DNA from: Chryseobacterium sp. G0162
Lineage (GTDB): Bacteria > Bacteroidota > Bacteroidia > Flavobacteriales > Weeksellaceae
Assembly (NCBI RefSeq): GCF_003815715.1
Contig: NZ_CP033922.1
Coordinates: 4,636,001-4,700,000 of the forward strand
Length of the DNA stretch: 64,000 bases
Direction: 5' to 3'
The translations under genes and the position numbers were made by a program. A model generated the notes under the pieces. It was not told the DNA's origin and ran no database searches. It saw only the letters and a program-made list of their open reading frames with translations. Of this stretch, positions 1 through 64,000 are shown in pieces. Position 1 is the stretch's first letter. Each line of letters begins with the position of its first letter.

Positions 1-1
1 T

Positions 2-1633
2 AATGCGCCCGACCTTTCACTGAAGATGATGATGAAGGCCATTAAAGGGGAGAATTCAGCACTTCATATTCATGAGAAACTAGTAGAATGGCACCAGCGT
101 TTTGCAGAACTTATTAAAAACGGATACAATAATCCTGATGTTTTCTATTATCAGCTGATTATAGAAAGAAATTATAATGATCTGCTAAACGTTTCTACGG
201 ATTTTTACTACCATCATGCCCTTGAAGTTATCAATTCCCATCCGGAACTGTTCTCAGGATATCATTTTGCAGGTACATTCCTATATGAAAACGAGCGCTA
301 TGCTGAAGCTATTTCTTTATTGGAAAAAGCCGTGCAATTATCATCTAACGCTACGGCTTGGAGAAGAAGAGCAGACTCAGAATATCTTTTGAACGGAATG
401 ATATTATCTGAAATTCCTGTATTTTCCGATTATCCTGCAGATATTTACAACGAAGGGGTTTTACTGAATGAGTGTATAGATGCGTTAGAGGATGAAAGTG
501 ATAAACTGAAATGGCATAAAGTGGGTCGTATCGTATATGAACAGGCCCATGAAGCATTCCGAAAGTATTTTGAAGAAGACCAATTTGAAAGTGATTATTA
601 TAATGATCTGCATACCAGAGCAATGTGCTGTAATAATTTAGCGATTAAACATTTGGTGCTGGAAGATTATCAGGCAGCTGCTGAAATAGCTTCTGAAGGG
701 CTTAAATACTCAGAATTTATGGAGCTCCATCTTGTCCTGATTGATGCTTTGCTGGATGGTGGAAAATATGAAGAAGCAGAAAAGGCACTGAATCACTATT
801 TCAGTCTTTACGGAGAATCCGATGATTATTGTTCTAATAGTTTTTACTACAGGGCAAAACAGATTAGGCTTCATGAGATGATGGGATGGAATGATGTTCA
901 GAGAGAAGCTGAAGAAGTTCTTACCTATGCTTATCAATACACCGTAGAGAATCCGGAACTTGAAGATCATCAGTACAGAGATATGGAAGCTGCTAAGAGT
1001 ATATTGGAAGGGATTTTATATCAACATTTAGAAGGAGAGAATGTAAATACCAGAAAATCATATTATGAAAAGGTCGCAGAACGTTTTCCGCTGGAAGCTA
1101 ATCCTCAGTATGCCCTGATGCAGATTTATAACGAGGAAGAAAACTATGGAAAAGTAACCTTAGCAGCGAAAAGATATCTTGAAAATAAAAAAGAATTTGT
1201 TTTAGATGCTTTTGATAAAGCGAAAACCATTTATATGATCGTTAAAAGCGATTTTCTTCAGGGGAATTATCAGGAAGCAGTATCTGTTTTCAGCCAATAT
1301 GACGATGAGTGTGAAGCAGCCATGGCTCCTGAAGAATATGTACTTTGGTTAAGTTACGGCATTAGAGCTTATGAGAAGTTGAACAATAAAGATCAAACTT
1401 TAACTCTGGCTGACAGATTCACTACCATTTATAATGCTGAAGAATGGAGTTATGATGACCTTGTAGAAAGTGTTGAGCTGGCAAAAGCTGTAGTATTATA
1501 TCAGTCCGGAAGCTTAAAAGAAGCACATGCGATTTTGGATCAGGTACGTTCGGTAGCAGATTATGATTCTGTTGCAGATGAATATAAAGCTTCATGGAAA
1601 AAACCAGGATTGTTCTCTAAATTCGGATTTTAA
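2..1633 (+). CDS. TPR-repeat protein, 5'-partial
   Basis: The reading frame is open from the left edge of the window, with no stop before the first ATG at 26, and the residues ahead of that ATG (NAPDLSLK) look like normal coding sequence. I therefore think the real start lies outside the window. The visible 540 or so residues are mostly amphipathic helical pairs of TPR type, for example the helix pairs around YHFAGTFLYENERYAEAISL and LVLIDALLDGGKYEEAEKAL. There is no signal peptide or membrane segment in the visible part, so it is probably cytosolic. The stop lies 19 bases ahead of the WG/Sel1-repeat gene on the same strand, so the two are probably co-transcribed. TPR proteins are protein-protein scaffolds, and the partner is unknown. 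Confidence 0.8.
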   Translation, partial: NAPDLSLKMMMKAIKGENSALHIHEKLVEWHQRFAELIKNGYNNPDVFYYQLIIERNYNDLLNVSTDFYYHHALEVINSHPELFSGYHFAGTFLYENERYAEAISLLEKAVQLSSNATAWRRRADSEYLLNGMILSEIPVFSDYPADIYNEGVLLNECIDALEDESDKLKWHKVGRIVYEQAHEAFRKYFEEDQFESDYYNDLHTRAMCCNNLAIKHLVLEDYQAAAEIASEGLKYSEFMELHLVLIDALLDGGKYEEAEKALNHYFSLYGESDDYCSNSFYYRAKQIRLHEMMGWNDVQREAEEVLTYAYQYTVENPELEDHQYRDMEAAKSILEGILYQHLEGENVNTRKSYYEKVAERFPLEANPQYALMQIYNEEENYGKVTLAAKRYLENKKEFVLDAFDKAKTIYMIVKSDFLQGNYQEAVSVFSQYDDECEAAMAPEEYVLWLSYGIRAYEKLNNKDQTLTLADRFTTIYNAEEWSYDDLVESVELAKAVVLYQSGSLKEAHAILDQVRSVADYDSVADEYKASWKKPGLFSKFGF

Positions 1634-1652
1634 TCACTAAAGAATAAAAAAT

Positions 1653-4115
1653 ATGGCACACCGCCTTTATGTATATAATGTGGATTCCAAAACAGGAGAC
1701 CAGTATTCACACTATTTGGGAGAATGGAATTATGTGATCCCTGATTTGCTTTTTCCTCTGTTTTCCTGCGATCCAAGGTCAAAAGGAAAATTGCTGTACT
1801 TTGATAAAATAAATGGTGTAGCAAGACTTAAATCATTCTATCAATTGTTGGGTGAACACTATCAGCTGCTTTACAAAAAGGTATATTATGAGCCTGTCAA
1901 CAAAATGTTTGAAATGTTGGATGATCTTCCTTATGATACTTTTATGATCAATGGATGGGACGTCTTCAATATGAGTGAAGAAAAGCATTCCGATCAGGCC
2001 AAAGACTGGGTACTGCAAATTAAGGAGAAGAGCAGGCTGTATGATAAAGCGATCTCTAAACAGAATCTGGAATGCCTGGAAAAAGAAATTGTAGTTAGAA
2101 GTGGCTATACATCCTTTTTAGAGATGTTGGAAACAGACTGGATTGATTATGGTCTTGGGTACTGGAATGAAGATTTGTATAAAGATATTTCGGAGTCTTT
2201 TGAAGACAATGGTCTTTGGGGATTGAAGGATAAAAAAGGAAATATCATCACTCCGGCAGTTTATGAAGAAATATTTGCCTTTACTGAAGAAGGGATTGCT
2301 GTAGTACAGAAGAATGGTAAGTACGGATACCTTAGAAATGACGGGAAAGTACTTGTTGATTGCATTTACGAAGAAGTTTATGATTCTCTTTTTATCGACC
2401 ATAAGAATTATGGAGTGATAGAAGTAGATCAGAAATCAGGATTAATTAATATTGCTAACGGAGATATTGTGATCCCCTGTGAATATGATGAGTTGGAGAT
2501 GTTAAGGCATGTCTGCCTTTTTAACGCTAAAAAAGCAGGGAAATATTGTCTCATTGATACATCCAATAAACCGGTTATTGCAGAATCTTTTGATGAGCCT
2601 TTTGAATTTAATTATTCTGGATTGCTTTATCGTAGGCTGGAAGGAATTTCCAAGAGAGCCTTTTATACCTTTGAAGGTATTTTCCTGGGAGAGCATCCCG
2701 AAGAGGTATTAAGTGAAATTGGTGAAGGGTATTATTGGGTAAAACCCAATAAATTTCAGAAAAAAACCAGCATTATAAAATCAGATGGAAGTATTCTGGA
2801 TACTGATATAGACATCCTGATGATTTTGAATGATTATTATACTTCTTTTGCCTACAAAAAAGCTAAAGAGTGGTACGTATATGATATAAAATCAGAAGAA
2901 TTCAGATTGAAAGAACATACCATTGAAAATATCCACAGAGATTGGTATACTCAGTTTATGAAGAATGTGTTCCTGATATCTGATGAAAATGGCTGGGGGT
3001 TGTATAATGCTGCTGAAGACCGTTGGCTGCTCCCTTCCTCTAAAGAATATAAGAAAATAGAATCTTGTAGAGAAGAGATTTTCCGGGTTACTACCTCAAA
3101 CGGAATGTTCTATTTTGACCAGAAAACAGAAACTCAAAGCGGTATTTACGATTATATCGGTGAAGGAATAGATTATGATAAGCAGATGCTTTGTCTTTAT
3201 AAAGGAAATGAGATGTTTATTCTTGATACCGGAAGAAAGCTGCAGCAGGTTTCTGATCATCAGCTGGGAGCTTTATATGAAAAAAGATATAACCTGCGGG
3301 GAAAAGATCAAAAGTATTTTCTTGATTTTTATAAAGGATGGACGGAAAGAAAAGGTTCCGGCTACGAGGAATATTTTGACGATGATACCCTAATGTCACA
3401 AGCCGGAGAATATACTAAGGAAGGAAAGATTAAAGAAGCTGTAAAACTTTATACAATAGGAATAAACCGAGGAAATACAGATATGATGGTGGAACTTGGA
3501 TATATTTTTGTCCATGGCGATTATCCTGAATTTTATGATTTAGAGAAAGGACTTGCGCTCTATGAAAAAGCAGCTTCAAAGGATCATCCCATTGCCTGGA
3601 ATAACCTTGGATATCATTATCAGAGTGGTGTTGGTTATCCTCAAGATATTAAAAAGGCCTTAAAGTGCTTCAAAAAATCTGCAGAACTAGGAGATGGCCT
3701 GGCGATGCAGAATCTGGGCCTTCTGTATTTTTATGGAGAGTATGTGTTACTGGATTATGATCTTGCATTAGACTACTATAAACAGGCAGAAAAGAAATTC
3801 TATTATAATGATGAGAAATTGGCTGAAATCTACTATCAGAAAGGGGATTATGCCAATCTTCAACGTTATTTAAGAAAAGATACTGAAGGGACTTATTCCG
3901 ATATTTATTACGGAATTATGTATGACGAAGGATTAGGTATGAAGGTAAGCCCTAAAAAAGCAATCAAATACTATGAAAAATCTCTGGAACATGGCTATTA
4001 TCCTACAGCATTGAGCAGGCTTTTATATTTCTATAAGGACGATCCTGCCTTTGCCAATCCTGAAAAATATCAGTATTGGAAAGCATTTGGTGAAGATAAC
4101 GAGATGGATGTATGA
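1653..4115 (+). CDS. WG-repeat and Sel1-repeat fusion protein
   Basis: This 820-residue protein has an N-terminal region of about 180 residues with no clear family. A series of WG-type beta repeats follows from about residue 187 (GLWGLKDKKGNIITP, then KYGYLRNDGKVLV). Sel1/TPR-like helical repeats fill the part from about residue 585 to the end (AWNNLGYHYQSGVGYPQDIK, AMQNLGLLYFYGEY). WG repeats and Sel1 repeats are both protein-interaction modules, so a scaffold or adaptor role is likely. There is no signal peptide. The gene follows the TPR gene by 19 bases, and the pair probably works together. The exact function is unknown. Confidence 0.85.
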   Translation: MAHRLYVYNVDSKTGDQYSHYLGEWNYVIPDLLFPLFSCDPRSKGKLLYFDKINGVARLKSFYQLLGEHYQLLYKKVYYEPVNKMFEMLDDLPYDTFMINGWDVFNMSEEKHSDQAKDWVLQIKEKSRLYDKAISKQNLECLEKEIVVRSGYTSFLEMLETDWIDYGLGYWNEDLYKDISESFEDNGLWGLKDKKGNIITPAVYEEIFAFTEEGIAVVQKNGKYGYLRNDGKVLVDCIYEEVYDSLFIDHKNYGVIEVDQKSGLINIANGDIVIPCEYDELEMLRHVCLFNAKKAGKYCLIDTSNKPVIAESFDEPFEFNYSGLLYRRLEGISKRAFYTFEGIFLGEHPEEVLSEIGEGYYWVKPNKFQKKTSIIKSDGSILDTDIDILMILNDYYTSFAYKKAKEWYVYDIKSEEFRLKEHTIENIHRDWYTQFMKNVFLISDENGWGLYNAAEDRWLLPSSKEYKKIESCREEIFRVTTSNGMFYFDQKTETQSGIYDYIGEGIDYDKQMLCLYKGNEMFILDTGRKLQQVSDHQLGALYEKRYNLRGKDQKYFLDFYKGWTERKGSGYEEYFDDDTLMSQAGEYTKEGKIKEAVKLYTIGINRGNTDMMVELGYIFVHGDYPEFYDLEKGLALYEKAASKDHPIAWNNLGYHYQSGVGYPQDIKKALKCFKKSAELGDGLAMQNLGLLYFYGEYVLLDYDLALDYYKQAEKKFYYNDEKLAEIYYQKGDYANLQRYLRKDTEGTYSDIYYGIMYDEGLGMKVSPKKAIKYYEKSLEHGYYPTALSRLLYFYKDDPAFANPEKYQYWKAFGEDNEMDV

Positions 4116-4153
4116 TAACAACTTTTTAAAATCACACCATTCCTAATAATATT

Positions 4154-4198
4154 CTATGTCTCTATGTGGTTCAATCTTTTTACCACATAGAGACATAG
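4154..4198. repeat. 17-bp perfect inverted repeat (long hairpin)
   Basis: Arms ctatgtctctatgtggt (4154-4170) and its exact complement (4182-4198) surround an 11-base loop containing five T. It sits between the convergent WG/Sel1 gene and the VOC gene. No T-run follows either arm, so it is not a classical intrinsic terminator, although its place between convergent 3' ends fits an RNA-stabilising or transcript-ending role. Confidence 0.8.
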
Positions 4199-4249
4199 GC
4201 TTATAGGCTAACGTAGAATTATTTTATTGGTGTATTCGCGGTTATTAAC

Positions 4250-4630
4250 TTAAGAATAGTTGCTCACTTCGATGAGATTTTGATCCGGATCACGGAAATA
4301 AATAGATCTTATCTTTCCTACAGCACCCGTTCTGTCTACAATGCCTTCAATAATCTCCACATTTTTCTGTTTCAATTCGGCCATCACTTCACTAATATCC
4401 GTTTGGGCAATAAAACAAAGATCTGCAGAACCACAGGTAGGAGTTTTTGCTTTAGGTTCAAATTCATGTCCTTTTTGATGAAGATTGATCTTTTGATTTC
4501 CAAAAGTGAGGGCTTTTCGGTGGTCACCAAAGGTTATCGCTTCAAACCCCATGATCTCAGTGTAAAATTCTATGGTTTTACTGATATCTGATACAGTTAA
4601 TACAATGTGGTCTATGTTCTTAATCTTCAT
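4250..4630 (-). CDS. VOC family (glyoxalase/bleomycin-resistance fold) protein
   Basis: The 126-residue protein opens with the typical VOC start (KNIDHIVLTVSDISKTIEFY) and contains the paired beta-alpha-beta-beta-beta modules of the fold. The metal-ligand positions look present: His in IDHIVLT and Glu in the final strand QNLIEVSNY. VOC proteins include glyoxalase I, dioxygenases and drug-sequestering proteins, and the sequence alone does not choose between them. It resembles the small single-domain group often annotated as glyoxalase/bleomycin resistance proteins. It stands alone, convergent to the WG/Sel1 gene. Confidence 0.85.
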   Translation of the reverse strand: MKIKNIDHIVLTVSDISKTIEFYTEIMGFEAITFGDHRKALTFGNQKINLHQKGHEFEPKAKTPTCGSADLCFIAQTDISEVMAELKQKNVEIIEGIVDRTGAVGKIRSIYFRDPDQNLIEVSNYS

Positions 4631-4782
4631 GACTTTTGTTTTGAAACACTAATACTTTACAAATATCAGGATTTGCAGGTTATCAATTAGTATTATTTTA
4701 TAGCTGGAATTGGGGATATTTGTGCTTCCTGTTCTTTTTTTAATTTTAAAATAATAGATTTACATGAATTAATGATAGGCTT

Positions 4783-4980
4783 ATGATCTACTTTTTTCTC
4801 ATTTTTATTGTTGCCATATTGGGTGGGATTTCTTATCTGATCATGCATTTCTGCAATCGATGGACCCGAAAGCACAAGTATGAAGTTCTTTTTAATACTT
4901 TGATCTTTATCGGATCATTCCTTCTCATATCATTCCTTAGCCTTTATGTTTTCATTGCAAATCTTGATCTATCCAGATAA
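4783..4980 (+). CDS. Small two-helix membrane protein, copy 1
   Basis: The 65-residue protein has two predicted membrane helices (residues about 2-22 and 38-60) joined by a basic loop with the motif HFCNRWTRKHKY. An in-frame stop just upstream fixes this ATG as the only ATG start. It is clearly related to the next gene at 5023, which shares the FCNRWT loop, the LFNTLIFIG/LLNTLIFIG segment and the LYxF end. I do not recognise the family. Function unknown. Confidence 0.65.
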   Translation: MIYFFLIFIVAILGGISYLIMHFCNRWTRKHKYEVLFNTLIFIGSFLLISFLSLYVFIANLDLSR

Positions 4981-5022
4981 TAATTAAATTTTAAATACCC
5001 ATTTTTATATAAATATCATTCT

Positions 5023-5244
5023 ATGCATTTTGATTGGATTTACCTTATTGTCATTCTGTTTTTAATCTTTGTCATTGTAATTTTTGCGGCAATTTCCCAG
5101 GTAATTGTACGTTTTTGTAACCGTTGGACTCAAAACTATAGATATAGAAAACTGTTGAATACTTTAATCTTTATAGGAGCATTTGCTCTGATATCCTGTA
5201 TTAGTCTTTATATTTTCTTTACGAATGTCTATTTAGGACGATAG
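5023..5244 (+). CDS. Small two-helix membrane protein, copy 2
   Basis: The 73-residue protein is a tandem paralogue of the preceding gene, with two membrane helices and the loop RFCNRWTQNYRYRK. The two genes are 42 bases apart and probably arose by local duplication. Its last 16 bases overlap the 3' end of the convergent membrane-protein gene at 5229. Function unknown; it could be a membrane-stress or toxin-like peptide, but nothing in the sequence proves that. Confidence 0.65.
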   Translation: MHFDWIYLIVILFLIFVIVIFAAISQVIVRFCNRWTQNYRYRKLLNTLIFIGAFALISCISLYIFFTNVYLGR

Positions 5245-5873
5245 TGGAAATTTCTTCTAAGAAAATAATAGGCAATCAGCAGATTGATGGCAAGAGCAAG
5301 CCATACATTGATGCCGTAGAATAGCTCATAATCATGCTGTTGTTCATTATAAAACAGATTCTTAATAATTCTGAAAGTGATGGCCGTTGTTGTCACGGCA
5401 TAGCTTAAAATCATAAAGTTTTTATGCCTGATAATATTGCCTTTTTTAATAGTAAGGACAGCAGCTACCGTAAAATAAGCCCAAAGAATATCCTGAATCA
5501 GAAATCCTGTAATTCCTATCAATCCGCCATTCGAAAATAATCCCAATACAAAACATGCCGGAACATTGATAATAAGAATATTATACACGTAAACTTTTCC
5601 AATGATTTTGTGTAAGTTTCTGTTTTCTCTCAGGAATTGGGCAGAAAATTGAGTCAATCCAGCTAAAAGACAAAGTGTTATTGAAAAGATATGGATATAG
5701 AAAAAAGCCATCCAATACGGATTATTGACTACTTGTTGTTTAAAGGCAAGAAATCCTATCGTTTTATCAAGAGAAGTATATTGGGAAATTGTTTTCAGCA
5801 TCAGAATACTGAAAATAAAAACAGAAAACACTGCTATAATTTTAGCAATCTTTATTCCCAATGATTTTATCAT
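5229..5873 (-). CDS. DUF2306-like multi-pass membrane protein
   Basis: The 214-residue protein has about six to seven hydrophobic segments and begins with a membrane helix (IAKIIAVFSVFIFSILML). The conserved-looking polar pieces are NLHKIIGKVYVYNI and IIRHKNFMILSYAV, where the His/Lys pairs resemble those of the DUF2306 family of predicted membrane proteins. No enzymatic role is established for that family. It is the last gene of a minus-strand run, 11 bases downstream of the DUF2750-like gene. Confidence 0.7.
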   Translation of the reverse strand: MIKSLGIKIAKIIAVFSVFIFSILMLKTISQYTSLDKTIGFLAFKQQVVNNPYWMAFFYIHIFSITLCLLAGLTQFSAQFLRENRNLHKIIGKVYVYNILIINVPACFVLGLFSNGGLIGITGFLIQDILWAYFTVAAVLTIKKGNIIRHKNFMILSYAVTTTAITFRIIKNLFYNEQQHDYELFYGINVWLALAINLLIAYYFLRRNFHYRPK

Positions 5874-5884
5874 GAATTTGTTTT

Positions 5885-6343
5885 TTAATCCTTTAATACC
5901 TCTTTTATCTGGGTTTCCATATCTTCAAGATCGTTGAATTTTCTTAAGATCACAGATTTATTTTTTTTTGTAAGCTCTTCAATAATGGCAAGCGCTAACT
6001 CTAAGGGCTCCGCTTCGTAGCCAAATAGATTGATATCAAAATTAACGCCTACAAGCAAACCATCACTATTCATTCCCAGGCACCAGTTTTCCAGGAACTC
6101 ATTAAGAGGAATGGAAGATGCTTCATAACGATTCCATTCTTTGTCTACGCAAGATTTTGCCCTTGCTACATCTGACCAGAAGCAAATAATTTGTACGGGT
6201 TCACCATCATCATATTCCAAATCGTTGGAGTAGGAGGTTGCGTATCCTTTATCATCTTTTAAACCATATACTACTTCTGTTTCAATTACTTTTTTAATGA
6301 AATCTTTATAGCGGTTCTTTAGGGTAATTTGGTCCTGAAGCAT
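5885..6343 (-). CDS. DUF2750-like protein
   Basis: The 152-residue soluble protein carries the DUF2750-type core: QIICFWSDVARAKSCVDKEW followed by LNEFLENWCLGMNSDGLLVG and a C-terminal helix beginning PLELALAIIEEL. Members of this family are small cytosolic proteins of unknown function. It lies between an unknown protein gene upstream (33 bases) and a membrane-protein gene downstream (11 bases), all on the minus strand, so they may be one transcript. Confidence 0.7.
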   Translation of the reverse strand: MLQDQITLKNRYKDFIKKVIETEVVYGLKDDKGYATSYSNDLEYDDGEPVQIICFWSDVARAKSCVDKEWNRYEASSIPLNEFLENWCLGMNSDGLLVGVNFDINLFGYEAEPLELALAIIEELTKKNKSVILRKFNDLEDMETQIKEVLKD

Positions 6344-6375
6344 ATTTATTAGTTATAAATTGATTTTTTTTTGTT

Positions 6376-6768
6376 TTACAATGAATTTTCACTGGTGTTT
6401 ATATACACGATCTCAGGATTTTCACCATCGCTATTTCGCTTTGATCTTCCGTATAAGCCTATTTCCAGATCATTAGGTGTTTCATGATCCAGCTCTGATG
6501 GATGTACATAAGTATACATGCCATATCCATGTCCGGAAACAAGCCAGCCTTCTGTAAAATTCAAATGAATAACATTGAAGTCTCCGGCAGAGCCTCCTGC
6601 AAATACAGGTCCGAATTCTTTCATTAGTTTGATTGCTTCATCACGTACATTTTCAACAGTACTAACATCATCAAAAATAATATATGTGTCGTTTTTAAAC
6701 AGAACCCAGTCCTGAAATTGAGGATTAATGGCAATTTTTACATGCTCAAGAATTGATAAGTTATTCAT
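6376..6768 (-). CDS. Hypothetical protein
   Basis: The 130-residue acidic, soluble protein has no family that I recognise. It has an N-terminal helix, an extended region containing FAGGSAGDFNVIHLNFTEGW and a short C-terminal tail. The mixed alpha/beta pattern and the conserved-looking Gly/Trp residues (EGWLVSGHGYGMYTYV) suggest a compact single domain. It starts a possible short operon with the DUF2750-like gene. Standalone acidic proteins of this type are sometimes immunity-like proteins, but no toxin gene is visible nearby. Confidence 0.6.
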   Translation of the reverse strand: MNNLSILEHVKIAINPQFQDWVLFKNDTYIIFDDVSTVENVRDEAIKLMKEFGPVFAGGSAGDFNVIHLNFTEGWLVSGHGYGMYTYVHPSELDHETPNDLEIGLYGRSKRNSDGENPEIVYINTSENSL

Positions 6769-6847
6769 GATTTAAATATAATTATTAAAAAAAATCAAAC
6801 GGTTATCAGAAATGTATATTGTGTTTTTACTTTGTGTAGAAAAAGTT

Positions 6848-7429
6848 TTACAAAATCCCCTTAATCCTCAAATGCTGCAACAGCATCATTGTCTTTGCAT
6901 CTTTAATCTCTCCGGTATCAATCATAGTAAGAGCCTCATCAAAAGATAATTCCAGCACTTCAATATTTTCTCCTTCCTCTTCAAGACCGCCACCATCATT
7001 AATCTTCATTTCGTTGGAATATTCAGCGATGAAAAAATAAAGAATTTCCGTTACGGAACCGGGAGACATATAGGCTTCAAATACCTTTTCAACTTTAGAA
7101 ATCTTGTATCCTGTTTCCTCTTCCGTTTCTCTTTTGATACAATTTTCAGGATTATCATTGTCTAAAAGCCCGGCACAGGCTTCAATAAGCATTCCGGATG
7201 CATTTCCATTAATATAAGTGGGTAACCTGAATTGCCTTGTGAGGATGATCGTATGAGAAATTTTGTTATAAAGCAAAATAACAGCTCCATTTCCACGGTC
7301 GTAAGCTTCTCTGCTTTGAGTTTCCGTAGTTCCGTCCTTTTTGCGAACCGTAAAAGTAACTTTGTTTAAAGTATACCAGTTGTCTGATAAAATATCTGTT
7401 TTTAAAATAGTAATATTAGGATTTTGCAT
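6848..7429 (-). CDS. nudK: NUDIX hydrolase, NudK (GDP-mannose pyrophosphatase) type
   Basis: The 193-residue protein matches the NudK layout: an N-terminal beta region, [10 protein letters not shown], and ACAGLLDND leading into a Nudix box ending RETEEETGY, then [20 protein letters not shown]. NudK cleaves GDP-mannose and related nucleotide sugars to a sugar phosphate and GMP with Mg2+. The catalytic Glu cluster of the box (REx2EE) is intact, but the first box residue that is usually Glu appears to be Asn (GLLDNDN). Residue spacing and length otherwise fit the family. It lies 31 bases downstream of the epimerase gene. Confidence 0.85.
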
Positions 7430-7460
7430 AGTGTTGTTTGAATTCTTTAGATATATAAAG

Positions 7461-8369
7461 TTATTGAGTTTTTAATAAATCTCTTAAAGCATCTTTCAGA
7501 TCAGGAAACTTAAAATGAAACCCTGCATTCTGTATTTTTTGTGAAGAAGCTCTGGAACCTTCCAAAATTGCGCTTGCCAGTTCACCAAATAACATCTTCA
7601 AAACAAAAGCTGGAACATTGGGCATAAACAGAGGTTTCTTAAGAACCTCGGCAATCTTTTGGGTTAACTCAGCATTGGTAGCATGCTGAGGTGAAACAGC
7701 ATTATAGGCACCATGGAAACCTGTATTTTTTAATGCAAATTCATAAACGGAACAGATATCTTCAATATGAATCCATGGCATATATTGTTTACCGTTCCCC
7801 AAAGCAGAGCCGATGCCATATTGTATTGGAGGAAGCATTTTCTTTAAAGCTCCTTCTTTTTCAGAAAGAACAACGGCAGTCCGGATTTTTACAATTCTGT
7901 CTGCAAGGTTGTGTTCTTTAAAATGATCGGCAGCTCTTTCCCAAAGCACTACAACTTCACTAAGGAAGTCATGTCCTGGCGGATCATTTTCCGAAAATAT
8001 TTTTTCTGTAGTCTTGGTTCCGTAAAAATTGATTCCTGAAGCTGAAATAAAAGATTTAAGTTTAATTTCTTTTTTTCTTAAAGCATTTCTTAGCAATGTG
8101 GCAGAATCCACTCTGCTGGCAATCAGTTCTTTTTTTCTTTCTGCTGTCCAGCGCTTTTCTGAAATATTGGCGCCTGCGAGATGAATGATGTGGGAAACAT
8201 TTTCCAAAGCAGATTCGTCAATGGTTCCTTTTTTAAGATCCCATTCATATTCATTTGCTTGTCTTTTTTTCCGGGTAAGAAACCTTACCTCATAATCATT
8301 GCTGATTTTTTTTGCCAGTTCTTTTGCAATCAAACCGTTTGCTCCGGTAATCAAAACAATTTCTTTCAT
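7461..8369 (-). CDS. TIGR01777-type NAD(P)-dependent epimerase/SDR protein
   Basis: The protein begins [20 protein letters not shown], a Rossmann nucleotide-binding start (TGANGxI). I chose the ATG at 8369 instead of one 16 codons upstream, because the upstream one overlaps the preceding gene and precedes the fold with an unrelated tail. The family signature [12 protein letters not shown] and the catalytic-region segment [10 protein letters not shown] are present, and a C-terminal [13 protein letters not shown] helix matches the family tail. Relatives are about 300 residues (E. coli YfcH type) and their substrate is unknown. It sits between the zinc-ribbon gene and nudK on one strand. Confidence 0.85.
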
Positions 8370-8397
8370 AATGATATATTTTGTGGTGGGGTGTTGA

Positions 8398-8742
8398 TTA
8401 TGCTTGATTTTTAACAATCAAAACAAAGTCTTCTTCTAAAAGTTTATAGCCATAATCGTAAATAAACTTGTACTCAGAACCGTTTTTATAAACCTTTAGA
8501 TTGGTGAAATAGTCAAAATCAAAACCGAGACTTTCCAATTTGGATTTAGCAATCTTTGTTTTGCCATCTATATTGACTTCTACGAGAATACGGTAGTTTT
8601 TGCGGAGTTTATTATTGATATTCCGCATCAGATTTGTAGAATCTTTATTCTGCTTGTTGTTATAGGCATTCCGGCAGGCGTCGTTGCAGAATTTTTTATC
8701 AGACCTCCCAATGATTTTTTCGCCACATTCCAGACAATTCAT
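8398..8742 (-). CDS. Small zinc-ribbon protein
   Basis: The 114-residue protein has a clear N-terminal zinc ribbon with ligands Cys3, Cys6, Cys19 and Cys23 (MNCLECGEKI, then FCNDACRNAYNN). A charged helix and a C-terminal alpha/beta part follow (YRILVEVNIDGKTKIAKSKL). The type is common as a conserved hypothetical protein in flavobacteria, and its function is unknown; nucleic-acid or protein binding is plausible from the ribbon. It starts six bases after the HPP gene stop and ends 28 bases before the epimerase start, so these genes are probably co-transcribed. Confidence 0.75.
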   Translation of the reverse strand: MNCLECGEKIIGRSDKKFCNDACRNAYNNKQNKDSTNLMRNINNKLRKNYRILVEVNIDGKTKIAKSKLESLGFDFDYFTNLKVYKNGSEYKFIYDYGYKLLEEDFVLIVKNQA

Positions 8743-8748
8743 ACGTTT

Positions 8749-9351
8749 TTACTTTTTCATTTTGTGCCCGTGAGCATGTTTTTTTCTTAACAATCTTATA
8801 AACCTGCTGTGAGAAGGGTAGCTTCTGTTGGGCGTTATATTGTTAAAAAATAAAGCCACAAGCAACAGGATAATACACCCCGAAAGAACCGGAGAGATAA
8901 CATACCAATAGCCTAATTCCGGAATTTTTCCGGTTGAACTTACCGCAATAAGAGCTGTTGCTCCACCTGGCGGATGCAGGGTTTTTGTGTATTGCATCAA
9001 TACAATAGAAAAAGCCACAGCCAATGGAGCCGAAATCCATATAATATCCGGTACAATTTGATACACTGTAACCCCTACTAGTGCTGAAAGCACATGCCCA
9101 CCTATCAAGTTTCTAGGTTGTGCTAACGGACTTTGAATGGCTCCATAAATCAGAACACTTGAAGCCCCAAAAGAACCGATCAGAAATATGTTTTCTGTCT
9201 GTGCCAAAGAATGAGACTGTATAAAAGCAATCAGTCCAATTCCGAAAAAAGCACCTAAGAATGACCAGAAATGCTCCTTGTAATCAACCAGTGTTTCCTT
9301 ATAGATCACATATTTCGAAACTCTGAACGTTCTTTTTATCGTCTTCTTCAT
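8749..9351 (-). CDS. HPP family integral membrane protein
   Basis: The 200-residue protein has about five membrane helices and carries the hallmark HPPGGATALIAV. Members of the HPP family have been linked to nitrite transport in chloroplasts and cyanobacteria, but most bacterial members are uncharacterised. No extra C-terminal CBS pair is present, unlike in some HPP proteins. It is the first gene of the tightly packed minus-strand group HPP, zinc ribbon, epimerase, nudK. Confidence 0.85.
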   Translation of the reverse strand: MKKTIKRTFRVSKYVIYKETLVDYKEHFWSFLGAFFGIGLIAFIQSHSLAQTENIFLIGSFGASSVLIYGAIQSPLAQPRNLIGGHVLSALVGVTVYQIVPDIIWISAPLAVAFSIVLMQYTKTLHPPGGATALIAVSSTGKIPELGYWYVISPVLSGCIILLLVALFFNNITPNRSYPSHSRFIRLLRKKHAHGHKMKK

Positions 9352-9476
9352 TGAGGTTGTCTTCTTTTTTGATGATAGTACAAAGATACAGAATTATCCG
9401 TTTGTAAATGGATAGTACGGAGATTGCAGCCTTCAAGAGTAAAAAATTATTACCAGGCTTTAACCGGTCTTTCAGA

Positions 9477-10175
9477 TTAGCTGTTTGTTTTAATTTGATA
9501 AATAGCCACAGTACCGGAGGTTACCGGAAATTTATTGTCTTGCAGATAATTCCCGGCTTTAAAATAAACTGATTCCTGTTTCCAGCTATTTCCAAGACTA
9601 AATACAGTTGTTTGTTGGTTTATTTTTACCTGAATATTTAAGTTGTTTTGTTCAATAGAGTATTCAAATACTTGTCCCAAAGGAATGTTTTTCAAAAGAG
9701 TAATGCGTTGTTCTTTATCATCAACTTCTTTTTTGAAACCAACCTGAAGGTTACCATTATTCCACCAGATTTTTACAGCTTCCGTTCCCTTGGAATTACC
9801 ATGGATCTGTCCAATGATTATCTTTCCCGTACCAGGCTGCTTTAATACCGCCATTTTAACCTGTAAATGATGTTGGTTTTCAAAATGCCATTCGCTAATT
9901 TGTCGTAGTTCTGTTCTGGGGTAGTGAGATCCCTGAGTAGTTTTGCCATCGGAAGAACAAAAAAGACGGATGCTCGTGTCCTCTGGTGAAAAATAAAAAT
10001 TCTCGGAAGAAAACTTAGGAATATCTGCTCCTTTAATTATGGTTATAGAATTGTTTTTCTCAATAGGAAGCTGAAGGTTAAAGTCACTTAAATCAAATTG
10101 AGATTGAGCATATGAAAAATTTGAACATAGGACAAACAGTCCTGCTTTTGCAATGTTTTTAAAACGATTCTGCAT
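9477..10175 (-). CDS. Secreted polysaccharide lyase family 7 alginate lyase
   Basis: The 232-residue protein has a signal peptide (hydrophobic AGLFVLCSNFSYA then QS). All three PL7 signature motifs are visible: PRTELRQ (residues about 86-92), QIHG (about 122, with the catalytic His) and YFKAGNYLQ (about 205, with the catalytic Tyr). PL7 enzymes cut alginate by beta-elimination. The Q-I-H form is usually associated with guluronate-containing substrate preference, which is an inference here. It is a bare catalytic domain without a carbohydrate-binding module or sorting domain, and no alginate operon surrounds it. Confidence 0.9.
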   Translation of the reverse strand: MQNRFKNIAKAGLFVLCSNFSYAQSQFDLSDFNLQLPIEKNNSITIIKGADIPKFSSENFYFSPEDTSIRLFCSSDGKTTQGSHYPRTELRQISEWHFENQHHLQVKMAVLKQPGTGKIIIGQIHGNSKGTEAVKIWWNNGNLQVGFKKEVDDKEQRITLLKNIPLGQVFEYSIEQNNLNIQVKINQQTTVFSLGNSWKQESVYFKAGNYLQDNKFPVTSGTVAIYQIKTNS

Positions 10176-10363
10176 CTCTAATGGAATTTTGATTGAACAA
10201 TGAAGACTAATTTAAATAATTTCTTTGATAAATTTTTACATAAGCTAGTGGTTATAATTGTTTTTTTAATCTAAATGTCAGTAAGTTATGAATAAAATAC
10301 ATAATTTCACTTATTGTTGAATTATGATATTGTAAACTTTAATCTCAATTAAAAACTATTCCT

Positions 10364-11389
10364 ATGAAAAAACAACCCGTAAAACCTGAATTTACCTTGA
10401 AGATGTTTCAAGTATTAGGTGGTGTGTGGATTGCCGGCTGTGTAAAGACAGCCGCAGAATTAAACATTGCAGATCATTTGGCAGCTGGCCCGAAAACAAT
10501 TTCGTCGCTGGCAAAAGAAATACAGTCCAATGAAAAAGCATTGTATAGAATCATGAGAGCATTAAGCAGTGTGGGTATTTTTGAAGAATCAGAGAACCAA
10601 ATCTTTGCATTAAATGATTTTGGGGCAGCATTGCAGACTGATGTGCCAGGAACAGCAAAGAATTTTGTACTTACGATAATGAAAGAACATTTTCCTGCGT
10701 ATGGAGAGCTTACCTACGCTGTTCAGACAGGTGAAATCCCTTTTGATCATATTCACAGAATGCCTCTTTGGGCTTACTATAAAAAATATCCGGAAATAGG
10801 GGAAAACTTCGGAAAAGGGATGACCGGAATGTCAGGAACGGAGCTAAAAGGAATTATGGAAAATTATGATTTCAGTCCCTATAAAAAAATAGTAGATATA
10901 GGCGGAGGAAATGGAGTAATGATGTATACTATCCTGGATGCTGCTCCCGATAGTTCAGGGATTATTTTTGATGAAGAAAATGTGATCGGAAAGACTGTGG
11001 AACTTATCCCCGAAAATTTAAAAAGAAGATGTTCTGTTGCCATCGGTAGTTTTTTTGAAAAAGTTCCGGAAGGAGCAGATTTATATACCATGAAATGGAT
11101 TATCCATGACTGGAATGATGAGGAATGTATTCAGATTTTAAAAGTTTGCTATGATGCAATGCCAAAAGGAGCAAAACTATTGATTATAGATGCCGTTATT
11201 CCTGATGATTCTCTAAATCAGCCTCATATTGCCAAACTTTTGGATATTGTAATGCTGGCTTGTCTTACCGGAAGAGAAAGAACATTGAGTGAGTTTAAAG
11301 TTCTTTTGGAAAAATCAGGATTACAATTCAGCAGGCTTGTTCAGATTGGTACAGAAGCGAAAAGCATCATTGAATGTGAGAAAATTTAA
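10364..11389 (+). CDS. SAM-dependent O-methyltransferase (HIOMT/COMT-like)
   Basis: The 341-residue protein has the two-part layout of class II-type small-molecule O-methyltransferases. An N-terminal winged-helix dimerisation domain (ELNIADHLAAGPKTISSLAK) precedes a Rossmann methyltransferase domain with the SAM motif VDIGGGNGVM at about residue 176. The segment MKWIIHDWNDEECIQILK contains the His-Asp pair expected at the catalytic base position. Such enzymes methylate hydroxyls of aromatic metabolites or polyketides. It stands alone between two minus-strand genes, with its own terminator, so context does not suggest a substrate. Confidence 0.88.
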   Translation: MKKQPVKPEFTLKMFQVLGGVWIAGCVKTAAELNIADHLAAGPKTISSLAKEIQSNEKALYRIMRALSSVGIFEESENQIFALNDFGAALQTDVPGTAKNFVLTIMKEHFPAYGELTYAVQTGEIPFDHIHRMPLWAYYKKYPEIGENFGKGMTGMSGTELKGIMENYDFSPYKKIVDIGGGNGVMMYTILDAAPDSSGIIFDEENVIGKTVELIPENLKRRCSVAIGSFFEKVPEGADLYTMKWIIHDWNDEECIQILKVCYDAMPKGAKLLIIDAVIPDDSLNQPHIAKLLDIVMLACLTGRERTLSEFKVLLEKSGLQFSRLVQIGTEAKSIIECEKI

Positions 11390-11416
11390 AACAGAGAGCG
11401 TAATGAATAGCAAAAA

Positions 11417-11445
11417 CAGGAAGTTTATCAGGCTTCCTGCTTTTT
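11417..11445 (+). terminator. Intrinsic terminator after the O-methyltransferase
   Basis: Stem caggaag/cttcctg with a nine-base loop, followed by C and five T, beginning 28 bases after the methyltransferase stop. Confidence 0.75.
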
Positions 11446-11478
11446 ATGCTAAAATTTAAATATAAAATTATAGTGGCT

Positions 11479-11662
11479 ATATACAATTTTACGTCACTGT
11501 CATTGACTACGTTAAATACTCGATTTCTGACGAAGGAAGAATCTCATAATATCGCTTAGATTCTTCATTTCACTTCTGAACTACGTTCGCAGACCTTCAG
11601 TCTGTATTCAGAATGACAGAATCATAGTAATAAGATAACCGCATTAGTGTAAAATTGTATAT
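11479..11662. repeat. REP/MITE-like element, copy 1
   Basis: Outer perfect 14-bp inverted repeats (atatacaattttac at 11479-11492 and its complement at 11649-11662) enclose a core from 11498 to 11618 with ends tgtcatt/aatgaca. Within the core is a hairpin with arms aaggaagaatct and agattcttcatt. The core matches, in opposite orientation, the element at 41492-41638, but carries about 25 extra bases near 11580-11605. It fills most of the 288-base gap between the methyltransferase and the alcohol dehydrogenase, which holds no gene. Confidence 0.8.
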
Positions 11663-11677
11663 AATTACCAAAATTAA

Positions 11678-12844
11678 TTATCCTGTTACCAATTCTTCAG
11701 TGTAAACAAGTCCTTCATAACAAGCATTATAAATTGACTTTAATTCATCTAAAGAAGGAACTCTAGGATTAAAACCGGTACAAGGATCTGCAAGTGCATT
11801 AGCCGTGATATAATCAATATTTTTGTCCCAATCTTCTCTTGAAATTCCAAATTCTTTTATGGCTGATGGATTATTAACGTCTAAACGTAATGCCTCGATG
11901 GCCTGCGCAAGATCTTCAGCTGTTTCTTTACCAATAACTCTGGCTAAATCAGGATAACGTTCTGTAGCTTGAGCGTTATAACGGATAACATTAGGAAGGA
12001 AAATAGCATTAGAAGCTCCGTGAGGAATTCCGTATAACGCTCCAACCTGGTGAGATAATGAGTGAACAATTCCTAACCATGCATTATTGAAAGCTAAACC
12101 TGCCATAAAAGAAGCGTCATGCATATTCTGACGGGCTGTAATATTGTTTGGATTTTCTACCGCTTCTTTTAAATTGTTAAAAACAATCTCAAGGCCTCCT
12201 TTTGAAAGCGCATCTGCGATATTATTGTCAATATTGGAAACAAAAGCTTCCACACAGTGAGTCAATGCATCAAGCCCCGTATTGGAAGTCACATGGGCAG
12301 GCATTGAAGCACAGATTTCTCCATCTACGATAGCAATATCCGGTGTTAATTCATAAGAAACGATAGGATATTTTACCCCTTTTTCTCTGTCGGTAATTAC
12401 AGCAAGACCTGTAGTTTCAGTTCCTGTACCACTTGTGGATGGAATGGCGATAAATTTTGCCTTATTTCTTAAAACAGGAACTGTGAAAGGTTTTATCATC
12501 GCATCAAAATCGGCATCAGGATATTCGTAAAATACCCACATGATTTTTGCGGCATCAATGGCAGAACAGCCTCCTAAACCAATCACCCAATCAGGCTCAA
12601 ATGTTTTCATGATTTCAGCTCCTTTCATACAAGTTGCTGATGACGGATCTTCTTCTACACCTTCGAAAATTTGTGTTTCTATTCCTGCTTCTGTAAGATA
12701 AGTGATCGCCTTATCCAGAGTTCCGCTTTTTCTCATTGAGCTTCCTCCTGTTACAATTACCGCTTTTTTACCTTTAATATTTGCTAATTCTGAAAGACTT
12801 CCGGCACCATGGAAAACTTCTCCTGCAATGAATAATTTGCTCAT
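11678..12844 (-). CDS. Iron-containing alcohol dehydrogenase
   Basis: The 388-residue protein fits the group III iron-dependent alcohol dehydrogenases in length and motifs. The NAD(P) motif reads GLGGCSAIDAAK, where most members have GGGS, so one Gly is replaced by Cys. The metal ligands are present in GLDALTHCVEAF (Asp and His) and in GIVHSLSHQVGALYGIPHG (two His). Members reduce aldehydes or oxidise alcohols with NAD(P)H, and this one may be a butanol-dehydrogenase-like enzyme. It follows an AraC-type regulator on the same strand by 67 bases and has a candidate promoter of its own. Confidence 0.92.
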   Translation of the reverse strand: MSKLFIAGEVFHGAGSLSELANIKGKKAVIVTGGSSMRKSGTLDKAITYLTEAGIETQIFEGVEEDPSSATCMKGAEIMKTFEPDWVIGLGGCSAIDAAKIMWVFYEYPDADFDAMIKPFTVPVLRNKAKFIAIPSTSGTGTETTGLAVITDREKGVKYPIVSYELTPDIAIVDGEICASMPAHVTSNTGLDALTHCVEAFVSNIDNNIADALSKGGLEIVFNNLKEAVENPNNITARQNMHDASFMAGLAFNNAWLGIVHSLSHQVGALYGIPHGASNAIFLPNVIRYNAQATERYPDLARVIGKETAEDLAQAIEALRLDVNNPSAIKEFGISREDWDKNIDYITANALADPCTGFNPRVPSLDELKSIYNACYEGLVYTEELVTG

Positions 12845-12868
12845 TTTTTTTGTTTGATTTTAATGAGA

Positions 12869-12876
12869 CAAAATTA
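12869..12876 (-). promoter_or_regulatory. Candidate -7 box for the alcohol dehydrogenase
   Basis: On the minus strand this reads TAATTTTG, an exact match to the Bacteroidota -7 consensus TAnnTTTG, 25 bases ahead of the dehydrogenase ATG. No TTG lies at the ideal distance; the nearest is about 26 bases upstream. Confidence 0.4.
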
Positions 12877-12911
12877 GATAAGCCCAGACGGACCATGTTA
12901 TACAAACAGGA

Positions 12912-13787
12912 TTATGTGTTATACATTTGCGCCAATTCCTGTTGAAGAGCAGTTGGGGTTTCCTTCAATTTTGCCTTTACAAACTTATTGAGAGCAGAAG
13001 GTGAATTGAAACCAAGATCAAAGGCGATTTCTTTATGAGAAAGATCTGAAAACATCAATTGCCGTTTGATCTCTATTAAAATTCGGTTATGAATGGCTTG
13101 AATGGCCGTTTCTCCACAATGCTTTTTTGTAATGGAGTTTAATTTTTTCGGGCTAATAGCCAGTTCATCCGCATAATATTGAACCGTTCTGTATTGTTTG
13201 TAATGTTCATTCAACAATTTTTTAAAACGAACATATATTGGTTTGTCGGGTGTTTCTTTATGCAAGATAGGATGAAGTCCATGAACAGATTCAATTAAAC
13301 CCAACAGAAAAATTTTGATATGAAACCTTGCCTGCTCCTTTTTGATAAGGCTTGGATGCTGATAAATTCCTTTGATGATGGAGATTGTATATAAACTTTG
13401 CTGAAAGTCTTCTGATGACAAAACGGTACAATGAAGCTGCGTGGAAAGGTTGACATTATAAGTACTCAGTTCGTTTTTCAAAATATCTGAACAGAATAAT
13501 ATTTCTTCAAACAGAATGATTTTTCCTTTCAGGTCATTACTTATATCAGAAATAAAATGCACCTGCTCCGGAAATACCACAGATATTTTCCCTGGCTTCA
13601 AAAAATGAATCTTATCCTCAATATGCAGTTGTAAAGTCCCATTTTCAATAACGATAATAAAAAAATGATCTTTTTTGTGTGGCTTACCATACTCTTTCAA
13701 AGAGTCATTGGTTAAATCAAAAACCCGAAAAGAAAGATTTTTATCCTCTTCCTTTTGAATATTCTTTTTAATCTCCAGCTTCTTCAT
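12912..13787 (-). CDS. AraC family transcriptional regulator
   Basis: The 291-residue protein has an N-terminal cupin-like sensor part (FFIIVIENGTLQLHIEDKIH, then GKISVVFPEQVHF) and a C-terminal double helix-turn-helix of AraC type from about residue 190. The second HTH is clear in HKEIAFDLGFNSPSALNKFV. It is directly upstream of the iron alcohol dehydrogenase gene and on the same strand, so that gene is the obvious candidate target. The inducer is unknown. A 13-bp hairpin (13922) lies upstream of its start. Confidence 0.9.
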   Translation of the reverse strand: MKKLEIKKNIQKEEDKNLSFRVFDLTNDSLKEYGKPHKKDHFFIIVIENGTLQLHIEDKIHFLKPGKISVVFPEQVHFISDISNDLKGKIILFEEILFCSDILKNELSTYNVNLSTQLHCTVLSSEDFQQSLYTISIIKGIYQHPSLIKKEQARFHIKIFLLGLIESVHGLHPILHKETPDKPIYVRFKKLLNEHYKQYRTVQYYADELAISPKKLNSITKKHCGETAIQAIHNRILIEIKRQLMFSDLSHKEIAFDLGFNSPSALNKFVKAKLKETPTALQQELAQMYNT

Positions 13788-13921
13788 ATACTCATTTTTC
13801 TTATTATCAAAAAACCTTTGCTGTATAAAACAGACTGCAAAAATAATTTAAATCTGAATAACATGGTCACTTATAAGAATCATCTGTAGTTAAAGATTGA
13901 TTTTGATTGTAAGTTTGAACC

Positions 13922-13956
13922 TATCCTTGTCAAGGTTTTAAATCTTGACAAGGATA
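13922..13956. repeat. 13-bp perfect hairpin upstream of araC-type gene
   Basis: Arms tatccttgtcaag (13922-13934) and its exact complement (13944-13956) surround a nine-base loop. It lies in the 283-base gap between the XRE and AraC genes, downstream of the XRE terminator. There is no strong T-run; it could be an operator-like or RNA hairpin element. Confidence 0.6.
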
Positions 13957-13997
13957 ATAAACCCAATCTTTTCCCAATCTAAAGGTATTATTGGTTT

Positions 13998-14036
13998 AAA
14001 AAAAAAGTCAAAATAGAAAGATTCCATTCTGACTTT
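13998..14036 (-). terminator. Terminator after the XRE gene
   Basis: On the minus strand, an imperfect stem bounded by aaaagtca and tgactttt is followed by a run of T (nine A on the plus strand at 13998-14006). It starts about 35 bases after the stop of the XRE gene. Confidence 0.7.
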
Positions 14037-14070
14037 TATATCTTTTAATGATAATTGTATTACACAGTTT

Positions 14071-14427
14071 TTATTTTTTTAGTCTTGCCACTTCTTCTTT
14101 TAACAGACTGATATATTCTTGTAGGTTTTTAATGATTTCTATGCTTAATTCATTATTAATAGTAGCATTATTATTCCCAACATTGGCTTGTGTATTATCA
14201 TTAAAAACAGGATTTTCAATAATTATTTTTGCTTCTTCCTCTTCATAAATTTCCTCAACTGTCACCTCAAGAAACTTTGCCAGTTTATCCCATTCAGACT
14301 CTATGATTTTTACAGTTCCACTTTCTTTTCTGCTATAATTAGAAACATCTGTAGCAATAGCATCAGCAACTTGCTGCTGGGTATAACCTTTTCTCTTTCT
14401 TACTGTACGTAGTTTTTCTTTTTGCAT
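14071..14427 (-). CDS. XRE family transcriptional regulator
   Basis: I place the start at the ATG at 14427, which gives 118 residues starting MQKEKLRTVRKRKGYTQQQV. A longer version would add 24 hydrophobic residues that precede the fold and overlap the palindrome upstream. Residues 5-60 form a Cro/CI-type helix-turn-helix (GYTQQQVADAIATDVSNYSR). An Asn-rich linker and a C-terminal coiled-coil-like helix (LQEYISLLKEEVARLKK) follow, likely for dimerisation. A near-perfect palindrome directly upstream is a candidate autoregulatory operator. It stands alone; there is no toxin-antitoxin partner visible. Confidence 0.88.
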   Translation of the reverse strand: MQKEKLRTVRKRKGYTQQQVADAIATDVSNYSRKESGTVKIIESEWDKLAKFLEVTVEEIYEEEEAKIIIENPVFNDNTQANVGNNNATINNELSIEIIKNLQEYISLLKEEVARLKK

Positions 14428-14432
14428 ATTAG

Positions 14433-14463
14433 ACGTTTTTACAAATTTGCAAAAAAATAACGT
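14433..14463. promoter_or_regulatory. Candidate operator palindrome upstream of XRE gene
   Basis: A 31-base near-palindrome begins and ends with acgt and includes the exact inner palindrome caaatttg. It sits 6 to 36 bases upstream of the XRE start codon, where a dimeric XRE repressor would bind for autoregulation. Confidence 0.45.
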
Positions 14464-14754
14464 ATAAAATATAGAGGTTTTCGAAATTTTTATCAACAAA
14501 AATAAAATTTATTATTCCTGAGTAAGTTCCCATTATTCACTTTTATTTTAAAACAATATCAAAATTTTTTACAATAAAAAATAACGATAGCTAAACAATT
14601 TTAATTTTACTTATCCGATAACAAACGACTACAAACGAATTTAAATAGTTTATAACCGACTGAGCTTTGGTGGGATCTGCAACTTTGCCACAGAGATTTG
14701 AGAAAACAGTGAACGTCTCTTATCTGAAATATTAATCATTAAAATCTAAAAGTT

Positions 14755-15087
14755 ATGTCACTAAGAAACAAAGTAACATTAATTGGTTACACAGGTAAAG
14801 AAGTTGAAATGGTAAACTTCGAAAACGGAAATGTAAAAGCAAATGTATCCTTAGCTACAAGCGATCATTACACAAACGCTAAAGGCGAAAAGGTAGAAGA
14901 GACGCAATGGCATAATCTGATTGCTTTCGGGAAAGTAGCAGAAATTATGGAAAAGTATGTTCCTAAAGGAAAAGAAATTGCGATTGAAGGTAAACTTACG
15001 TACAGGTCTTATGACGATAAGGATGGCGTAAAGCGTTACATTACGGAAATTCGTGTAGATGAGATCCTGTTGTTAGGAGGTAAATAA
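14755..15087 (+). CDS. ssb: Single-stranded DNA-binding protein, short form
   Basis: The 110-residue protein is a single OB-fold of SSB type (LRNKVTLIGYTGKEVEM, then WHNLIAFGKVAEIMEKYVPK and IEGKLTYRSYDDKDG). It ends at EILLLGGK directly after the OB fold. It therefore lacks the Gly/Gln-rich linker and the acidic DDDIPF-like tip that housekeeping SSBs use to recruit repair and replication partners. This suggests a second, specialised SSB. It is followed 14 bases later by an HRDC-domain gene, which also points to DNA metabolism. Confidence 0.9.
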   Translation: MSLRNKVTLIGYTGKEVEMVNFENGNVKANVSLATSDHYTNAKGEKVEETQWHNLIAFGKVAEIMEKYVPKGKEIAIEGKLTYRSYDDKDGVKRYITEIRVDEILLLGGK

Positions 15088-15101
15088 TTCTAAAAACTCA
15101 A

Positions 15102-15557
15102 ATGATGAAAGTAAAGGTTTTTAAGATCAGACTTCCGGAAGAACTTCTCTACAAAGATCAGAAAATGCTAGATGATTTTCTGGAAGGTAATGAGATTATA
15201 AAAGTGGAAACTGCTTTTGTAAACGATGAATGTTATTGGTCTGTAATTCTGTATTTCGAGGAGCCAAAATTGGTGAAAAATACAGTGAAAGAACCAAAGG
15301 CTGTTAAATATTCTGCAGAAGATGATTTCCTGAATCCTGATGAAGAAAAGATTCTCAATGCCCTGAAGCTTTGGAGATCAGAGAAAGCCAGAGAACAAAA
15401 TCTGCCAAGCTACTTCATTGCCAGCAACAAAGAGCTGATCTCTGTAGCCAAGTATAAACCAGCCAAAAAAGAAGAACTGCTGGAGATCAAAGGATTCGGA
15501 AAGCATAAGATTGAAAATTATGGCGAAGAAATACTGGAAATCCTTGAAAGTGTATGA
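15102..15557 (+). CDS. HRDC domain protein
   Basis: The 151-residue protein has an N-terminal alpha/beta part of about 65 residues (VFKIRLPEELLYKDQKML) and a C-terminal HRDC domain (residues about 80-150), with NALKLWRSEKAREQNLPSYF, KYKPAKKEELLEIKGFGKHK and IENYGEEILEIL. HRDC domains bind single-stranded or branched DNA and normally sit at the end of RecQ helicases or RNase D. Here the domain stands without a helicase. Its position 14 bases after ssb suggests that the two proteins act together. It ends before a strong terminator. Confidence 0.85.
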   Translation: MMKVKVFKIRLPEELLYKDQKMLDDFLEGNEIIKVETAFVNDECYWSVILYFEEPKLVKNTVKEPKAVKYSAEDDFLNPDEEKILNALKLWRSEKAREQNLPSYFIASNKELISVAKYKPAKKEELLEIKGFGKHKIENYGEEILEILESV

Positions 15558-15587
15558 TTTTTCAGAATAAATGATCCTATTAACTTT

Positions 15588-15620
15588 AAAAGCTGGGGAA
15601 GATTGCTTCTTCAGCTTTTT
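15588..15620 (+). terminator. Terminator after ssb-HRDC
   Basis: A 14-bp stem (aaaagctggggaag with cttcttcagctttt, two G-U pairs), loop attg, ending in a T-run. It lies 31 bases after the HRDC stop. Confidence 0.85.
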
Positions 15621-15647
15621 ATGCTGTGTAAAGTCCCTGCAATTCCT

Positions 15648-15655
15648 TACTTTTG
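15648..15655 (+). promoter_or_regulatory. Candidate -7 box for hisS
   Basis: TACTTTTG matches the TAnnTTTG consensus exactly. It lies downstream of the terminator and 25 bases ahead of the hisS ATG. The -33 region is weak. Confidence 0.5.
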
Positions 15656-15680
15656 TACTTATCAAAATGACATACAATAA

Positions 15681-17048
15681 ATGAAGCCAAGTTTAGCAAA
15701 AGGAACAAGAGATTTTACGGCGCAGGAAGTTTCCAGAAGAAAATATATCATCGGTATTTTACAGAATAATTTCGAATTATTCGGATTTCAGCCATTGGAA
15801 ACACCAAGCTTTGAAAATCTTTCTACTTTAACAGGAAAGTACGGAGAAGAAGGAGACCGCTTGATTTTTAAAATCCTCAATTCAAGCATTAATGAAGCCA
15901 AGGAGGATAAAAAACATCAAATGCTTCATGACTTCCAAAGAGCATTGGAGAAGCCTTTCAGTGCAGAAAGCTTAACAGATAAAGCGCTTCGTTATGACCT
16001 TACCGTACCTTTTGCAAGATTTGTAGCGATGAATCATGGGAAATTAACATTTCCATTCAAGCGTTTCCAGATCCAGCCGGTATGGAGAGCAGATAGACCT
16101 CAGAAAGGAAGATACAGAGAGTTTTATCAATGTGATGCAGACGTTGTAGGAAGTGAAAGCTTATTGCAGGAAGTGGATCTTGTTCAATTATACTTGAAAT
16201 CATTTGCTGATCTGAAAGTACCTGTGACGATTCACATGAACAACAGAAAAATTCTTTCCGGGCTAGCTGAATATGCAGGGATTACGGATAAACTGATCGA
16301 TTTTACTGTCGCTTTGGATAAGCTGGATAAGATTGGAAAAGAGGGAGTGGTTAAGGAATTATTAGAAAGAGAAATCTCTCAGGAATCTATTGATAAACTA
16401 GACTTCTTATTCAGTCAGTCTGATGATGCACTGGAAAACCTTCTTCAGCTAAAAGAAAAATTCAAAGGCAATGAGATCGGATTGAAAGGAGTAGAAGAGT
16501 TGGAATTTGTTCTTACACAATCTCTGAACCTTGGAGTTGATATGCAGAATCTTGTATTCAATATTACGTTGGCAAGAGGTCTTGATTATTATACCGGAGC
16601 TATTTTCGAAGTAAAAGCTGATGAAGTAGCAATGGGTTCCATCGGTGGAGGTGGTAGATATGATAACCTTACAGAAGTGTTTGGGGTTAAAAATATCCCT
16701 GGAATTGGTATTTCGTTCGGGTTAGACAGAATTTATCTGGTAATGGAAGAGCTGAACCTTTTCCCTGAAGAAGCTTCTTCTAAAATAGAATATCTGTTTG
16801 CTAATTTTGGAGGTGAAGAAACTACAGAAGCTCTGAAATTAATTATGCAGTTGAGAGCAAAAGGTATTTCAGCAGAACTATACCCTGAAAGCGCAAAAAT
16901 CAACAAACAGTTTACCTATGCCGAGAAAAAAGGAATTAAAAATCTTGTTTTCTTAGGGGAAGAAGAACTTAAAAATAATACGGTTACCTTTAAAAATCTT
17001 GAAGCCGGAGAGCAGAAGACTGTTTCTTTGAATGAGTTTTTAGGATAA
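15681..17048 (+). CDS. hisS: Histidyl-tRNA synthetase
   Basis: The 455-residue protein charges tRNA-His with histidine in the cytosol. It has the class II synthetase features: motif 2 region [20 protein letters not shown], the histidine-binding [16 protein letters not shown], and motif 3 [19 protein letters not shown]-terminal anticodon-binding domain follows (residues about 360-455). The start [12 protein letters not shown] is standard for the family. It is a single-gene unit between a promoter with a TAnnTTTG box and a strong terminator. Confidence 0.97.
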
Positions 17049-17070
17049 AATAGGATAAAAATATAATCAA

Positions 17071-17107
17071 AACGGCTCAGGGTTCTAAAACCCTGAGCCG
17101 TTTTTTT
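17071..17107 (+). terminator. Strong terminator after hisS
   Basis: A perfect 14-bp stem (aacggctcagggtt and complement), loop ctaa, followed by seven T. It starts 22 bases after the hisS stop. Confidence 0.95.
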
Positions 17108-17273
17108 GAATGAGAGTGTAAATTTCAAGAATAGGAGAAAAAAATATCTGAAAAACAAGAAGATTTGAATATTTTTGAGGGTAAATATAGAATCAAAATT
17201 TGTAATTTGGACTGAAAGAACAAAAAACAGATTAAAACTGTTTTAGTCTATACCATTTAAAACTTAAAACCAG

Positions 17274-18134
17274 ATGAATACTATTTGCGCATTATGCGGA
17301 ACTCCGCTGACGTCTACGGATATGCTTGTTGGGAAAAATAAACTTGCAGATGGCGGTTATCTATGTGCCGGTTGCTTTACTAAAGCAGTTACTATCAATA
17401 GAGATCTTATCAATAATTTGGATCAGTTCTATTTTGCTGAAATAACAGGAATGTTTCTTAAAAGCAAAATTGATGGGAGCCAGAGTCCGGGAATTCCATC
17501 CTCAGGAACGGGCAACTATGAATATGATGCTCCCACCAGACTAGACGAAATAAAAGACCAGATTGTAGCCCTGAAAGCCAGATTGAGTGTTTTAGCCAAT
17601 GAAGAAGTAAATGAACTGGATAAAGTCCTGGATCCGAGCGAACGTTTGATTGCGATTGCAGAATGTATCAATCTTCATAATAAGAGGGAAGGAATTATTT
17701 TTTCAACCCAATGGAGGGTGATTTTCATGGATAAAAAATTCCTGGGTGGAGTGGTGAAAAATGAATATAACCACAAGGATATTATCTCTCTGGATCAGGT
17801 GGAAAATCTTTTGTACTCAGTGTTAAGGGTTAATACAAAGGGTGGTGCTGTAGAATTTAAGCTGCATAATAAAAGTGACGGAAGAGCATTTTTAAATATC
17901 AAAAATAATAATACAAACTATTCTGAAAATGAATTCAGAGCAGACCCTAGCCCATTACATGCATTTTCTCAAATAATTCCGGATTTGGTGCAGGAAAACG
18001 TCTATAATACAAATAAGACAGATTCGGGAGCTATTATTGATCAATTGGAAAGATTGGGTAAACTAAAAGAAAGTGGAATTCTAACAGAGGCAGAGTTTGC
18101 AGAACAAAAGAAAAAGCTTTTGGATAAATTATAA
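17274..18134 (+). CDS. Zinc-ribbon / bacterial PH / SHOCT protein 1
   Basis: The 286-residue protein begins with a zinc ribbon (CALCGTPLTS, then YLCAGCF; two CxxC pairs, resembling DUF4428). It continues with a bacterial PH-like domain (about residues 120-225: RLIAIAECINLHNKREGIIF). It ends with a SHOCT helix pair (LERLGKLKESGILTEAEFAE). It is the first of three related proteins in this array; the second at 18146 repeats all three domains. PH-like domains of this type (YokE family) may bind other proteins or lipids, and SHOCT is a short oligomerisation-type module. There is no membrane segment. The biological role is unknown. Confidence 0.8.
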   Translation: MNTICALCGTPLTSTDMLVGKNKLADGGYLCAGCFTKAVTINRDLINNLDQFYFAEITGMFLKSKIDGSQSPGIPSSGTGNYEYDAPTRLDEIKDQIVALKARLSVLANEEVNELDKVLDPSERLIAIAECINLHNKREGIIFSTQWRVIFMDKKFLGGVVKNEYNHKDIISLDQVENLLYSVLRVNTKGGAVEFKLHNKSDGRAFLNIKNNNTNYSENEFRADPSPLHAFSQIIPDLVQENVYNTNKTDSGAIIDQLERLGKLKESGILTEAEFAEQKKKLLDKL

Positions 18135-18145
18135 AAGAAGAAGAA

Positions 18146-18997
18146 ATGAGTAATACTTGTTCATTATGTAATACAGAATTAACCTCTATGGATACGCTTC
18201 TGGGAGAAAATAAGCTTTCGGATGGTGGTGTTTTATGCAATAAATGTTTAGATAAAATAAGCTACATCAATCAGGAAGTATTATATAATCTTAATCAGTT
18301 TAATATTGATGATATTCACCGTATCATTCAGGATAAAAATTCAGAACAGAATTCACTTGCTATAACACAAGAAAATCTTCCTATGACTGTGGAAGAAGCT
18401 CAAAATATTTCTAAGGAAGTATATAAAAGGAGAAAGCAGAAGATAAAAACAGAGTTGGAAAAGCTGAATGCGAGTCTTTCTGTATTTACCAAAGGTGAAA
18501 TCAAAGAACTGCCTTATCTTATTTCTGAGGAGGAGAAAATCATTGGTATTACAGATGCTCAGTTTGTTAATACACTGGCTGCAGGAATCCTGGTGGCAAC
18601 ATCCAAAAGAATGATCTCTGTTTCAAAAGCAATGTTTGGGACAGCCAAAATCAACGATTATCCCAATGAAACGATCAAGTCAATAAGTTTTGTAACAGAT
18701 CCGAGATCTCCAATCATAAAATTACATCTTGATGAAAGAGTGGTAGAGTTTGAATGTTTTATGGATAAAGAAGATGCAGAAAAGTTCTATGATATTATAA
18801 GACCTATCTATAATAACCCGATACAGCAACTTCAGCAACAGACAAATCCCGTAAATACAAATGCAGCTGCAAACGCAACACACTCCCTTGATATTCTTGA
18901 GCAGTTGGAAAAATTGGGAAAACTGAGAGAAAATGGTATTCTTACCGATACGGAGTTTACAGAACAAAAAAGAAAGCTGCTGGAACAATTAAAATAA
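18146..18997 (+). CDS. Zinc-ribbon / bacterial PH / SHOCT protein 2
   Basis: The 283-residue protein is a tandem paralogue of the previous one with the same order: zinc ribbon (CSLCNTELTSMD, then VLCNKCL), PH-like domain (EEEKIIGITDAQFVNTLAAG) and SHOCT (LEKLGKLRENGILTDTEFTE). A Gln/Asn-rich linker (QQLQQQTNPVNTNAAANATH) joins the last two. It starts 11 bases after the first gene, so the two are co-transcribed. The ribbons and SHOCTs are much more alike than the middle parts, which suggests that the PH part diverged for a different ligand. Confidence 0.8.
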   Translation: MSNTCSLCNTELTSMDTLLGENKLSDGGVLCNKCLDKISYINQEVLYNLNQFNIDDIHRIIQDKNSEQNSLAITQENLPMTVEEAQNISKEVYKRRKQKIKTELEKLNASLSVFTKGEIKELPYLISEEEKIIGITDAQFVNTLAAGILVATSKRMISVSKAMFGTAKINDYPNETIKSISFVTDPRSPIIKLHLDERVVEFECFMDKEDAEKFYDIIRPIYNNPIQQLQQQTNPVNTNAAANATHSLDILEQLEKLGKLRENGILTDTEFTEQKRKLLEQLK

Positions 18998-19015
18998 AAC
19001 TCTTAACACCCAATC

Positions 19016-19657
19016 ATGAAGGATAAAACGGAAATAGTAGAAAACTGGCTTAAAGGATGGTGTTTATCAAGAGAAGTATCTTTTCCTGTTCAATATAAGT
19101 CTGGATTCAATGTATTTGTGGGAGATGAAAAACAAAAAGAACGGTACGTATTTCCTGACCTTAATGAAGATTTTTTTCAACTTGCCCGGTCAATTGATGA
19201 GCCCTGGATTTATCTGAAAGTAAGTACCTCTCCTGATCGGTTTATAGGGGATATTCCTGAAAAATGGCAATTACAGGCACAAGGGTATTTGATGACCTGC
19301 TTTCATCCGATGAGTTTTCCCAAAATCAGTCTTACAAAAGGATATCACTTAGAGTTTTCTGAGTATAATACAACTTTTGTTGTCAGGATTGTAGCAGAGA
19401 ATGGTGAACAGGCTTCTATAGGTCGTGTTTCACTTATAGATAGTGTTGCCGTTTATGACAGGATTATTACCGAAAAAAATCACCAAAGGAAAGGGCTTGC
19501 TTCTTTTTTATTGAAAGAACTTGAGAAGATCGCTTTGTCGAAAGGGTTTTCAAATAATCTTCTGGTCGCAACAGAAGAAGGAAAACGGCTGTACGAAACC
19601 TTAGGCTGGAAAGTGTATTGCTTACACTCTTCCATTGTAATTCCTTCTGAGGTGTAA
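19016..19657 (+). CDS. GNAT family acetyltransferase
   Basis: The 213-residue protein has an N-terminal region of about 100 residues without a clear family and a C-terminal GNAT domain. The acetyl-CoA-binding motif is visible in EKNHQRKGLASFLLKELEKI (R/QxxGxG/A type), followed by a second helix and the family end segment RLYETLGWKVY. It starts 18 bases after the second zinc-ribbon/PH/SHOCT gene. Its substrate is unknown; its place inside the array suggests a shared process. Confidence 0.85.
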   Translation: MKDKTEIVENWLKGWCLSREVSFPVQYKSGFNVFVGDEKQKERYVFPDLNEDFFQLARSIDEPWIYLKVSTSPDRFIGDIPEKWQLQAQGYLMTCFHPMSFPKISLTKGYHLEFSEYNTTFVVRIVAENGEQASIGRVSLIDSVAVYDRIITEKNHQRKGLASFLLKELEKIALSKGFSNNLLVATEEGKRLYETLGWKVYCLHSSIVIPSEV

Positions 19658-19722
19658 GTTTTTAATCAAATTAAATTATTATTTTCCTAAGAAATAGTAA
19701 TTTAGACCCATAAACTATAGCT

Positions 19723-20256
19723 ATGAGTGAAAAGTCAAGACTCGACGAAATAAGAGAAGAACTTGAAAATCTGGATATCAGCCCTACCATATTTGCCAGA
19801 AAAGAAATCCGGGAATTACCGGATATCATCTCAAAAGAAGAAAAAATTGTTTACCTCGTTGAAGGCAGAAATAAAATAAACAATCATCATATCATTTTAG
19901 TAGCTACAGACAGAAGACTGATCTTTGTAGATAAGGAATTCATGTACGGATTGAAAGTAGAAGACTTTTCTTATAGCAAAATAAGTTCAATACAGTATGA
20001 AACTGCATTATTGCTGGCTTCTATAGATATTCAGGTTACTGATGACATTGTAGAGATTGATGGAGTAGGAAGATACCATGCTGAACTTTTTTGTGAAAAG
20101 GTAAGAGACTTCATGTCCCGTCCTGAAGAAAATTTTCATAAAGCTGAACCCACTGTTTTAGATCAATTGGAACAATTGGGAAGGTTAAAAGAAAGTGGAA
20201 TTTTGAGCGAAGAAGAATTTAATGAGCAGAAGAAAAAACTTATAAGCAAATTATGA
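19723..20256 (+). CDS. Bacterial PH / SHOCT protein 3 (no zinc ribbon)
   Basis: The 177-residue protein is a shorter relative of the two proteins upstream. It keeps the linker helix (LDEIREELENLDISPTIFAR), the PH-like domain (EEKIVYLVEGRNKINNHHII) and the SHOCT (LEQLGRLKESGILSEEEFNE), but lacks the zinc ribbon. Its stop overlaps the start of the next gene by four bases (ATGA), so the next protein is probably made by translational coupling and may be its membrane partner. Confidence 0.85.
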   Translation: MSEKSRLDEIREELENLDISPTIFARKEIRELPDIISKEEKIVYLVEGRNKINNHHIILVATDRRLIFVDKEFMYGLKVEDFSYSKISSIQYETALLLASIDIQVTDDIVEIDGVGRYHAELFCEKVRDFMSRPEENFHKAEPTVLDQLEQLGRLKESGILSEEEFNEQKKKLISKL

Positions 20257-20990
20257 TAAAAGAAGTCGTATTTAGAGCATTAAACTGGAGATGGTATTTT
20301 ACCTCTTTACTCACATTATTTATAGGAATTTTCTGCTGGGTACTCATCCTTATTTTACCAATCAGCAGTTTTACATGGAATTTTTTCTCGGCTTTACCAT
20401 TTCTGGTTGCTGGAGTAAGCTTTATATTGGGAATTTCGAGGATGTTCAAAAAAGAAGAATTTAAAAACGGTCTTTGGCAATGCCTTTTAAGCTTTATTAT
20501 GTTTTTTATCATTGGTGGACTATTCGCTTTTTATCCGCCTAAAAGTCCTTATAAGCCTTATCATAATGATATTAAAAATCCTAAGAATGCAAAATTTTCA
20601 ATGCCTTTGAAATTATTCTCAGATGAGAAAGAACTTGTAGAAGTTACCCAACCAGATATTCTTATCTATGATTATTTACAACCCGGAACTTATAAATATG
20701 ATGTTTTCCTTAATACAATAGAAAAAGGCAAGATCTATTTAAGAGTGTATGATTTTAATACCAACAGGATTCTTTCTGAAAAAGAAATTAGAAAACAATC
20801 GATGAGAGAGGTTTTTAATCCCAATGATGAATTGAAAGAATTTTCAAGTGACGATAAAGATTTTACAGTGAAAGAAGGTGATTGGGGAGACTATTATGGA
20901 AGCAGGATTGAAGTTTGGTTTCAGCCGGATAATTCCAATACACCTGAAAGAAAATTATTAGAAAAAAATTATATTATTCAGGGAAATTAA
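20253..20990 (+). CDS. Membrane-anchored protein coupled to the PH/SHOCT protein
   Basis: The 245-residue protein has three hydrophobic segments in its first 100 residues (TSLLTLFIGIFCWVLILIL; FSALPFLVAGVSFILGI; CLLSFIMFFIIGGLFAF). A soluble C-terminal domain of about 140 residues follows, rich in beta strands. The start overlaps the stop of the PH/SHOCT gene by four bases. I do not recognise the C-terminal domain. The overlap suggests a stoichiometric pair with the PH/SHOCT protein, perhaps a membrane anchor for it. Confidence 0.7.
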   Translation: MIKEVVFRALNWRWYFTSLLTLFIGIFCWVLILILPISSFTWNFFSALPFLVAGVSFILGISRMFKKEEFKNGLWQCLLSFIMFFIIGGLFAFYPPKSPYKPYHNDIKNPKNAKFSMPLKLFSDEKELVEVTQPDILIYDYLQPGTYKYDVFLNTIEKGKIYLRVYDFNTNRILSEKEIRKQSMREVFNPNDELKEFSSDDKDFTVKEGDWGDYYGSRIEVWFQPDNSNTPERKLLEKNYIIQGN

Positions 20991-20999
20991 AATTAAACA

Positions 21000-21791
21000 A
21001 TGGAAAATTACTTAGAAATAAATAAAAAATCATGGAATGCAAAAGTAGAACCGCATTTGAAGTCGGATTTCTACTTTGTAGATGAATTTTTAAAAGGAAG
21101 AACCTCACTGAATTCAATTGAGCTGGGACTTCTGGGAGATATAAAAGGAAAAACTATTCTGCATTTGCAGTGTCATTTTGGGCAGGATTCTATTTCACTG
21201 TCAAGAATGGGGGCAAAAGTTACCGGGATTGATCTTTCTGATAAAGCAGTTGATACAGCCAGAGATCTTGCACAAAAGTGTGGAACTGATACAGCATTTA
21301 TCTGTTCGGATGTATATGATCTACCTAATATTCTGGATCAGAAATTTGATATTGTATATACAAGCTATGGTACAATAGGCTGGCTTCCTGATCTTGGAAA
21401 ATGGGCAGATGTTGTCAATCACTTTCTAAAATCTGGCGGGAAGTTTATCATGGCAGAATTTCATCCTGTCGTTTGGATGTTTGATGATGACTTTACAAAA
21501 GTCACCTATAACTATTTCAATGAAAAACCGATTGTAGAAACGTATGAAGGAACCTACGCAGATCAGTCTGCACCTATTGTACAGGAATATATCATGTGGA
21601 ATCACTCTTTATCGGAAGTTCTTGACAACCTGATTAAAAAAGATTTGCAACTGAATACTTTTCAGGAGTTTGATTGGTCACCATATCCGTGTTTCAGACA
21701 TGTAGAAGAAGTTGAAAAAGGAAAATGGCGAATTCCACAGTTTGGAAATAAAATTCCGCTGGTATTTGCGTTAATAGCAGAGAAAAGATAA
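21000..21791 (+). CDS. Class I SAM-dependent methyltransferase
   Basis: The 263-residue protein has the SAM-binding motif I in LHLQCHFGQDSISLSRMGAK and an acidic motif II (VTGIDLSDKAVDTARD), then ICSDVYDLP and DIVYTSYGTIGWLPDL. Members of this group are common small soluble methyltransferases in Bacteroidota, and the acceptor is unknown. It lies nine bases after the membrane-protein gene and ends the array at a bidirectional terminator, so it may be part of the same transcript. Confidence 0.85.
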   Translation: MENYLEINKKSWNAKVEPHLKSDFYFVDEFLKGRTSLNSIELGLLGDIKGKTILHLQCHFGQDSISLSRMGAKVTGIDLSDKAVDTARDLAQKCGTDTAFICSDVYDLPNILDQKFDIVYTSYGTIGWLPDLGKWADVVNHFLKSGGKFIMAEFHPVVWMFDDDFTKVTYNYFNEKPIVETYEGTYADQSAPIVQEYIMWNHSLSEVLDNLIKKDLQLNTFQEFDWSPYPCFRHVEEVEKGKWRIPQFGNKIPLVFALIAEKR

Positions 21792-21882
21792 AATATTGTA
21801 ACTCAATCCTTAAGAAGGAGATCTGGCTAAAAAATCAAAGATTTTGCCTTAAATACACTTCATTTATTCTGGATGAATAAAC

Positions 21883-21916
21883 AAAAAGTCATCGCAAACT
21901 ACTACGATGACTTTTT
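21883..21916. terminator. Bidirectional terminator
   Basis: A perfect 12-bp stem (aaaaagtcatcg and its complement) with a ten-base loop, and A/T runs on both sides. It separates the convergent methyltransferase and YtxH-like genes and can work for both. Confidence 0.9.
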
Positions 21917-21950
21917 CTATATATGAATGTTAAAAAAACTACTGTCTTTT

Positions 21951-22187
21951 TTAGCTTAAAGAATCCTCGGCTTTTGTTTTTGCCTCGTCTACTTTATTTT
22001 GAACCTGGGAAGCAACATCATTGGCTTTACTCTTAATATCATTTCCCCATTTGTTAAGATTATCCTTTGCTGTATTAAGCTTATCCTTTACGGCTTGCTG
22101 ATCTTCAGGACTTGAATTTTTATATTTCCAATATGCTAAAGCACCTAATCCTAGTAAAGCTAATAAACCTTTTGTTTTGTTTCCCAT
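21951..22187 (-). CDS. Small YtxH-like, putative stress protein
   Basis: The 78-residue protein has an N-terminal glycine/leucine-rich membrane-like segment (GLLALLGLGALAYW) followed by a long charged amphipathic helix (DDxNKWGNDIKSKANDV-like repeats of Lys, Asp and Asn). This layout resembles the YtxH/CsbD group of general-stress proteins, but the match is structural and loose. It stands alone. A possible sigma-54-type promoter lies 53 bases upstream. Confidence 0.6.
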   Translation of the reverse strand: MGNKTKGLLALLGLGALAYWKYKNSSPEDQQAVKDKLNTAKDNLNKWGNDIKSKANDVASQVQNKVDEAKTKAEDSLS

Positions 22188-22239
22188 GATTTCTATTTTT
22201 TAAAAGATATTAATATTAAAATTTGTTATTAATACATAT

Positions 22240-22254
22240 GTAAAATACGTGCCA
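22240..22254 (-). promoter_or_regulatory. Possible sigma-54-type promoter
   Basis: On the minus strand this reads TGGCACGTATTTTAC. The GG and the -12 position are ten bases apart, as in sigma-54 promoters (TGGCACG-N4-TTGC), but the -12 GC is AC here. It precedes the YtxH-like gene. Confidence 0.4.
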
Positions 22255-22288
22255 AAAAATTAAGTTGAATTATAAAAAAATGTTAAAA

Positions 22289-23131
22289 TTAAGAAAAGAT
22301 ATCAAAATTTTCACCGTCAAAACTGGCGAAAACCATAGTAGGATAGGAATCCTGATGATAAACATTTCCATCTTTATCAATGGCAATGGCACCTGCAAAT
22401 CCGTCAATTGTTTTAAGTTCATCAAAGGTTTTACTGAAAGCCGTTTCAAGGCTCATTCCATCCGTCACACGGGTTACAATTTTTGCGGCAGTAGCATTGC
22501 TTACAATATCTTCCCCCACACCTGTGCAGCTTACCGCACAGAATGCATTGGCATAATTCCCGGCCACAGTGGCAGAATCTGAAATCCTTCCCGGAATCTC
22601 AAAACCTTTTCCGCCTGTAGAAGTAGCAACAGCCAATTTTCCATCTTTGTCGATGGCTACACAGCCTACAGTTCCTTTACCGCCGCTATTCAGTTTAGCT
22701 TCATATTCTGTTCTTCTCTGTGGAATTTCCGTTGAAAAGTTTTCAAACCCGTGTTCTGCAGCGTAGCGTTTCGCCCCTTGACCACCTAAAACCCTGTCAT
22801 CTTCTCCAATCAGGTCTTTGGCTACAAAAATTGGATTTTTTACATCCTGAATATTGATAACACCACTTAATTTCTGGGTTTCACCATTCATAATAGCTGC
22901 ACTCATACGGATGACACCATCACTTTGAATCTGTGAACCTATTCCGGCATTGTATAAAGGATCATCTTCCAGCAAAGAAACAGCATAAGCGACTGAATCA
23001 AAGGCAGAATGGGTATGAAGATAATGAAATGCCTTTTCAGCAATTTCTTTTAAAGAGTTCTGTTTGGCTGTTTTTACTTCATGGCTTTGGTCACTTTCCG
23101 AGAAAAAGCCTCCGTGAATGATGATTTTCAT
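22289..23131 (-). CDS. iaaA: Isoaspartyl peptidase / L-asparaginase (plant type)
   Basis: I place the start at the ATG at 23131, giving 280 residues beginning MKIIIHGGFFSESDQS. An upstream extension would be an artefact of the 7-bp tandem repeat. The Ntn-hydrolase fold is visible, with SAAIMNGET, the nucleophile Thr in GKGTVGCVAID, and the product-binding TGVGEDIV. The precursor should self-cleave before that Thr into two chains. The enzyme splits beta-aspartyl dipeptides, which include the Asp-Arg product of cyanophycinase. It lies just beyond the cyanophycinase gene on the same strand, so it completes cyanophycin breakdown. Confidence 0.9.
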   Translation of the reverse strand: MKIIIHGGFFSESDQSHEVKTAKQNSLKEIAEKAFHYLHTHSAFDSVAYAVSLLEDDPLYNAGIGSQIQSDGVIRMSAAIMNGETQKLSGVINIQDVKNPIFVAKDLIGEDDRVLGGQGAKRYAAEHGFENFSTEIPQRRTEYEAKLNSGGKGTVGCVAIDKDGKLAVATSTGGKGFEIPGRISDSATVAGNYANAFCAVSCTGVGEDIVSNATAAKIVTRVTDGMSLETAFSKTFDELKTIDGFAGAIAIDKDGNVYHQDSYPTMVFASFDGENFDIFS

Positions 23132-23170
23132 AGAATATAAATGATAGTTGATAAATTTTTTACGAAGGTA

Positions 23171-23221
23171 ATTTATAAATAAAAGATAAAAGATAAAAGA
23201 TAAAAGATAAAAGATAAAAGA
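23171..23221. repeat. 7-bp tandem repeat upstream of iaaA
   Basis: About six copies of aaaagat run in tandem, perfect over most of their length. They lie about 40-90 bases upstream of the isoaspartyl peptidase start, within the 299-base gap to the cyanophycinase gene. In the other reading frames they give YLLSFIFYLL-like nonsense peptides. Confidence 0.85.
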
Positions 23222-23372
23222 TCTTGTCTTTAAATAACAATTACCCATATGTATATCCACACGAATACAAACATCAATAGAGGTAGGCTTTAGCTAATCT
23301 GAAAAAATATTCAACCCCTTAGCTTTAGCCCAAACTTATTTGATAGTCTGTTATAATCTAAACGGTGATTTT

Positions 23373-23405
23373 TAAAAAACAAAAAACGGAACCAAGGTCC
23401 CGTTT
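23373..23405 (-). terminator. Terminator after cyanophycinase
   Basis: On the minus strand, the stem aaacggga/ttccgttt (one mismatch) with loop ccttgg is followed by a T-run. It lies 26 bases after the cyanophycinase stop. Confidence 0.75.
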
Positions 23406-23430
23406 ATATTTATATAAGGTATGAATTTTA

Positions 23431-24321
23431 CTATTTGTCCAAAGGAATTGGATTGAACTGTGAATTCTCAATTGTTAACGTCTTAGTGGTAAGATCGTAG
23501 TGATCGTTCATAGACATCACATGAACCGTTAAGTTATCAATAGAGATAGGTTCTCCAAGATTAATATTGGTAAGGTTGGTATCCTTAATAAATCTTCCGT
23601 CTACCAAAATCACAAGTCCGGAACCTACAGCAGTCATCACATCATTATGAATGAAAAGTCCGGTATCTTCCCCAAGTCCGATTCCCAATGTTCTTGGGTT
23701 ATTCACTACTGCCTGGAAAAGACGTCCGATTCTGCCTCGTTGTACAAAATGCGTATCGATGATAACGTTATCTATTAAACCTAAACCTTGTGTTGTTTTA
23801 ATTTCTCCCTTCAACAGAGCTTCAGAACTACTTCCCTGGTAAATCATATTTTCTGAGGCAGCAGCTGCACCGGCAGAAGTTCCTGAATAAATAAAGTCCT
23901 GTTCCTGATATTTTAATAAAATAGTATCGTGAAATCGGGTTCCGCCCAGAATAGATGTCAGTCTCAACTGGTCACCTCCTGTAAACATCATGACGTCTGC
24001 AGCATTCGCTCTGGCTACCATCGCATCAGAATTAGCTTCTTCACGGTTATGAATATCAAGAATGTTTACATTTTTAGCACCAAGGAATTCGAATGCCTTT
24101 TTATATTCAGCACCTACAATCTGAGGAATTTGAGAGGCCGTTGTTACCACTTCAATCACAGAATCTTCTTTGTGTTTTGATTCGTTGATGATCTTTCGCA
24201 AAATTCCGCGCTCAAAAAAATTAAGATTCTTTTCAATATTCTGATCATAATCGGTTTCTGCAAAGCTTCCTTTATTTACAGCACCTCCGATAACAATTAA
24301 TTTTCCTACAGGTTTAGTCAT
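23431..24321 (-). CDS. cphB: Cyanophycinase
   Basis: The 296-residue protein belongs to the S51 serine peptidase family. It shows the nucleophile elbow GTSAGAAAASENMIYQG, the FTGGDQLRL segment, and DTHFVQRGRIGRL with the expected His. Cyanophycinase hydrolyses the storage polymer to beta-Asp-Arg dipeptides. There is no signal peptide, so it acts in the cytosol on the cell's own stores. It is divergent from cphA (196-base gap) and upstream of iaaA on the same strand, so the three genes together make and degrade cyanophycin. Confidence 0.93.
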   Translation of the reverse strand: MTKPVGKLIVIGGAVNKGSFAETDYDQNIEKNLNFFERGILRKIINESKHKEDSVIEVVTTASQIPQIVGAEYKKAFEFLGAKNVNILDIHNREEANSDAMVARANAADVMMFTGGDQLRLTSILGGTRFHDTILLKYQEQDFIYSGTSAGAAAASENMIYQGSSSEALLKGEIKTTQGLGLIDNVIIDTHFVQRGRIGRLFQAVVNNPRTLGIGLGEDTGLFIHNDVMTAVGSGLVILVDGRFIKDTNLTNINLGEPISIDNLTVHVMSMNDHYDLTTKTLTIENSQFNPIPLDK

Positions 24322-24325
24322 GGTA

Positions 24326-24333
24326 CAAAATTA
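24326..24333 (-). promoter_or_regulatory. Candidate -7 box for cphB
   Basis: On the minus strand this reads TAATTTTG, an exact TAnnTTTG match, with its last base only five bases from the cphB ATG. The transcript would therefore start at or very near the start codon, a leaderless or nearly leaderless mRNA. Confidence 0.5.
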
Positions 24334-24465
24334 AAAAATAATTAACACATTTGGCGAATTTCGTGCCATCTTTAGTTGATTTTTAATGTTTTAGAAATGT
24401 GAATAAAGATTAATTTTTTTTAATAAATCTTCAAGTGTGGTATAGTTTCGTTTAGGGTTTTATAT

Positions 24466-24473
24466 TATATTTG
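24466..24473 (+). promoter_or_regulatory. Candidate -7 box for cphA
   Basis: TATATTTG matches TAnnTTTG exactly, 45 bases ahead of the cphA start. The -33 region has no TTG at the ideal distance. Confidence 0.5.
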
Positions 24474-24517
24474 ATTATAAAATAAGTTATTATTAACTGA
24501 CAAAATGCCAATAGACT

Positions 24518-27148
24518 ATGAAAATCGAAAAGATTCAGGCACTACGAGGTCCTAATATCTGGAGTATCAGAAGAAAGAAGCTGATACAGATGAGGTTGGA
24601 TCTTGAAGAAATGGAGAATTATCCTACCAATAAAATAGAAGGATTCAGGGATAGAATTGAAAAATTAATCCCGTCACTGATTACCCACAGGTGTTCAGAA
24701 GGAGTGGAAGGTGGTTTTTTCCATAGAGTGGAAACAGGAACCTGGATGGGACATGTCATTGAGCATATTGCCTTGGAAATACAGACCCTGGCGGGGATGG
24801 ATGTTGGCTTTGGAAGAACCCGGGAAACCAAAACGCCGGGAGTGTATAATGTAGTCTTCAATTATCTTGAAGAAAATGTAGGAATTTATGCTGCTGAGGA
24901 ATCCGTCAAGATTGCAGAAGCTTTAATTGAAGGAAAAGATTACAACCTGAATGCCTGTATTCAGAAACTGAAAGAGATCAGAGAACGTGTACGTCTGGGT
25001 CCATCTACCGGAAGTATTGTAGAAGAAGCCGTTTCCAGAAAAATACCCTGGATCCGGTTGGGAACAAATTCATTGGTACAGTTGGGATATGGAGTCAATC
25101 AACAGCGTTTTCAAGCGACAATTACCGGAAAAACAAGCTCTATTGCGGTAGATATTGCCTGCAATAAAGAATTAACCAAAAGGATGCTTCACGATGCTGC
25201 TATTCCGGTACCTATAGGTGACTTGGTGGTTGATGAGGAAGATTTAAATAACGTTATCAAAAAAATAGGGTATCCCATTGTTTTAAAACCTTTGGATGGG
25301 AATCATGGAAAAGGCTCTTCTATCAATGTTAATGATTGGGAGGCTGCCAAAATTGGATTGGAACATGCCCAGAAATACTCCCGAAAAGTAATCGTTGAAA
25401 AATACATTACAGGATATGATTTCAGGGTATTGGTTATTGATAATAAAATGGTGGCGGCAGCAAGAAGAGTTCCTGCCCATATCGTTGGAGACGGGGAACT
25501 GAATATTCAGCAGCTTATTGATAAAGAAAATAAAGATCCACGAAGAGGGTATGGCCATGAAAATGTTCTCACCGAAATTGCAGTGGATAAAGATACTTTA
25601 GAACTGCTTGAAAAGCTTCAATATACTTTGGAAACAGTTCCGCAAAGAGGAGAGGTGGTTTATCTGAAATCTACAGCCAATCTTTCTACAGGAGGAACAT
25701 CAATAGATGTTACCGATATGGTGCACCCGGAAAATATTACAATGGCGGAAAGGATTTCCAAGATTATCGGACTTGATGTTTGCGGGATTGATATTATGGC
25801 AGAAAACCTTACACAACCTTTAAAAGAAAGTGGTGGGGCTATTATAGAAGTCAATGCTGCTCCAGGATTTAGGATGCACCTAGCTCCAAGTGAAGGGTTA
25901 CCAAGAAATGTAGCGGCTCCGGTAGTGGATATGCTATATCCACAGGGAAAACCTTTTACCATTCCGATTATTGCAGTAACCGGAACCAACGGAAAAACAA
26001 CCACAACAAGATTAATTTCCCACATTGTAAAAAGCAATGGTTATAGAGTAGGATTTACTACTTCAGATGGAATTTATATTCAAAATACAATGCTGTCGAA
26101 AGGAGATACCACAGGACCATTGTCAGCAGAGTTTATTTTAAAAGATCCTACCGTGGAGTTTGCTGTTCTGGAGACAGCCAGAGGTGGAATTCTCCGTTCC
26201 GGGTTAGGATTTTCACAATGTGATATTGGCGTTCTGACCAATATTGAGGAAGATCATTTGGGAATGAATGATATCCATAACCTGAAAGATCTTACTAAAG
26301 TAAAGCGGGTTGTATTAGACAGTGTAAAGAAAACCGGTTGGAGTGTGCTGAATGCAGACAATGAGTATTCCATGAAAATTGTTAACAATCTTGATTGTAA
26401 TGTAGCTATTTTCAGCATGGATGAGAATAATCCTCATATTGTAAAATTTGCCAAAGAAGGAAGAATTACCTGCGTTTATGAAGAAGGTTTTGTAACCATT
26501 AAGAAAGGTGACTGGAAGATTAGAATAGGTAAAGCCAAAGATTTCCCGATTACAATGGATGGTAAAGCCAGATTCATGATCGAAAATGTTTTGGCGGCCA
26601 GTTTGGCAAGTTATCTTCATGGATTTGGAATTGAGGATATTTCCAATTCGTTAAGAACCTTTATTCCAAGTGCGCAGCTTACTCCCGGAAGATTAAATGT
26701 CTTTAAGTTTAAAAGCTTTAAAGTGTTGATCGACTTTGCCCACAACCCATCCGGATATGAAGCTATAGAAGATTACCTGAAAAATGTTGAATCTACCAAA
26801 AAAATAGGGATTATTTCCGGTGTTGGAGACAGAAGAGACAATGATATCAGAGAATGTGGGAAAATTGCAGGAAGAATGTTCGATCATATCATCATCCGAA
26901 ATGAAAAACATCTTCGTGGAAGAACAGAAGAGGAGATCAATGGATTGATTATCGAAGGCATGCAGTCTTCAGGAAAAGATGTCAGCTACGAAATTATTCC
27001 TAAAGAAATTGAAGCATTGAAGCATGCCATGGGAATGGCTGAAGACGGAACATTCATTACGGCTTTAAGTGATGTAATTTCCAATGCTATTGATCTTGTT
27101 CAGGAATATCAGGCAAGAGAATTGCTGGAAGATGACAAGAATTTGTAA
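24518..27148 (+). CDS. cphA: Cyanophycin synthetase
   Basis: The 876-residue protein has the CphA1 layout: an N-terminal domain (to about 220), an ATP-grasp domain with KPLDGNHGKGSS at about 257, and a Mur-ligase domain with the intact P-loop GTNGKTTTTR at about 488. The ATP-grasp half adds Asp to the backbone and the Mur-like half joins Arg to its side chain. The P-loop is intact, so both activities should be present, unlike in CphA2-type enzymes, which lose the Mur-ligase function. It is divergent from cphB and followed by a strong terminator. Confidence 0.96.
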   Translation: MKIEKIQALRGPNIWSIRRKKLIQMRLDLEEMENYPTNKIEGFRDRIEKLIPSLITHRCSEGVEGGFFHRVETGTWMGHVIEHIALEIQTLAGMDVGFGRTRETKTPGVYNVVFNYLEENVGIYAAEESVKIAEALIEGKDYNLNACIQKLKEIRERVRLGPSTGSIVEEAVSRKIPWIRLGTNSLVQLGYGVNQQRFQATITGKTSSIAVDIACNKELTKRMLHDAAIPVPIGDLVVDEEDLNNVIKKIGYPIVLKPLDGNHGKGSSINVNDWEAAKIGLEHAQKYSRKVIVEKYITGYDFRVLVIDNKMVAAARRVPAHIVGDGELNIQQLIDKENKDPRRGYGHENVLTEIAVDKDTLELLEKLQYTLETVPQRGEVVYLKSTANLSTGGTSIDVTDMVHPENITMAERISKIIGLDVCGIDIMAENLTQPLKESGGAIIEVNAAPGFRMHLAPSEGLPRNVAAPVVDMLYPQGKPFTIPIIAVTGTNGKTTTTRLISHIVKSNGYRVGFTTSDGIYIQNTMLSKGDTTGPLSAEFILKDPTVEFAVLETARGGILRSGLGFSQCDIGVLTNIEEDHLGMNDIHNLKDLTKVKRVVLDSVKKTGWSVLNADNEYSMKIVNNLDCNVAIFSMDENNPHIVKFAKEGRITCVYEEGFVTIKKGDWKIRIGKAKDFPITMDGKARFMIENVLAASLASYLHGFGIEDISNSLRTFIPSAQLTPGRLNVFKFKSFKVLIDFAHNPSGYEAIEDYLKNVESTKKIGIISGVGDRRDNDIRECGKIAGRMFDHIIIRNEKHLRGRTEEEINGLIIEGMQSSGKDVSYEIIPKEIEALKHAMGMAEDGTFITALSDVISNAIDLVQEYQARELLEDDKNL

Positions 27149-27169
27149 ACATTTGAGATTGAGATAAAA

Positions 27170-27201
27170 AAAGCGGCTGTACTTCATAGTGCAGCCGCTT
27201 T
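27170..27201. terminator. Terminator after cphA
   Basis: Stem aaagcggctg with its complement, extended by tact/agtg (one G-U pair), loop tcat, A/T runs on both sides. It lies 22 bases after the cphA stop and also suits the convergent gene at 27289. Confidence 0.88.
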
Positions 27202-27288
27202 ATTATAAATTCTGATGATCTCACTGATTAATAAGTTATCACAAGCATCTGCGATATCTGCAAAATTTGCGAGAGCTCAGTTTTTACT

Positions 27289-28473
27289 TTATAGCTCTCC
27301 AAAAAAAGCATTAGAACTTCCAATCCAGATAGCATCTTTTTTATTGAAATCCACATTGACCATGGCTGCTTTGGTCATTCTTCCTAAATTTTCAAGTAGA
27401 ATAGGACGCTCATCATTTTCTTTCCAAATATACAGCAAACGGATCTCTGCCTTTGAAAATTCCCCATTGATATCTTCAAAAAGTGGTTCATAAGTTACTT
27501 TTCTCTGTAGGATATAGTTTTCCTTATCTTCAATAGTGTTTGTGATTTCTTTAGTCGGATTTAAATTTACACCACTGCCTGCAAATGAAAATAATGGCTT
27601 TAATACAAAATCCTCAAGGTTTTCATGTTCCGGAAATTCATGTAAGAAATAACTTTTAGGAACAAATTGATGTTTCAGGAATGGTAAAATAAACTTAGAA
27701 ATCTTAAAGAACCAGTTCGGATGAGTGATCCATTGTACATCTACTTCTTCACGGAAATCAAACTCAGTTTTAAGATCGGGAATCCTATCCAATTCATCAA
27801 ATATAACACGATTGTAGATTCTTTTAATTTCAACAAGTTTGCTGTCATTTTCATAGTAAAGCTTTTTACCTTCCTTCTTTATTTTGGTTAAACACACCGT
27901 TTTGATACCGAGTAATTGCTCGGTTAAAGTAAAGTCGATGGCTGTTTTCTGCTTTTCAGGAAAGATTTCAAGAAGAATGACATTCTCAGGATTTTCATCC
28001 CCTACAATCAGATCTTTTAAATACTGTTTAAAGTCTTCATGAGACATAGGATTACGAATCGATGAAAGAAAAGGATAAACTTCACAGAACGTTTCTTCAT
28101 AAATCTTTTGGAAAACATATAATGAAGGAAAAGCCTGAAGCTCTATCAGCTGTGGTTCAATTGTTCCATCTTCACTTTTACAGACTCCAAAATCGATGGT
28201 AAAAAAATGGGGTTGGTCTGTGTCATTGGGAACCCTGCAGTTGTCAGGAATTGCTTTTTGAAGGGTTTCAGCCGGAAGCGCTTTGATCTGGCTAATGATA
28301 CTTTCACTGGCATCAAGCAATTTACCTTCAAATTCTTTGGTAAGGAAAATCGGGCTTTCTGAAATTCTGAAACCCGGTTCTATACCGCCTTTGCGTGTTA
28401 AAATTTCTTTAAGCTGTTTGTATTTTTCATCTGAAAACTCCTGATTGAAATGCTTTCTGTATTTTGGGATCAT
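27289..28473 (-). CDS. ATP-grasp-type ligase-like protein, last gene of the amidoligase cluster
   Basis: The 394-residue soluble protein has a typical ATP-grasp Lys/Gly loop in FVLKPLFSFAGSGVN at about residues 285-300, and a C-terminal segment IRLLYIWKENDERPILLENL that may supply metal ligands. The rest, including IDFGVCKSEDGTIEPQLIEL, fits no family I know. I infer that it forms an amide or ester bond using ATP. It is the last gene of the minus-strand cluster with two further ATP-grasp genes, a GCS2 ligase and an amidotransferase. A terminator-like hairpin lies 21 bases before its start. It converges with cphA. Confidence 0.6.
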   Translation of the reverse strand: MIPKYRKHFNQEFSDEKYKQLKEILTRKGGIEPGFRISESPIFLTKEFEGKLLDASESIISQIKALPAETLQKAIPDNCRVPNDTDQPHFFTIDFGVCKSEDGTIEPQLIELQAFPSLYVFQKIYEETFCEVYPFLSSIRNPMSHEDFKQYLKDLIVGDENPENVILLEIFPEKQKTAIDFTLTEQLLGIKTVCLTKIKKEGKKLYYENDSKLVEIKRIYNRVIFDELDRIPDLKTEFDFREEVDVQWITHPNWFFKISKFILPFLKHQFVPKSYFLHEFPEHENLEDFVLKPLFSFAGSGVNLNPTKEITNTIEDKENYILQRKVTYEPLFEDINGEFSKAEIRLLYIWKENDERPILLENLGRMTKAAMVNVDFNKKDAIWIGSSNAFFGEL

Positions 28474-28493
28474 ATTTTTTCTTTTGTGGTGGT

Positions 28494-28520
28494 AAAAAAT
28501 CGAGCATTTTTGCTCGATTT
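28494..28520 (-). terminator. Terminator-like hairpin 21 bases before the start of the 27289 gene
   Basis: A perfect 10-bp stem (aaatcgagca, loop tttt, complement) ends on the minus strand in a T-run. It can end the transcript of the amidotransferase gene upstream or act as an attenuator for the ATP-grasp gene downstream, because there is no room for a promoter between it and that start. Confidence 0.75.
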
Positions 28521-28538
28521 GATATTTGAAATAAATTT

Positions 28539-28705
28539 AACCACAAAAGTCACAAAAGTTTTTATTAAAAATATAAATGGATGTATAATAAGTTCACATA
28601 AGATAGAAAATCAAAGATTTTCAAAACGCCTAAATGTACTTTTCAAACAGTTTAGTAGTAACTTAAAAAGAACTTAGGGGTTAAGCTTTTGTGGCTTTTG
28701 TGGTT
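28539..28705. repeat. Inverted-repeat element between the amidotransferase and ATP-grasp genes
   Basis: Arms aaccacaaaagtcacaaaag (28539-28558) and its complement with one difference (28686-28705) bound a 167-base element. It includes an inner gaaaatcaaagattttc palindrome. A degenerate piece of similar sequence (aaatcaaagatttt) occurs near 21833. The rest of the 244-base gap holds only the hairpin and no gene. Confidence 0.7.
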
Positions 28706-28717
28706 TATTTTAATTTT

Positions 28718-29551
28718 TTAAGCCAAAGATTCAACGTTCTTCAAAATGTTTTTTTTTGCGAACTGAAGAAATCTCGGGAGGATCTGATTTCTGGTCAGGA
28801 TGATTTTATCTTCATCATCTATTCTGTCCATAGTTTCAAGATATTTTTCCATTCCGAAGTTTTCAATCATAGCTTCTCTGTTCTTATCGTCTTTAAGGTT
28901 TTCTATTAAAGCTTCAGGGCTTGCTTCCGGGTGAAATTGGGTCCCGAATATTTCATCAGAAAAACGAACAGCCATTATCGCTCTCTCCAAATTGATATGA
29001 GGTCGGAACTTTTCAATAGCCATAACAGTCATTCCCAATTCTTCAAAACGGTCGTGATCCGGCTCAATGAATTGATAAGCTCTGGAATCTACTGCATAAA
29101 AAGGATCCTGAAGATTTTTGAATAAAAATTCCTCCCGGCCTTCTTTTGTTTTATGAATTGGCATTACCCCAAAAGAATAGGATTTTCTTTTACAGATATT
29201 CCCTAACTTCCAATGAATACTTGCCAACTGAAAAGAATGACAAATCAGGAAAAGATACTTTTTATCCTCATTGTATTTATTATGTTCAAAAACGGAATCT
29301 AAAAATTGAGCAAACCTATTTTCCCATTCGAAACCTTCACGATGCGGGGTTCCTGGTCCGCCTGAAGAAATAAAAATATCAAAGTCTCCAATCTCCGGCA
29401 TTTCATCTTTAAACCTGACATCAAATGTCTCGATGATTACATTTTCTTCAGAGTTCTGCTTAAACGTTTCAGAAATTTCTTTAATGTTTCTAAAGCCTTG
29501 ATTAACATGATTGTTGTTCATGTCCAGCAGAGCAATTCGAATATCTTTCAT
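28718..29551 (-). CDS. Class I glutamine amidotransferase-like protein
   Basis: The 277-residue protein shows the GATase-I triad: the nucleophile Cys at about 104 in FLICHSFQLA and the His-Glu pair in FGTQFHPEAS. Oxyanion-type Gly residues lie in DIFISSGGPGTPH. Class I amidotransferases release ammonia from glutamine for a partner enzyme, or act as peptidases in related families. It is 33 bases downstream of the GCS2-type ligase gene, so it could feed ammonia to that ligase or trim gamma-glutamyl bonds. It lacks the synthetase domain of GMP synthase. Confidence 0.85.
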   Translation of the reverse strand: MKDIRIALLDMNNNHVNQGFRNIKEISETFKQNSEENVIIETFDVRFKDEMPEIGDFDIFISSGGPGTPHREGFEWENRFAQFLDSVFEHNKYNEDKKYLFLICHSFQLASIHWKLGNICKRKSYSFGVMPIHKTKEGREEFLFKNLQDPFYAVDSRAYQFIEPDHDRFEELGMTVMAIEKFRPHINLERAIMAVRFSDEIFGTQFHPEASPEALIENLKDDKNREAMIENFGMEKYLETMDRIDDEDKIILTRNQILPRFLQFAKKNILKNVESLA

Positions 29552-29584
29552 TACATCATATTTTTTGTAAAGTTACCAAAAATA

Positions 29585-30706
29585 TTATGAAGCGGATTCA
29601 CCATGTGTAATGCCGTATTCTGTTTCTGAGATCATATAATCCACAACCTTAGTAAGATCCCCGGTTTCTTTGAAGATCTGAAGCTGTCGATCGGCACCCG
29701 TACCATTTTCAAGAATTTTCCAGGCATATTCAACTTCTTGTCGGCATCCTAAATCATCTACTACATCATCAATAAACTCTAAGAGTTCTTTTAACAAATG
29801 GGGATAAGGAACCGATTCTTCTTTTCCAAAATCAATCAGATGAGCCTCAATACCGCTTTTGGAAGCACGCCATTTATTTTCATTCAATAAAAGTCTTCTG
29901 TAGCTTCTAAAACTCAGATTTTGTTGGTGGAGTTTATAAATTTTAGCCACTAAACTCTGCATAATGGCTGCAAGACATACTGTTTCATCAATTCTTAAAG
30001 GCATATCGCAAATCCTGAACTCAATGGTAGGATAGAACGGATGAACCCTTAAATCCCACCATATTTTTTTAGCATTATCAATGGTTCCTGTTTTTACCAA
30101 AAGATCGACATAGCTGTCAAATTCTGCCAATGAATTGAAGTAACTGGGAATACCGGTTCTCGGAAATTTAACGAAAATTTCCTGTCTGTAAGATTTAAAA
30201 CCTGTATACCTTCCGATCCAGAAAGGAGAATTGGTAGAAAGGGCATAAACGTGAGGCAGAAAATATCGCATTACATTCTGAATTCTTACGCCTTCCTCAC
30301 GATTAGGAATTCCAATATGAACATGAAGTCCAAAAATCAGGTTCTCACGGGCAACATCCCCCATATCATCAACAATTTTGATATATCTCTCTCCCTGAGT
30401 AATCGTATTGTCAGACCAATGAGAAAAAGGGTGGGTTCCTCCTCCGGAAACGCGAAGTCCCTGTTCGTGGGCTGTATTGATGAGATGCCTTCTTAAATTG
30501 GTTAATTCTGCCCGGGCTTCCTGAATATTCTGACAGATGCCGGTCTCCATTTCAATCATGGATTCGTGCATTTCATGCTTTAGATTTTCACTCAATACCG
30601 CTTTTCCGCCTTCAATGATTTTTGATACGTGCGAAATCAGATCCCTGCTTTCAACATCAATGATCTGATATTCTTCTTCGATTCCAATAGTAAACTGATG
30701 ATGCAT
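29585..30706 (-). CDS. Carboxylate-amine ligase, GCS2/YbdK type
   Basis: The 373-residue protein has the YbdK signature: TIGIEEEYQIID at the start, EMHESMIEMETG, the loop SGGGTHPFSHW and FGLHVHIGI. These are the ATP and metal residues of the glutamate-cysteine ligase type 2 fold, which forms an amide between a carboxylate and an amine. E. coli YbdK shows weak gamma-glutamylcysteine synthesis, but the physiological substrates of most members are unknown. It lies between an ATP-grasp gene (30 bases upstream) and the amidotransferase gene (33 bases downstream) in one transcript. Confidence 0.9.
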   Translation of the reverse strand: MHHQFTIGIEEEYQIIDVESRDLISHVSKIIEGGKAVLSENLKHEMHESMIEMETGICQNIQEARAELTNLRRHLINTAHEQGLRVSGGGTHPFSHWSDNTITQGERYIKIVDDMGDVARENLIFGLHVHIGIPNREEGVRIQNVMRYFLPHVYALSTNSPFWIGRYTGFKSYRQEIFVKFPRTGIPSYFNSLAEFDSYVDLLVKTGTIDNAKKIWWDLRVHPFYPTIEFRICDMPLRIDETVCLAAIMQSLVAKIYKLHQQNLSFRSYRRLLLNENKWRASKSGIEAHLIDFGKEESVPYPHLLKELLEFIDDVVDDLGCRQEVEYAWKILENGTGADRQLQIFKETGDLTKVVDYMISETEYGITHGESAS

Positions 30707-30736
30707 TGTCTTGTGTTTTTTTATTCTTTTTCAATA

Positions 30737-31690
30737 TTATTTTATGGAATCTTTCACGAAGGTTCCCCAAGTGATATTAGGTTTTCCCGGAACATATTCC
30801 TTAGCTTTTTCAATAGCAAGCTTAGCAGCATGTTCTATAATCCATGCGAAATTCTCTTCTCCTACAGAATTTCTGTCTGCATCCGGAGCCGGATTACAGA
30901 AGTCAATAGCATAAGGAATACCATCCCTTACAGCAAATTCAACAGTGTTGAAATCATATCCTAATGCTTCATTCATTTTGATTGTATAATCATGAATGGT
31001 TTTTAATAATTTTTCAAGCTCTTCCCCTTGTGTCTGGTGAGTAGTGGCATACCTTAAGTGATGTGGGTTCCTAGGTTCGTAAGGCATGATATGAACATAT
31101 TTTCTGCCCAGACAATACACTCGGTAATAATCATCAAAAATAATTTCTTCCTGAACCATCATCACCAGCTGTTCTGTTTCTCCAAGCTTGTTCCAAAGAT
31201 CATCCGGATTTTCTACCCTGTAAACATTCTTCCAGCCGCCACCATCGTGAGGTTTCATATAAGCAGGAAATCCAACATAATCAAAAATATATTCCCAGTC
31301 ATGGGGAAATTTAAGGTTCCTGAATGAAGTTTCCGAAGTATCGGTTGGCCTCTCATGGGATGGAAGCAATACTGTTTTGGGCAATGGAATTCCTAATTTG
31401 CTCATAAGTGCATTATTGAAAAATTTTTCATCAGCACTCCACCAAAACGGATTATTGATTACATAAGTGCCGTTTAGTGCGGCGTTTTTCAGATAAGCTC
31501 TGTAAAAAGGAACATTCTGCGAAATTCTGTCGATGATCACTGCATAACCATAATCTGCCCCTTGTTCTAATTTGTCAATGGTAACAGGTTCAGCCACGAT
31601 ATCTCCACCTCCCAATTCATTTACTTTGTCTATAAATGCCCAGGGAAATGTGTCTTCCATACCGAATAGAATTCCTACTTTTTTTGTCAT
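30737..31690 (-). CDS. ATP-grasp ligase
   Basis: The 317-residue protein has an N-terminal pre-ATP-grasp part (KKVGILFGMEDTFPWAFIDK) and an ATP-grasp domain. The ATP-binding Lys is in FPAYMKPHDGGGWKNVY (about residue 145), and the adenine-binding and metal segments are in MVQEEIIFDDYYRVYC and AIDFCNPAPDADRNS. It is a cytosolic carboxylate-amine ligase of unknown substrate, loosely like RimK or carnosine-synthase relatives. It is 30 bases upstream of the GCS2 ligase gene, so the two ligases probably act in the same pathway. Confidence 0.85.
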   Translation of the reverse strand: MTKKVGILFGMEDTFPWAFIDKVNELGGGDIVAEPVTIDKLEQGADYGYAVIIDRISQNVPFYRAYLKNAALNGTYVINNPFWWSADEKFFNNALMSKLGIPLPKTVLLPSHERPTDTSETSFRNLKFPHDWEYIFDYVGFPAYMKPHDGGGWKNVYRVENPDDLWNKLGETEQLVMMVQEEIIFDDYYRVYCLGRKYVHIMPYEPRNPHHLRYATTHQTQGEELEKLLKTIHDYTIKMNEALGYDFNTVEFAVRDGIPYAIDFCNPAPDADRNSVGEENFAWIIEHAAKLAIEKAKEYVPGKPNITWGTFVKDSIK

Positions 31691-31760
31691 AATTTTTGTT
31701 TTTAATGGTGTATACTATACTTTATTTCTCAACAGAATCTATGATTCTTTAGATTTTTAA

Positions 31761-31825
31761 AACTTAAGCGTTAAAGTATTGATTCTCTTTTTCATTTAAA
31801 AATCTTTATTTTAAACACTTAAGTT
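31761..31825. repeat. Inverted repeat between ATP-grasp and esterase genes
   Basis: Arms aacttaagcgttaaa (31761-31775) and tttaaacacttaagtt (31810-31825) pair almost completely around a loop of about 34 bases, in the 174-base gap of the cluster. Promoter or RNA-processing element; no T-run. Confidence 0.55.
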
Positions 31826-31864
31826 ATTTTACAAACTGATTTTTTGTTTTTATTTGGAGGTTTT

Positions 31865-32578
31865 TTAAGAGAAATAAGCTCCAATAAAGATTGGAAAAAC
31901 CATTCTCCACAACGGCCAGTCGTGACCAATCCATTTTCTTTCATCATACCAGAAATCAATACCTTTTACCCTTAAGATTTCTGCCATTTCAATATTCTTG
32001 TCTTTGCAGATATCCTGATCGGAGGTGCTCAATACAATGTGCATATGCTTATATTTCCATGCTTCATCATTTCTTACAAACTCTCTTGGACAATTGAAAT
32101 ACACCAGGTCATCGGAATAACCGTCCATAAAATTTCTTATACTGAAAGCCCCTGAAAGGCAAAACAAATGAGAAACTACATCCGGAAACCTAAAAGCAAA
32201 ATTGGCAGCGTGATAACCTCCAAAACTGGCTCCAGCCACTGCTACACGATGGGTTTTATGAAGTTTTTGAATGTATGGAACAAACTCCACGATCAAAAAC
32301 TGCACGTATCGTTCGTAATTTTTGATTCTCTGTTGCGGTGATAGTGTTTTATCATAAAAGCTCCAGCTGTCAATGGTCTGAATATTATAAAGCTTTACCT
32401 TTCCCTGTTCTACAAACCAATTGATACTTCCGTTAAGGTGAAAGTTATGGTTCTGGGTATATTGTCCTTGAGAAGTAGGAAACATGATAATAGGATATCC
32501 GGAATATCCGGTCACTTCTACCTTAAGACTTGTTCCCAATATGTTGGAATAGTAATCAGTATGTTCTATATGCGACAT
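31865..32578 (-). CDS. Alpha/beta-hydrolase-fold esterase (EsteraseD-like)
   Basis: The 237-residue protein has the nucleophile elbow GASFGGYHAA (Ser about 118), with the likely acid in STSDQDICK and the His in WIGHDWPLW. It resembles the putative esterase family that also includes enterochelin esterase-like and EsteraseD-like proteins. There is no signal peptide, so it acts in the cytosol. It sits between two ATP-grasp genes (29 bases after the one upstream), so it may release or transfer an acyl group in the same pathway. Confidence 0.85.
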   Translation of the reverse strand: MSHIEHTDYYSNILGTSLKVEVTGYSGYPIIMFPTSQGQYTQNHNFHLNGSINWFVEQGKVKLYNIQTIDSWSFYDKTLSPQQRIKNYERYVQFLIVEFVPYIQKLHKTHRVAVAGASFGGYHAANFAFRFPDVVSHLFCLSGAFSIRNFMDGYSDDLVYFNCPREFVRNDEAWKYKHMHIVLSTSDQDICKDKNIEMAEILRVKGIDFWYDERKWIGHDWPLWRMVFPIFIGAYFS

Positions 32579-32607
32579 TTAAATTTGTACTTTAAGGTTG
32601 TGTATAA

Positions 32608-33822
32608 TTAACTGCTTAACTTACTAGTCTTAGGCGGAAGGATGTTGAGCATTTCAGCATTGATCTTTTCTGCGGCGCTGTCTAGTCTTTCTTCTATTAC
32701 GGAAGCATCACTGGATTTGTATACAATTCCAACATGATAATCGATGGGAAGAAATTTTATGGCTTCCTCACATGCGAATTTACTATAATCTGGCTCTTTA
32801 TCTTTGATAAGCGCAACAATAAGACCTGCGTAATATCCTGTAGGAGGGGAGACACTATAGTTTTTATTTCTTAAGAGAGCATCTTCAATTTTGGCCCATT
32901 CTCTCCAGATATTGATGCTGCTTGAAGCTTCTACCAAATCAGGAATATGAGCACCCCCCACTCGTGAGGAGGTTTCCAGAAAATACCATTTTCCGTCTTT
33001 TTTTCCACGGATGAATTCCGTATGAGTGGCTCCGTTGAGTAATCCAAAGTTGGAAAGTACCCTGGAATTGATCTCTTCCAAAGCTTTGAACTCATCAGAG
33101 TATCTTCCTAATGTTTTAGATCTGAAAACACCCCCTTCATGAGAAACCTGCATAGGCGGAGCCAGATATTTTGATGCAGAAGTAAAGACTATTTCTTTGT
33201 TGAAGGTAAGGCTGTCTACATGATATACATCTCCCGGTTTAAAGCTTTCCAGGAGGAAAAGATGACGCTCTTCTCCAAGAGTTTCCAACGCCTCATGAAG
33301 CTGTTCTTTGGTCATGATCTTTTTAATTCCTGATGCCGAAGCCTCTGAACGGGGTTTCAATACCCATGGAGCGGGAACCTTATCTACAAATTCATTCACT
33401 GTATCGTCATTGAAAACGGCCGTAAATTCAGGAACATTGATGCCTGTGTCTTTCGCCTTTTGGCGCATCGCCAGTTTATCTCTGAAATAGCGGTGGGTCG
33501 TCTGTCCCATTCCCGGAATACGAAACGTTTCGCGGATCAGGGCAGCCTTTTCTACGTCGTAGTCATCAAGAGCAACTACAGCATCTACTTTTCTTGTTTT
33601 CATCAGGTGTGAAAATCCCTGAATCAAATGTTCCAGATTCCACACAGATGGTTTGATTTCAGGCATATAAAATACCTCATCAATGGCTTGCCAGGGCCAG
33701 TTTTTTTCTTTAAGATTTTCTGATGTTACTAAGATGATTTTATTACCGAGCCTCTTCATTTCATCCATGAAGTCATAGCCCTTGTAATAGCACGAAATAC
33801 ATACTATAATTTTCTCCTCCAT
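32608..33822 (-). CDS. ATP-grasp domain ligase (carnosine-synthase/biotin-carboxylase-like)
   Basis: The 404-residue protein has an N-terminal Rossmann-like part (EKIIVCISCYYKGYDFMDEM), a middle helical part (IPGMGQTTHRYFRDKLAMRQ) and an ATP-grasp domain with WVLKPRSEASASGIKK (Lys about 155). Metal-binding Glu is in WYFLETSSRVGG, with Ser where Asn is usual. Relatives join an amino acid to another carboxylate. It begins a sub-cluster with the downstream esterase (29-base gap). A 140-base gap upstream, with TATTTTTG boxes on the minus strand at 33852-33859 and 33889-33896, may hold a promoter. Confidence 0.87.
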   Translation of the reverse strand: MEEKIIVCISCYYKGYDFMDEMKRLGNKIILVTSENLKEKNWPWQAIDEVFYMPEIKPSVWNLEHLIQGFSHLMKTRKVDAVVALDDYDVEKAALIRETFRIPGMGQTTHRYFRDKLAMRQKAKDTGINVPEFTAVFNDDTVNEFVDKVPAPWVLKPRSEASASGIKKIMTKEQLHEALETLGEERHLFLLESFKPGDVYHVDSLTFNKEIVFTSASKYLAPPMQVSHEGGVFRSKTLGRYSDEFKALEEINSRVLSNFGLLNGATHTEFIRGKKDGKWYFLETSSRVGGAHIPDLVEASSSINIWREWAKIEDALLRNKNYSVSPPTGYYAGLIVALIKDKEPDYSKFACEEAIKFLPIDYHVGIVYKSSDASVIEERLDSAAEKINAEMLNILPPKTSKLSS

Positions 33823-33962
33823 ATAATGTTTTTTAAGTTTTAGTGAATTATCAAAAATAAAAGCAATTCTTTATTGTTTGATTAATATCAAAAATAAAAA
33901 TATGATGTGCTTTTATGAATCACTAATCAAGTATACAGAGAATTTTTGTAATAAACTAATTT

Positions 33963-35378
33963 TTAGTGATAATTTTCGATTAAATCCGTGAGCAATTGAA
34001 CCCCATATCCGGTTGCTGCTTTTTCTTTAGCATACCCTACATTTCCAAAGGCTACTCCGGCAATATCCAAATGCGCCCATTTAGGGTGGTTTTCAGTGAA
34101 TTGTTCTAAGAATTTTGCGGCGATAATACAATCTCCAACAGGCTTTAGAGACATGTTTTTTAAGTCGGCTACATCAGACTGTATATCGTCTTTCCAGATA
34201 TCCCATAATGGTAAATTCCATAGCCTCTGATTGGTGTGATCTCCGGTTTTTATCAAAAGGTTTTTCAGGTCTTCATTATTGGAAAATAGAGCTCCACAAG
34301 TATCGCCAAACATTCTTACTGAACTTCCCGTTAAAGTAGCGAGATCAATAAGGAAATCTGTTTTGTAATTTTTAGTTAGATAAGACAGTCCGTCAGCAAG
34401 AATTAGCCTGCCTTCCGCATCCGTATCCATAACTTCAATAGTTTTACCATTGTAAGCGGTAATCACATCACTTGGAAGAAGGGCTTTTTCGGAAATAGCA
34501 TTATCAGTAATTGGGAGAACGGCTATAATGTTAACCGGTAAATTCATTTCAGCAGCATAGATTAGAGTCCCTAAAACAGCTGTTGCCCCACCCATATCGG
34601 ATTTCATATAATGCATATTGGTAAAAGGTTTCAAGGAAATTCCTCCGGTATCAAACAATACACATTTTCCAACCAATCCAAATGTTTTGGCATTTTTAAC
34701 CGTGGTCTTATATTCCAAAATAGTAAAGGCTGCATCATGAGCGCTTCCTTGGTTAACAGCAAGATAAGCTCCAAGCCCAAGTTCTTCGCATTTTTTTCTG
34801 TTGAAAACGGTATATTTTAATTCATATTTTTTTGCCAGATTTTTAAGGTATAAACTGAAAACTTCCGGTTTTTTTAGATTCGCAGGTTTATTCATCCATT
34901 CCTGGCAAGCGATTTGTCCATTGCTTAAAGCTTCAGCTTTCTGGCTGATAAAATCCAGTTTTTTCTGGCTTAAATTTTCAAAATGCAATTCAAATTTTGA
35001 ATTCCAGAAAGGATGTTTTTTTTCAAAAGGATAGTTGTAAGTTCCTATGAGTAATCCCTTTACGAATTCTTCAAACTGTTTTTCATTAAGAGAATCTGCA
35101 AGCAGTAAAGTGGGAGCAGCCTGTAGTTTTTCCTTTTGGGTTTGGGAGAATTTTACCGCAACCTGTTGGAGTTCAAAATTTTGTAAAGTCGAGTTTCCGA
35201 GTCCGATAAAGTAAGTAATTCCTTCTTCATGAGCATTGATGAACACTTCATGCTTTTTTCCTGTGAAGAATAGGGCAATATTTTTATTGAAATTTTTACT
35301 TGTTTTGGTCCATTCCTCTTCAGTGAATAAATGAAATATTTGGGTGTAGTTTCTATTTTTTTTGTTGATTAGTTTCAT
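33963..35378 (-). CDS. M17 leucyl aminopeptidase family protein
   Basis: The 471-residue protein shows the M17 catalytic signatures: GLVGKCVLFDTGGISLKP (about residue 235) and a form of the NTDAEGR motif, here VMDTDAEGRLILADGL (about 319), with Asn replaced by Asp. Two zinc ions are expected from these Lys, Asp and Glu residues. Enzymes of this family remove N-terminal residues or split Cys-Gly and other dipeptides. It begins five bases after the CBM48-like esterase gene and so is co-transcribed with it. The cluster suggests a dipeptide or modified peptide as substrate. Confidence 0.93.
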   Translation of the reverse strand: MKLINKKNRNYTQIFHLFTEEEWTKTSKNFNKNIALFFTGKKHEVFINAHEEGITYFIGLGNSTLQNFELQQVAVKFSQTQKEKLQAAPTLLLADSLNEKQFEEFVKGLLIGTYNYPFEKKHPFWNSKFELHFENLSQKKLDFISQKAEALSNGQIACQEWMNKPANLKKPEVFSLYLKNLAKKYELKYTVFNRKKCEELGLGAYLAVNQGSAHDAAFTILEYKTTVKNAKTFGLVGKCVLFDTGGISLKPFTNMHYMKSDMGGATAVLGTLIYAAEMNLPVNIIAVLPITDNAISEKALLPSDVITAYNGKTIEVMDTDAEGRLILADGLSYLTKNYKTDFLIDLATLTGSSVRMFGDTCGALFSNNEDLKNLLIKTGDHTNQRLWNLPLWDIWKDDIQSDVADLKNMSLKPVGDCIIAAKFLEQFTENHPKWAHLDIAGVAFGNVGYAKEKAATGYGVQLLTDLIENYH

Positions 35379-35383
35379 AAAAT

Positions 35384-36508
35384 TTAGTTCTTAATGCTTT
35401 GTTGTTGTGGTTTTACTTCTACAGGATTTTCTGTATTGTCATAGAACAGCCATTCAATAGCTCTCGGAAACTCCTGTGACCAGTAAAATTCATTGTGAGT
35501 TCCTTCAGGATTAATACTGGTTCTGAATTCAAAGTCGAAGAGGTTCTTTTTTTCCCATCTTTTCAGATATTCTTCAAAAATATGAATTCTTTTGACCATT
35601 TTAGATCCTTCCTGTCCACCGCCATATAAGTATATTTTTGTTTTAAATGGAACCCGGAAGTTCATCATTGGAAAGTTATTATTGGGTTCCACCCAAAGAG
35701 AAGGAGAGAAGATTAATAACTTAGAATAAACTTCAGGATAAAGGAATCCACTGTAAATACTGATTAATGCTCCCAGCGAGCTGCCACCGATTCCTGTATT
35801 GTCGCGGTCCTTTTTAGTACGGTAATTTTCATCCACATAAGGCTTTAAAGTATCAGCAATAAAACGGATGTATTTTTTTCCCTCAGAGCCATTGGCTACA
35901 TTATCATTATCAAAGATATATTCTTTAATCCGTTCTTCGCTTCCGTGTTCTATAGCAATGACGATAATATCACCACGCCCGTATTCTGCAAGGATAGATA
36001 GCTTTTTATCAATTTCCCAGTTTCCGAAACCACTTCCTTCATTGAACAGGTTTTGGGCATCCTGAAGATATAAAACAGGATAGCTCTTCTCCGAAGTATG
36101 ATAGTCATAAGGAAGTACGGCCCAGATTTTCCGGTAACGATCCAGTTGTGGAATATAGAATTTTTCGGAAATGACTTCAGCAGTGGGGAAGAACTCCTCC
36201 TTAAATGGTCCCCAGTTTAATCTCCATTTTTCTACAGTATCAGAGACTTTCTGGAGTGATTTTTTTGTTTTCCGATTAGGAGTGATATTTCCATATTTAT
36301 CCAGTTCTACATTTTCCCAGCCTCCTTTAGTGAATTTGTACTCAATTTCATCAGCTAGCTTTTCGTCTTCAATTTCTATAAAATAATGATGTGAATCTGA
36401 TCTTTGGAGTAGGTAATTATAGTCTTTTGGATTCCAATTGTTGAAATTACCAGTAATAAATACGGGCCTGTCATCTTTTTCATCAGTATAAAGTTCGAAC
36501 CTCATCAT
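35384..36508 (-). CDS. Esterase with N-terminal CBM48/E-set-like domain
   Basis: The 374-residue protein starts with an early-set domain (VFITGNFNNWNPKDYNYLLQ, very like the glycogen-binding-type domain of GlgB nearby). A linker leads to an alpha/beta-hydrolase domain with WAVLPYDYHTSEKSYPVLYL and the Ser elbow GIGGSSLGA (about residue 241). The His is probably in GTHNEFYW. It resembles enterochelin-esterase-like proteins, which have a similar two-domain shape. No signal peptide is present. It heads the minus-strand cluster and is divergent from glgB (198-base gap). Glycan binding and esterase action are inferred. Confidence 0.85.
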   Translation of the reverse strand: MMRFELYTDEKDDRPVFITGNFNNWNPKDYNYLLQRSDSHHYFIEIEDEKLADEIEYKFTKGGWENVELDKYGNITPNRKTKKSLQKVSDTVEKWRLNWGPFKEEFFPTAEVISEKFYIPQLDRYRKIWAVLPYDYHTSEKSYPVLYLQDAQNLFNEGSGFGNWEIDKKLSILAEYGRGDIIVIAIEHGSEERIKEYIFDNDNVANGSEGKKYIRFIADTLKPYVDENYRTKKDRDNTGIGGSSLGALISIYSGFLYPEVYSKLLIFSPSLWVEPNNNFPMMNFRVPFKTKIYLYGGGQEGSKMVKRIHIFEEYLKRWEKKNLFDFEFRTSINPEGTHNEFYWSQEFPRAIEWLFYDNTENPVEVKPQQQSIKN

Positions 36509-36706
36509 AAGTGTTTAATAAATTATTAGATTGCTAAATTTATAAAAAAGATTGTTTGGGAATCATAAAAAAGTGAATTAAAAAATGATATATTTGATAG
36601 GAAACGAAAGAGGGAAACTAACATGATAATTATTTGATGAATAATTAATCGCTATTATCAGTATTTTTCGTAGTTTCAGACAAAATATAAATACAAACTG
36701 ATCTTG

Positions 36707-38653
36707 ATGAATTCTGTTAAAACCTATACGCTTTTCACCGATCATGACGTGTATCTTTTCAAAGAAGGTAGACACTATAAGCTGTATAGTAAATTTGGAG
36801 CCCATTCTGTAGAGAAGGATGGTATAAAAGGAGTTTATTTTTCGGTTTGGGCACCTAACGCCAAAAAGGTTTCCGTAATAGGAGATTTTAATAACTGGAA
36901 CCATAAAGATCATATTTTGTTTCCAAGATGGGATGGTTCCGGGATTTGGGAAGGCTTTATTGAAGAGTTGCCTTGGGGAACTTTATATAAATACGCCGTT
37001 GAAACAGCAAGAGGAGAAATCCTGGAGAAAAGTGATCCTTATGCTTTAAGCTGGGAACAGAATATTCAGGCAGCATCATTGGTTTCTACAACCTGGTATG
37101 AATGGAATGACAGGGGATGGATGGATAGCCGCAGGGAGAAAAACAATCTGGATGCCCCTTTGTCTGTATATGAATTACATCTGGGGTCATGGGTAAGAGA
37201 AGGTAATGATCCGGATAAATTTTTGAACTATCGTGATATTGCAAAGAAACTCGTCCCCTATATAAAAGAAATGGAGTTTACCCACGTGGAGTTTATGCCC
37301 GTTATGGAATATCCTTATGATCCAAGTTGGGGCTATCAGATTACAGGATTTTATGCCGCCACTTCACGATTTGGGTCACCACAGGATCTGATGTTCCTGA
37401 TTGATGAACTTCATCAGCATAATGTAGGTGTTATTATGGATTGGGTACCCTCACATTTTCCCGGAGATGCTAATGGACTGTATCGTTTTGATGGTTCTCA
37501 TTTATATGAACATGAAGATCCGAGAAAAGGGTTTCATCCTGACTGGAAATCTCATATCTTTAATTATGGAAGAAATGAAGTAAAATCTTTCCTGATTTCC
37601 AATGCAATGTTTTGGCTGGATCGTTATCATGCAGATGGACTGCGTGTGGATGCCGTAACTTCAATGCTGCATCTGGATTATTCAAGGAATGAAGGAGAAT
37701 GGGAACCCAATATCTATGGCGGAAATGTAAATCTTGAAGCCAAAGCATTTCTGCAGGAATTTAATACCGCTGTTTATAAGGAATTCGGGAATAGTATTAT
37801 GACTATTGCTGAAGAGAGTTCAGATTTTCCTATGCTTACCAAGCCCGTTCATGATGGCGGTATAGGCTTTGGAATGAAATGGATGATGGGCTGGATGCAC
37901 GATACACTGGATTACTTCAAGGAAGATTTTGTCAACAGGAAGTTCCATCATCATAAGCTTACGTTTGCTTCCATGTATATGTATAATGAAAATTATATGA
38001 TGCCTTTGTCTCATGATGAAGTGGTACATGGGAAAGCTAGTCTGATCTATAAAATGAAAGGCGATGAATGGCAGAAATTCGCCAATCTTCGTACCCTATA
38101 CGTATATATGTATACCCATCCGGGAGCCAAGTTGCTTTTTATGGGTGATGAATTCGGGCAAACCAGCGAATGGAATTTTACCCGAAGCCTTGACTGGCAC
38201 CTGTTGGAGTATCCTGTGCATAAGGGATTGCAGAGGTTAGTAAAGGAACTAAACCATTTGTACCGATCAGAATCTGCATTGTATGAAAATCAGTTTGATA
38301 AAAACGGTTTTGAATGGATAGAGGCAGATGATCTGGAGAATTCGGTTTATGTTTATCTCAGAAAAGGAAAAAGAAGGGATGATGTTTTGATGACCGTATT
38401 AAATCTAACCCCAAAAGTCTTGGACTACAGAATAAAGATTCCTAACGGAACCCATTGGGACGTTATTCTTAATTCCGATGATGAAGAATATAGTGGAAGT
38501 GGAGTAATATCCGATATATTAGAAGAGAAATATGAAGACGGAACAGAGCATCAAAAGTTTATGACAATCAATTTACCTCCTCTGGCAGGGATTATTTTGA
38601 GACAGCAAAAAGATAAAAAGTATAAATTACACAGAATTAAACACAAAAGATAA
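36707..38653 (+). CDS. glgB: 1,4-alpha-glucan branching enzyme
   Basis: The 648-residue protein has an N-terminal CBM48 (VSVIGDFNNWNHKDH) and a GH13 catalytic domain with all four conserved regions: DWVPSHFPGD, GLRVDAVTSML (nucleophile Asp about 315), TIAEESSDFPM (acid/base Glu about 369) and MPLSHDEVVHGK. It makes alpha-1,6 branches in glycogen. The start is the ATG at 36707; an in-frame TTG three bases upstream is less likely. It is the first gene of glgB-glgA-glgC, and its stop is one base from the glgA start. Confidence 0.96.
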   Translation: MNSVKTYTLFTDHDVYLFKEGRHYKLYSKFGAHSVEKDGIKGVYFSVWAPNAKKVSVIGDFNNWNHKDHILFPRWDGSGIWEGFIEELPWGTLYKYAVETARGEILEKSDPYALSWEQNIQAASLVSTTWYEWNDRGWMDSRREKNNLDAPLSVYELHLGSWVREGNDPDKFLNYRDIAKKLVPYIKEMEFTHVEFMPVMEYPYDPSWGYQITGFYAATSRFGSPQDLMFLIDELHQHNVGVIMDWVPSHFPGDANGLYRFDGSHLYEHEDPRKGFHPDWKSHIFNYGRNEVKSFLISNAMFWLDRYHADGLRVDAVTSMLHLDYSRNEGEWEPNIYGGNVNLEAKAFLQEFNTAVYKEFGNSIMTIAEESSDFPMLTKPVHDGGIGFGMKWMMGWMHDTLDYFKEDFVNRKFHHHKLTFASMYMYNENYMMPLSHDEVVHGKASLIYKMKGDEWQKFANLRTLYVYMYTHPGAKLLFMGDEFGQTSEWNFTRSLDWHLLEYPVHKGLQRLVKELNHLYRSESALYENQFDKNGFEWIEADDLENSVYVYLRKGKRRDDVLMTVLNLTPKVLDYRIKIPNGTHWDVILNSDDEEYSGSGVISDILEEKYEDGTEHQKFMTINLPPLAGIILRQQKDKKYKLHRIKHKR

Positions 38654-38654
38654 A

Positions 38655-40061
38655 ATGGTTATCTATCATTTAAGTACAGAATGTTATCCTGTAGCAAAAG
38701 TGGGTGGGCTGGCAGATGTTGTTGGTGCACTTCCGAAATATCAGAATAAAATAAAAGGAATAGATGCCAAGGTGGTAATGCCATGGTATAACAAACCCTT
38801 TGTTTACGAACATGAGTTTGATTTGGTGTTTGATGGATTCATTCATCAGGGGGCTAATATGCTGCAGGTTCAGGTAATGAAGGAAAAAACAAATGTTCTG
38901 GGGTTTGAACTTTATATGGTGAGAATTCCGGGACTGCTGGATAGAGATAATCCTTACGGGTATCAGGATGAAAGTTTTCAGTTTCTGGCTTTCCAACAGG
39001 GAGTTCTGCATTGGTTATGTGCTATGGAATTAAAACCGGATGTTCTCCATTGTCATGATTATCATACCGGATTAGTTCCTTTTATGGTAGAACATTGTCC
39101 GGAATTTAGCTTTCTTAAAGGCGTAAAAACCATTGGAACGATCCATAACGGAGAGTATCAGGGAATGATGAGCTGGAATATGGCGAATTATATGCCTTCT
39201 TTTGATGCTTATAAATGGGGATTAATGGATTGGAATGGATTGATGAACCCACTGGCAAGTATGATTAAATGTTCAGATGCCTTTACTACAGTTTCCGAAG
39301 GATATCTGGAAGAACTTTTCATCAGTTTCAGAGGGCTTGAAAGTCTGGTCCGCCAGGAATTCGGCAAGGCGTATGGTATTATCAATGGAATTGATACGGA
39401 AGTCTGGAATCCGAAAACCGATCCGATGCTGGATTTTAATTTTAGCAGTAAAAATGCAGTGGCTCAAAAGAAAAAGAACAAAGAGAAACTTTGTAAAGAG
39501 TATGGCTTAAAACCTGAACTTCCTCTATTTGCATTCATTGGAAGGTTCGCTACGGAAAAAGGAGCAGATCTATTACCGGATGTGGTATGGAAAAGTATCA
39601 AACAAAGCTATGGCGCTTTAAATATCATGATTCTGGGGTCAGGAAATACCTATATTGAGAATAAACTTAAGGAATACGACTATACCTATACCAACTTTGC
39701 CCTGGATTTAGGGTATAAAGAACATCTTTCTCATAAGATCTATGCCTCGGCAGATTTCCTGTTAATGCCATCAAGAGTAGAGCCATGTGGTTTAAATCAA
39801 ATGTATTCCATGAGATATGGAACGGTTCCGGTAGTAAGATATACCGGAGGATTGAAGGATACGGTAGAAGATGTTTCAACGGGCGGAGCAGGACTGAACT
39901 TCACGTATCCTGGCGTAGATGATATTGTACATGCGATGAACAGAGCGATTGGAATCTACAATCAGAAAGGAATGATGGAAGAACTTATTCATGCGAATAT
40001 GAATTTTGACTTTGCATGGGAGAAATCTGCCGAAAAATATATAGCTTTATATAATAGCTGA
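38655..40061 (+). CDS. glgA: Glycogen synthase
   Basis: The 468-residue GT5 enzyme extends alpha-1,4 glucan chains from ADP-glucose. The N-terminal motif KVGGLADVVGALPK and the C-terminal EPCGLNQMYSMRYGTVPVVR, followed by TGGLKDTVED, are the nucleotide-sugar and acceptor signatures of GlgA. It is packed directly after glgB (one base between stop and start), and glgC follows after 82 bases. All three belong to one glycogen-synthesis operon. Confidence 0.96.
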   Translation: MVIYHLSTECYPVAKVGGLADVVGALPKYQNKIKGIDAKVVMPWYNKPFVYEHEFDLVFDGFIHQGANMLQVQVMKEKTNVLGFELYMVRIPGLLDRDNPYGYQDESFQFLAFQQGVLHWLCAMELKPDVLHCHDYHTGLVPFMVEHCPEFSFLKGVKTIGTIHNGEYQGMMSWNMANYMPSFDAYKWGLMDWNGLMNPLASMIKCSDAFTTVSEGYLEELFISFRGLESLVRQEFGKAYGIINGIDTEVWNPKTDPMLDFNFSSKNAVAQKKKNKEKLCKEYGLKPELPLFAFIGRFATEKGADLLPDVVWKSIKQSYGALNIMILGSGNTYIENKLKEYDYTYTNFALDLGYKEHLSHKIYASADFLLMPSRVEPCGLNQMYSMRYGTVPVVRYTGGLKDTVEDVSTGGAGLNFTYPGVDDIVHAMNRAIGIYNQKGMMEELIHANMNFDFAWEKSAEKYIALYNS

Positions 40062-40143
40062 TATAATAAAGTTTTTAATATCAGATTGATCAGACACCAA
40101 AAAGAAAACCTTAAACTTAATAAAATAAAAACGCAATATATTT

Positions 40144-41412
40144 ATGAATCCAAATGTAATCTCTATTGTATTGGGCGGAGGCAGAGGAACAAGATTATTC
40201 CCGTTAACGTATACCAGATCAAAACCGGCAGTTCCTATTGCCGGAAAATACAGACTGGTGGATATTCCTATTTCAAACTGCCTGAACTCAGGATTAAATA
40301 AAATCCTGGTATTGACCCAGTTTAATTCAGCGTCGCTGAATTCGCATATTAAAAATTCTTATCATTTTGATATTTTCAGTCAGGGCTTTGTAGATATCCT
40401 GGCTGCTGAACAGAATGTGGAAAATGACAGCTGGTATCAGGGAACTGCAGATGCGGTGCGTCAGTCTATGAAACACCTTGAAAAATATGATTATGACTAT
40501 ATCCTAATTCTTTCCGGAGATCAGCTTTACCAGATGGATTTTAGAGAAATGTTAGATTTTCACATAGAAAACGGAGGTGACTTGACAATTGCAACCATTC
40601 CTGTGAATGCTAAAGATGCCACCGGTTTTGGAATCTTAAAATCTGATGATGACGGAAATATCACTTCTTTCTACGAAAAACCAGATTATGATATGCTGGA
40701 AGGGCTGAAATCTGAAGTTTCAGAAGAAAATAAACATAAAGGAAAAGAGTTTCTGGCTTCCATGGGGATTTATATTTTTACGAAGACTATCCTGAAGAAA
40801 ATGTTCGAAGAAGGAGCAGGAGATGATTTCGGGAAAGATATTATTCCAAGTTCCATTGGGAAATATAAAACATTAAGCTATCAATATGAAGGCTATTGGA
40901 CGGATATCGGAACTATAGAGTCTTTTTACGAAGCTAATCTGGATCTTTGTCTGGATCTTCCGCAGTTCAATCTGTTTTCATCTTCTCCCATTTATACAAG
41001 AGCGAGAATGCTTCCGCCGTCAAAAATCAACGGTTCTTATGTAAGTAAGGCCGTTTTTGGAGATGGATGTATCATCATGGCAGATAAAATTGAAAATTCC
41101 GTGATTGGAAACAGAACCCGAATAGATAAAGGAAGTACCATCGTCAATTCCTATGTAATGGGAGCTGATTTCTATCAAAATACCACAGAAATTGTTCTTA
41201 ATGATAGAAGTGGTCGCCCGAATATGGGAATCGGGAAATACTGTTATATTGAAAAAGCGATCCTTGACAAAAATTGCTATATTGGAGATAATGTAAAAAT
41301 TATCGGTGGAAAGCACCTTCCTGATGGAGATTACGGAACTTACTCTGTTCAGGATGGGATTGTAGTCGTGAAAAAAGGAGCAGTGTTGGCACCGGGAACT
41401 CATATTGGGTAA
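40144..41412 (+). CDS. glgC: Glucose-1-phosphate adenylyltransferase
   Basis: The 422-residue protein makes ADP-glucose from ATP and glucose 1-phosphate, the first step of bacterial glycogen synthesis. The nucleotidyltransferase start GGGRGTRLFPLTYTRSKPAV and the segment WYQGTADAVRQSMKHLEKYD are those of GlgC. The C-terminal part (after about 300) is the left-handed beta-helix with hexapeptide repeats (FGDGCIIMADKIENSVIGN) where allosteric effectors act. It is the last gene of the operon, after which an inverted-repeat element follows. Confidence 0.96.
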   Translation: MNPNVISIVLGGGRGTRLFPLTYTRSKPAVPIAGKYRLVDIPISNCLNSGLNKILVLTQFNSASLNSHIKNSYHFDIFSQGFVDILAAEQNVENDSWYQGTADAVRQSMKHLEKYDYDYILILSGDQLYQMDFREMLDFHIENGGDLTIATIPVNAKDATGFGILKSDDDGNITSFYEKPDYDMLEGLKSEVSEENKHKGKEFLASMGIYIFTKTILKKMFEEGAGDDFGKDIIPSSIGKYKTLSYQYEGYWTDIGTIESFYEANLDLCLDLPQFNLFSSSPIYTRARMLPPSKINGSYVSKAVFGDGCIIMADKIENSVIGNRTRIDKGSTIVNSYVMGADFYQNTTEIVLNDRSGRPNMGIGKYCYIEKAILDKNCYIGDNVKIIGGKHLPDGDYGTYSVQDGIVVVKKGAVLAPGTHIG

Positions 41413-41491
41413 GAAGAAAGGAAGTCGGAGATGGGGGATGGAAGTTATCAAAGTTGGAGTGATGAATATACCTCTTTATTGAAAGACCTGT

Positions 41492-41638
41492 GATAATAGT
41501 TTTACATTAAGTTATTATTTCACTCTGTCATTCTGAATGTAACGAAGTGAAAGGAAGAATCTAAACTATAAATGAGATTCTTCCTTCGTCAGAAATCGAA
41601 GATTCGACGTAGTCAATGACAATAAGGTAAAATTTATC
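41492..41638. repeat. REP/MITE-like element, copy 2
   Basis: The core at 41526-41621 has ends tgtcatt/aatgaca and a perfect 12-bp hairpin (aaggaagaatct at 41551-41562 with its complement). The outer arms gataatagttttac and gtaaaatttatc pair imperfectly. The whole is similar in reverse orientation to 11479-11662. It fills much of the 391-base gap after glgC; a downstream stretch of about 165 bases holds only the promoter of the SRPBCC gene. Its hairpin may also end the glg transcript. Confidence 0.8.
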
Positions 41639-41768
41639 AGTACCTAATTTTAATCAAGGGATGATTGGTAATCAATAGAATAACAATAGTTTACATCTCT
41701 CATTATCCGGCTCCCAGCCTTTAACTAGGTTAATTATTGTTAAACATACAACCAGAGTGATCGGCATA

Positions 41769-41799
41769 TTGGTCACTTTTTTTATTTGTATTACTTTTG
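41769..41799 (+). promoter_or_regulatory. Promoter of the SRPBCC gene (TTG ... TACTTTTG)
   Basis: A TTG at about 41769 and TACTTTTG at 41792-41799 have 20 bases between them, the Bacteroidota spacing. Only four bases separate the box from the ATG at 41804, so the mRNA would be leaderless or nearly so. Confidence 0.55.
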
Positions 41800-41803
41800 T
41801 GCG

Positions 41804-42844
41804 ATGCGTATTTTTAAATATCTAATTGTCCTTATTGTTCTTTTGGGAGGTGCTTATGCAGCTTCCATGTATTATTTTGTGGATGAAAGCAAGAATTTCA
41901 CCGTGGAGAAAGAAATTGATTATCCGATAGATAAAGTTTTTGCTCAGTTCAATAACCTTCAGAACTTTACAAGATGGAACAATTTTTTTACCAGTTCACA
42001 GTCTATGGACATCGATTATTATACGCCTTATGAAGGACAGGGAAGTGCCATCAGCTATGTAGATAAGCAGAATGATACCGATGGTGAAATGTTCATCCGT
42101 TATGAGAACCTTAATAAGACTCTAAAATACCAGCTTTTTGAGGATGAAAATGAAAATCCAACATTGGTTGACGTTAAATTTAAGCCTGTTTCTGCTGAAA
42201 AGACTAAAATTACGTGGTATGTACATACGCCTAAACTTTCTGTATGGAGAAGGGTAGAAAACTTTTGGACAGAGGACCGTTTTGCTGAAAACATCAATAA
42301 AAGTATGGTCAATCTTAAAAATTCTTTAGGAAATAAGGTTGAAAAAGATAATCAGATGGCAGCCATCAAGTATGACAGTCTGATGGTGGAAAATGAAGAA
42401 GATAAACTGTTGTTGGGAATCAACGTAAGTACGGCCAATAAAAAAGATGCCCTTTACAAAAATATCGTGATGAATTATAACAAAGTGTATAATTTTGTAT
42501 CGATGGATCTTGGTAAGAAAGACGATGAATTCGGGTATCCGGTTTTGATGACAGATGCAGATAACTATAAAGACAAAGAAGTTTCTTACTTCCTCGGAAT
42601 TCCCCTTTCCAAGAAAATCGGAGTCTCTGACAATAACTTTAATTTTAGGTCCGTAAATCCATCACAAAACTACGTAATGTACTACAAAGGGAGCTATGAA
42701 GGTCGAATTAAGGCAATTCAGCAGCTGATTCAGAAAGCCAAAAAAGACGAGATGCGCTTTGGAGATATCCGCCAGACCTTTATTGAACGTCCGATGGAAG
42801 GTCAGGATGTGAACATTAAGCTCTCATTATCAGTGTATAAGTAA
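41804..42844 (+). CDS. Membrane-anchored SRPBCC / GyrI-like protein
   Basis: I choose the ATG at 41804 (346 residues, starting MRIFKYLIVLIVLL) over an in-frame TTG 18 bases upstream. One membrane anchor (residues about 4-22) is followed by an SRPBCC (polyketide-cyclase-like) ligand-binding domain (KEIDYPIDKVFAQFNNLQNF). The C-terminal half resembles the GyrI-like ligand-binding fold (NYVMYYKGSYEGRIKAIQQL). Both domains bind small hydrophobic ligands, so this is probably a membrane-tethered sensor or carrier without a DNA-binding part. Its neighbours give no hint. Confidence 0.8.
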   Translation: MRIFKYLIVLIVLLGGAYAASMYYFVDESKNFTVEKEIDYPIDKVFAQFNNLQNFTRWNNFFTSSQSMDIDYYTPYEGQGSAISYVDKQNDTDGEMFIRYENLNKTLKYQLFEDENENPTLVDVKFKPVSAEKTKITWYVHTPKLSVWRRVENFWTEDRFAENINKSMVNLKNSLGNKVEKDNQMAAIKYDSLMVENEEDKLLLGINVSTANKKDALYKNIVMNYNKVYNFVSMDLGKKDDEFGYPVLMTDADNYKDKEVSYFLGIPLSKKIGVSDNNFNFRSVNPSQNYVMYYKGSYEGRIKAIQQLIQKAKKDEMRFGDIRQTFIERPMEGQDVNIKLSLSVYK

Positions 42845-42914
42845 TTATTTTTTAATTATTTTTTTCTTAAGTTTTTTTAACGGTTTTAGACTGTTCTAAC
42901 TCGGTTTTTTTTAT

Positions 42915-42922
42915 TAAATTTG
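42915..42922 (+). promoter_or_regulatory. Candidate -7 box for sucAB
   Basis: TAAATTTG matches TAnnTTTG exactly, with a leader of about 40 bases to the sucA start. The -33 region (actgttct) is imperfect. Confidence 0.5.
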
Positions 42923-42969
42923 AAGATTAATTCTACAAATAAATTTTAATAAATAGATAAACTGTAATA

Positions 42970-45783
42970 ATGGACAGATTTTCATTCCTAAACGCAGCTC
43001 ATTCTCAGTTAATTGAGGATTTATACCAACAGTACTTAAAATTCCCAGATTCTTTAGAACCATCATGGAAAGCTTTCTTTCAAGGCTTCGATTTTGCTTT
43101 AGAGAACTATGGCGATGACGATAACACTCAATTTATTCAGGCTCCGGCCAACGCTGCTCCGGCAGTACAACAGATTTCTCAGGCAGTAACAAGCGGAGAA
43201 GTTCCTGAACACATCAAGAAAGAATTTAAGGTAGTAAACCTTATTGAGGCTTACAGAACAAGAGGGCACCTGTTTACAAAAACAAACCCAGTTAGAGAAA
43301 GAAGACACTATACACCTACTTTAGATATCGAGAACTTCGGTCTATCTACAGCAGATTTAAATACAAAATTCAACTGTGCCGTTGAAACAGGGATGAAAGA
43401 GCCTGCTACTTTAGCAGACCTTATCAAACATCTTGAGAATATCTACTGTGATTCTATCGGGGTAGAATATACATACATCAACAACGTTGAAGAAAAAGAT
43501 TTCATCAAAAAATGGCTTCAGGTAAATGAAAACCACCCAAGCCTTTCTGCGAACGAAAAAACAGAGATTTTATTAAAATTAAATCAGGCTGTAGCCTTTG
43601 AAAATTATCTTCATACAAAATTTGTAGGTCAAAAAAGATTCTCACTGGAAGGTGGAGAAACATTAATCCCGGCTTTAGATCAATTGATCTCAAGATCTTC
43701 TCAATTAGGAGTTGATGAAGTTGTTCTAGGGATGGCTCACAGAGGAAGATTAAATGTTTTAACCAATATTTTCGGAAAGTCTTACAAGCAGATCTTCTCA
43801 GAATTTGAAGGTAAAGAATTTGAAGAGGATGTATTCTCTGGTGACGTTAAATATCACTTAGGATCATCTAAAAAAATAAAAACAGCTTCAGGTGAAGAAG
43901 TTAGTATTAACCTGACTCCAAACCCGTCTCACCTTGAAACCGTAGCAGCTCTGGTAGAAGGAATCTGCCGTGCGAAAGTAGACGATAAGTATAAAGATTA
44001 CTCTAAAGTATTACCAATCATCATCCACGGTGATGGTGCTATTGCTGGACAAGGAATTGCTTATGAAGTTGCTCAGATGATGACACTTGAAGGGTATAGA
44101 ACAGGAGGTACAGTTCATATCGTTGTAAACAACCAGGTTTCATTTACAACAAACTACATGGATGCGAGATCTTCTACATACTGTACAGACATTGCAAAAG
44201 TTACAGAATCTCCTGTAATGCACGTGAATGCTGACGATGCAGAAGCTGTTGTTCATGCAATCCATTTTGCTGCTGACTTCAGAGCAAAATTCGGAAAAGA
44301 CGTTTATATCGACCTTTTAGGATATAGAAAATATGGGCACAACGAAGGGGATGAGCCAAGATTTACTCAGCCAAACCTATATAAAACTATTTCAAAACAC
44401 CCGAATCCAAGAGAAATTTATAAAGATAAATTGCTTAAAGACAGTGTTACTTCCAATGATGTAATCGCTAAAATGGAAACGGAATTCAAAGCTCTTTTAG
44501 ATAAAGACTTTGATGCTTCTAAAGAAATTGAGAAAAACGTAATGGACGTGTTCATGTCTGAAGATTGGGTAAACTATCCAATCGGAAAAAGAGGAGCAGT
44601 TCAGTTACCGGTTGATACAAAATATGACTTGGCTAAGCTGAAAGAATTGGCGATTAAAATGTCAACGCTTCCAGCTGATAAGAAATTCATCAACAAGATT
44701 ACAAGACTTTTCGATAACCGTGTTAAAGCGATTGAAGGAAACTCATTAGATTGGGCACTAGGAGAGTGGTTAGCTTATGCTACACTTCTTGTAGAAGGTC
44801 ACAATGTAAGAATCTCCGGGGAAGATGTAGAAAGAGGTACATTCTCTCACAGACACGCTGTAGTAAAAACAGAAGATACAGAAGAAGAATATATCCCATT
44901 AAGACACGTTTCAGAAAACAGATTTGATGTATTCAACTCTCACCTTTCAGAATATGGTGTGCTAGGTTTCGACTATGGATATGCTATGGCTTCGCCAAAT
45001 ACTTTAACAATCTGGGAAGCTCAGTTCGGAGATTTCGTGAACGGTGCTCAGATCATTGTTGACCAGTATTTAGCAGCTGCAGAAGAAAAATGGAAAATCC
45101 AGGACGGGTTGGTTATGCTATTACCTCACGGTTCAGAAGGTCAGGGTGCAGAACACTCTTCAGCAAGATTGGAGAGATTCTTAACACTTTGTGCTAACGA
45201 AAACATGGTCGTAGCAAATATTACTTCCCCTGCCAACTACTTCCACTTATTGAGAAGACAGTTGAAGTGGGCATTCAGAAAACCATTGATCGTAATGAGC
45301 CCTAAATCTTTATTGAGACACCCTAAAGTGGTTTCTCCGCTTGAAGATTTTGCAACAGGTACATTCCAGCCAATCTTAGATGATCCAACGGCAGATCCTA
45401 AAAAAGTAGAAAAATTAGTTCTTTGTTCAGGGAAACTATACTTCGAATTATTAGCGAAGAAAGAAGAATTGAACTGTGAAAATATTGCATTAGTAAGATT
45501 CGAGCAGTTATATCCACTTCAAACAGATGCTATTGAAGCAATCTTCAACAAATATGAAAACAGAACACAATTGGTATGGGCTCAGGAAGAACCTGAAAAC
45601 ATGGGAGCTTGGTCTTATATCCTGAGAAACTTCAGAGATACAGGAATCCAGGTAGTATCTCCGGTACCAAGTGGTGCTCCGGCTCCAGGTAGCCACAAAA
45701 TGTTTGAGAAAAACCAAAATGCAGTAATCAACAGAGTTTTTGATAGAGACGATGCCCCTGCAAAAAGACCCGTTACAGCTTAA
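42970..45783 (+). CDS. sucA: 2-oxoglutarate dehydrogenase E1 component
   Basis: The 937-residue thiamine-dependent decarboxylase of the TCA cycle. The N-terminus (SFLNAAHSQLIEDLYQQYLK) is the usual E2-binding extension. The thiamine-pyrophosphate motif GDGAIAGQGIAYEVAQM, followed by NNQVSF, and the C-terminal pyrimidine-binding domain (LVMLLPHGSEGQGAEHSSAR) are complete. It forms an operon with sucB (39 bases between). The codon use is clearly optimised, as expected for a highly expressed enzyme. No E3 gene is in the window. Confidence 0.97.
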   Translation: MDRFSFLNAAHSQLIEDLYQQYLKFPDSLEPSWKAFFQGFDFALENYGDDDNTQFIQAPANAAPAVQQISQAVTSGEVPEHIKKEFKVVNLIEAYRTRGHLFTKTNPVRERRHYTPTLDIENFGLSTADLNTKFNCAVETGMKEPATLADLIKHLENIYCDSIGVEYTYINNVEEKDFIKKWLQVNENHPSLSANEKTEILLKLNQAVAFENYLHTKFVGQKRFSLEGGETLIPALDQLISRSSQLGVDEVVLGMAHRGRLNVLTNIFGKSYKQIFSEFEGKEFEEDVFSGDVKYHLGSSKKIKTASGEEVSINLTPNPSHLETVAALVEGICRAKVDDKYKDYSKVLPIIIHGDGAIAGQGIAYEVAQMMTLEGYRTGGTVHIVVNNQVSFTTNYMDARSSTYCTDIAKVTESPVMHVNADDAEAVVHAIHFAADFRAKFGKDVYIDLLGYRKYGHNEGDEPRFTQPNLYKTISKHPNPREIYKDKLLKDSVTSNDVIAKMETEFKALLDKDFDASKEIEKNVMDVFMSEDWVNYPIGKRGAVQLPVDTKYDLAKLKELAIKMSTLPADKKFINKITRLFDNRVKAIEGNSLDWALGEWLAYATLLVEGHNVRISGEDVERGTFSHRHAVVKTEDTEEEYIPLRHVSENRFDVFNSHLSEYGVLGFDYGYAMASPNTLTIWEAQFGDFVNGAQIIVDQYLAAAEEKWKIQDGLVMLLPHGSEGQGAEHSSARLERFLTLCANENMVVANITSPANYFHLLRRQLKWAFRKPLIVMSPKSLLRHPKVVSPLEDFATGTFQPILDDPTADPKKVEKLVLCSGKLYFELLAKKEELNCENIALVRFEQLYPLQTDAIEAIFNKYENRTQLVWAQEEPENMGAWSYILRNFRDTGIQVVSPVPSGAPAPGSHKMFEKNQNAVINRVFDRDDAPAKRPVTA

Positions 45784-45822
45784 TTTAAATAATATTCAAT
45801 TAAAAAATAAAAAATACTCGAT

Positions 45823-47073
45823 ATGTCAGTTTTAGAAATGAAAGTTCCTTCACCGGGCGAATCAATCACAGAAGTTGAAATTGCAACTTGGCTTGTAAAA
45901 GATGGTGATTATGTAGAAAAAGATCAACCTATCGCTGAAGTAGACTCAGACAAAGCAACTCTTGAATTGCCTGCAGAACAAAGTGGTGTTATCACTTTAA
46001 AAGCAGAAGAAGGTGAGGTAGTACAAGTAGGTCAGGTAGTTTGTTTAATTGATATGGATGCTGCAAAACCAGCTGGTGCTGCACCTGCTGCTGAAGCTCC
46101 AAAACAGGAAGAAGCAAAAGCTGCTGAGCCTGCTAAACAAGAAGCTCCGAAACCAGCTGCTCCGGTTGCTGCTCCACAAACTTATGCTACAGGAGCTCCA
46201 TCTCCGGCTGCTAAGAAAATTCTTGACGAAAAAGGAATGGATGCTGCACAGGTTTCAGGAACAGGAAGAGACGGAAGAATCACTAAGACTGATGCTGAGT
46301 TAGCTGCAGTTCCTGCATTAGGAGGAAGTCCTCTTACCGCTACAGGTTCTAGATCTACTACAACGACTAAACTTTCAGTTTTAAGAAGAAAGATCGCTCA
46401 GAGACTAGTTTCTGTGAAGAATGAAACAGCTATGTTAACAACTTTCAACGAAGTTGACATGTCTGAAATCTTCAGATTAAGAAAGCTATATAAAGAAGAA
46501 TTTGCTCAAAAACACGGAGTTGGACTTGGTTTCATGTCTTTCTTTACAAAAGCGGTTACAAGAGCATTAGAAATGTATCCTGATGTAAATGCATCCATCG
46601 ATGGAGATTTCAAAATAAACTATGATTTCTGCGACATTTCAATTGCCGTTTCTGGTCCTAAAGGATTAATGGTTCCTGTATTGAGAAATGCAGAAAATAT
46701 GTCTTTCAGCGCAGTTGAAGCAAACATCAAAGATCTTGCTACCAAAGTAAGAGACGGTAAAATTACAGTTGACGAAATGACTGGTGGTACTTTCACCATT
46801 ACAAACGGTGGTACTTTCGGATCTATGTTGTCTACACCAATCATCAACCCACCACAATCTGCAATCTTAGGAATGCACAACATTATCCAAAGACCAGTTG
46901 CTGTTGATGGACAAGTTGTAATCAGACCAATGATGTACGTGGCAATGTCTTATGACCACAGAATTATCGACGGAAAAGAATCAGTAGGATTCCTTGTAGC
47001 GGTAAAAGAAGGTATTGACAATCCTGTTCAGGTATTAATGGGAGGTGATGAAAGAAAAGGCCTTGGATTATAG
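45823..47073 (+). CDS. sucB: 2-oxoglutarate dehydrogenase E2 (dihydrolipoamide succinyltransferase)
   Basis: The 416-residue protein has one lipoyl domain (lipoylated Lys in [13 protein letters not shown]) and an Ala/Pro/Lys-rich flexible linker. A peripheral subunit-binding domain follows ([20 protein letters not shown]), then the catalytic acyltransferase domain with the active His in [19 protein letters not shown]. It accepts the succinyl group from E1 and passes it to CoA. It is co-transcribed with sucA and followed by a strong terminator. Confidence 0.97.
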
Positions 47074-47102
47074 TTTTTAATAAAATTATAACGTAAATAT
47101 AT

Positions 47103-47131
47103 AATCTCGCCTTAAAAAAGGCGAGATTTTT
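47103..47131 (+). terminator. Terminator after sucB
   Basis: A perfect 11-bp stem (aatctcgcctt with its complement), loop aaaa, then a T-run. It starts 29 bases after the sucB stop. Confidence 0.92.
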
Positions 47132-47154
47132 GTATCTATTAAGAAAATACTACA

Positions 47155-47544
47155 ATGATGTTTTCAAAAATGACTTCCAATATCAAAGTTTCAGTAATAC
47201 CTGAATATGATAGTAAAAACAGTTATCCATCCGAAAACCGTTATGTTTTCAAGTACAATATCACTATAGAAAATGATGGAAGTTTTCCTATAAAAGTACT
47301 GAAAAGAAAATGGCTCATCTTTGATGTAGGATTCGGATTCACAGAGATTATAGGAGATGGAGTCATCGGATTGACTCCAGAGATAGGAACCGGCGAAAAT
47401 TTCGCTTATTTTTCCAATGTAATGCTCCGTTCAGGAGTGGGAAATATGAGTGGAAAATACCTGGTTAAGAATCTTGAGACACAGGAGACTTTCGAGATTG
47501 ATATCCCAAAATTTAACCTGCTCTCTGAAGTGTTAAGTAATTAA
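47155..47544 (+). CDS. apaG: ApaG/DUF525 domain protein
   Basis: The 129-residue protein is a single ApaG beta-sandwich domain: KVSVIPEYDSKNSYPSENRY, then YNITIENDGSFPIKVLKRKW and GVIGLTPEIGTGENFAYFSN. It was first linked to cobalt and magnesium efflux; the fold is also found in eukaryotic F-box proteins, and the biochemical function is still unclear. Two start ATGs are adjacent (47155 and 47158); either fits. It sits alone after the sucAB terminator, on the same strand. Confidence 0.9.
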   Translation: MMFSKMTSNIKVSVIPEYDSKNSYPSENRYVFKYNITIENDGSFPIKVLKRKWLIFDVGFGFTEIIGDGVIGLTPEIGTGENFAYFSNVMLRSGVGNMSGKYLVKNLETQETFEIDIPKFNLLSEVLSN

Positions 47545-47607
47545 AATAGTTTTGTCATAGTAAATGACTGATGCAGGTATCGGAACCCGGGTCTGTTAGC
47601 TGTATTA

Positions 47608-48162
47608 TTAGAGCTTTTTAATTTTTGCCTTCATATATTCATTTACTTCATCATTACTGGTGAGGAAGAGTTTCTCAAATGCCAATAAAGATATCTTTGC
47701 GCAAACTTCTGCATCAGCCCCCGCTCTGTGGTGATTGAACTTAATGTTATGATATTCGGCAAGTGGCTTTAGCCCATATTTTGGAAGATAATTCCATGAT
47801 TTCTTTGCAAGCTGTATACTGCACAGATAGCTGAGTTGTGGGGTAAACATACCATAATATTCCAGGCAGCCTCTTAAAACAGAAGCATCAAAACCTGCGT
47901 TGTGAGCAATCATTAAGCTTCCGTACATCATTTCCTGTGCCTCATACCAAATTTCATCAAAGGTAGGAGCATCCTGTACATCTTCAGGTTGTATCCCATG
48001 TACAGCAACATTGAATTTACTGAAATAAGGAAAACTAGGAGGTTTTATCAACCAAGTTTTGGTTTCTACAATTTTAGAATCCTGTACTACACAGATTCCC
48101 ATCTCACATGCAGAGCTTTTCTCGTGAGTGGCCGTTTCAAAATCTATTGCACAGAAATCCAT
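47608..48162 (-). CDS. DnaQ-like 3'-5' exonuclease
   Basis: The 184-residue protein is a DEDDh-type exonuclease domain. The motifs read CAIDFETA (Exo I), AHNAGFDASVL (Exo II) and HRAGADAEV (Exo III), with all four acidic residues and the His. The size and lack of other domains match free-standing proofreading-like or RNase T-like exonucleases, not a full DNA polymerase III epsilon subunit. It has no partner gene next to it. The substrate (DNA or RNA) cannot be told from the sequence. Confidence 0.9.
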   Translation of the reverse strand: MDFCAIDFETATHEKSSACEMGICVVQDSKIVETKTWLIKPPSFPYFSKFNVAVHGIQPEDVQDAPTFDEIWYEAQEMMYGSLMIAHNAGFDASVLRGCLEYYGMFTPQLSYLCSIQLAKKSWNYLPKYGLKPLAEYHNIKFNHHRAGADAEVCAKISLLAFEKLFLTSNDEVNEYMKAKIKKL

Positions 48163-48263
48163 AATTATATAATGTTGATTAATTGTTATTATAGTATCAG
48201 TTACTGATCTAAAGTTTGAAGTTAAGATTGAACCTGTTTTGAAATCGTATTTTTTCTAATCTC

Positions 48264-49253
48264 CTAGTTCTTATTGCTGCCTAAAAAATGTTTAAAGATT
48301 AACCATTTGGACTGATAGAACTTATCTTGCTGATGATTCTGACGAAGTTTCCATGTTCCGGGAAGTTGCGCGTAGAAACCGAAATGTGCCCTTACAACGG
48401 CCCAAAGGTGAGGGAATCCATGCTTTAATCCAAAATAGATTCCTGCGATACCATCCAGGCAAAGTCTGAAAAAGATCAGTCCAATCAGTTTAGGAAAAGG
48501 CAGGTTTTTAAGCATCATAGACAGGTTGTTTCTGATGTTTAAATAGGTTTTCTGTGCGCTTTGCTTATTCAATGTTCCACCACCTACATGATACACTTTG
48601 GACTTTCCGGTATAAAAGATTTTCTTTCCTGAATTAATAAGTCTCCAGCAAAGATCAATCTCTTCCTGGTGGGCAAAAAATCGTTCATCAAAACCTTTCT
48701 GTTCCCAAAAATCTTTGGAACGGATAAAAAAGCAACATCCCGATGCCCAGAAGATTGCTGTTTCATCATCATACTGACCTTTGTCCTCTTCAACATTATC
48801 AAAAACACGGCCTCGGCAGTAAGGATAGCCCAGATTATCAATCAGACCACCTCCAGCTCCTGCAAATTCAAAGAATTTTTTATTATCGTAGGATAAAACC
48901 TTAGGTTGAATAGCCGAAATTTTAATGTCTTTTTCAAATAGAGCCAATATGGGTTCTATCCAATTTTCAGTAACCTCTACATCAGAATTAAGAAGGCAGT
49001 AATATTCATTGGTTATTGCCTTTAACCCTTCATTATATCCGCCGGCAAATCCGTAGTTTTTATTATTTTTAATAATTTTTACGGTAGGGAAATTTGTGTT
49101 CAGATATGCTATAGAATCATCTGTAGAAAGATTATCAATAACATAAATATCTGCATTTTGAGAAAATTGAACTACACTCGGAAGAAATTTTTCCAGCCAG
49201 TTTTTCCCATTCCAGTTTAAGATGGCAACCGCCAGTTTTTTCTGCATGTACAT
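48264..49253 (-). CDS. Glycosyltransferase family 2
   Basis: The 329-residue protein has a GT-A fold: AILNWNGKNWLEKFLPSVVQ, then YVIDNLSTDDSIAYLN and LLNSDVEVTENWIEPI (the DxD-type motif as NSDVEV). A C-terminal region with GFDERFFAHQEEIDLCWRL is typical of rhamnosyl- and related transferases (RfbF-like). Its start touches the stop of the lipid A acyltransferase gene with no gap, so the two are coupled. The pair probably works on the outer-membrane glycolipid. Confidence 0.92.
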   Translation of the reverse strand: MYMQKKLAVAILNWNGKNWLEKFLPSVVQFSQNADIYVIDNLSTDDSIAYLNTNFPTVKIIKNNKNYGFAGGYNEGLKAITNEYYCLLNSDVEVTENWIEPILALFEKDIKISAIQPKVLSYDNKKFFEFAGAGGGLIDNLGYPYCRGRVFDNVEEDKGQYDDETAIFWASGCCFFIRSKDFWEQKGFDERFFAHQEEIDLCWRLINSGKKIFYTGKSKVYHVGGGTLNKQSAQKTYLNIRNNLSMMLKNLPFPKLIGLIFFRLCLDGIAGIYFGLKHGFPHLWAVVRAHFGFYAQLPGTWKLRQNHQQDKFYQSKWLIFKHFLGSNKN

Positions 49254-50138
49254 CTAATTTTTTTCAGAATCAAAAAACTTGATAGAATCCTGATACTTCC
49301 ACTTTCTGTGTGACCAAAGATAATTGTCCGGATGCTTACGCAAGGTGTTTTCAAGCATTTTATGGAATTTTCTTACCACTTCATGCTCTGTAAATTTTTC
49401 CTGGTCCGGATAGATTCTGTAGTAATTAACCTGATAATACCCACGTTTTACTTTTTTCATTTCACAATAAATAAAAGCAAGGTCCATTCGGGTAGCTAAT
49501 TTGTCATAGCCTATGAAAGCAGGCGTTCGTTGATTTAAAAACTCTAAACCATACGTAACATGAGAAAAATGTGGAGTCTGATCTGCTACAAACATATAGA
49601 TAGAATCACCATTATTAGGTGATTTGAATATATTTCTGATGACTTCATTAGCTTCCAGTGCTTCATTCCCAAATTTATTACGAACCTTTTTCATCTGATT
49701 TTCCCAAAAGTTACTGTTTACCTTTCTGTACACGGGATGACAGTGCTTTTGTGGGACGATTTTTGCCAAAGCATTAATCCATTCCCAGTTAAAGACATGA
49801 CCGGCAAGTAAAATAATATTTTTACCTTCTGCTTTCACTTCATGAAACAGATCCTGATTGATATGTTGCATTCGTACTCTGGCTTCAGTTTCAGAAATGC
49901 TGAATGATTTGATGGTTTCTACCAGATAATCGGAAAAATTGCCATAGAATTTTTTTCGAATTTTTCTGATCTCATCATCTGATTTATCAGGAAAGGAATT
50001 TCTAAGGTTTTGGGTAATCACCTTCTTTCTATAACCTACAAGATAGTAATTTAAGAAGAATATAACGTCCGAAAAAATATACAATATTCTAAGCGGAAGT
50101 TTTGAGATGAAAAATAATATTTTGATTAAAAAGCTCAT
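49254..50138 (-). CDS. Lipid A biosynthesis acyltransferase (LpxL/HtrB family)
   Basis: The 294-residue protein begins with a membrane anchor (LPLRILYIFSDVIFFLNYYL). It has the acyltransferase motif HxxxxE as GHVFNWEW, plus the segment GDSIYMFVADQTPHF. It should add a secondary acyl chain to the lipid A precursor at the inner membrane. The glycosyltransferase gene follows directly with no spacer. The upstream gene at 50219 is divergent, with 80 bases between. Confidence 0.92.
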   Translation of the reverse strand: MSFLIKILFFISKLPLRILYIFSDVIFFLNYYLVGYRKKVITQNLRNSFPDKSDDEIRKIRKKFYGNFSDYLVETIKSFSISETEARVRMQHINQDLFHEVKAEGKNIILLAGHVFNWEWINALAKIVPQKHCHPVYRKVNSNFWENQMKKVRNKFGNEALEANEVIRNIFKSPNNGDSIYMFVADQTPHFSHVTYGLEFLNQRTPAFIGYDKLATRMDLAFIYCEMKKVKRGYYQVNYYRIYPDQEKFTEHEVVRKFHKMLENTLRKHPDNYLWSHRKWKYQDSIKFFDSEKN

Positions 50139-50175
50139 AAAACACGCAAATTTAGTGATAATAAAATTATGGTTC

Positions 50176-50183
50176 TATTTTTG
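50176..50183 (+). promoter_or_regulatory. Candidate -7 box for the thioredoxin-like gene
   Basis: TATTTTTG matches TAnnTTTG exactly, 35 bases ahead of the start at 50219, with a TTTAG near the -33 position. Confidence 0.5.
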
Positions 50184-50218
50184 TAGGGAGATAAGTAATT
50201 TTTTTTTATTTTTATGTT

Positions 50219-50788
50219 ATGAAAAAATCAGCAATTTTAGCTTTTCTGGGATTAAGTGTATTAGGCTTTTCACAGAATACCAATATACCGAAAGAAGAAA
50301 GAGTACGAGATAATACTCTGTTGGTAAAAACTGATCATGCAGAATTGGATGCGAAGAAGAAAGCTGCGGAAGAAAAAGCAAAACTTCCTAAACCATATAA
50401 TCCAAAAGCTGATGCTCAGGCAGATATTAATAAATTAATAGCCCAGGCTAAAAAAGAAGGTAAAAATATTATACTGCAAGCCGGTGGAAACTGGTGTATC
50501 TGGTGTCTTAGATTCAACAATTTTGTACATGAAACTCCTGAATTAAAACAGCTTGTAGATAAAAATTACTTATATTATCACCTGAATTATTCTCCGGATA
50601 ATAAAAATGAGAAAGTTTTTGCTCAATATGATAATCCTGGGGAAAAATTCGGATATCCTGTATTTATCGTTTTAGATAAAAACGGTAAAATGATTAAAGT
50701 TCAGCAGAGTGATGTATTCGAAGAAGGAAAAGGATACAGCAAGGACAAGGTAAAAGAATTCTTCAATACCTGGAAGCCTAAAGCATAA
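50219..50788 (+). CDS. Exported thioredoxin-fold protein with WCxxC
   Basis: The 189-residue protein has a signal peptide (AILAFLGLSVLGFSQN), a charged helical segment and a thioredoxin-like domain with the redox motif GGNWCIWCLRFNN. The dipeptide between the cysteines is Ile-Trp, unlike the usual Gly-Pro or Pro-His, so its redox potential may differ. The C-terminus VFIVLDKNGKMIKVQQ completes the fold and carries the cis-Pro (GYPVF). It probably reduces or oxidises periplasmic thiols. It is a single-gene unit with its own terminator. Confidence 0.85.
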   Translation: MKKSAILAFLGLSVLGFSQNTNIPKEERVRDNTLLVKTDHAELDAKKKAAEEKAKLPKPYNPKADAQADINKLIAQAKKEGKNIILQAGGNWCIWCLRFNNFVHETPELKQLVDKNYLYYHLNYSPDNKNEKVFAQYDNPGEKFGYPVFIVLDKNGKMIKVQQSDVFEEGKGYSKDKVKEFFNTWKPKA

Positions 50789-50793
50789 AAATG

Positions 50794-50826
50794 AAAAGGT
50801 TGTTTAAAATAGAAACAACCTTTTTT
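50794..50826 (+). terminator. Terminator after the thioredoxin-like gene
   Basis: A perfect 12-bp stem (aaaaggttgttt with its complement), seven-base loop, ending in a T-run, starting five bases after the stop. Confidence 0.9.
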
Positions 50827-50867
50827 ATTTTTCACAAAGAATGTATGTTATTTGAGATCTTTAAGAA

Positions 50868-52229
50868 TTATAAAAATCTTTTAATCCAGCTTAATTTTTT
50901 TTCAGAATAAGGTGGGTATTTAATATTAGGTTCGCCCCATGTGGCTTTTTCCAGAACAGATTTTTGATGAGAAAAAGTTTCAAAACCGAATTTTCCATGA
51001 TAATTTCCTATTCCTGAGTTTCCAATACCTCCAAAAGGCAGGTTATCATTGCTTAAATGCATCACAACATCATTAATACATCCGCCTCCAAAAGATAATC
51101 TTTGGGTAAAGTTTTCCTTTTCTTCGGAATTATTGGTGAAAAGATAAGCAGCCAGAGGTTTTTCCAGTTCCAATACTGCATTTAGGGCCATATTATAATT
51201 TTTAAAACCGATGACTGGTAAAAGCGGTCCGAAAATTTCCTCCTGCATGATAAGATCATCCCAATCTATATTGTGAAGAATGGTAGGTTCTATATATCGT
51301 TTTTGTTCATCAGAATTTCCTCCGAAGTAGATTTTCTCGTGATCAATAAGACTGATCAATCGCTGAAAATTTCTTGTATTGATGATCTTTGTATACTGTT
51401 CCGAATTCGGGCTGTATTTAAATTCTTTAATGTATTTTCTCAACATTTCCAGAAACTGTTCCTGAACGGCTTCTTCTACCAATAAGTAATCAGGAGCAAC
51501 ACAGGTTTGACCGGCATTCAGGAATTTCCCCCAGACTATTCTTTTGGCTGCAATTTCAAGATTGGCATTTTTAGTAACAATGGCAGGAGATTTTCCGCCC
51601 AATTCAAGAACAACTGGTGTTAAATGTTCTGCAGCAGCTTTATATACTATCTTTCCCACTTTAGTACTTCCTGTAAAAAATATTTTGTCAAACTTTAGCT
51701 TCAGGAGCTCCGTTGTTTCATCAATTCCGCCTTCATATACATAAAGATATTCCGGAGGAAAGTTGTTATTGATGATAGTAGACATTGCTTTCATCGTATT
51801 TTCTGCAATTTCACTGGGCTTCAAAATACAACAGTTTCCAGCAGCCATAGCCGCAACAATAGGAGAGAGGGATAATTGATAAGGATAATTCCATGCCCCG
51901 ATGACCAGAATATTACCCAAGGGTTCAGAATAAATTTTACTTTTTCCAAGCTGATTCGCCAGATTTGTACTTACTTTTTGGGGCTTTGCAAGTGACTTTA
52001 GATTTTTAAGATAATAATCAATATCATTCAGAACAAATGAGATTTCTGTGGTGAAGGTATCAAATTTAGATTTTTCAAAATCATTGTAAATAGCTTCATA
52101 TAATAGGTTTTCGTTGGAAATGATAAGACTTTTGAGCTTTTCAAGATACATTTTTCGGAAGGCAAGACTTTTGGTTTGCTGTGTTTTAAAAAAGTCTCTT
52201 TGGCTCTGTAAAATTTTTTCAATTTCCAT
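50868..52229 (-). CDS. Aldehyde dehydrogenase (ALDH superfamily)
   Basis: I place the start at the ATG at 52229 (453 residues, starting MEIEKILQSQRDFFKTQQ); a longer version adds 21 residues without fold content. The NAD(P)-binding TGSTKVGKIV, the Glu in VVLELGGKSP and the catalytic Cys in NAGQTCVAPDYLL (about residue 242) are present. The length and the C-terminal hydrophobic end resemble class 3 / fatty-aldehyde dehydrogenases (450-460 residues), which can bind membranes. It follows the MFS gene of the efflux operon on the same strand after about 207 bases. Confidence 0.93.
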   Translation of the reverse strand: MEIEKILQSQRDFFKTQQTKSLAFRKMYLEKLKSLIISNENLLYEAIYNDFEKSKFDTFTTEISFVLNDIDYYLKNLKSLAKPQKVSTNLANQLGKSKIYSEPLGNILVIGAWNYPYQLSLSPIVAAMAAGNCCILKPSEIAENTMKAMSTIINNNFPPEYLYVYEGGIDETTELLKLKFDKIFFTGSTKVGKIVYKAAAEHLTPVVLELGGKSPAIVTKNANLEIAAKRIVWGKFLNAGQTCVAPDYLLVEEAVQEQFLEMLRKYIKEFKYSPNSEQYTKIINTRNFQRLISLIDHEKIYFGGNSDEQKRYIEPTILHNIDWDDLIMQEEIFGPLLPVIGFKNYNMALNAVLELEKPLAAYLFTNNSEEKENFTQRLSFGGGCINDVVMHLSNDNLPFGGIGNSGIGNYHGKFGFETFSHQKSVLEKATWGEPNIKYPPYSEKKLSWIKRFL

Positions 52230-52436
52230 ACGATGGCTTTTTAAAGTGCTGATGTAATTACAATGAGAGGGATGCAACAAGAAACCGGCCAAAGTTGATT
52301 GGGCTGAAAGATGGGTGAGGGGAGCTGTAGACCATTTTTGGCGTTTGGGAAATGTTGTTCATTTAAAGATTGCCTTAATCTGAATAGAAGTCACAGGTTA
52401 TTTAATACTTCAAGAACTTCTATCCTCCTTTTTTCA

Positions 52437-53999
52437 TTACATAATATTCCTCACTGCTATTTTAACCGGATGGTAAAGCAGTAAAAGGAGAGCTGTAACG
52501 AAAGCGAGCCAGAATAAACCTGTGAATATTTCCATATTGGAAAGCAGAATAGATTGAGCGGTTATTTTTGCTTTAAAAGCTCCTGCTGTCATCGATAATG
52601 ATTCATTTACCGGAAGTTTTGAGATATTGGCTCCAAAAATCTGATTCCATTGGCTGTAGAAAACAGGATTGGTATCTGTAAGATTGAAGCTTAAGACGTC
52701 CGAATGTTTTAACGTTAAAAATAATATTCCATTTTGCATTAAAGCATATCCAATGGAAGTAGCCCAGAAACGGGTCGTAGTTCCCATTGCACTGGCGTTC
52801 GCCACATATTCTTCCGGCATTCCTGAAATCAGAAAGAATACGAGAGGAGTAAATAATAGACCTTGCGCCACTCCCTGAAGGAATAAGGGCGGACAGATAG
52901 TTGTAAGTGTGGTATCCGGATAAAAGGTGTAGGTAAACCAGGCACAGTCTATTGCGAGTAAAAGAAAACCTGTAAAAAATACAATTCTGGAAGAAACTCC
53001 ACGAACCAGGCAAATTCCTGATAAAAGTACGCCTATAAGTGTCCCAGCCACATTCCAATACTGGATATTGACAATATAATCCCATGGCCATTTCCATACC
53101 GTTGCCATAATACTGTATACATTATTTAACCCTGAACGAATAAGATAAAAAATAAAAAACAGGATCATTCCCGCAATCACATTTTTAGAACTGAAAACTT
53201 CAAAATGAAATAAAGGGCGTTTTGAATTCCTTTGTTTCAACATAAACAAACCTCCGGAAATGAGAAATATAAACAAACAAATAATGATGGAATCAGACTC
53301 AAGCCACATCAGTCTTTTTCCATAGATAATAGCATAAGCTCCGGATTGAAGACAAACCCAAAGCAAAAACCAACTTGGAATATCCATTTGATATAATGGT
53401 TTTTTAGGAAAGAAACGATTTTTGTTAAAAATAACAAAGCCCAGAATCAAAACGAAAACATGAAAATAAGCCATCATTAAAATCATATGCTGATAATCAT
53501 AATCCTGAATGCTTGATTTCAGTAAGGTTGTTGTTACGGTTCCTCCTGTCAACATAAGTGCATACATGAAAAGATAAGCAATCACTTTAGCATGTCTTGT
53601 TTTTAATTCAGCTATGATTAATGGCAGAAAGATAGCACCTTCCAGCAATCCGAAGAATCCTTCTAAAAAACGGATCACCAGAATTACATGATAATCATTG
53701 GTGACGGATAAGATATAAAGAAGAATGACGGAAACGGAAGACATCAGCAAGACATAATATTTTACGCTGAAATAAGACATAAACCGCTGTAACACCAAAA
53801 GTGTGACTACAAAAGTTCCATACATCAGCATCATCAAATATTGAATATCATCTGAGTCCACATCCATAAATGAAGAGGTAAAGGCACTATTGGAATGCAA
53901 TAATGACAACAACATGATGTGCGGAAATAAAGCCAGTATGAGAAGAGGCAATTTCAGCCATTGCGGTAACCATTTATGATAAACTGTATTGTGTTGCAT
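52437..53999 (-). CDS. MFS transporter, DHA2 (EmrB-like) drug-exporter type
   Basis: The 520-residue protein has about 14 hydrophobic helices, as in the DHA2 family. Polar motif A-like segments lie in the cytosolic loops (VIRFLEGFFGLLEGAIFLPL, and KTRHAKVIAYLFMYA). With the HlyD-type adaptor and TolC-type channel genes upstream on the same strand it forms an EmrAB-TolC-like tripartite pump that expels hydrophobic drugs across both membranes. A gap of 321 bases separates it from the adaptor gene, and that gap contains an 8-bp tandem repeat and an inverted repeat. Confidence 0.9.
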   Translation of the reverse strand: MQHNTVYHKWLPQWLKLPLLILALFPHIMLLSLLHSNSAFTSSFMDVDSDDIQYLMMLMYGTFVVTLLVLQRFMSYFSVKYYVLLMSSVSVILLYILSVTNDYHVILVIRFLEGFFGLLEGAIFLPLIIAELKTRHAKVIAYLFMYALMLTGGTVTTTLLKSSIQDYDYQHMILMMAYFHVFVLILGFVIFNKNRFFPKKPLYQMDIPSWFLLWVCLQSGAYAIIYGKRLMWLESDSIIICLFIFLISGGLFMLKQRNSKRPLFHFEVFSSKNVIAGMILFFIFYLIRSGLNNVYSIMATVWKWPWDYIVNIQYWNVAGTLIGVLLSGICLVRGVSSRIVFFTGFLLLAIDCAWFTYTFYPDTTLTTICPPLFLQGVAQGLLFTPLVFFLISGMPEEYVANASAMGTTTRFWATSIGYALMQNGILFLTLKHSDVLSFNLTDTNPVFYSQWNQIFGANISKLPVNESLSMTAGAFKAKITAQSILLSNMEIFTGLFWLAFVTALLLLLYHPVKIAVRNIM

Positions 54000-54059
54000 A
54001 GTGATTTTAAAAGCTAATAAAGCCTATGAATTCGCTTTTAGTTATTGGTTATATTAAAA

Positions 54060-54169
54060 ATGCGAAAAGACAAAAGAGCAAAGGGGGTGTAAAAGTAAAA
54101 GGTAAATGACAAATACGCTTAAAGAAAAAATTGAGCAGATCTGTACGTTGCGGTCTTGCCTTTTCGCAT
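54060..54169. repeat. Inverted repeat within the efflux operon gap
   Basis: Arms atgcgaaaagac (54060-54071) and gccttttcgcat (54158-54169) pair at 11 of 12 positions, enclosing 86 bases rich in A. It lies between the MFS gene and the tandem repeat. The gap contains no gene. Confidence 0.6.
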
Positions 54170-54240
54170 AAAAAAAATAATTTGAAGATTTGAAAATGTG
54201 AGAGTTTAAAAATGATAGTAAAACCAAATATTTTTGTACT

Positions 54241-54320
54241 CTAATACTCTAATACTCTAATACTCTAATACTCTAATACTCTAATACTCTAATACTCTAA
54301 TACTCTAATACTCTAGTACT
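54241..54320. repeat. 8-bp tandem repeat, ten copies
   Basis: Nine perfect copies of ctaatact and one variant (ctagtact) run from 54241 to 54320 and stop at the stop codon of the adaptor gene (stop at 54321). Eight is not a multiple of three, but the tract is non-coding; a change in copy number would alter the spacing between adaptor and MFS genes. Confidence 0.95.
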
Positions 54321-55367
54321 CTAAATCTTCTTAGCGCTCACCAGAACATTCATTCCGGAAAGCAATTTTTCGTTGTCTTTGTTATTATCCAAAATAATTT
54401 TTACGGGAAATCTTTGCTCGATCTTTACAAAGTTTCCTGTTGCATTATCCGGTTTTACAAGAGAGAACTGAGATCCTGATGCAGGGGATACTGAAAGAAT
54501 TTTTCCTTTGAATTCAACATTGGGATAAGCATCTGCAGTGATAATGACTTCCTGATTCTGATCAATCTGGCCAAGTTGGGTTTCCTTATAATTGGCAATG
54601 ATCCACTTTTCTTTGCTTACGATTTGTACCAATGCCTGTCCTTCTTTAATCAATTGTCCTTCCTGAATTGTTTTTTTTCCTACCCATCCGTCATAAGGGG
54701 CTGTAATTACAGTGTAAGAAAGGAATAATTTAGCATTATTAAGACTGGCTGAACTCTGTTGAATCTGGCTTTTAGCCGGTGCTACTTTTGTCTGTTGCTC
54801 ATTAGCACCTGCTCTTACCGCGTTTTTTTGCTGTTCCAGGGCTAGAAGATTTGCTTTGGATTGCTCATAAGATGCTTTTACATTTTCAAATTCCTGTTCT
54901 GTAGCGGCATCTTCTGACAGAAGATTTGTGTATCTTTTGTAATCCTGTTCAGTTCTCCAAATATCAATTCTTGCAGAGGCAATTTTAGCATCAATAATTT
55001 TCGTATCGCTTGCCTTTGTATTTACACTGCTTTGAATGGTAGTAATATTTTCAGTAGTGGCATTGAGATTGGCTTCTGCCATATGTACCTGGTTGACAAA
55101 TTCCCTGTTGTCAATAACAATTAACGTGTCTCCTTTATGTACAAACTGATTTTCATTAAACTTTATGGTTTTAATAAATCCCGAAACCTTACTGGATACC
55201 GGAGTAATATATTGTTCGATCTGTGCATCGTTGGTCGTAACATTTTTTCTCGAAAAAAGATAGAAGCTTACCATCCCCGTGACTCCGCTGATGATAAGAA
55301 TCCATGCCAATAACGTAATGGTCTTGTTAATTCTTTTTTCCTTTTGTGTCAGTTGTTTCTGTGCCAT
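54321..55367 (-). CDS. HlyD/EmrA-type membrane fusion protein
   Basis: The 348-residue periplasmic adaptor has one N-terminal membrane anchor (TLLAWILIISGVTGMVSFYL) and a biotinyl-lipoyl-like domain (ITPVSSKVSGFIKTIKFNEN, later TVITAPYDGWVGKKTIQEGQ). A helical hairpin of about 100 residues separates the two halves. It bridges the MFS pump and the TolC channel. It lies five bases after the TolC gene and has the 8-bp tandem repeat directly after its stop. Confidence 0.93.
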   Translation of the reverse strand: MAQKQLTQKEKRINKTITLLAWILIISGVTGMVSFYLFSRKNVTTNDAQIEQYITPVSSKVSGFIKTIKFNENQFVHKGDTLIVIDNREFVNQVHMAEANLNATTENITTIQSSVNTKASDTKIIDAKIASARIDIWRTEQDYKRYTNLLSEDAATEQEFENVKASYEQSKANLLALEQQKNAVRAGANEQQTKVAPAKSQIQQSSASLNNAKLFLSYTVITAPYDGWVGKKTIQEGQLIKEGQALVQIVSKEKWIIANYKETQLGQIDQNQEVIITADAYPNVEFKGKILSVSPASGSQFSLVKPDNATGNFVKIEQRFPVKIILDNNKDNEKLLSGMNVLVSAKKI

Positions 55368-55372
55368 AGTTT

Positions 55373-56707
55373 TTATAAGTTTCCAATCGTATATTGGAGT
55401 TGATAGTATTTTAGTTGTCTGTTAATTTTTACGGAAATAAGATTAGATTCGGCTTCCAGATAAGCATTGTCTGCATCAATCAATTCAGTGATAAGGCTTA
55501 GCTTGTTTGCGTATTTTGTTTTTACAATACGGTAGTTTTCTTTAGCTTGATTAATAGCTTCCTCTGCAATTTTTACCTTTTGGTCAGTCTCCTCAAACTT
55601 TTTGTATGCTTCATACACATTATGTCTTACCTTTTCTTCGTTTTCTTCAATCTGAAGCTTGGCGAGATCAATATTTTCCCTTGCTTCCTGCATTTTGTAT
55701 TTGTTTTTATACAGGTTTTCGATAGGATACGTAAGATTCAGTCCAATCATTCCTAAGCGGTAAGCATAAGGCTCAGGCGGAAAGAACATCATATTTGGGT
55801 ATTTTAAAAAGTATTCTCCACCAGCCACTACTTTAGGTAAATAATTGGCTTTGGTGATTTTCTGATCCAATTCTTTTAATGAAAGATTCTTGTGGGTAAT
55901 TTCAACCGATTCATTTTTGTTCAAGGCTGTTTCTGTTAACTCTTCAATATAAGGGATTGCTGCTCTATCAGAGATCAAGTCCTCCGTATCTACATGCATT
56001 TCCTGCTGTTCCGGAAGAGAAAGAATGGTTTTCAGCTTATGTTCTGCAATCTGTATGTCATTATCCAGTTCTGTCCAGCTCATTTTGTGATTAGAAAGCT
56101 GTAATGAAGTTCTCAATACTTCATTTACGGTAACCACTCCATTAGCTTTTAAAACCTTTACTTGCTTAATGTTCACAGAATCCTCTTTCATCTTATCATT
56201 AATAAGAGATTGTTGTTCTTTTAAATGATGGATTTGAAGAAAGGCTGTAATGACTTCCATTTTAAGCTGTCTTTCATCCAGGTGTGTTCTTAACGCTGAA
56301 ATTTCAGTATCAACGGTGGCTTTTTTTTCTGTGTTTTTTATTTTTCCACCCATATAGACCGGGATAGAAGCAGATAAAGTAAAGTCGTACATTCCGTTAA
56401 TTGCATTGTATTTTGTAGGCTTGTTAAATACACCATCCTGGTACTGGAAAAGATTGGTGACCTGGTTGTAGCTGGTATGAAATTCAATATCCGGAAGTTT
56501 TTCCATTTTCAGGTCTTTTTCCTTGGTAGCGGACATTTTCTGTTTTAAATGGCTGATTTGAATATTCTTGTTGTTTTTTAAACCAATTTCTATAGCCTGT
56601 TGTAAGCCGAGATGTTGGTAATCTATCATCTGTGAGTGTAAAAAATTGCTCAATAATAAGCACAACGCTATGCACTGATATCGGCATGCGTTCAATATTA
56701 TATTCAT
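55373..56707 (-). CDS. TolC-family outer-membrane efflux channel
   Basis: The 444-residue protein has a signal peptide (ACRYQCIALCLLLSNFLHSQ) and two rounds of the long coiled-coil plus beta segments typical of TolC (LGLQQAIEIGLKNNKNIQIS, then LDQKITKANYLPKVVAGGEY). It forms the outer-membrane tunnel of the efflux pump. It is the first gene of the operon tolC-emrA-emrB-like, and the divergent AraC-type gene upstream is the likely regulator. A candidate -7 box (TAAATTTG on the minus strand) lies in the 135-base gap. Confidence 0.92.
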   Translation of the reverse strand: MNIILNACRYQCIALCLLLSNFLHSQMIDYQHLGLQQAIEIGLKNNKNIQISHLKQKMSATKEKDLKMEKLPDIEFHTSYNQVTNLFQYQDGVFNKPTKYNAINGMYDFTLSASIPVYMGGKIKNTEKKATVDTEISALRTHLDERQLKMEVITAFLQIHHLKEQQSLINDKMKEDSVNIKQVKVLKANGVVTVNEVLRTSLQLSNHKMSWTELDNDIQIAEHKLKTILSLPEQQEMHVDTEDLISDRAAIPYIEELTETALNKNESVEITHKNLSLKELDQKITKANYLPKVVAGGEYFLKYPNMMFFPPEPYAYRLGMIGLNLTYPIENLYKNKYKMQEARENIDLAKLQIEENEEKVRHNVYEAYKKFEETDQKVKIAEEAINQAKENYRIVKTKYANKLSLITELIDADNAYLEAESNLISVKINRQLKYYQLQYTIGNL

Positions 56708-56747
56708 AAATTAATTAAAGGGTTTTTGCTAAAGTGATTTTATACTG

Positions 56748-56755
56748 CAAATTTA
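56748..56755 (-). promoter_or_regulatory. Candidate -7 box for the efflux operon
   Basis: On the minus strand this reads TAAATTTG, a TAnnTTTG match, 40 bases ahead of the TolC-type start. No TTG lies at the ideal -33 distance. Confidence 0.4.
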
Positions 56756-56842
56756 CGACGGTAGTATGCGGACACTATTTGTGAAAACAGAAAAAGATTT
56801 GATCATTTACGCCATTTTAAAAATTATGCCTATCTTTATTTC

Positions 56843-57646
56843 ATGAATGATAATCATTTTAAAGCTGTAGAAGACGATGATGCCGAGTTTTATGTATATC
56901 ATGTCCTTACTGGAAATGTTACAACAGATATCCATTACCATAGTTCTGCTCAGTTAGTCTATGCAGAAGGAGGTATTGTGCATGTTTTTACAGATTTGAA
57001 ACACTGGTATCTTCCAGCCAGATGTTTTATGTGGATTCCGGCCGGAACACCCCATTATCTTTTTTCTACCAGTCCAAAAGTGGATTTATATAATTTTTAT
57101 ATTAAAAAAGAAGAAGGAGAAAATGGCTTTTTTGATGAAATCAATATTTATTCAGTTAATGAGTTACTTCGGGAGATGATTTTATATACCAAAGACTGGA
57201 ATGGGAAAATCACAAAAAATGATGCTTCAAAATATTATTTCCTCAAAGCACTTAAAGGTGTTTTACAAGAAAAAAAACACAAGCATCTGGCGTTTCCAAT
57301 ACAGCATCCCTTTCCCAAAGATGAAACATTATTAAAGATTGCCAGGTATATTCATGCTAACTTGGAAAAGCCTTTAACAATTGAATCCACAGCGAAAGAG
57401 TTCGGAATGAGTACAAGAACCCTTTCCAGAAAATTCAAGGAAATTTTAGGCATGAATTACGTCCGTTTCCTGAGAGCTTTAAGAATTACCCGTTCTTTAG
57501 AGCTAATGCTTGAAGGGAAATACAATATGTATGAGATTGCGATGATGGTTGGCTATAATAGCCTATCTTCTTTCAGTAATATTTTTAAAAAGGTAATTGG
57601 AGTAGCCCCAACGGAATATCAACAGAAATTAAGAGGGGATAGATAG
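56843..57646 (+). CDS. AraC family regulator of the efflux operon
   Basis: The 267-residue protein has an N-terminal cupin sensor part (DIHYHSSAQLVYAEGGIVHV, then WIPAGTPHYLFSTSP) and a C-terminal AraC double helix-turn-helix (ESTAKEFGMSTRTLSRKFKE and YEIAMMVGYNSLSSFSNIFK). It is divergent from the TolC-HlyD-MFS genes with 135 bases between, the usual arrangement for a local regulator of efflux. Two His in the sensor part may bind metal or ligand; the inducer is not known. Confidence 0.93.
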   Translation: MNDNHFKAVEDDDAEFYVYHVLTGNVTTDIHYHSSAQLVYAEGGIVHVFTDLKHWYLPARCFMWIPAGTPHYLFSTSPKVDLYNFYIKKEEGENGFFDEINIYSVNELLREMILYTKDWNGKITKNDASKYYFLKALKGVLQEKKHKHLAFPIQHPFPKDETLLKIARYIHANLEKPLTIESTAKEFGMSTRTLSRKFKEILGMNYVRFLRALRITRSLELMLEGKYNMYEIAMMVGYNSLSSFSNIFKKVIGVAPTEYQQKLRGDR

Positions 57647-57670
57647 TTTTAAGCCATTTGTTTTTATCAC

Positions 57671-57701
57671 AAAAAAACCACCTCAAATAATTGAAGTGGT
57701 C
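57671..57701 (-). terminator. Terminator after rplI
   Basis: On the minus strand, accacttcaa/ttgaggtggt (one G-U pair) with a short loop is followed by seven T, 30 bases after the rplI stop. On the plus strand the mismatch makes it weaker. Confidence 0.8.
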
Positions 57702-57730
57702 TTGTATGGTGAGAAAATCTCAGTCGCTTA

Positions 57731-58234
57731 TTAAGCTTCTTCAGATTTAGCTTCTTCTTTCTTTGCAGCAGGTGCAGCTACAACTGGAGCGTCAGATACG
57801 ATATCGAATTCGAAATTGTACTCAACGTTTCTGTGTAATCTGATGTTTGCAGTTACTTTACCAGTTCTCTTAATAGTGTTCCCTGGGATTTTGATGTATT
57901 TCTTCTCTACAGAAACTCCAGCTTTAGCAAGAGCAGCAGAAAGATCTGCATTGTTGATAGATCCGAATAATTTATCACCAGAACCTACTTTTGCAGGAAT
58001 AGTGATAGAAGTTTTCTTCAATTGATCTACTACAGTGTTAGCAGCAGCGATTAATTTAGCTTCTTCTTCTTTTCTAGCTTCCAAAGTTGCTTCAAGAGCT
58101 GCTTTGTTTTTAGGGGTAGCTAAAAGTGCAATTCCCTGAGGAAGTAAGAAGTTTCTAGCATAACCTGGCTTTACGCTTACTGTATCAAACTCAAGTCCTA
58201 AGTTTTCTACGTCTTGTTTTAGGATGATATCCAT
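57731..58234 (-). CDS. rplI: 50S ribosomal protein L9
   Basis: The 167-residue protein has the two L9 domains: MDIILKQDVENLGLEFDTVS with GYARNFLLPQG, joined by a long helix, and a C-terminal domain that begins near KLFGSINNADLSAAL. The usual length is about 147-150, and the last 18 or so residues are an extra tail rich in Ala, Lys and Glu. It is the last gene of rpsF-rpsR-rplI on the minus strand and ends before a terminator. Confidence 0.97.
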   Translation of the reverse strand: MDIILKQDVENLGLEFDTVSVKPGYARNFLLPQGIALLATPKNKAALEATLEARKEEEAKLIAAANTVVDQLKKTSITIPAKVGSGDKLFGSINNADLSAALAKAGVSVEKKYIKIPGNTIKRTGKVTANIRLHRNVEYNFEFDIVSDAPVVAAPAAKKEEAKSEEA

Positions 58235-58342
58235 TGTTGTTGTCCTTTTTAAAGATTTTAGACGAGTCTAAAATCAAGTTAGAATTAATTATTTATTCAG
58301 CAACAAAAGAAGAGATTGCTCTCTTCTTTTATTTATTTTGTC

Positions 58343-58645
58343 TTATTTCAATAAGTCAGCTACGTAAGGTAGTAAAGAAAGGTGTCTTGCTCTTTTGATA
58401 GCAGCAGAAACTTTTCTTTGGTATTTTAAAGAAGTTCCAGTGTATCTTCTTGGTAAGATTTTACCTTGCTCGTTTACAAACTGTAATAAGAAATCAGCAT
58501 CTTTGTAATCAACGTGCTTAATTCCGTATTTTTTGAATCTACAATATTTCTTTTCAGATTTTGTATTGATATCAAGTGGAGTAAGGAATTTTACTTCTGA
58601 TTCTCCTCCAGCTGAGGCTTGTTTAGCCATTTCATCTATTGCCAT
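58343..58645 (-). CDS. rpsR: 30S ribosomal protein S18
   Basis: The 100-residue protein has the S18 core ([20 protein letters not shown], then [20 protein letters not shown] and [15 protein letters not shown]). It carries an N-terminal extension of about 20 residues before the core. A single Cys is present in the core (YCRFKK); I see no CxxC zinc pair. It lies 33 bases after rpsF and 108 before rplI. Confidence 0.97.
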
Positions 58646-58678
58646 GTCTTGTCTTTTTTAAAAAATAGGGTTAATTAA

Positions 58679-59020
58679 TTAAGCTTTAGCTGCTTTTACT
58701 TTAGCTCTTCTTGTTACAGCGTACTCAACAGCATGCTTGTCAAGTTTTGTAGTAAGGTAACGGATAACTCTCTCGTCACGTTTGAATGCCAATTCTAAGT
58801 CAGCTACTACAGAACCTTCACCTTTAAATTCGATTAAAGTATAGAACCCATTCTTTTTCAATTGGATTGGGTAAGCTAATTTTTTTAATCCCCAGTTTTC
58901 TTTAGCAACGATTTCGCAGTTCTTTTCTTTGATAAGATCTACATACTTGTTCACTGCTTCCTCTACCTGTGACTCAGATAGAACGGGAGTTAAAATGAAA
59001 ACAGTTTCGTAATTGTTCAT
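58679..59020 (-). CDS. rpsF: 30S ribosomal protein S6
   Basis: The start is the ATG at 59020 (113 residues, starting [16 protein letters not shown]), because an earlier in-frame start would add 12 residues overlapping the promoter leader. The S6 signature segments are [31 protein letters not shown] and [12 protein letters not shown]. It is the first gene of the ribosomal operon. No ssb lies between rpsF and rpsR, unlike in many other bacteria. A near-ideal promoter lies upstream. Confidence 0.97.
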
Positions 59021-59054
59021 AATGTTAAAATATTTGTTAATTATTTCGAGGTGC

Positions 59055-59085
59055 AAAATTAGAAAATATATTTTTAATATGCAAG
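59055..59085 (-). promoter_or_regulatory. Promoter of the rpsF operon (TTG-N20-TAATTTTG)
   Basis: On the minus strand a TTG (59085-59083) is followed by exactly 20 bases and TAATTTTG (59062-59055), the Bacteroidota consensus. The leader is about 30 bases. The remaining 371-base gap up to 59391 holds no gene or clear structure that I can see. Confidence 0.75.
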
Positions 59086-59391
59086 AGCATTTGTGTAATA
59101 GTTGAAAGTTGGAGAGTATAATGATAGCTCTTGGTCTCTGTATAATGAGATAATTCAGAAATCAGGAGCAATAGGACTTCCGTTTGGTTAAGAGATTAGT
59201 AGAATGATTATAAATATTTAATAAAGGAGATATTATACTCTTGATTGATTTACAATATTTTAAAAATGAGTTTCTGTTTTTGATTCAAGATAATTACTAT
59301 TTATCGAAATAATACACGGAATTTTTGTGGTTGGGGACTGATTTTTGCATTCGGGTTACTACTTTAATCAGAAAACAAATTTTATCATACA

Positions 59392-59994
59392 ATGAAAATT
59401 AATTATTACGTATTACCATTACTCCTGGTAGGAAGTTTATTCTATTCTCAAGACAAAATCACTAAAAAGAACGGAAATTCTGTAGAGGTTAAACTTATAG
59501 AAATTGGCCCTTCTAATATTACTTATAAGAAATTGGACAATCCTGATGGTCCAAGCCATTCTATGGATAAATCGGAAGTCTACGAAATCACCTACACCAA
59601 TGGAAAAACAGAAATTTTAGGAAAATATAAAACCGTAGATGAAGCCAAAAGCCTGATCATTGCGAAGATCAATGAGTACGGAATTGACCGTGACAGAAAT
59701 GATTTGTCTCTGCATGCTGAGTTTGATGGAGAAAATATTAAGATCAATTCATTGAATGCTAAAGGTAAGATTATTCATGCAGGTGACTTTTGGGACCTTA
59801 GTAAAGTGGTGGCTTTTCATGATCTGTCAAAAAGAAAAGATAATATTGTATATTTAAATATTGTTACCTATAAAATTACAAAATCTAAAAGAGAATTGAG
59901 TAAGTTGGTGATTAAACTTACTGATTATGAAGTGGCAGCTGATGTTTTAGAGGCCATGAAGGATTTAAAGATAATGCTTAAAAAAGACCTGTAA
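59392..59994 (+). CDS. Exported protein of unknown function
   Basis: The 200-residue protein has a signal peptide (INYYVLPLLLVGSLFYSQDK, with the usual flavobacterial SQ cleavage) and two parts. The first (ITKKNGNSVEVKLIEIGPSN, ITYTNGKTEILGKYKTVDEA) resembles secreted proteins that begin with a short DxITxxNG motif. The second is alpha/beta with no family that I recognise. It is not a lipoprotein, as there is no Cys at the signal end. It stands alone and its stop codon lies in the arm of a terminator. Confidence 0.7.
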   Translation: MKINYYVLPLLLVGSLFYSQDKITKKNGNSVEVKLIEIGPSNITYKKLDNPDGPSHSMDKSEVYEITYTNGKTEILGKYKTVDEAKSLIIAKINEYGIDRDRNDLSLHAEFDGENIKINSLNAKGKIIHAGDFWDLSKVVAFHDLSKRKDNIVYLNIVTYKITKSKRELSKLVIKLTDYEVAADVLEAMKDLKIMLKKDL

Positions 59995-60008
59995 AACAGG
60001 TCTTTTTT
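59980..60008. terminator. Bidirectional terminator overlapping a stop codon
   Basis: A perfect 13-bp stem (aaaaaagacctgt with its complement), loop aaa, with A/T runs on both sides. The first arm contains the 3' end of the exported-protein gene. It also serves the convergent ClC gene, which ends at 60021. Confidence 0.92.
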
Positions 60009-60020
60009 AATTTAATATGT

Positions 60021-61370
60021 TTAGTCTTTTCTGAGCTCTGTTAGGAAATTGACCTTTAATACATCATACAAAGAATGTCTGCTCACCAAGATTGAAGCAA
60101 TAGAGGAAACCATTCCGGCGAGCATCAGATGGAAAATCAATGAATGCCTGTCGGTCATTTCCAATACGATGATGGCTGATGTAAATGGTGCACGTGTAAT
60201 TCCGGTAAGAAAAGCCACCATTCCACCTAAAATGACCACGTTGGTTTCATTGGGAGTTAAATGAATAACTCCTGAAATAACAGATCCGATACTTGCTCCG
60301 GCAGTAAGGGCTGGGGCAAAAATACCACCAGCTCCTCCGGAAGTAAAAGATAGAGCAGGACCCAGCATTCTCAAAATGGGGACATACCAGTCTTCATGTT
60401 TATTTTTTGTAAAAAGCACCCGTTCCATAATTTCTTTTCCTGATCCCAGAATTTCCCTATTAATGAAATAAGCAATGGAAGCAATGATTAAAGCGCATAT
60501 AACCAGAAATGCAACATGGGCTCTGTCTGTTTTTAATGTTTTCTTTTTCCAGTCGTTAATCTTTAGCATAATCACGGAAAGTTGGCTGGCCATAATTCCG
60601 GCTGTGGCTGCCACAAGCATAATCGGAAACATAACCATTAAGGATACATCATTTGTTTTTGGATATCCAAGGTATAAATAGGATCCTGCTAAAGTCTGAG
60701 CGGTTAAACCTGCTATAATTACAGCGGTAAATAAAGCTGTTTTAAAGTAGTTGATGTGTGTTTTAGATAATTCCTCTACTGCAAATACAATTCCACCAAG
60801 AGGAGTATTGAAAGCTGCTGCAAGTCCGGCAGCAGCACCTGTCATAATCATATTTTTCTTAGAAATCTTGGGCCACCAATCAGGGAGATATTCATTGACT
60901 TTTCTGAAAACAGAGCCAGCGATCTGAATGGTGGGCCCTTCACGGCCTACAGCACCACCACCAATTACCAGCACCACAGAAGAAATGATTTTAAAGATGA
61001 TGATTTTTAGGCTTAAAAGGCTTCTTATCTTTGTATGTTCTTTTGGATTGGCTAGTTCTACAGCCGCCATTACCTGTGGAATTCCACTTCCTTTAGCATT
61101 GGGAGCAAATTCCTTTACCAACCACCAGGAAAGCACAAAACCTATGGGAGCAATAATAAAAATCATCCATGCGTGCCAATCGAAGATAAAGTTCATGAGA
61201 TGTTCACCCCAGGCAAATATTTGAGCATATAATACTGCAAAAAAACCGGTAATTACAGATCCGATCCAAAAAGGAATGGCTTGCAGAAGATTGTTTTTCA
61301 ACTGTTCATTCCGGATGTTATCAAACGATTTCTTTATGGATTTACGAATAAGGATGAGGATTTTCAGCAT
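60021..61370 (-). CDS. ClC-type chloride channel / H+-Cl- exchanger
   Basis: The 449-residue protein has about 10-12 membrane helices and the ClC selectivity motifs GSGIPQV, GREGPTIQIA and GGIFAPALTAG. The gating Glu is in GREGP. The two Glu of VFAVEELSKT match the internal proton Glu position, which suggests an H+/Cl- exchanger rather than a channel. No CBS domains are present. It is downstream of the unknown genes at 61414-62020 on the same strand (43-base gap). Confidence 0.93.
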   Translation of the reverse strand: MLKILILIRKSIKKSFDNIRNEQLKNNLLQAIPFWIGSVITGFFAVLYAQIFAWGEHLMNFIFDWHAWMIFIIAPIGFVLSWWLVKEFAPNAKGSGIPQVMAAVELANPKEHTKIRSLLSLKIIIFKIISSVVLVIGGGAVGREGPTIQIAGSVFRKVNEYLPDWWPKISKKNMIMTGAAAGLAAAFNTPLGGIVFAVEELSKTHINYFKTALFTAVIIAGLTAQTLAGSYLYLGYPKTNDVSLMVMFPIMLVAATAGIMASQLSVIMLKINDWKKKTLKTDRAHVAFLVICALIIASIAYFINREILGSGKEIMERVLFTKNKHEDWYVPILRMLGPALSFTSGGAGGIFAPALTAGASIGSVISGVIHLTPNETNVVILGGMVAFLTGITRAPFTSAIIVLEMTDRHSLIFHLMLAGMVSSIASILVSRHSLYDVLKVNFLTELRKD

Positions 61371-61413
61371 TTGTAGGTTTTGAGGGATGAAATTACGTTA
61401 AAAAAACTGAAAC

Positions 61414-61572
61414 TTATATTTCTTCTAAAAATTTTGAAATGATTAATGCGTTTTCAAGGCTCAATGCTTTGGATATTCTCAAGCCGGAAATAGTATGTTT
61501 AACCTCTATTTTGAAATCCTCATCAGAAATAGACTTTATGATTTCCTTTCTTTTCGGGTTCAGGAATGTCAT
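61414..61572 (-). CDS. Small ORF or frameshifted C-terminal piece
   Basis: A 52-residue reading frame (MTFLNPKRKEIIKSISDEDF ... SKFLEEI) begins at the ATG at 61572, 17 bases after the stop of the next gene upstream (61589). It looks like normal protein coding, with an amphipathic end (SKALSLENALIISKFLEEI). The same frame is open farther upstream and overlaps the 61589 gene by about 107 bases. Either it is a small gene, or it is the original C-terminus cut off by a frameshift near 61590-61620. I cannot decide. Confidence 0.35.
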   Translation of the reverse strand: MTFLNPKRKEIIKSISDEDFKIEVKHTISGLRISKALSLENALIISKFLEEI

Positions 61573-61588
61573 TGCTTTGAAAGAATCA

Positions 61589-62020
61589 CTACTTAGTAAA
61601 GTCTTTATTTTCTTTAGACTTACTATTACTAAAGATCCCTGCGATTTTGTCTGCAAACTTTTTTCTGTTGATGGAAATAAAACCAAAATCTTCATTCATT
61701 TCCTTTAATCCCCAAATTTCTAAAGTATCATATTTATCTGTGGCACGGGCTCCTTTGATTGTTGTTTCTATTAAATTAACAATAAAAAGATAAAAAGTAC
61801 TTGTTTTATTTTTGGCTGTAATTTTGTAACAGAGCTTGGGCTCCTGTAGAAAATTTATCTCCTGAGACTGGAACTTGCTGTATGGAGAATTTTCAATATC
61901 TGCCATCGAAATATTATAGGTTGCAGATAACTGTTTATGTATTTCAAAAATCAGCTCCTCATCTTCTTTGGAAAAATCAAATAATTTAGTAACATAGAGT
62001 TTTCTGAAATCAAGTTCCAT
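61589..62020 (-). CDS. Hypothetical protein, possible frameshift at 3' end
   Basis: The 143-residue soluble protein has no family that I recognise. It contains FSKEDEELIFEIHKQLSATY and TSTFYLFIVNLIETTIKGAR, then EDFGFISINRKKFADKIAGI, and ends in a Lys/Asn/Ser-rich tail. The next frame continues as normal-looking protein (61414-61572), so its end may be an artefact or a frameshift. It is on the minus strand upstream of the ClC gene. Confidence 0.6.
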   Translation of the reverse strand: MELDFRKLYVTKLFDFSKEDEELIFEIHKQLSATYNISMADIENSPYSKFQSQEINFLQEPKLCYKITAKNKTSTFYLFIVNLIETTIKGARATDKYDTLEIWGLKEMNEDFGFISINRKKFADKIAGIFSNSKSKENKDFTK

Positions 62021-62069
62021 TGTATGTAGTTTGTTTAAAGGTAAAATTATTAAGGCAGAAATCCAAAAA

Positions 62070-62100
62070 AACCTTCAATCACAAAACGAAGGTTTTATAT
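62070..62100 (-). terminator. Terminator after the serine-hydrolase gene
   Basis: The 9-bp stem aaaaccttc/gaaggtttt is followed on the minus strand by seven T. It lies about 90 bases after the serine-hydrolase stop at 62192. Confidence 0.7.
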
Positions 62101-62191
62101 TTTAAAATTGTCCTGTCCTGAAATATTGATGCACAAAAAAGAATCGTTATGGAAGAACACTCAGAAAAGACGGATGAGTATAAAGTATGTG

Positions 62192-63622
62192 TTATTTCTT
62201 TTTCATTACATCTTCTATTTTTCGAATCATGTTTACAGCATTGGTATTTTCAGGATTTATTGCTAATGATTTTTTATAATTCTCTAAAGCCAAAACGTAA
62301 TTCTTAGCAGAAAAATAACCTTCACCCAAACTATCAAAAGCATTTGCCGACTGTGGATTTTCCTTAGCATTTAAAGCAAAAACCTTAACAGCCTCGTCAA
62401 TTCTTGAATTTCTCAGTAAAATATAACCTATATCATTCAGGGTGTTCTCAAAATTCCACTTTGGATTTTTTACTTTTATGGAATAATAGATTTTCTCCGC
62501 ATCAGGATTATTCTTTTTAGAAAATTCAGAAATAATGGTTTCATCTGCCAATGAATAATCATCTGTTAGATTTTTATCAATCATAGAAGCAATATGATTA
62601 ATGATCCTATGCTGAATAGGGAATAAGTTATATCCGTTAGACATCATGATGATGGCCATATTATTCTCTGGGTAAATTTTATAGGCGCTTACATTTCCAC
62701 CAGAAAAAGCGTAAGAAGTGATATTGTTTACCTTATTGATGTCCCAGCCATAAGCAAAAACATCTTTTTTATTACCAAAATCAAAGGGCTGCCACATCAT
62801 TTCTTTTGTTTTTTGATTTAATAAATCATTTTTACTAAGATGAATACTCCATTTTAAAAATGCAGGAAGTGTTATCGCTATTCCGTTGGCCGAATGGGCT
62901 CTTGTTCCGCTAATATCAGTAGATTTTTCATATTGCTTTTTTCCTGGATTGTAATTGTATTTTACCACACGGTTCGGAATCTTTTCGAGAGCATTTGAAG
63001 AGAAAATAACCTGGTTTTTAGAATCGGAAAACTGATTGTTCAGGATGAAATTTTCAAAAGACTGTCCCGTGATTTTTTCAATAATCATAGTAAGAAGAAG
63101 GTAATTTGTCTGATTATATCTGAATTGATTTCCTGTTTTAAAGTCCATTTTTTCTTTTGTCAGCCGTTCAAAAACTTTAGCACTAGAATCATCTGCCGAA
63201 ATATCATTAAAAGCAATAAGATTAGGAATTCCCGAAGAATGAGTCAATAGATTTTTTACCTTCACATCCTGCCATTCTTTAGGTAGATTTTCAAGATACT
63301 TTGAGAGGTTGTCTTCCAAAGATAACTGACCTTTTTCAATCAATTGAAAAATACCAACATTTGATATTAACTTTGAAGTAGAATATATTCTGAACATTGA
63401 ATTTGAATCAACTTTTTTATTATTTTCAAGAGTCTCCGTACCATAATACTGTTGAAAAATGATCTTGTCATCTTTTATAATACCAATAGCCAAACCGGGA
63501 ATCTGGTTGGTTTTAATCACTTCTTTTACATATTGATCTATTAATGCTGATGAAACAGCTTTCTGAGAGTAGGCTGTCACCGAAATACTTAAAGCGAATG
63601 TGGCCAAAATGAATTGTTTCAT
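62192..63622 (-). CDS. Exported serine hydrolase (beta-lactamase fold) with C-terminal TPRs
   Basis: The start is the ATG at 63622 (476 residues, starting MKQFILATFALSISVTAYSQ); upstream residues are not needed. A signal peptide is followed by a beta-lactamase/S12-like domain with the SxxK motif STSK (about residue 80). The YxN motif is changed to YNQ (FRYNQTNYLLL), followed by SGIPNLIAF-type active-site loops. The C-terminal 80 or so residues hold TPR helices (DSLGEGYFSAKNYVLALENY). It may be a peptidase or esterase on the cell surface; the substrate is unknown. Confidence 0.9.
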   Translation of the reverse strand: MKQFILATFALSISVTAYSQKAVSSALIDQYVKEVIKTNQIPGLAIGIIKDDKIIFQQYYGTETLENNKKVDSNSMFRIYSTSKLISNVGIFQLIEKGQLSLEDNLSKYLENLPKEWQDVKVKNLLTHSSGIPNLIAFNDISADDSSAKVFERLTKEKMDFKTGNQFRYNQTNYLLLTMIIEKITGQSFENFILNNQFSDSKNQVIFSSNALEKIPNRVVKYNYNPGKKQYEKSTDISGTRAHSANGIAITLPAFLKWSIHLSKNDLLNQKTKEMMWQPFDFGNKKDVFAYGWDINKVNNITSYAFSGGNVSAYKIYPENNMAIIMMSNGYNLFPIQHRIINHIASMIDKNLTDDYSLADETIISEFSKKNNPDAEKIYYSIKVKNPKWNFENTLNDIGYILLRNSRIDEAVKVFALNAKENPQSANAFDSLGEGYFSAKNYVLALENYKKSLAINPENTNAVNMIRKIEDVMKKK

Positions 63623-63708
63623 AAGTAATTGTAATGGGTTCTGTTCTATATAAGACAATTCAACCTACAGTTGTATTACTCTTCAATTCAAAGATACTCA
63701 GATTGAGA

Positions 63709-63743
63709 AATAAAAAAACCTCAGATCAAAAATCGAAGGTTTT
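63709..63743 (-). terminator. Terminator of the E2 gene at the window end
   Basis: On the minus strand a stem with arms aaaaccttcgat and atctgaggtttt (two inner mismatches) is followed by a T-run. It lies 56 bases after the E2 stop (63799) and upstream of the serine-hydrolase gene. Confidence 0.6.
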
Positions 63744-63798
63744 ATATCTGGTATATAATCAGCATCAAGTAAACTACCCATTGCTGATTACTTATTAC

Positions 63799-64000
63799 TT
63801 ATATTTCTGTGTTCAGATCCCAGTTTTCAAGGTAGTCGTGAACATGTTTCAGCATCATTCCTCCTAAAGATCCGTCTACCACTCTGTGGTCATAAGAGTG
63901 AGACATGAACATTAAGTTTCTGATCGCAATTACATCACCGTCAGCTGTTTCAAGAACTGCAGGTTTTTTCACGATAGCTCCAATCGCTAAAATAGCTACC
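63799..64000 (-). CDS. 2-oxo-acid dehydrogenase E2, C-terminal part
   Basis: The last 66 or so residues of an acyltransferase of the E2 type are visible, ending at the stop at 63799. They contain the catalytic HxxxDG motif as SHSYDHRVVDG, with GAIVKKPAVLETADGDV before it and MMLKHVHDYLENWDL after it. The rest lies outside the window, so the lipoyl and binding domains cannot be seen. It is a different gene from sucB and probably belongs to the pyruvate or branched-chain complex. Confidence 0.92.
   Translation of the reverse strand, partial: VAILAIGAIVKKPAVLETADGDVIAIRNLMFMSHSYDHRVVDGSLGGMMLKHVHDYLENWDLNTEI

Follow-up and report, generated by a model that had tools for sequence, protein, structure and literature searches.

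Four predicted amide-forming ligases and four predicted hydrolases are encoded side by side in Chryseobacterium sp. G0162, which raises the question of whether these eight genes form one system and, if so, what that system makes. The locus lies in a 64-kb window (the whole stretch of DNA analysed), and we refer to its genes as A to H:

Gene A: 27289..28473, minus strand, probable divergent glutathionylspermidine-synthetase/YgiC-like carboxylate-amine ligase
Gene B: 28718..29551, minus strand, class-I glutamine-amidotransferase-like hydrolase, Cys-His-Glu intact
Gene C: 29585..30706, minus strand, GCS2/YbdK-type carboxylate-amine (gamma-glutamyl-type) ligase
Gene D: 30737..31690, minus strand, divergent ATP-grasp ligase, RimK/R2K-like
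Gene E: 31865..32578, minus strand, alpha/beta hydrolase (Esterase PF00756)
Gene F: 32608..33822, minus strand, L-amino-acid-ligase-like ATP-grasp
Gene G: 33963..35378, minus strand, M17 leucyl-aminopeptidase-type peptidase
Gene H: 35384..36508, minus strand, esterase (PF00756) with an N-terminal extra stretch of ~110 aa
cphA: 24518-27148, window neighbour
cphB: 23431-24321, window neighbour
Asparaginase_2 gene: 22289-23260, window neighbour

All eight open reading frames were found on the minus strand where a preliminary description had placed them, each with an ATG start and an open frame. The intergenic gaps, from A to H in order, are 244, 33, 30, 174, 29, 140 and 5 bases, in agreement with the short joins of 5, 29, 30 and 33 bases described earlier. 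The three wide gaps contain one small ORF (ATG, at least 15 codons) of 26 aa on the strand of the genes, while the opposite strand has four, of 15-75 aa. Scans of the 64-kb window for tRNAs and Rfam families gave no match.

Gene C is the sole ligase with a curated family above its cut-off. It matches GCS2 (PF04107, E 3.5e-65), exceeds the cut-offs of NCBIfam PRK13515 (E 1.3e-160; 534 bits, cut-off 371) and TIGR02050 (302 bits, cut-off 176), and aligns to YbdK chain 1r8g (E 3.6e-49) over residues 3-340. By these scores and this alignment of the catalytic domain, C is a YbdK-type carboxylate-amine ligase. Gene F matches ATP-grasp_4 (PF13535, E 5e-8); its nearest PDB chain is the L-amino acid ligase 4wd3 (E 5.7e-18, residues 71-331 of 404), and it scores 19.8 bits against 850 for the NCBIfam BacD model. 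For gene D, a Pfam search gave no match at 1e-3, and its score against the RimK model TIGR00768 (E 5.5e-9, 35.8 bits) lies below the cut-off of 143.4. The R2K_2 ATP-grasp family (PF18299) was matched by 18/31 D orthologues at E up to 1 (best 7e-4), with the window protein itself (E 0.12, 12.7 bits) below the gathering score of 26.2. A profile of D aligned to the ATP-grasp PDB chains 3ouu (E 4.2e-5) and 3r23 (E 6e-5) over ~130 columns, and on this profile similarity D is a member of the ATP-grasp superfamily. Its key residues are conserved, and its between-family identity is the highest among the core five genes. Lys/Ala-rich C-terminal tails were seen on three aligned D orthologues.

Gene A gave no match at 1e-3 in Pfam or NCBIfam. 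GSP_synth (PF03738) was matched below threshold by 6/19 A orthologues (E up to 1, best E 3.6e-4), and the window protein scored 16.8 bits, below the gathering score of 29.3; competing weak matches among the same 19 orthologues were to ATPgrasp_ST (in 4) and CP_ATPgrasp_2 (in 2). Comparison with YgiC chain 7uk8 gave E 0.034, or 0.11 using a profile, and hhalign of A against a YgiC/Gss profile was weak (probability 5%, E 0.007, 64 columns). Seven residues (D94, E111, Q113, K292, G299, G301 and R345) are invariant in 19/19 orthologues, and the KP...G motif reads KPLFSFAGSGV, compared with KPIFSREGANV in the GSP_synth/YgiC family. Aligned by eye with YgiC/Gss, the metal-binding positions D94 and E111 are retained, with Gln in place of Asn. 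Gene A is read as a probable divergent glutathionylspermidine-synthetase/YgiC-like carboxylate-amine ligase with a weak likeness to that family. Of the three ATP-grasp-type ligases called in the preliminary description, F was thus upheld by Pfam, whereas the calls for A and D are weak, both proteins falling outside Pfam at 1e-3.

The hydrolase assignments made earlier were borne out by Pfam, as was that of GCS2. Gene B matches PF00117 (E 3e-9, 37.2 bits) above the gathering score of 22.8, and its triad C104, H207 and E209 is intact in 17/17 orthologues; judged by this match and triad, B is a member of the class-I glutamine amidotransferase family. Gene E matches Esterase PF00756 (E 1.6e-8) and the putative esterase 5vol (E 6.8e-8), and lies upstream of D in 77/79 named loci where D was called. 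Gene G is a Peptidase_M17 protein (PF00883, E 9.3e-105), whose gene is linked to F in loci of Weeksellaceae and Flavobacteriaceae and in two loci of Saprospiraceae. Gene H also matches PF00756 (E 4e-23), with 6mot/6mou as nearest chains (E 6.7e-9, residues 112-251), and accompanies F-G in 18/23 Weeksellaceae-type loci. The N-terminal ~110 aa of H have a glycogen-binding-type look by eye, with no Pfam match there at 0.1. We considered H as a glycogen-operon gene, since glgB is near in 14/23 Weeksellaceae-type loci, but in four Flavobacterium loci and a Polaribacter locus H comes after F-G and the stretch read contains no glg gene, and this assignment was rejected.

Gene order is conserved beyond the family, which speaks against a chance arrangement. 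E-D-C-B-A was complete, in order and on one strand in 65/80 named loci, and the order is retained outside Weeksellaceae at 38-76% protein identity. The F-G-H module is linked to E-D-C-B-A in varying layouts. Median core gaps, in the order E-D-C-B-A, were 41, 30, 65 and 1 bases (n=52, 53, 48 and 50), measured from homology-trimmed start codons, with earliest-start values leaning short; gaps of 60 bases or fewer occurred in 32/52, 36/53, 21/48 and 44/50 loci. With core gaps this short in many loci, the core has no need of a precursor gene. Gene C was absent from 4 of 15 hand-picked genomes and lay away from D in others. Scattering of A was also seen, on another contig or at least 22 kb from D (G226, G284, G406 and G069). 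The eight genes thus fall into two modules (A-E and F-H) rather than forming a single fixed operon, with C dispensable.

We then asked how these genes are distributed across genomes. Gene D was present in 136/395 sampled Bacteroidota genomes, or 134 after removal of two marginal matches (G246, E 1.1e-4; G412, 8.2e-4). All 80 carriers of an F orthologue among the 395 also carried D, after 50 genomes with weak F matches alone (best 2.6e-10, ~22-31% identity) had been removed from 130. A second ligase, either A or its replacement, was present in 126/134 D genomes; 45 genomes in this survey were hand-picked. Fragments were scored as present (D in G556; A in G450 and G496). Within one genus, which we infer to be Flavobacterium (n=189 genomes, raw counts), D, A and F were found together in 47 genomes and all absent from 139, with mixed patterns in 3 incomplete assemblies, and were thus all-or-none in 186/189; F lay 10-89 kb from A in 14/35 same-contig cases of that genus. 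A occurred without D in 4/114 A genomes, namely G190 (complete, from the same genus but in the phylum sample, and lacking both D and F orthologues), G180, G255 and G353.

These patterns bear on the idea, put forward in the preliminary description, that the locus is a single system, for which scattering of the genes in related genomes was named as the contrary sign. Despite some scattering, the three genes D, A and F are nearly always jointly present or absent in one genus, the exceptions being G190, the three incomplete assemblies and the three other A-only genomes. That eight genes act as one system of two modules is well supported; the conserved order and shared presence agree with the original idea, whereas its undivided form gives way to two modules in which C is dispensable.

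Two positions of the core are exchangeable. In 16 genomes A is replaced by a different ATP-grasp ligase, one of the circularly permuted type (two weak matches, E 3.5e-4 and 8.0e-4, having been removed from 18), and profile comparison of A with this replacement gave a similarity weaker still than that to YgiC/Gss (probability 4%). Gene B was exchanged for an M29 peptidase in 6 genomes, after 14 with weak matches alone (33% identity or less) had been removed from 20; B was absent in 6/6 of these genomes, and the M29 gene sits between C and A in 5/6. Across the 60 genomes whose D regions were retrieved, of the 136 with D, B was absent from 22, and 16 had neither B nor an M29 orthologue. Displacement of B by a peptidase suggests hydrolysis as the role of B, and points to this function rather than to ammonia supply.

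Taken together, the gene set probably builds and breaks down a small peptide-like molecule. From the genes, their conserved order and co-occurrence, the exchangeable parts and the key residues of A, B and D, we infer the reactions, the order of steps, the substrates and the product as follows. C would activate a glutamate-type carboxylate and couple an amine, D would attach the next unit, and A or its circularly permuted ATP-grasp replacement would close the chain on an amine. B (or the M29 metallopeptidase), E and H may hydrolyse the product or intermediates. F, of the L-amino-acid-ligase type, and the aminopeptidase G would constitute a second module, dependent on D, in which a dipeptide building block is made or recycled. 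Such a pathway, ATP-driven and non-ribosomal, leading to a short pseudopeptide and including hydrolases for its turnover, is the likeliest role in our judgement, at just under an even chance. Because C is missing from 4 of the 15 picked genomes and away from D elsewhere, a gamma-glutamyl start cannot be universal. The 16/60 D genomes with neither B nor an M29 orthologue, the four genomes with A but no D, the weak profile similarity of A to YgiC/Gss and the R2K_2 likeness of D also count against this reading.

The main rival is that the ligases modify a protein with an amino acid or peptide tag, which B or M29, E and H would remove or trim, with no free small product. We regard this as possible but distinctly less probable than the pseudopeptide route. 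D is RimK- and R2K_2-like, protein targets have been proposed for R2K.2 and R2K.3 enzymes (PMC4431377), and the Lys/Ala-rich tails of three D orthologues would also fit; however, the core genes have no conserved small target protein encoded between them, and C, F and A resemble ligases acting on free substrates. On either side this evidence is weak. We think it unlikely that B is an ammonia-supplying glutaminase with which A or D makes a terminal carboxamide, giving an amidated peptide of the N-acetylglutaminylglutamine-amide kind as osmolyte or nitrogen store. The family and intact triad of B, and the cyanophycin genes adjoining the cluster in this genus, would agree with such a product, but the same slot is taken by a metallopeptidase, which supplies no ammonia, and many D genomes (22/60) lack B.

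The cyanophycin genes raise a further reading, which we consider improbable, that the cluster serves cyanophycin metabolism in an accessory role by providing or recycling dipeptides of the Asp-Arg type. Although cphA, cphB and an Asparaginase_2 gene neighbour the cluster in the window, and cphA is near it in 11/23 Weeksellaceae-type loci, all of these are from Chryseobacterium or Halpernia; a cph gene was found in 0/57 other named loci in the stretch read, and in none of the loci from Elizabethkingia, Kaistella and Epilithonimonas. On this distribution in the stretches read, an accessory role was rejected. Distant cphB- or iaaA-like genes were seen near two further loci (L067 and L097). That the eight genes are unrelated neighbours, each ligase belonging to a separate known pathway, is highly improbable. 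C alone has a curated family and can lie away from D, and A can occur without D, but this explanation is largely contradicted by the 65/80 loci with conserved order and by the 186/189 genomes of one genus in which D, A and F are either all present or all absent, even with F at a distance from A in some. We also rejected anti-phage defence, since 0/8 proteins matched PADLOC models at 1e-3, and a link to nitrogen uptake, as the ammonium transporter, porin and ferredoxin genes that recur in 10-12 Cytophagales loci were taken as local synteny.

Several known systems resemble parts of this gene set. YgiC and YjfC are peptide-spermidine ligases. Glutathione and glutathionylspermidine assembly (GshA, GshB, Gss; YgiC, YjfC) likewise combines a GCS2-fold ligase, a peptide-type ATP-grasp and a GSP_synth-like ligase, here in one operon. 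The present set differs in that C is of the YbdK type (PRK13515) and scores far below the GshA model, while D and A fall under family cut-offs, and in having extra hydrolases and the F-G-H module. N-acetylglutaminylglutamine amide (NAGGN) synthesis employs an amidotransferase and a peptidase alongside an ATP-grasp ligase, a combination also found here, but none of the eight proteins matches TIGR03103 or an asparagine-synthetase model at 1e-3. Stand-alone ATP-grasp oligopeptide pathways (L-amino acid ligases, dapdiamides, E-64 with Cp1B) share NRPS-free stepwise amide bonds, and solved L-amino acid ligases are nearest to F; in contrast to these pathways, no warhead-making, transport or resistance gene is among the eight, and the set is phylum-wide, not sporadic. 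Cp1B is structurally near YgiC/YjfC and makes a pseudodipeptide in the E-64 pathway (PMC12568646). D resembles R2K clade ATP-grasp enzymes through its R2K_2 match below the gathering score; for that clade, either linked peptide ligases acting one after another or an action on proteins has been proposed (PMC4431377), and the words bacteroidetes, aminopeptidase and esterase are absent from the main text of that paper. Graspetide clusters also combine ATP-grasp ligases with peptidases, but many core gaps here leave no room for a precursor gene, and within the core this assignment was rejected.

A literature search found no description of this eight-gene set. Every enzyme belongs to a known superfamily or lies close to one, but as a set they behave like a single trait, patchily present within a genus, and a pattern of this kind is usually the mark of a genuine pathway with a defined product. 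A more specific and rather speculative suggestion from these sequences is that the product is an undiscovered gamma-glutamyl-type pseudopeptide, amine-capped, made in many Bacteroidota by stand-alone ligases, one of them exchangeable. Such a compound would match the role of glutathionylspermidine/trypanothione or of the NAGGN osmolyte, and would come with recycling hydrolases of its own and a dependent dipeptide-ligase module. If the product is a new peptide-like metabolite, the uncharacterised amide-forming enzymes would offer biocatalyst leads, and the set would represent an unrecognised metabolism in a large part of a major phylum.

We identified the following features in and around the gene set, within a source genome of 5.28 Mb assembled as a single contig.

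22289-27148: cyanophycin synthetase (plus strand), cyanophycinase (minus) and an Asparaginase_2-type gene (minus), adjoining gene A
27289-36508, minus strand: eight ORFs, lettered A to H in order of rising coordinate
36704-41412: the glycogen genes glgB, glgA and glgC, divergent from H

The intergenic gaps from A to H were 244, 33, 30, 174, 29, 140 and 5 bases, which confirmed the preliminary description of eight minus-strand genes with several short joins (5, 29, 30 and 33 bases). Family searches assigned B to the class-I GATases, C to GCS2, F to ATP-grasp_4, G to M17 peptidases, and both E and H to the esterases (PF00756). Family search of the eight found neither a carrier domain nor a transporter or precursor gene, and no signal sequences were seen in the proteins when judged by eye. 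Our literature search found no description of the eight-gene set, and the available portions of PMC12568646, PMC2922099 and PMC4431377 do not describe it; the 2009 amidoligase paper may already list the neighbourhood.

The putative ligases A and D gave weak family matches. The match of D to the RimK model fell short of that family's cut-off, and a D profile matched solved ATP-grasp chains at E 4e-5. Its residue E251 is present in 29 of 31 orthologues, with Asp in the other two, and D263 and N266 are each present in 28 of 31. Among the 31 D proteins in the alignment, three have Lys/Ala-rich C-terminal tails (L053:9751-10845, L057:9421-10488, L088:9468-10493). Gene A had no family match at 1e-3. 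GSP_synth (PF03738) matched six of 19 A orthologues weakly (best 3.6e-4), and the nearest solved chain was YgiC (E 0.034; 0.11 with a profile); profile-profile comparison with YgiC/Gss aligned only 64 columns, at 5% probability. Residues D94, E111, Q113, K292 and R345 of A are kept in 19/19 orthologues, and C104, H207 and E209 of B in 17/17.

Chryseobacterium records among the matches listed share up to 98% identity with the D protein of the window. All 24 genomes searched within the genus (the window's own plus 23 relatives) carried D, and 15 other genomes of the order, one per family, all lacked it. The best 80 of 567 matches included carriers named as Chryseobacterium, Elizabethkingia, Kaistella, Maribacter, Flavobacterium, Polaribacter, Dyadobacter, Runella, Algoriphagus, Cyclobacteriaceae and Saprospiraceae. 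The best source-named homologues of A, among the matches listed, were Ignavibacteria entries annotated as hypothetical proteins.

The proposal that the eight genes form a single system was largely upheld. The core module keeps the order E-D-C-B-A, and F-G-H is linked to it in layouts that differ between groups. The core was complete, ordered and on one strand in 65 of 80 named loci, including 44 of the 57 classed outside Weeksellaceae (L128, titled Flavobacteriaceae, was counted inside by D identity); several of the remaining 15 were short contigs or lacked a gene such as C. Outside Weeksellaceae, with gene starts trimmed by homology, median gaps were 41 (E-D), 30 (D-C), 65 (C-B) and 1 (B-A) bases. 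Of 23 Weeksellaceae-type loci, 18 had all eight genes on a single strand as H-G-F-E-D-C-B-A; four had this arrangement without H (three Kaistella and one contig ending there), and the last, a short contig, carried only D and C. Four Flavobacterium loci and one from Polaribacter had F-G-H on the strand opposite to the core, and two Saprospiraceae loci had D-C-B-A-F with G on the other strand. A further family (f33) has F on the same strand as D, together with a ligase that replaces A and, where read, B (L097; G070, G167).

Other genes recur at these loci. Many loci (L135-L190) have, upstream of E, a second and divergently transcribed esterase (about 22-32% identity to H; PF00756 in the one member scanned, L180), and an extra alpha/beta hydrolase (S33-type in the one scanned, L171) lies between E and D in six: L161, L163, L169, L171, L176 and L179. 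Among L141-L190, 16 loci carry an argD-like class-III aminotransferase near D. In 13 of them (Dyadobacter, Spirosoma and others) it is about 4-5 kb downstream, whereas in L167, L171 and L179 it is upstream, at about 4.4 kb; supply of an amine substrate is a possible role. Of the Weeksellaceae-type loci, cphA was nearby in 11/23 (Chryseobacterium, Halpernia), compared with 0/57 others, and glgB in 14/23.

A phylum-wide draw of 395 genomes, searched throughout for three of the eight genes (D, A and F), contained D in 136 and A in 114. After two marginal D hits were dropped, the 134 D genomes comprised 110 with A and 24 without; four genomes had A only and 257 neither. F orthologues (E 1e-70 or better) occurred in 80 genomes, none without D, and by distribution F depends on D. 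Fisher tests of this co-occurrence were extreme, yet the genomes are related. The best test is the comparison within a single genus, that of G178, probably Flavobacterium since the G178 locus comes closest to named Flavobacterium records. With a cut-off of E 1e-40, D, A and F were each present in 48 of its 189 genomes, all three together in 47 and none in 139. The exceptions were G525 (D only; 89% complete), G604 (A only; 68%) and G432 (an F fragment; 89%). A and F shared a contig in 35 of the 47 triple carriers, 71 bases to 89 kb apart (at least 10 kb in 14), and lay on different contigs in 12. Against an all-or-none pattern stands G190, a complete genome of this genus from the phylum sample that is unmatched among the 189: it has A (E 7e-103) but neither D nor a strong F.

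Parts of the core are exchangeable. A gene for a ligase of about 450-490 aa (weakly similar to CP_ATPgrasp_2, below cut-off, in two members scanned) lies immediately beside D in 16 genomes, all 16 lacking A. These are 16 of the 24 tested D-positive, A-negative genomes; seven of the other eight had only remote D (32-42% identity), and the eighth was G416. Strong matches to this ligase were absent from 13 genomes with D and A, four with A only and four with neither, and its profile comparison with A gave no clear homology. C was absent from four of 15 picked genomes and away from D in four more. An M29 peptidase (assigned from two members scanned) occurred in six of 60 D genomes, between C and A in five. 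B was present in none of these six but in 38 of the remaining 54 D genomes; with relatedness ignored, the probability that all six would lack it by chance is 0.0015. Since B is displaced by a peptidase, hydrolysis is favoured over ammonia supply as its role.

The resemblance of D to the R2K_2 ATP-grasps, with weak matches in 18 of 31 orthologues (best E 7e-4; window D 0.12), leaves protein modification by the ligases as the main, though less probable, alternative to a small-molecule pathway. Stand-alone ligases and hydrolases, without a carrier domain, transporter or precursor gene, fit a route that builds a small pseudopeptide step by step and also turns it over. If the synthesis of glutathione and glutathionylspermidine is taken as the model, C would act first, then D, then A. 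YgiC and YjfC are described as peptide-spermidine ligases in PMC12568646, and the RefSeq name of YgiC agrees; that A uses a polyamine is our guess. F resembles a dipeptide-forming enzyme and G one that cleaves peptides.
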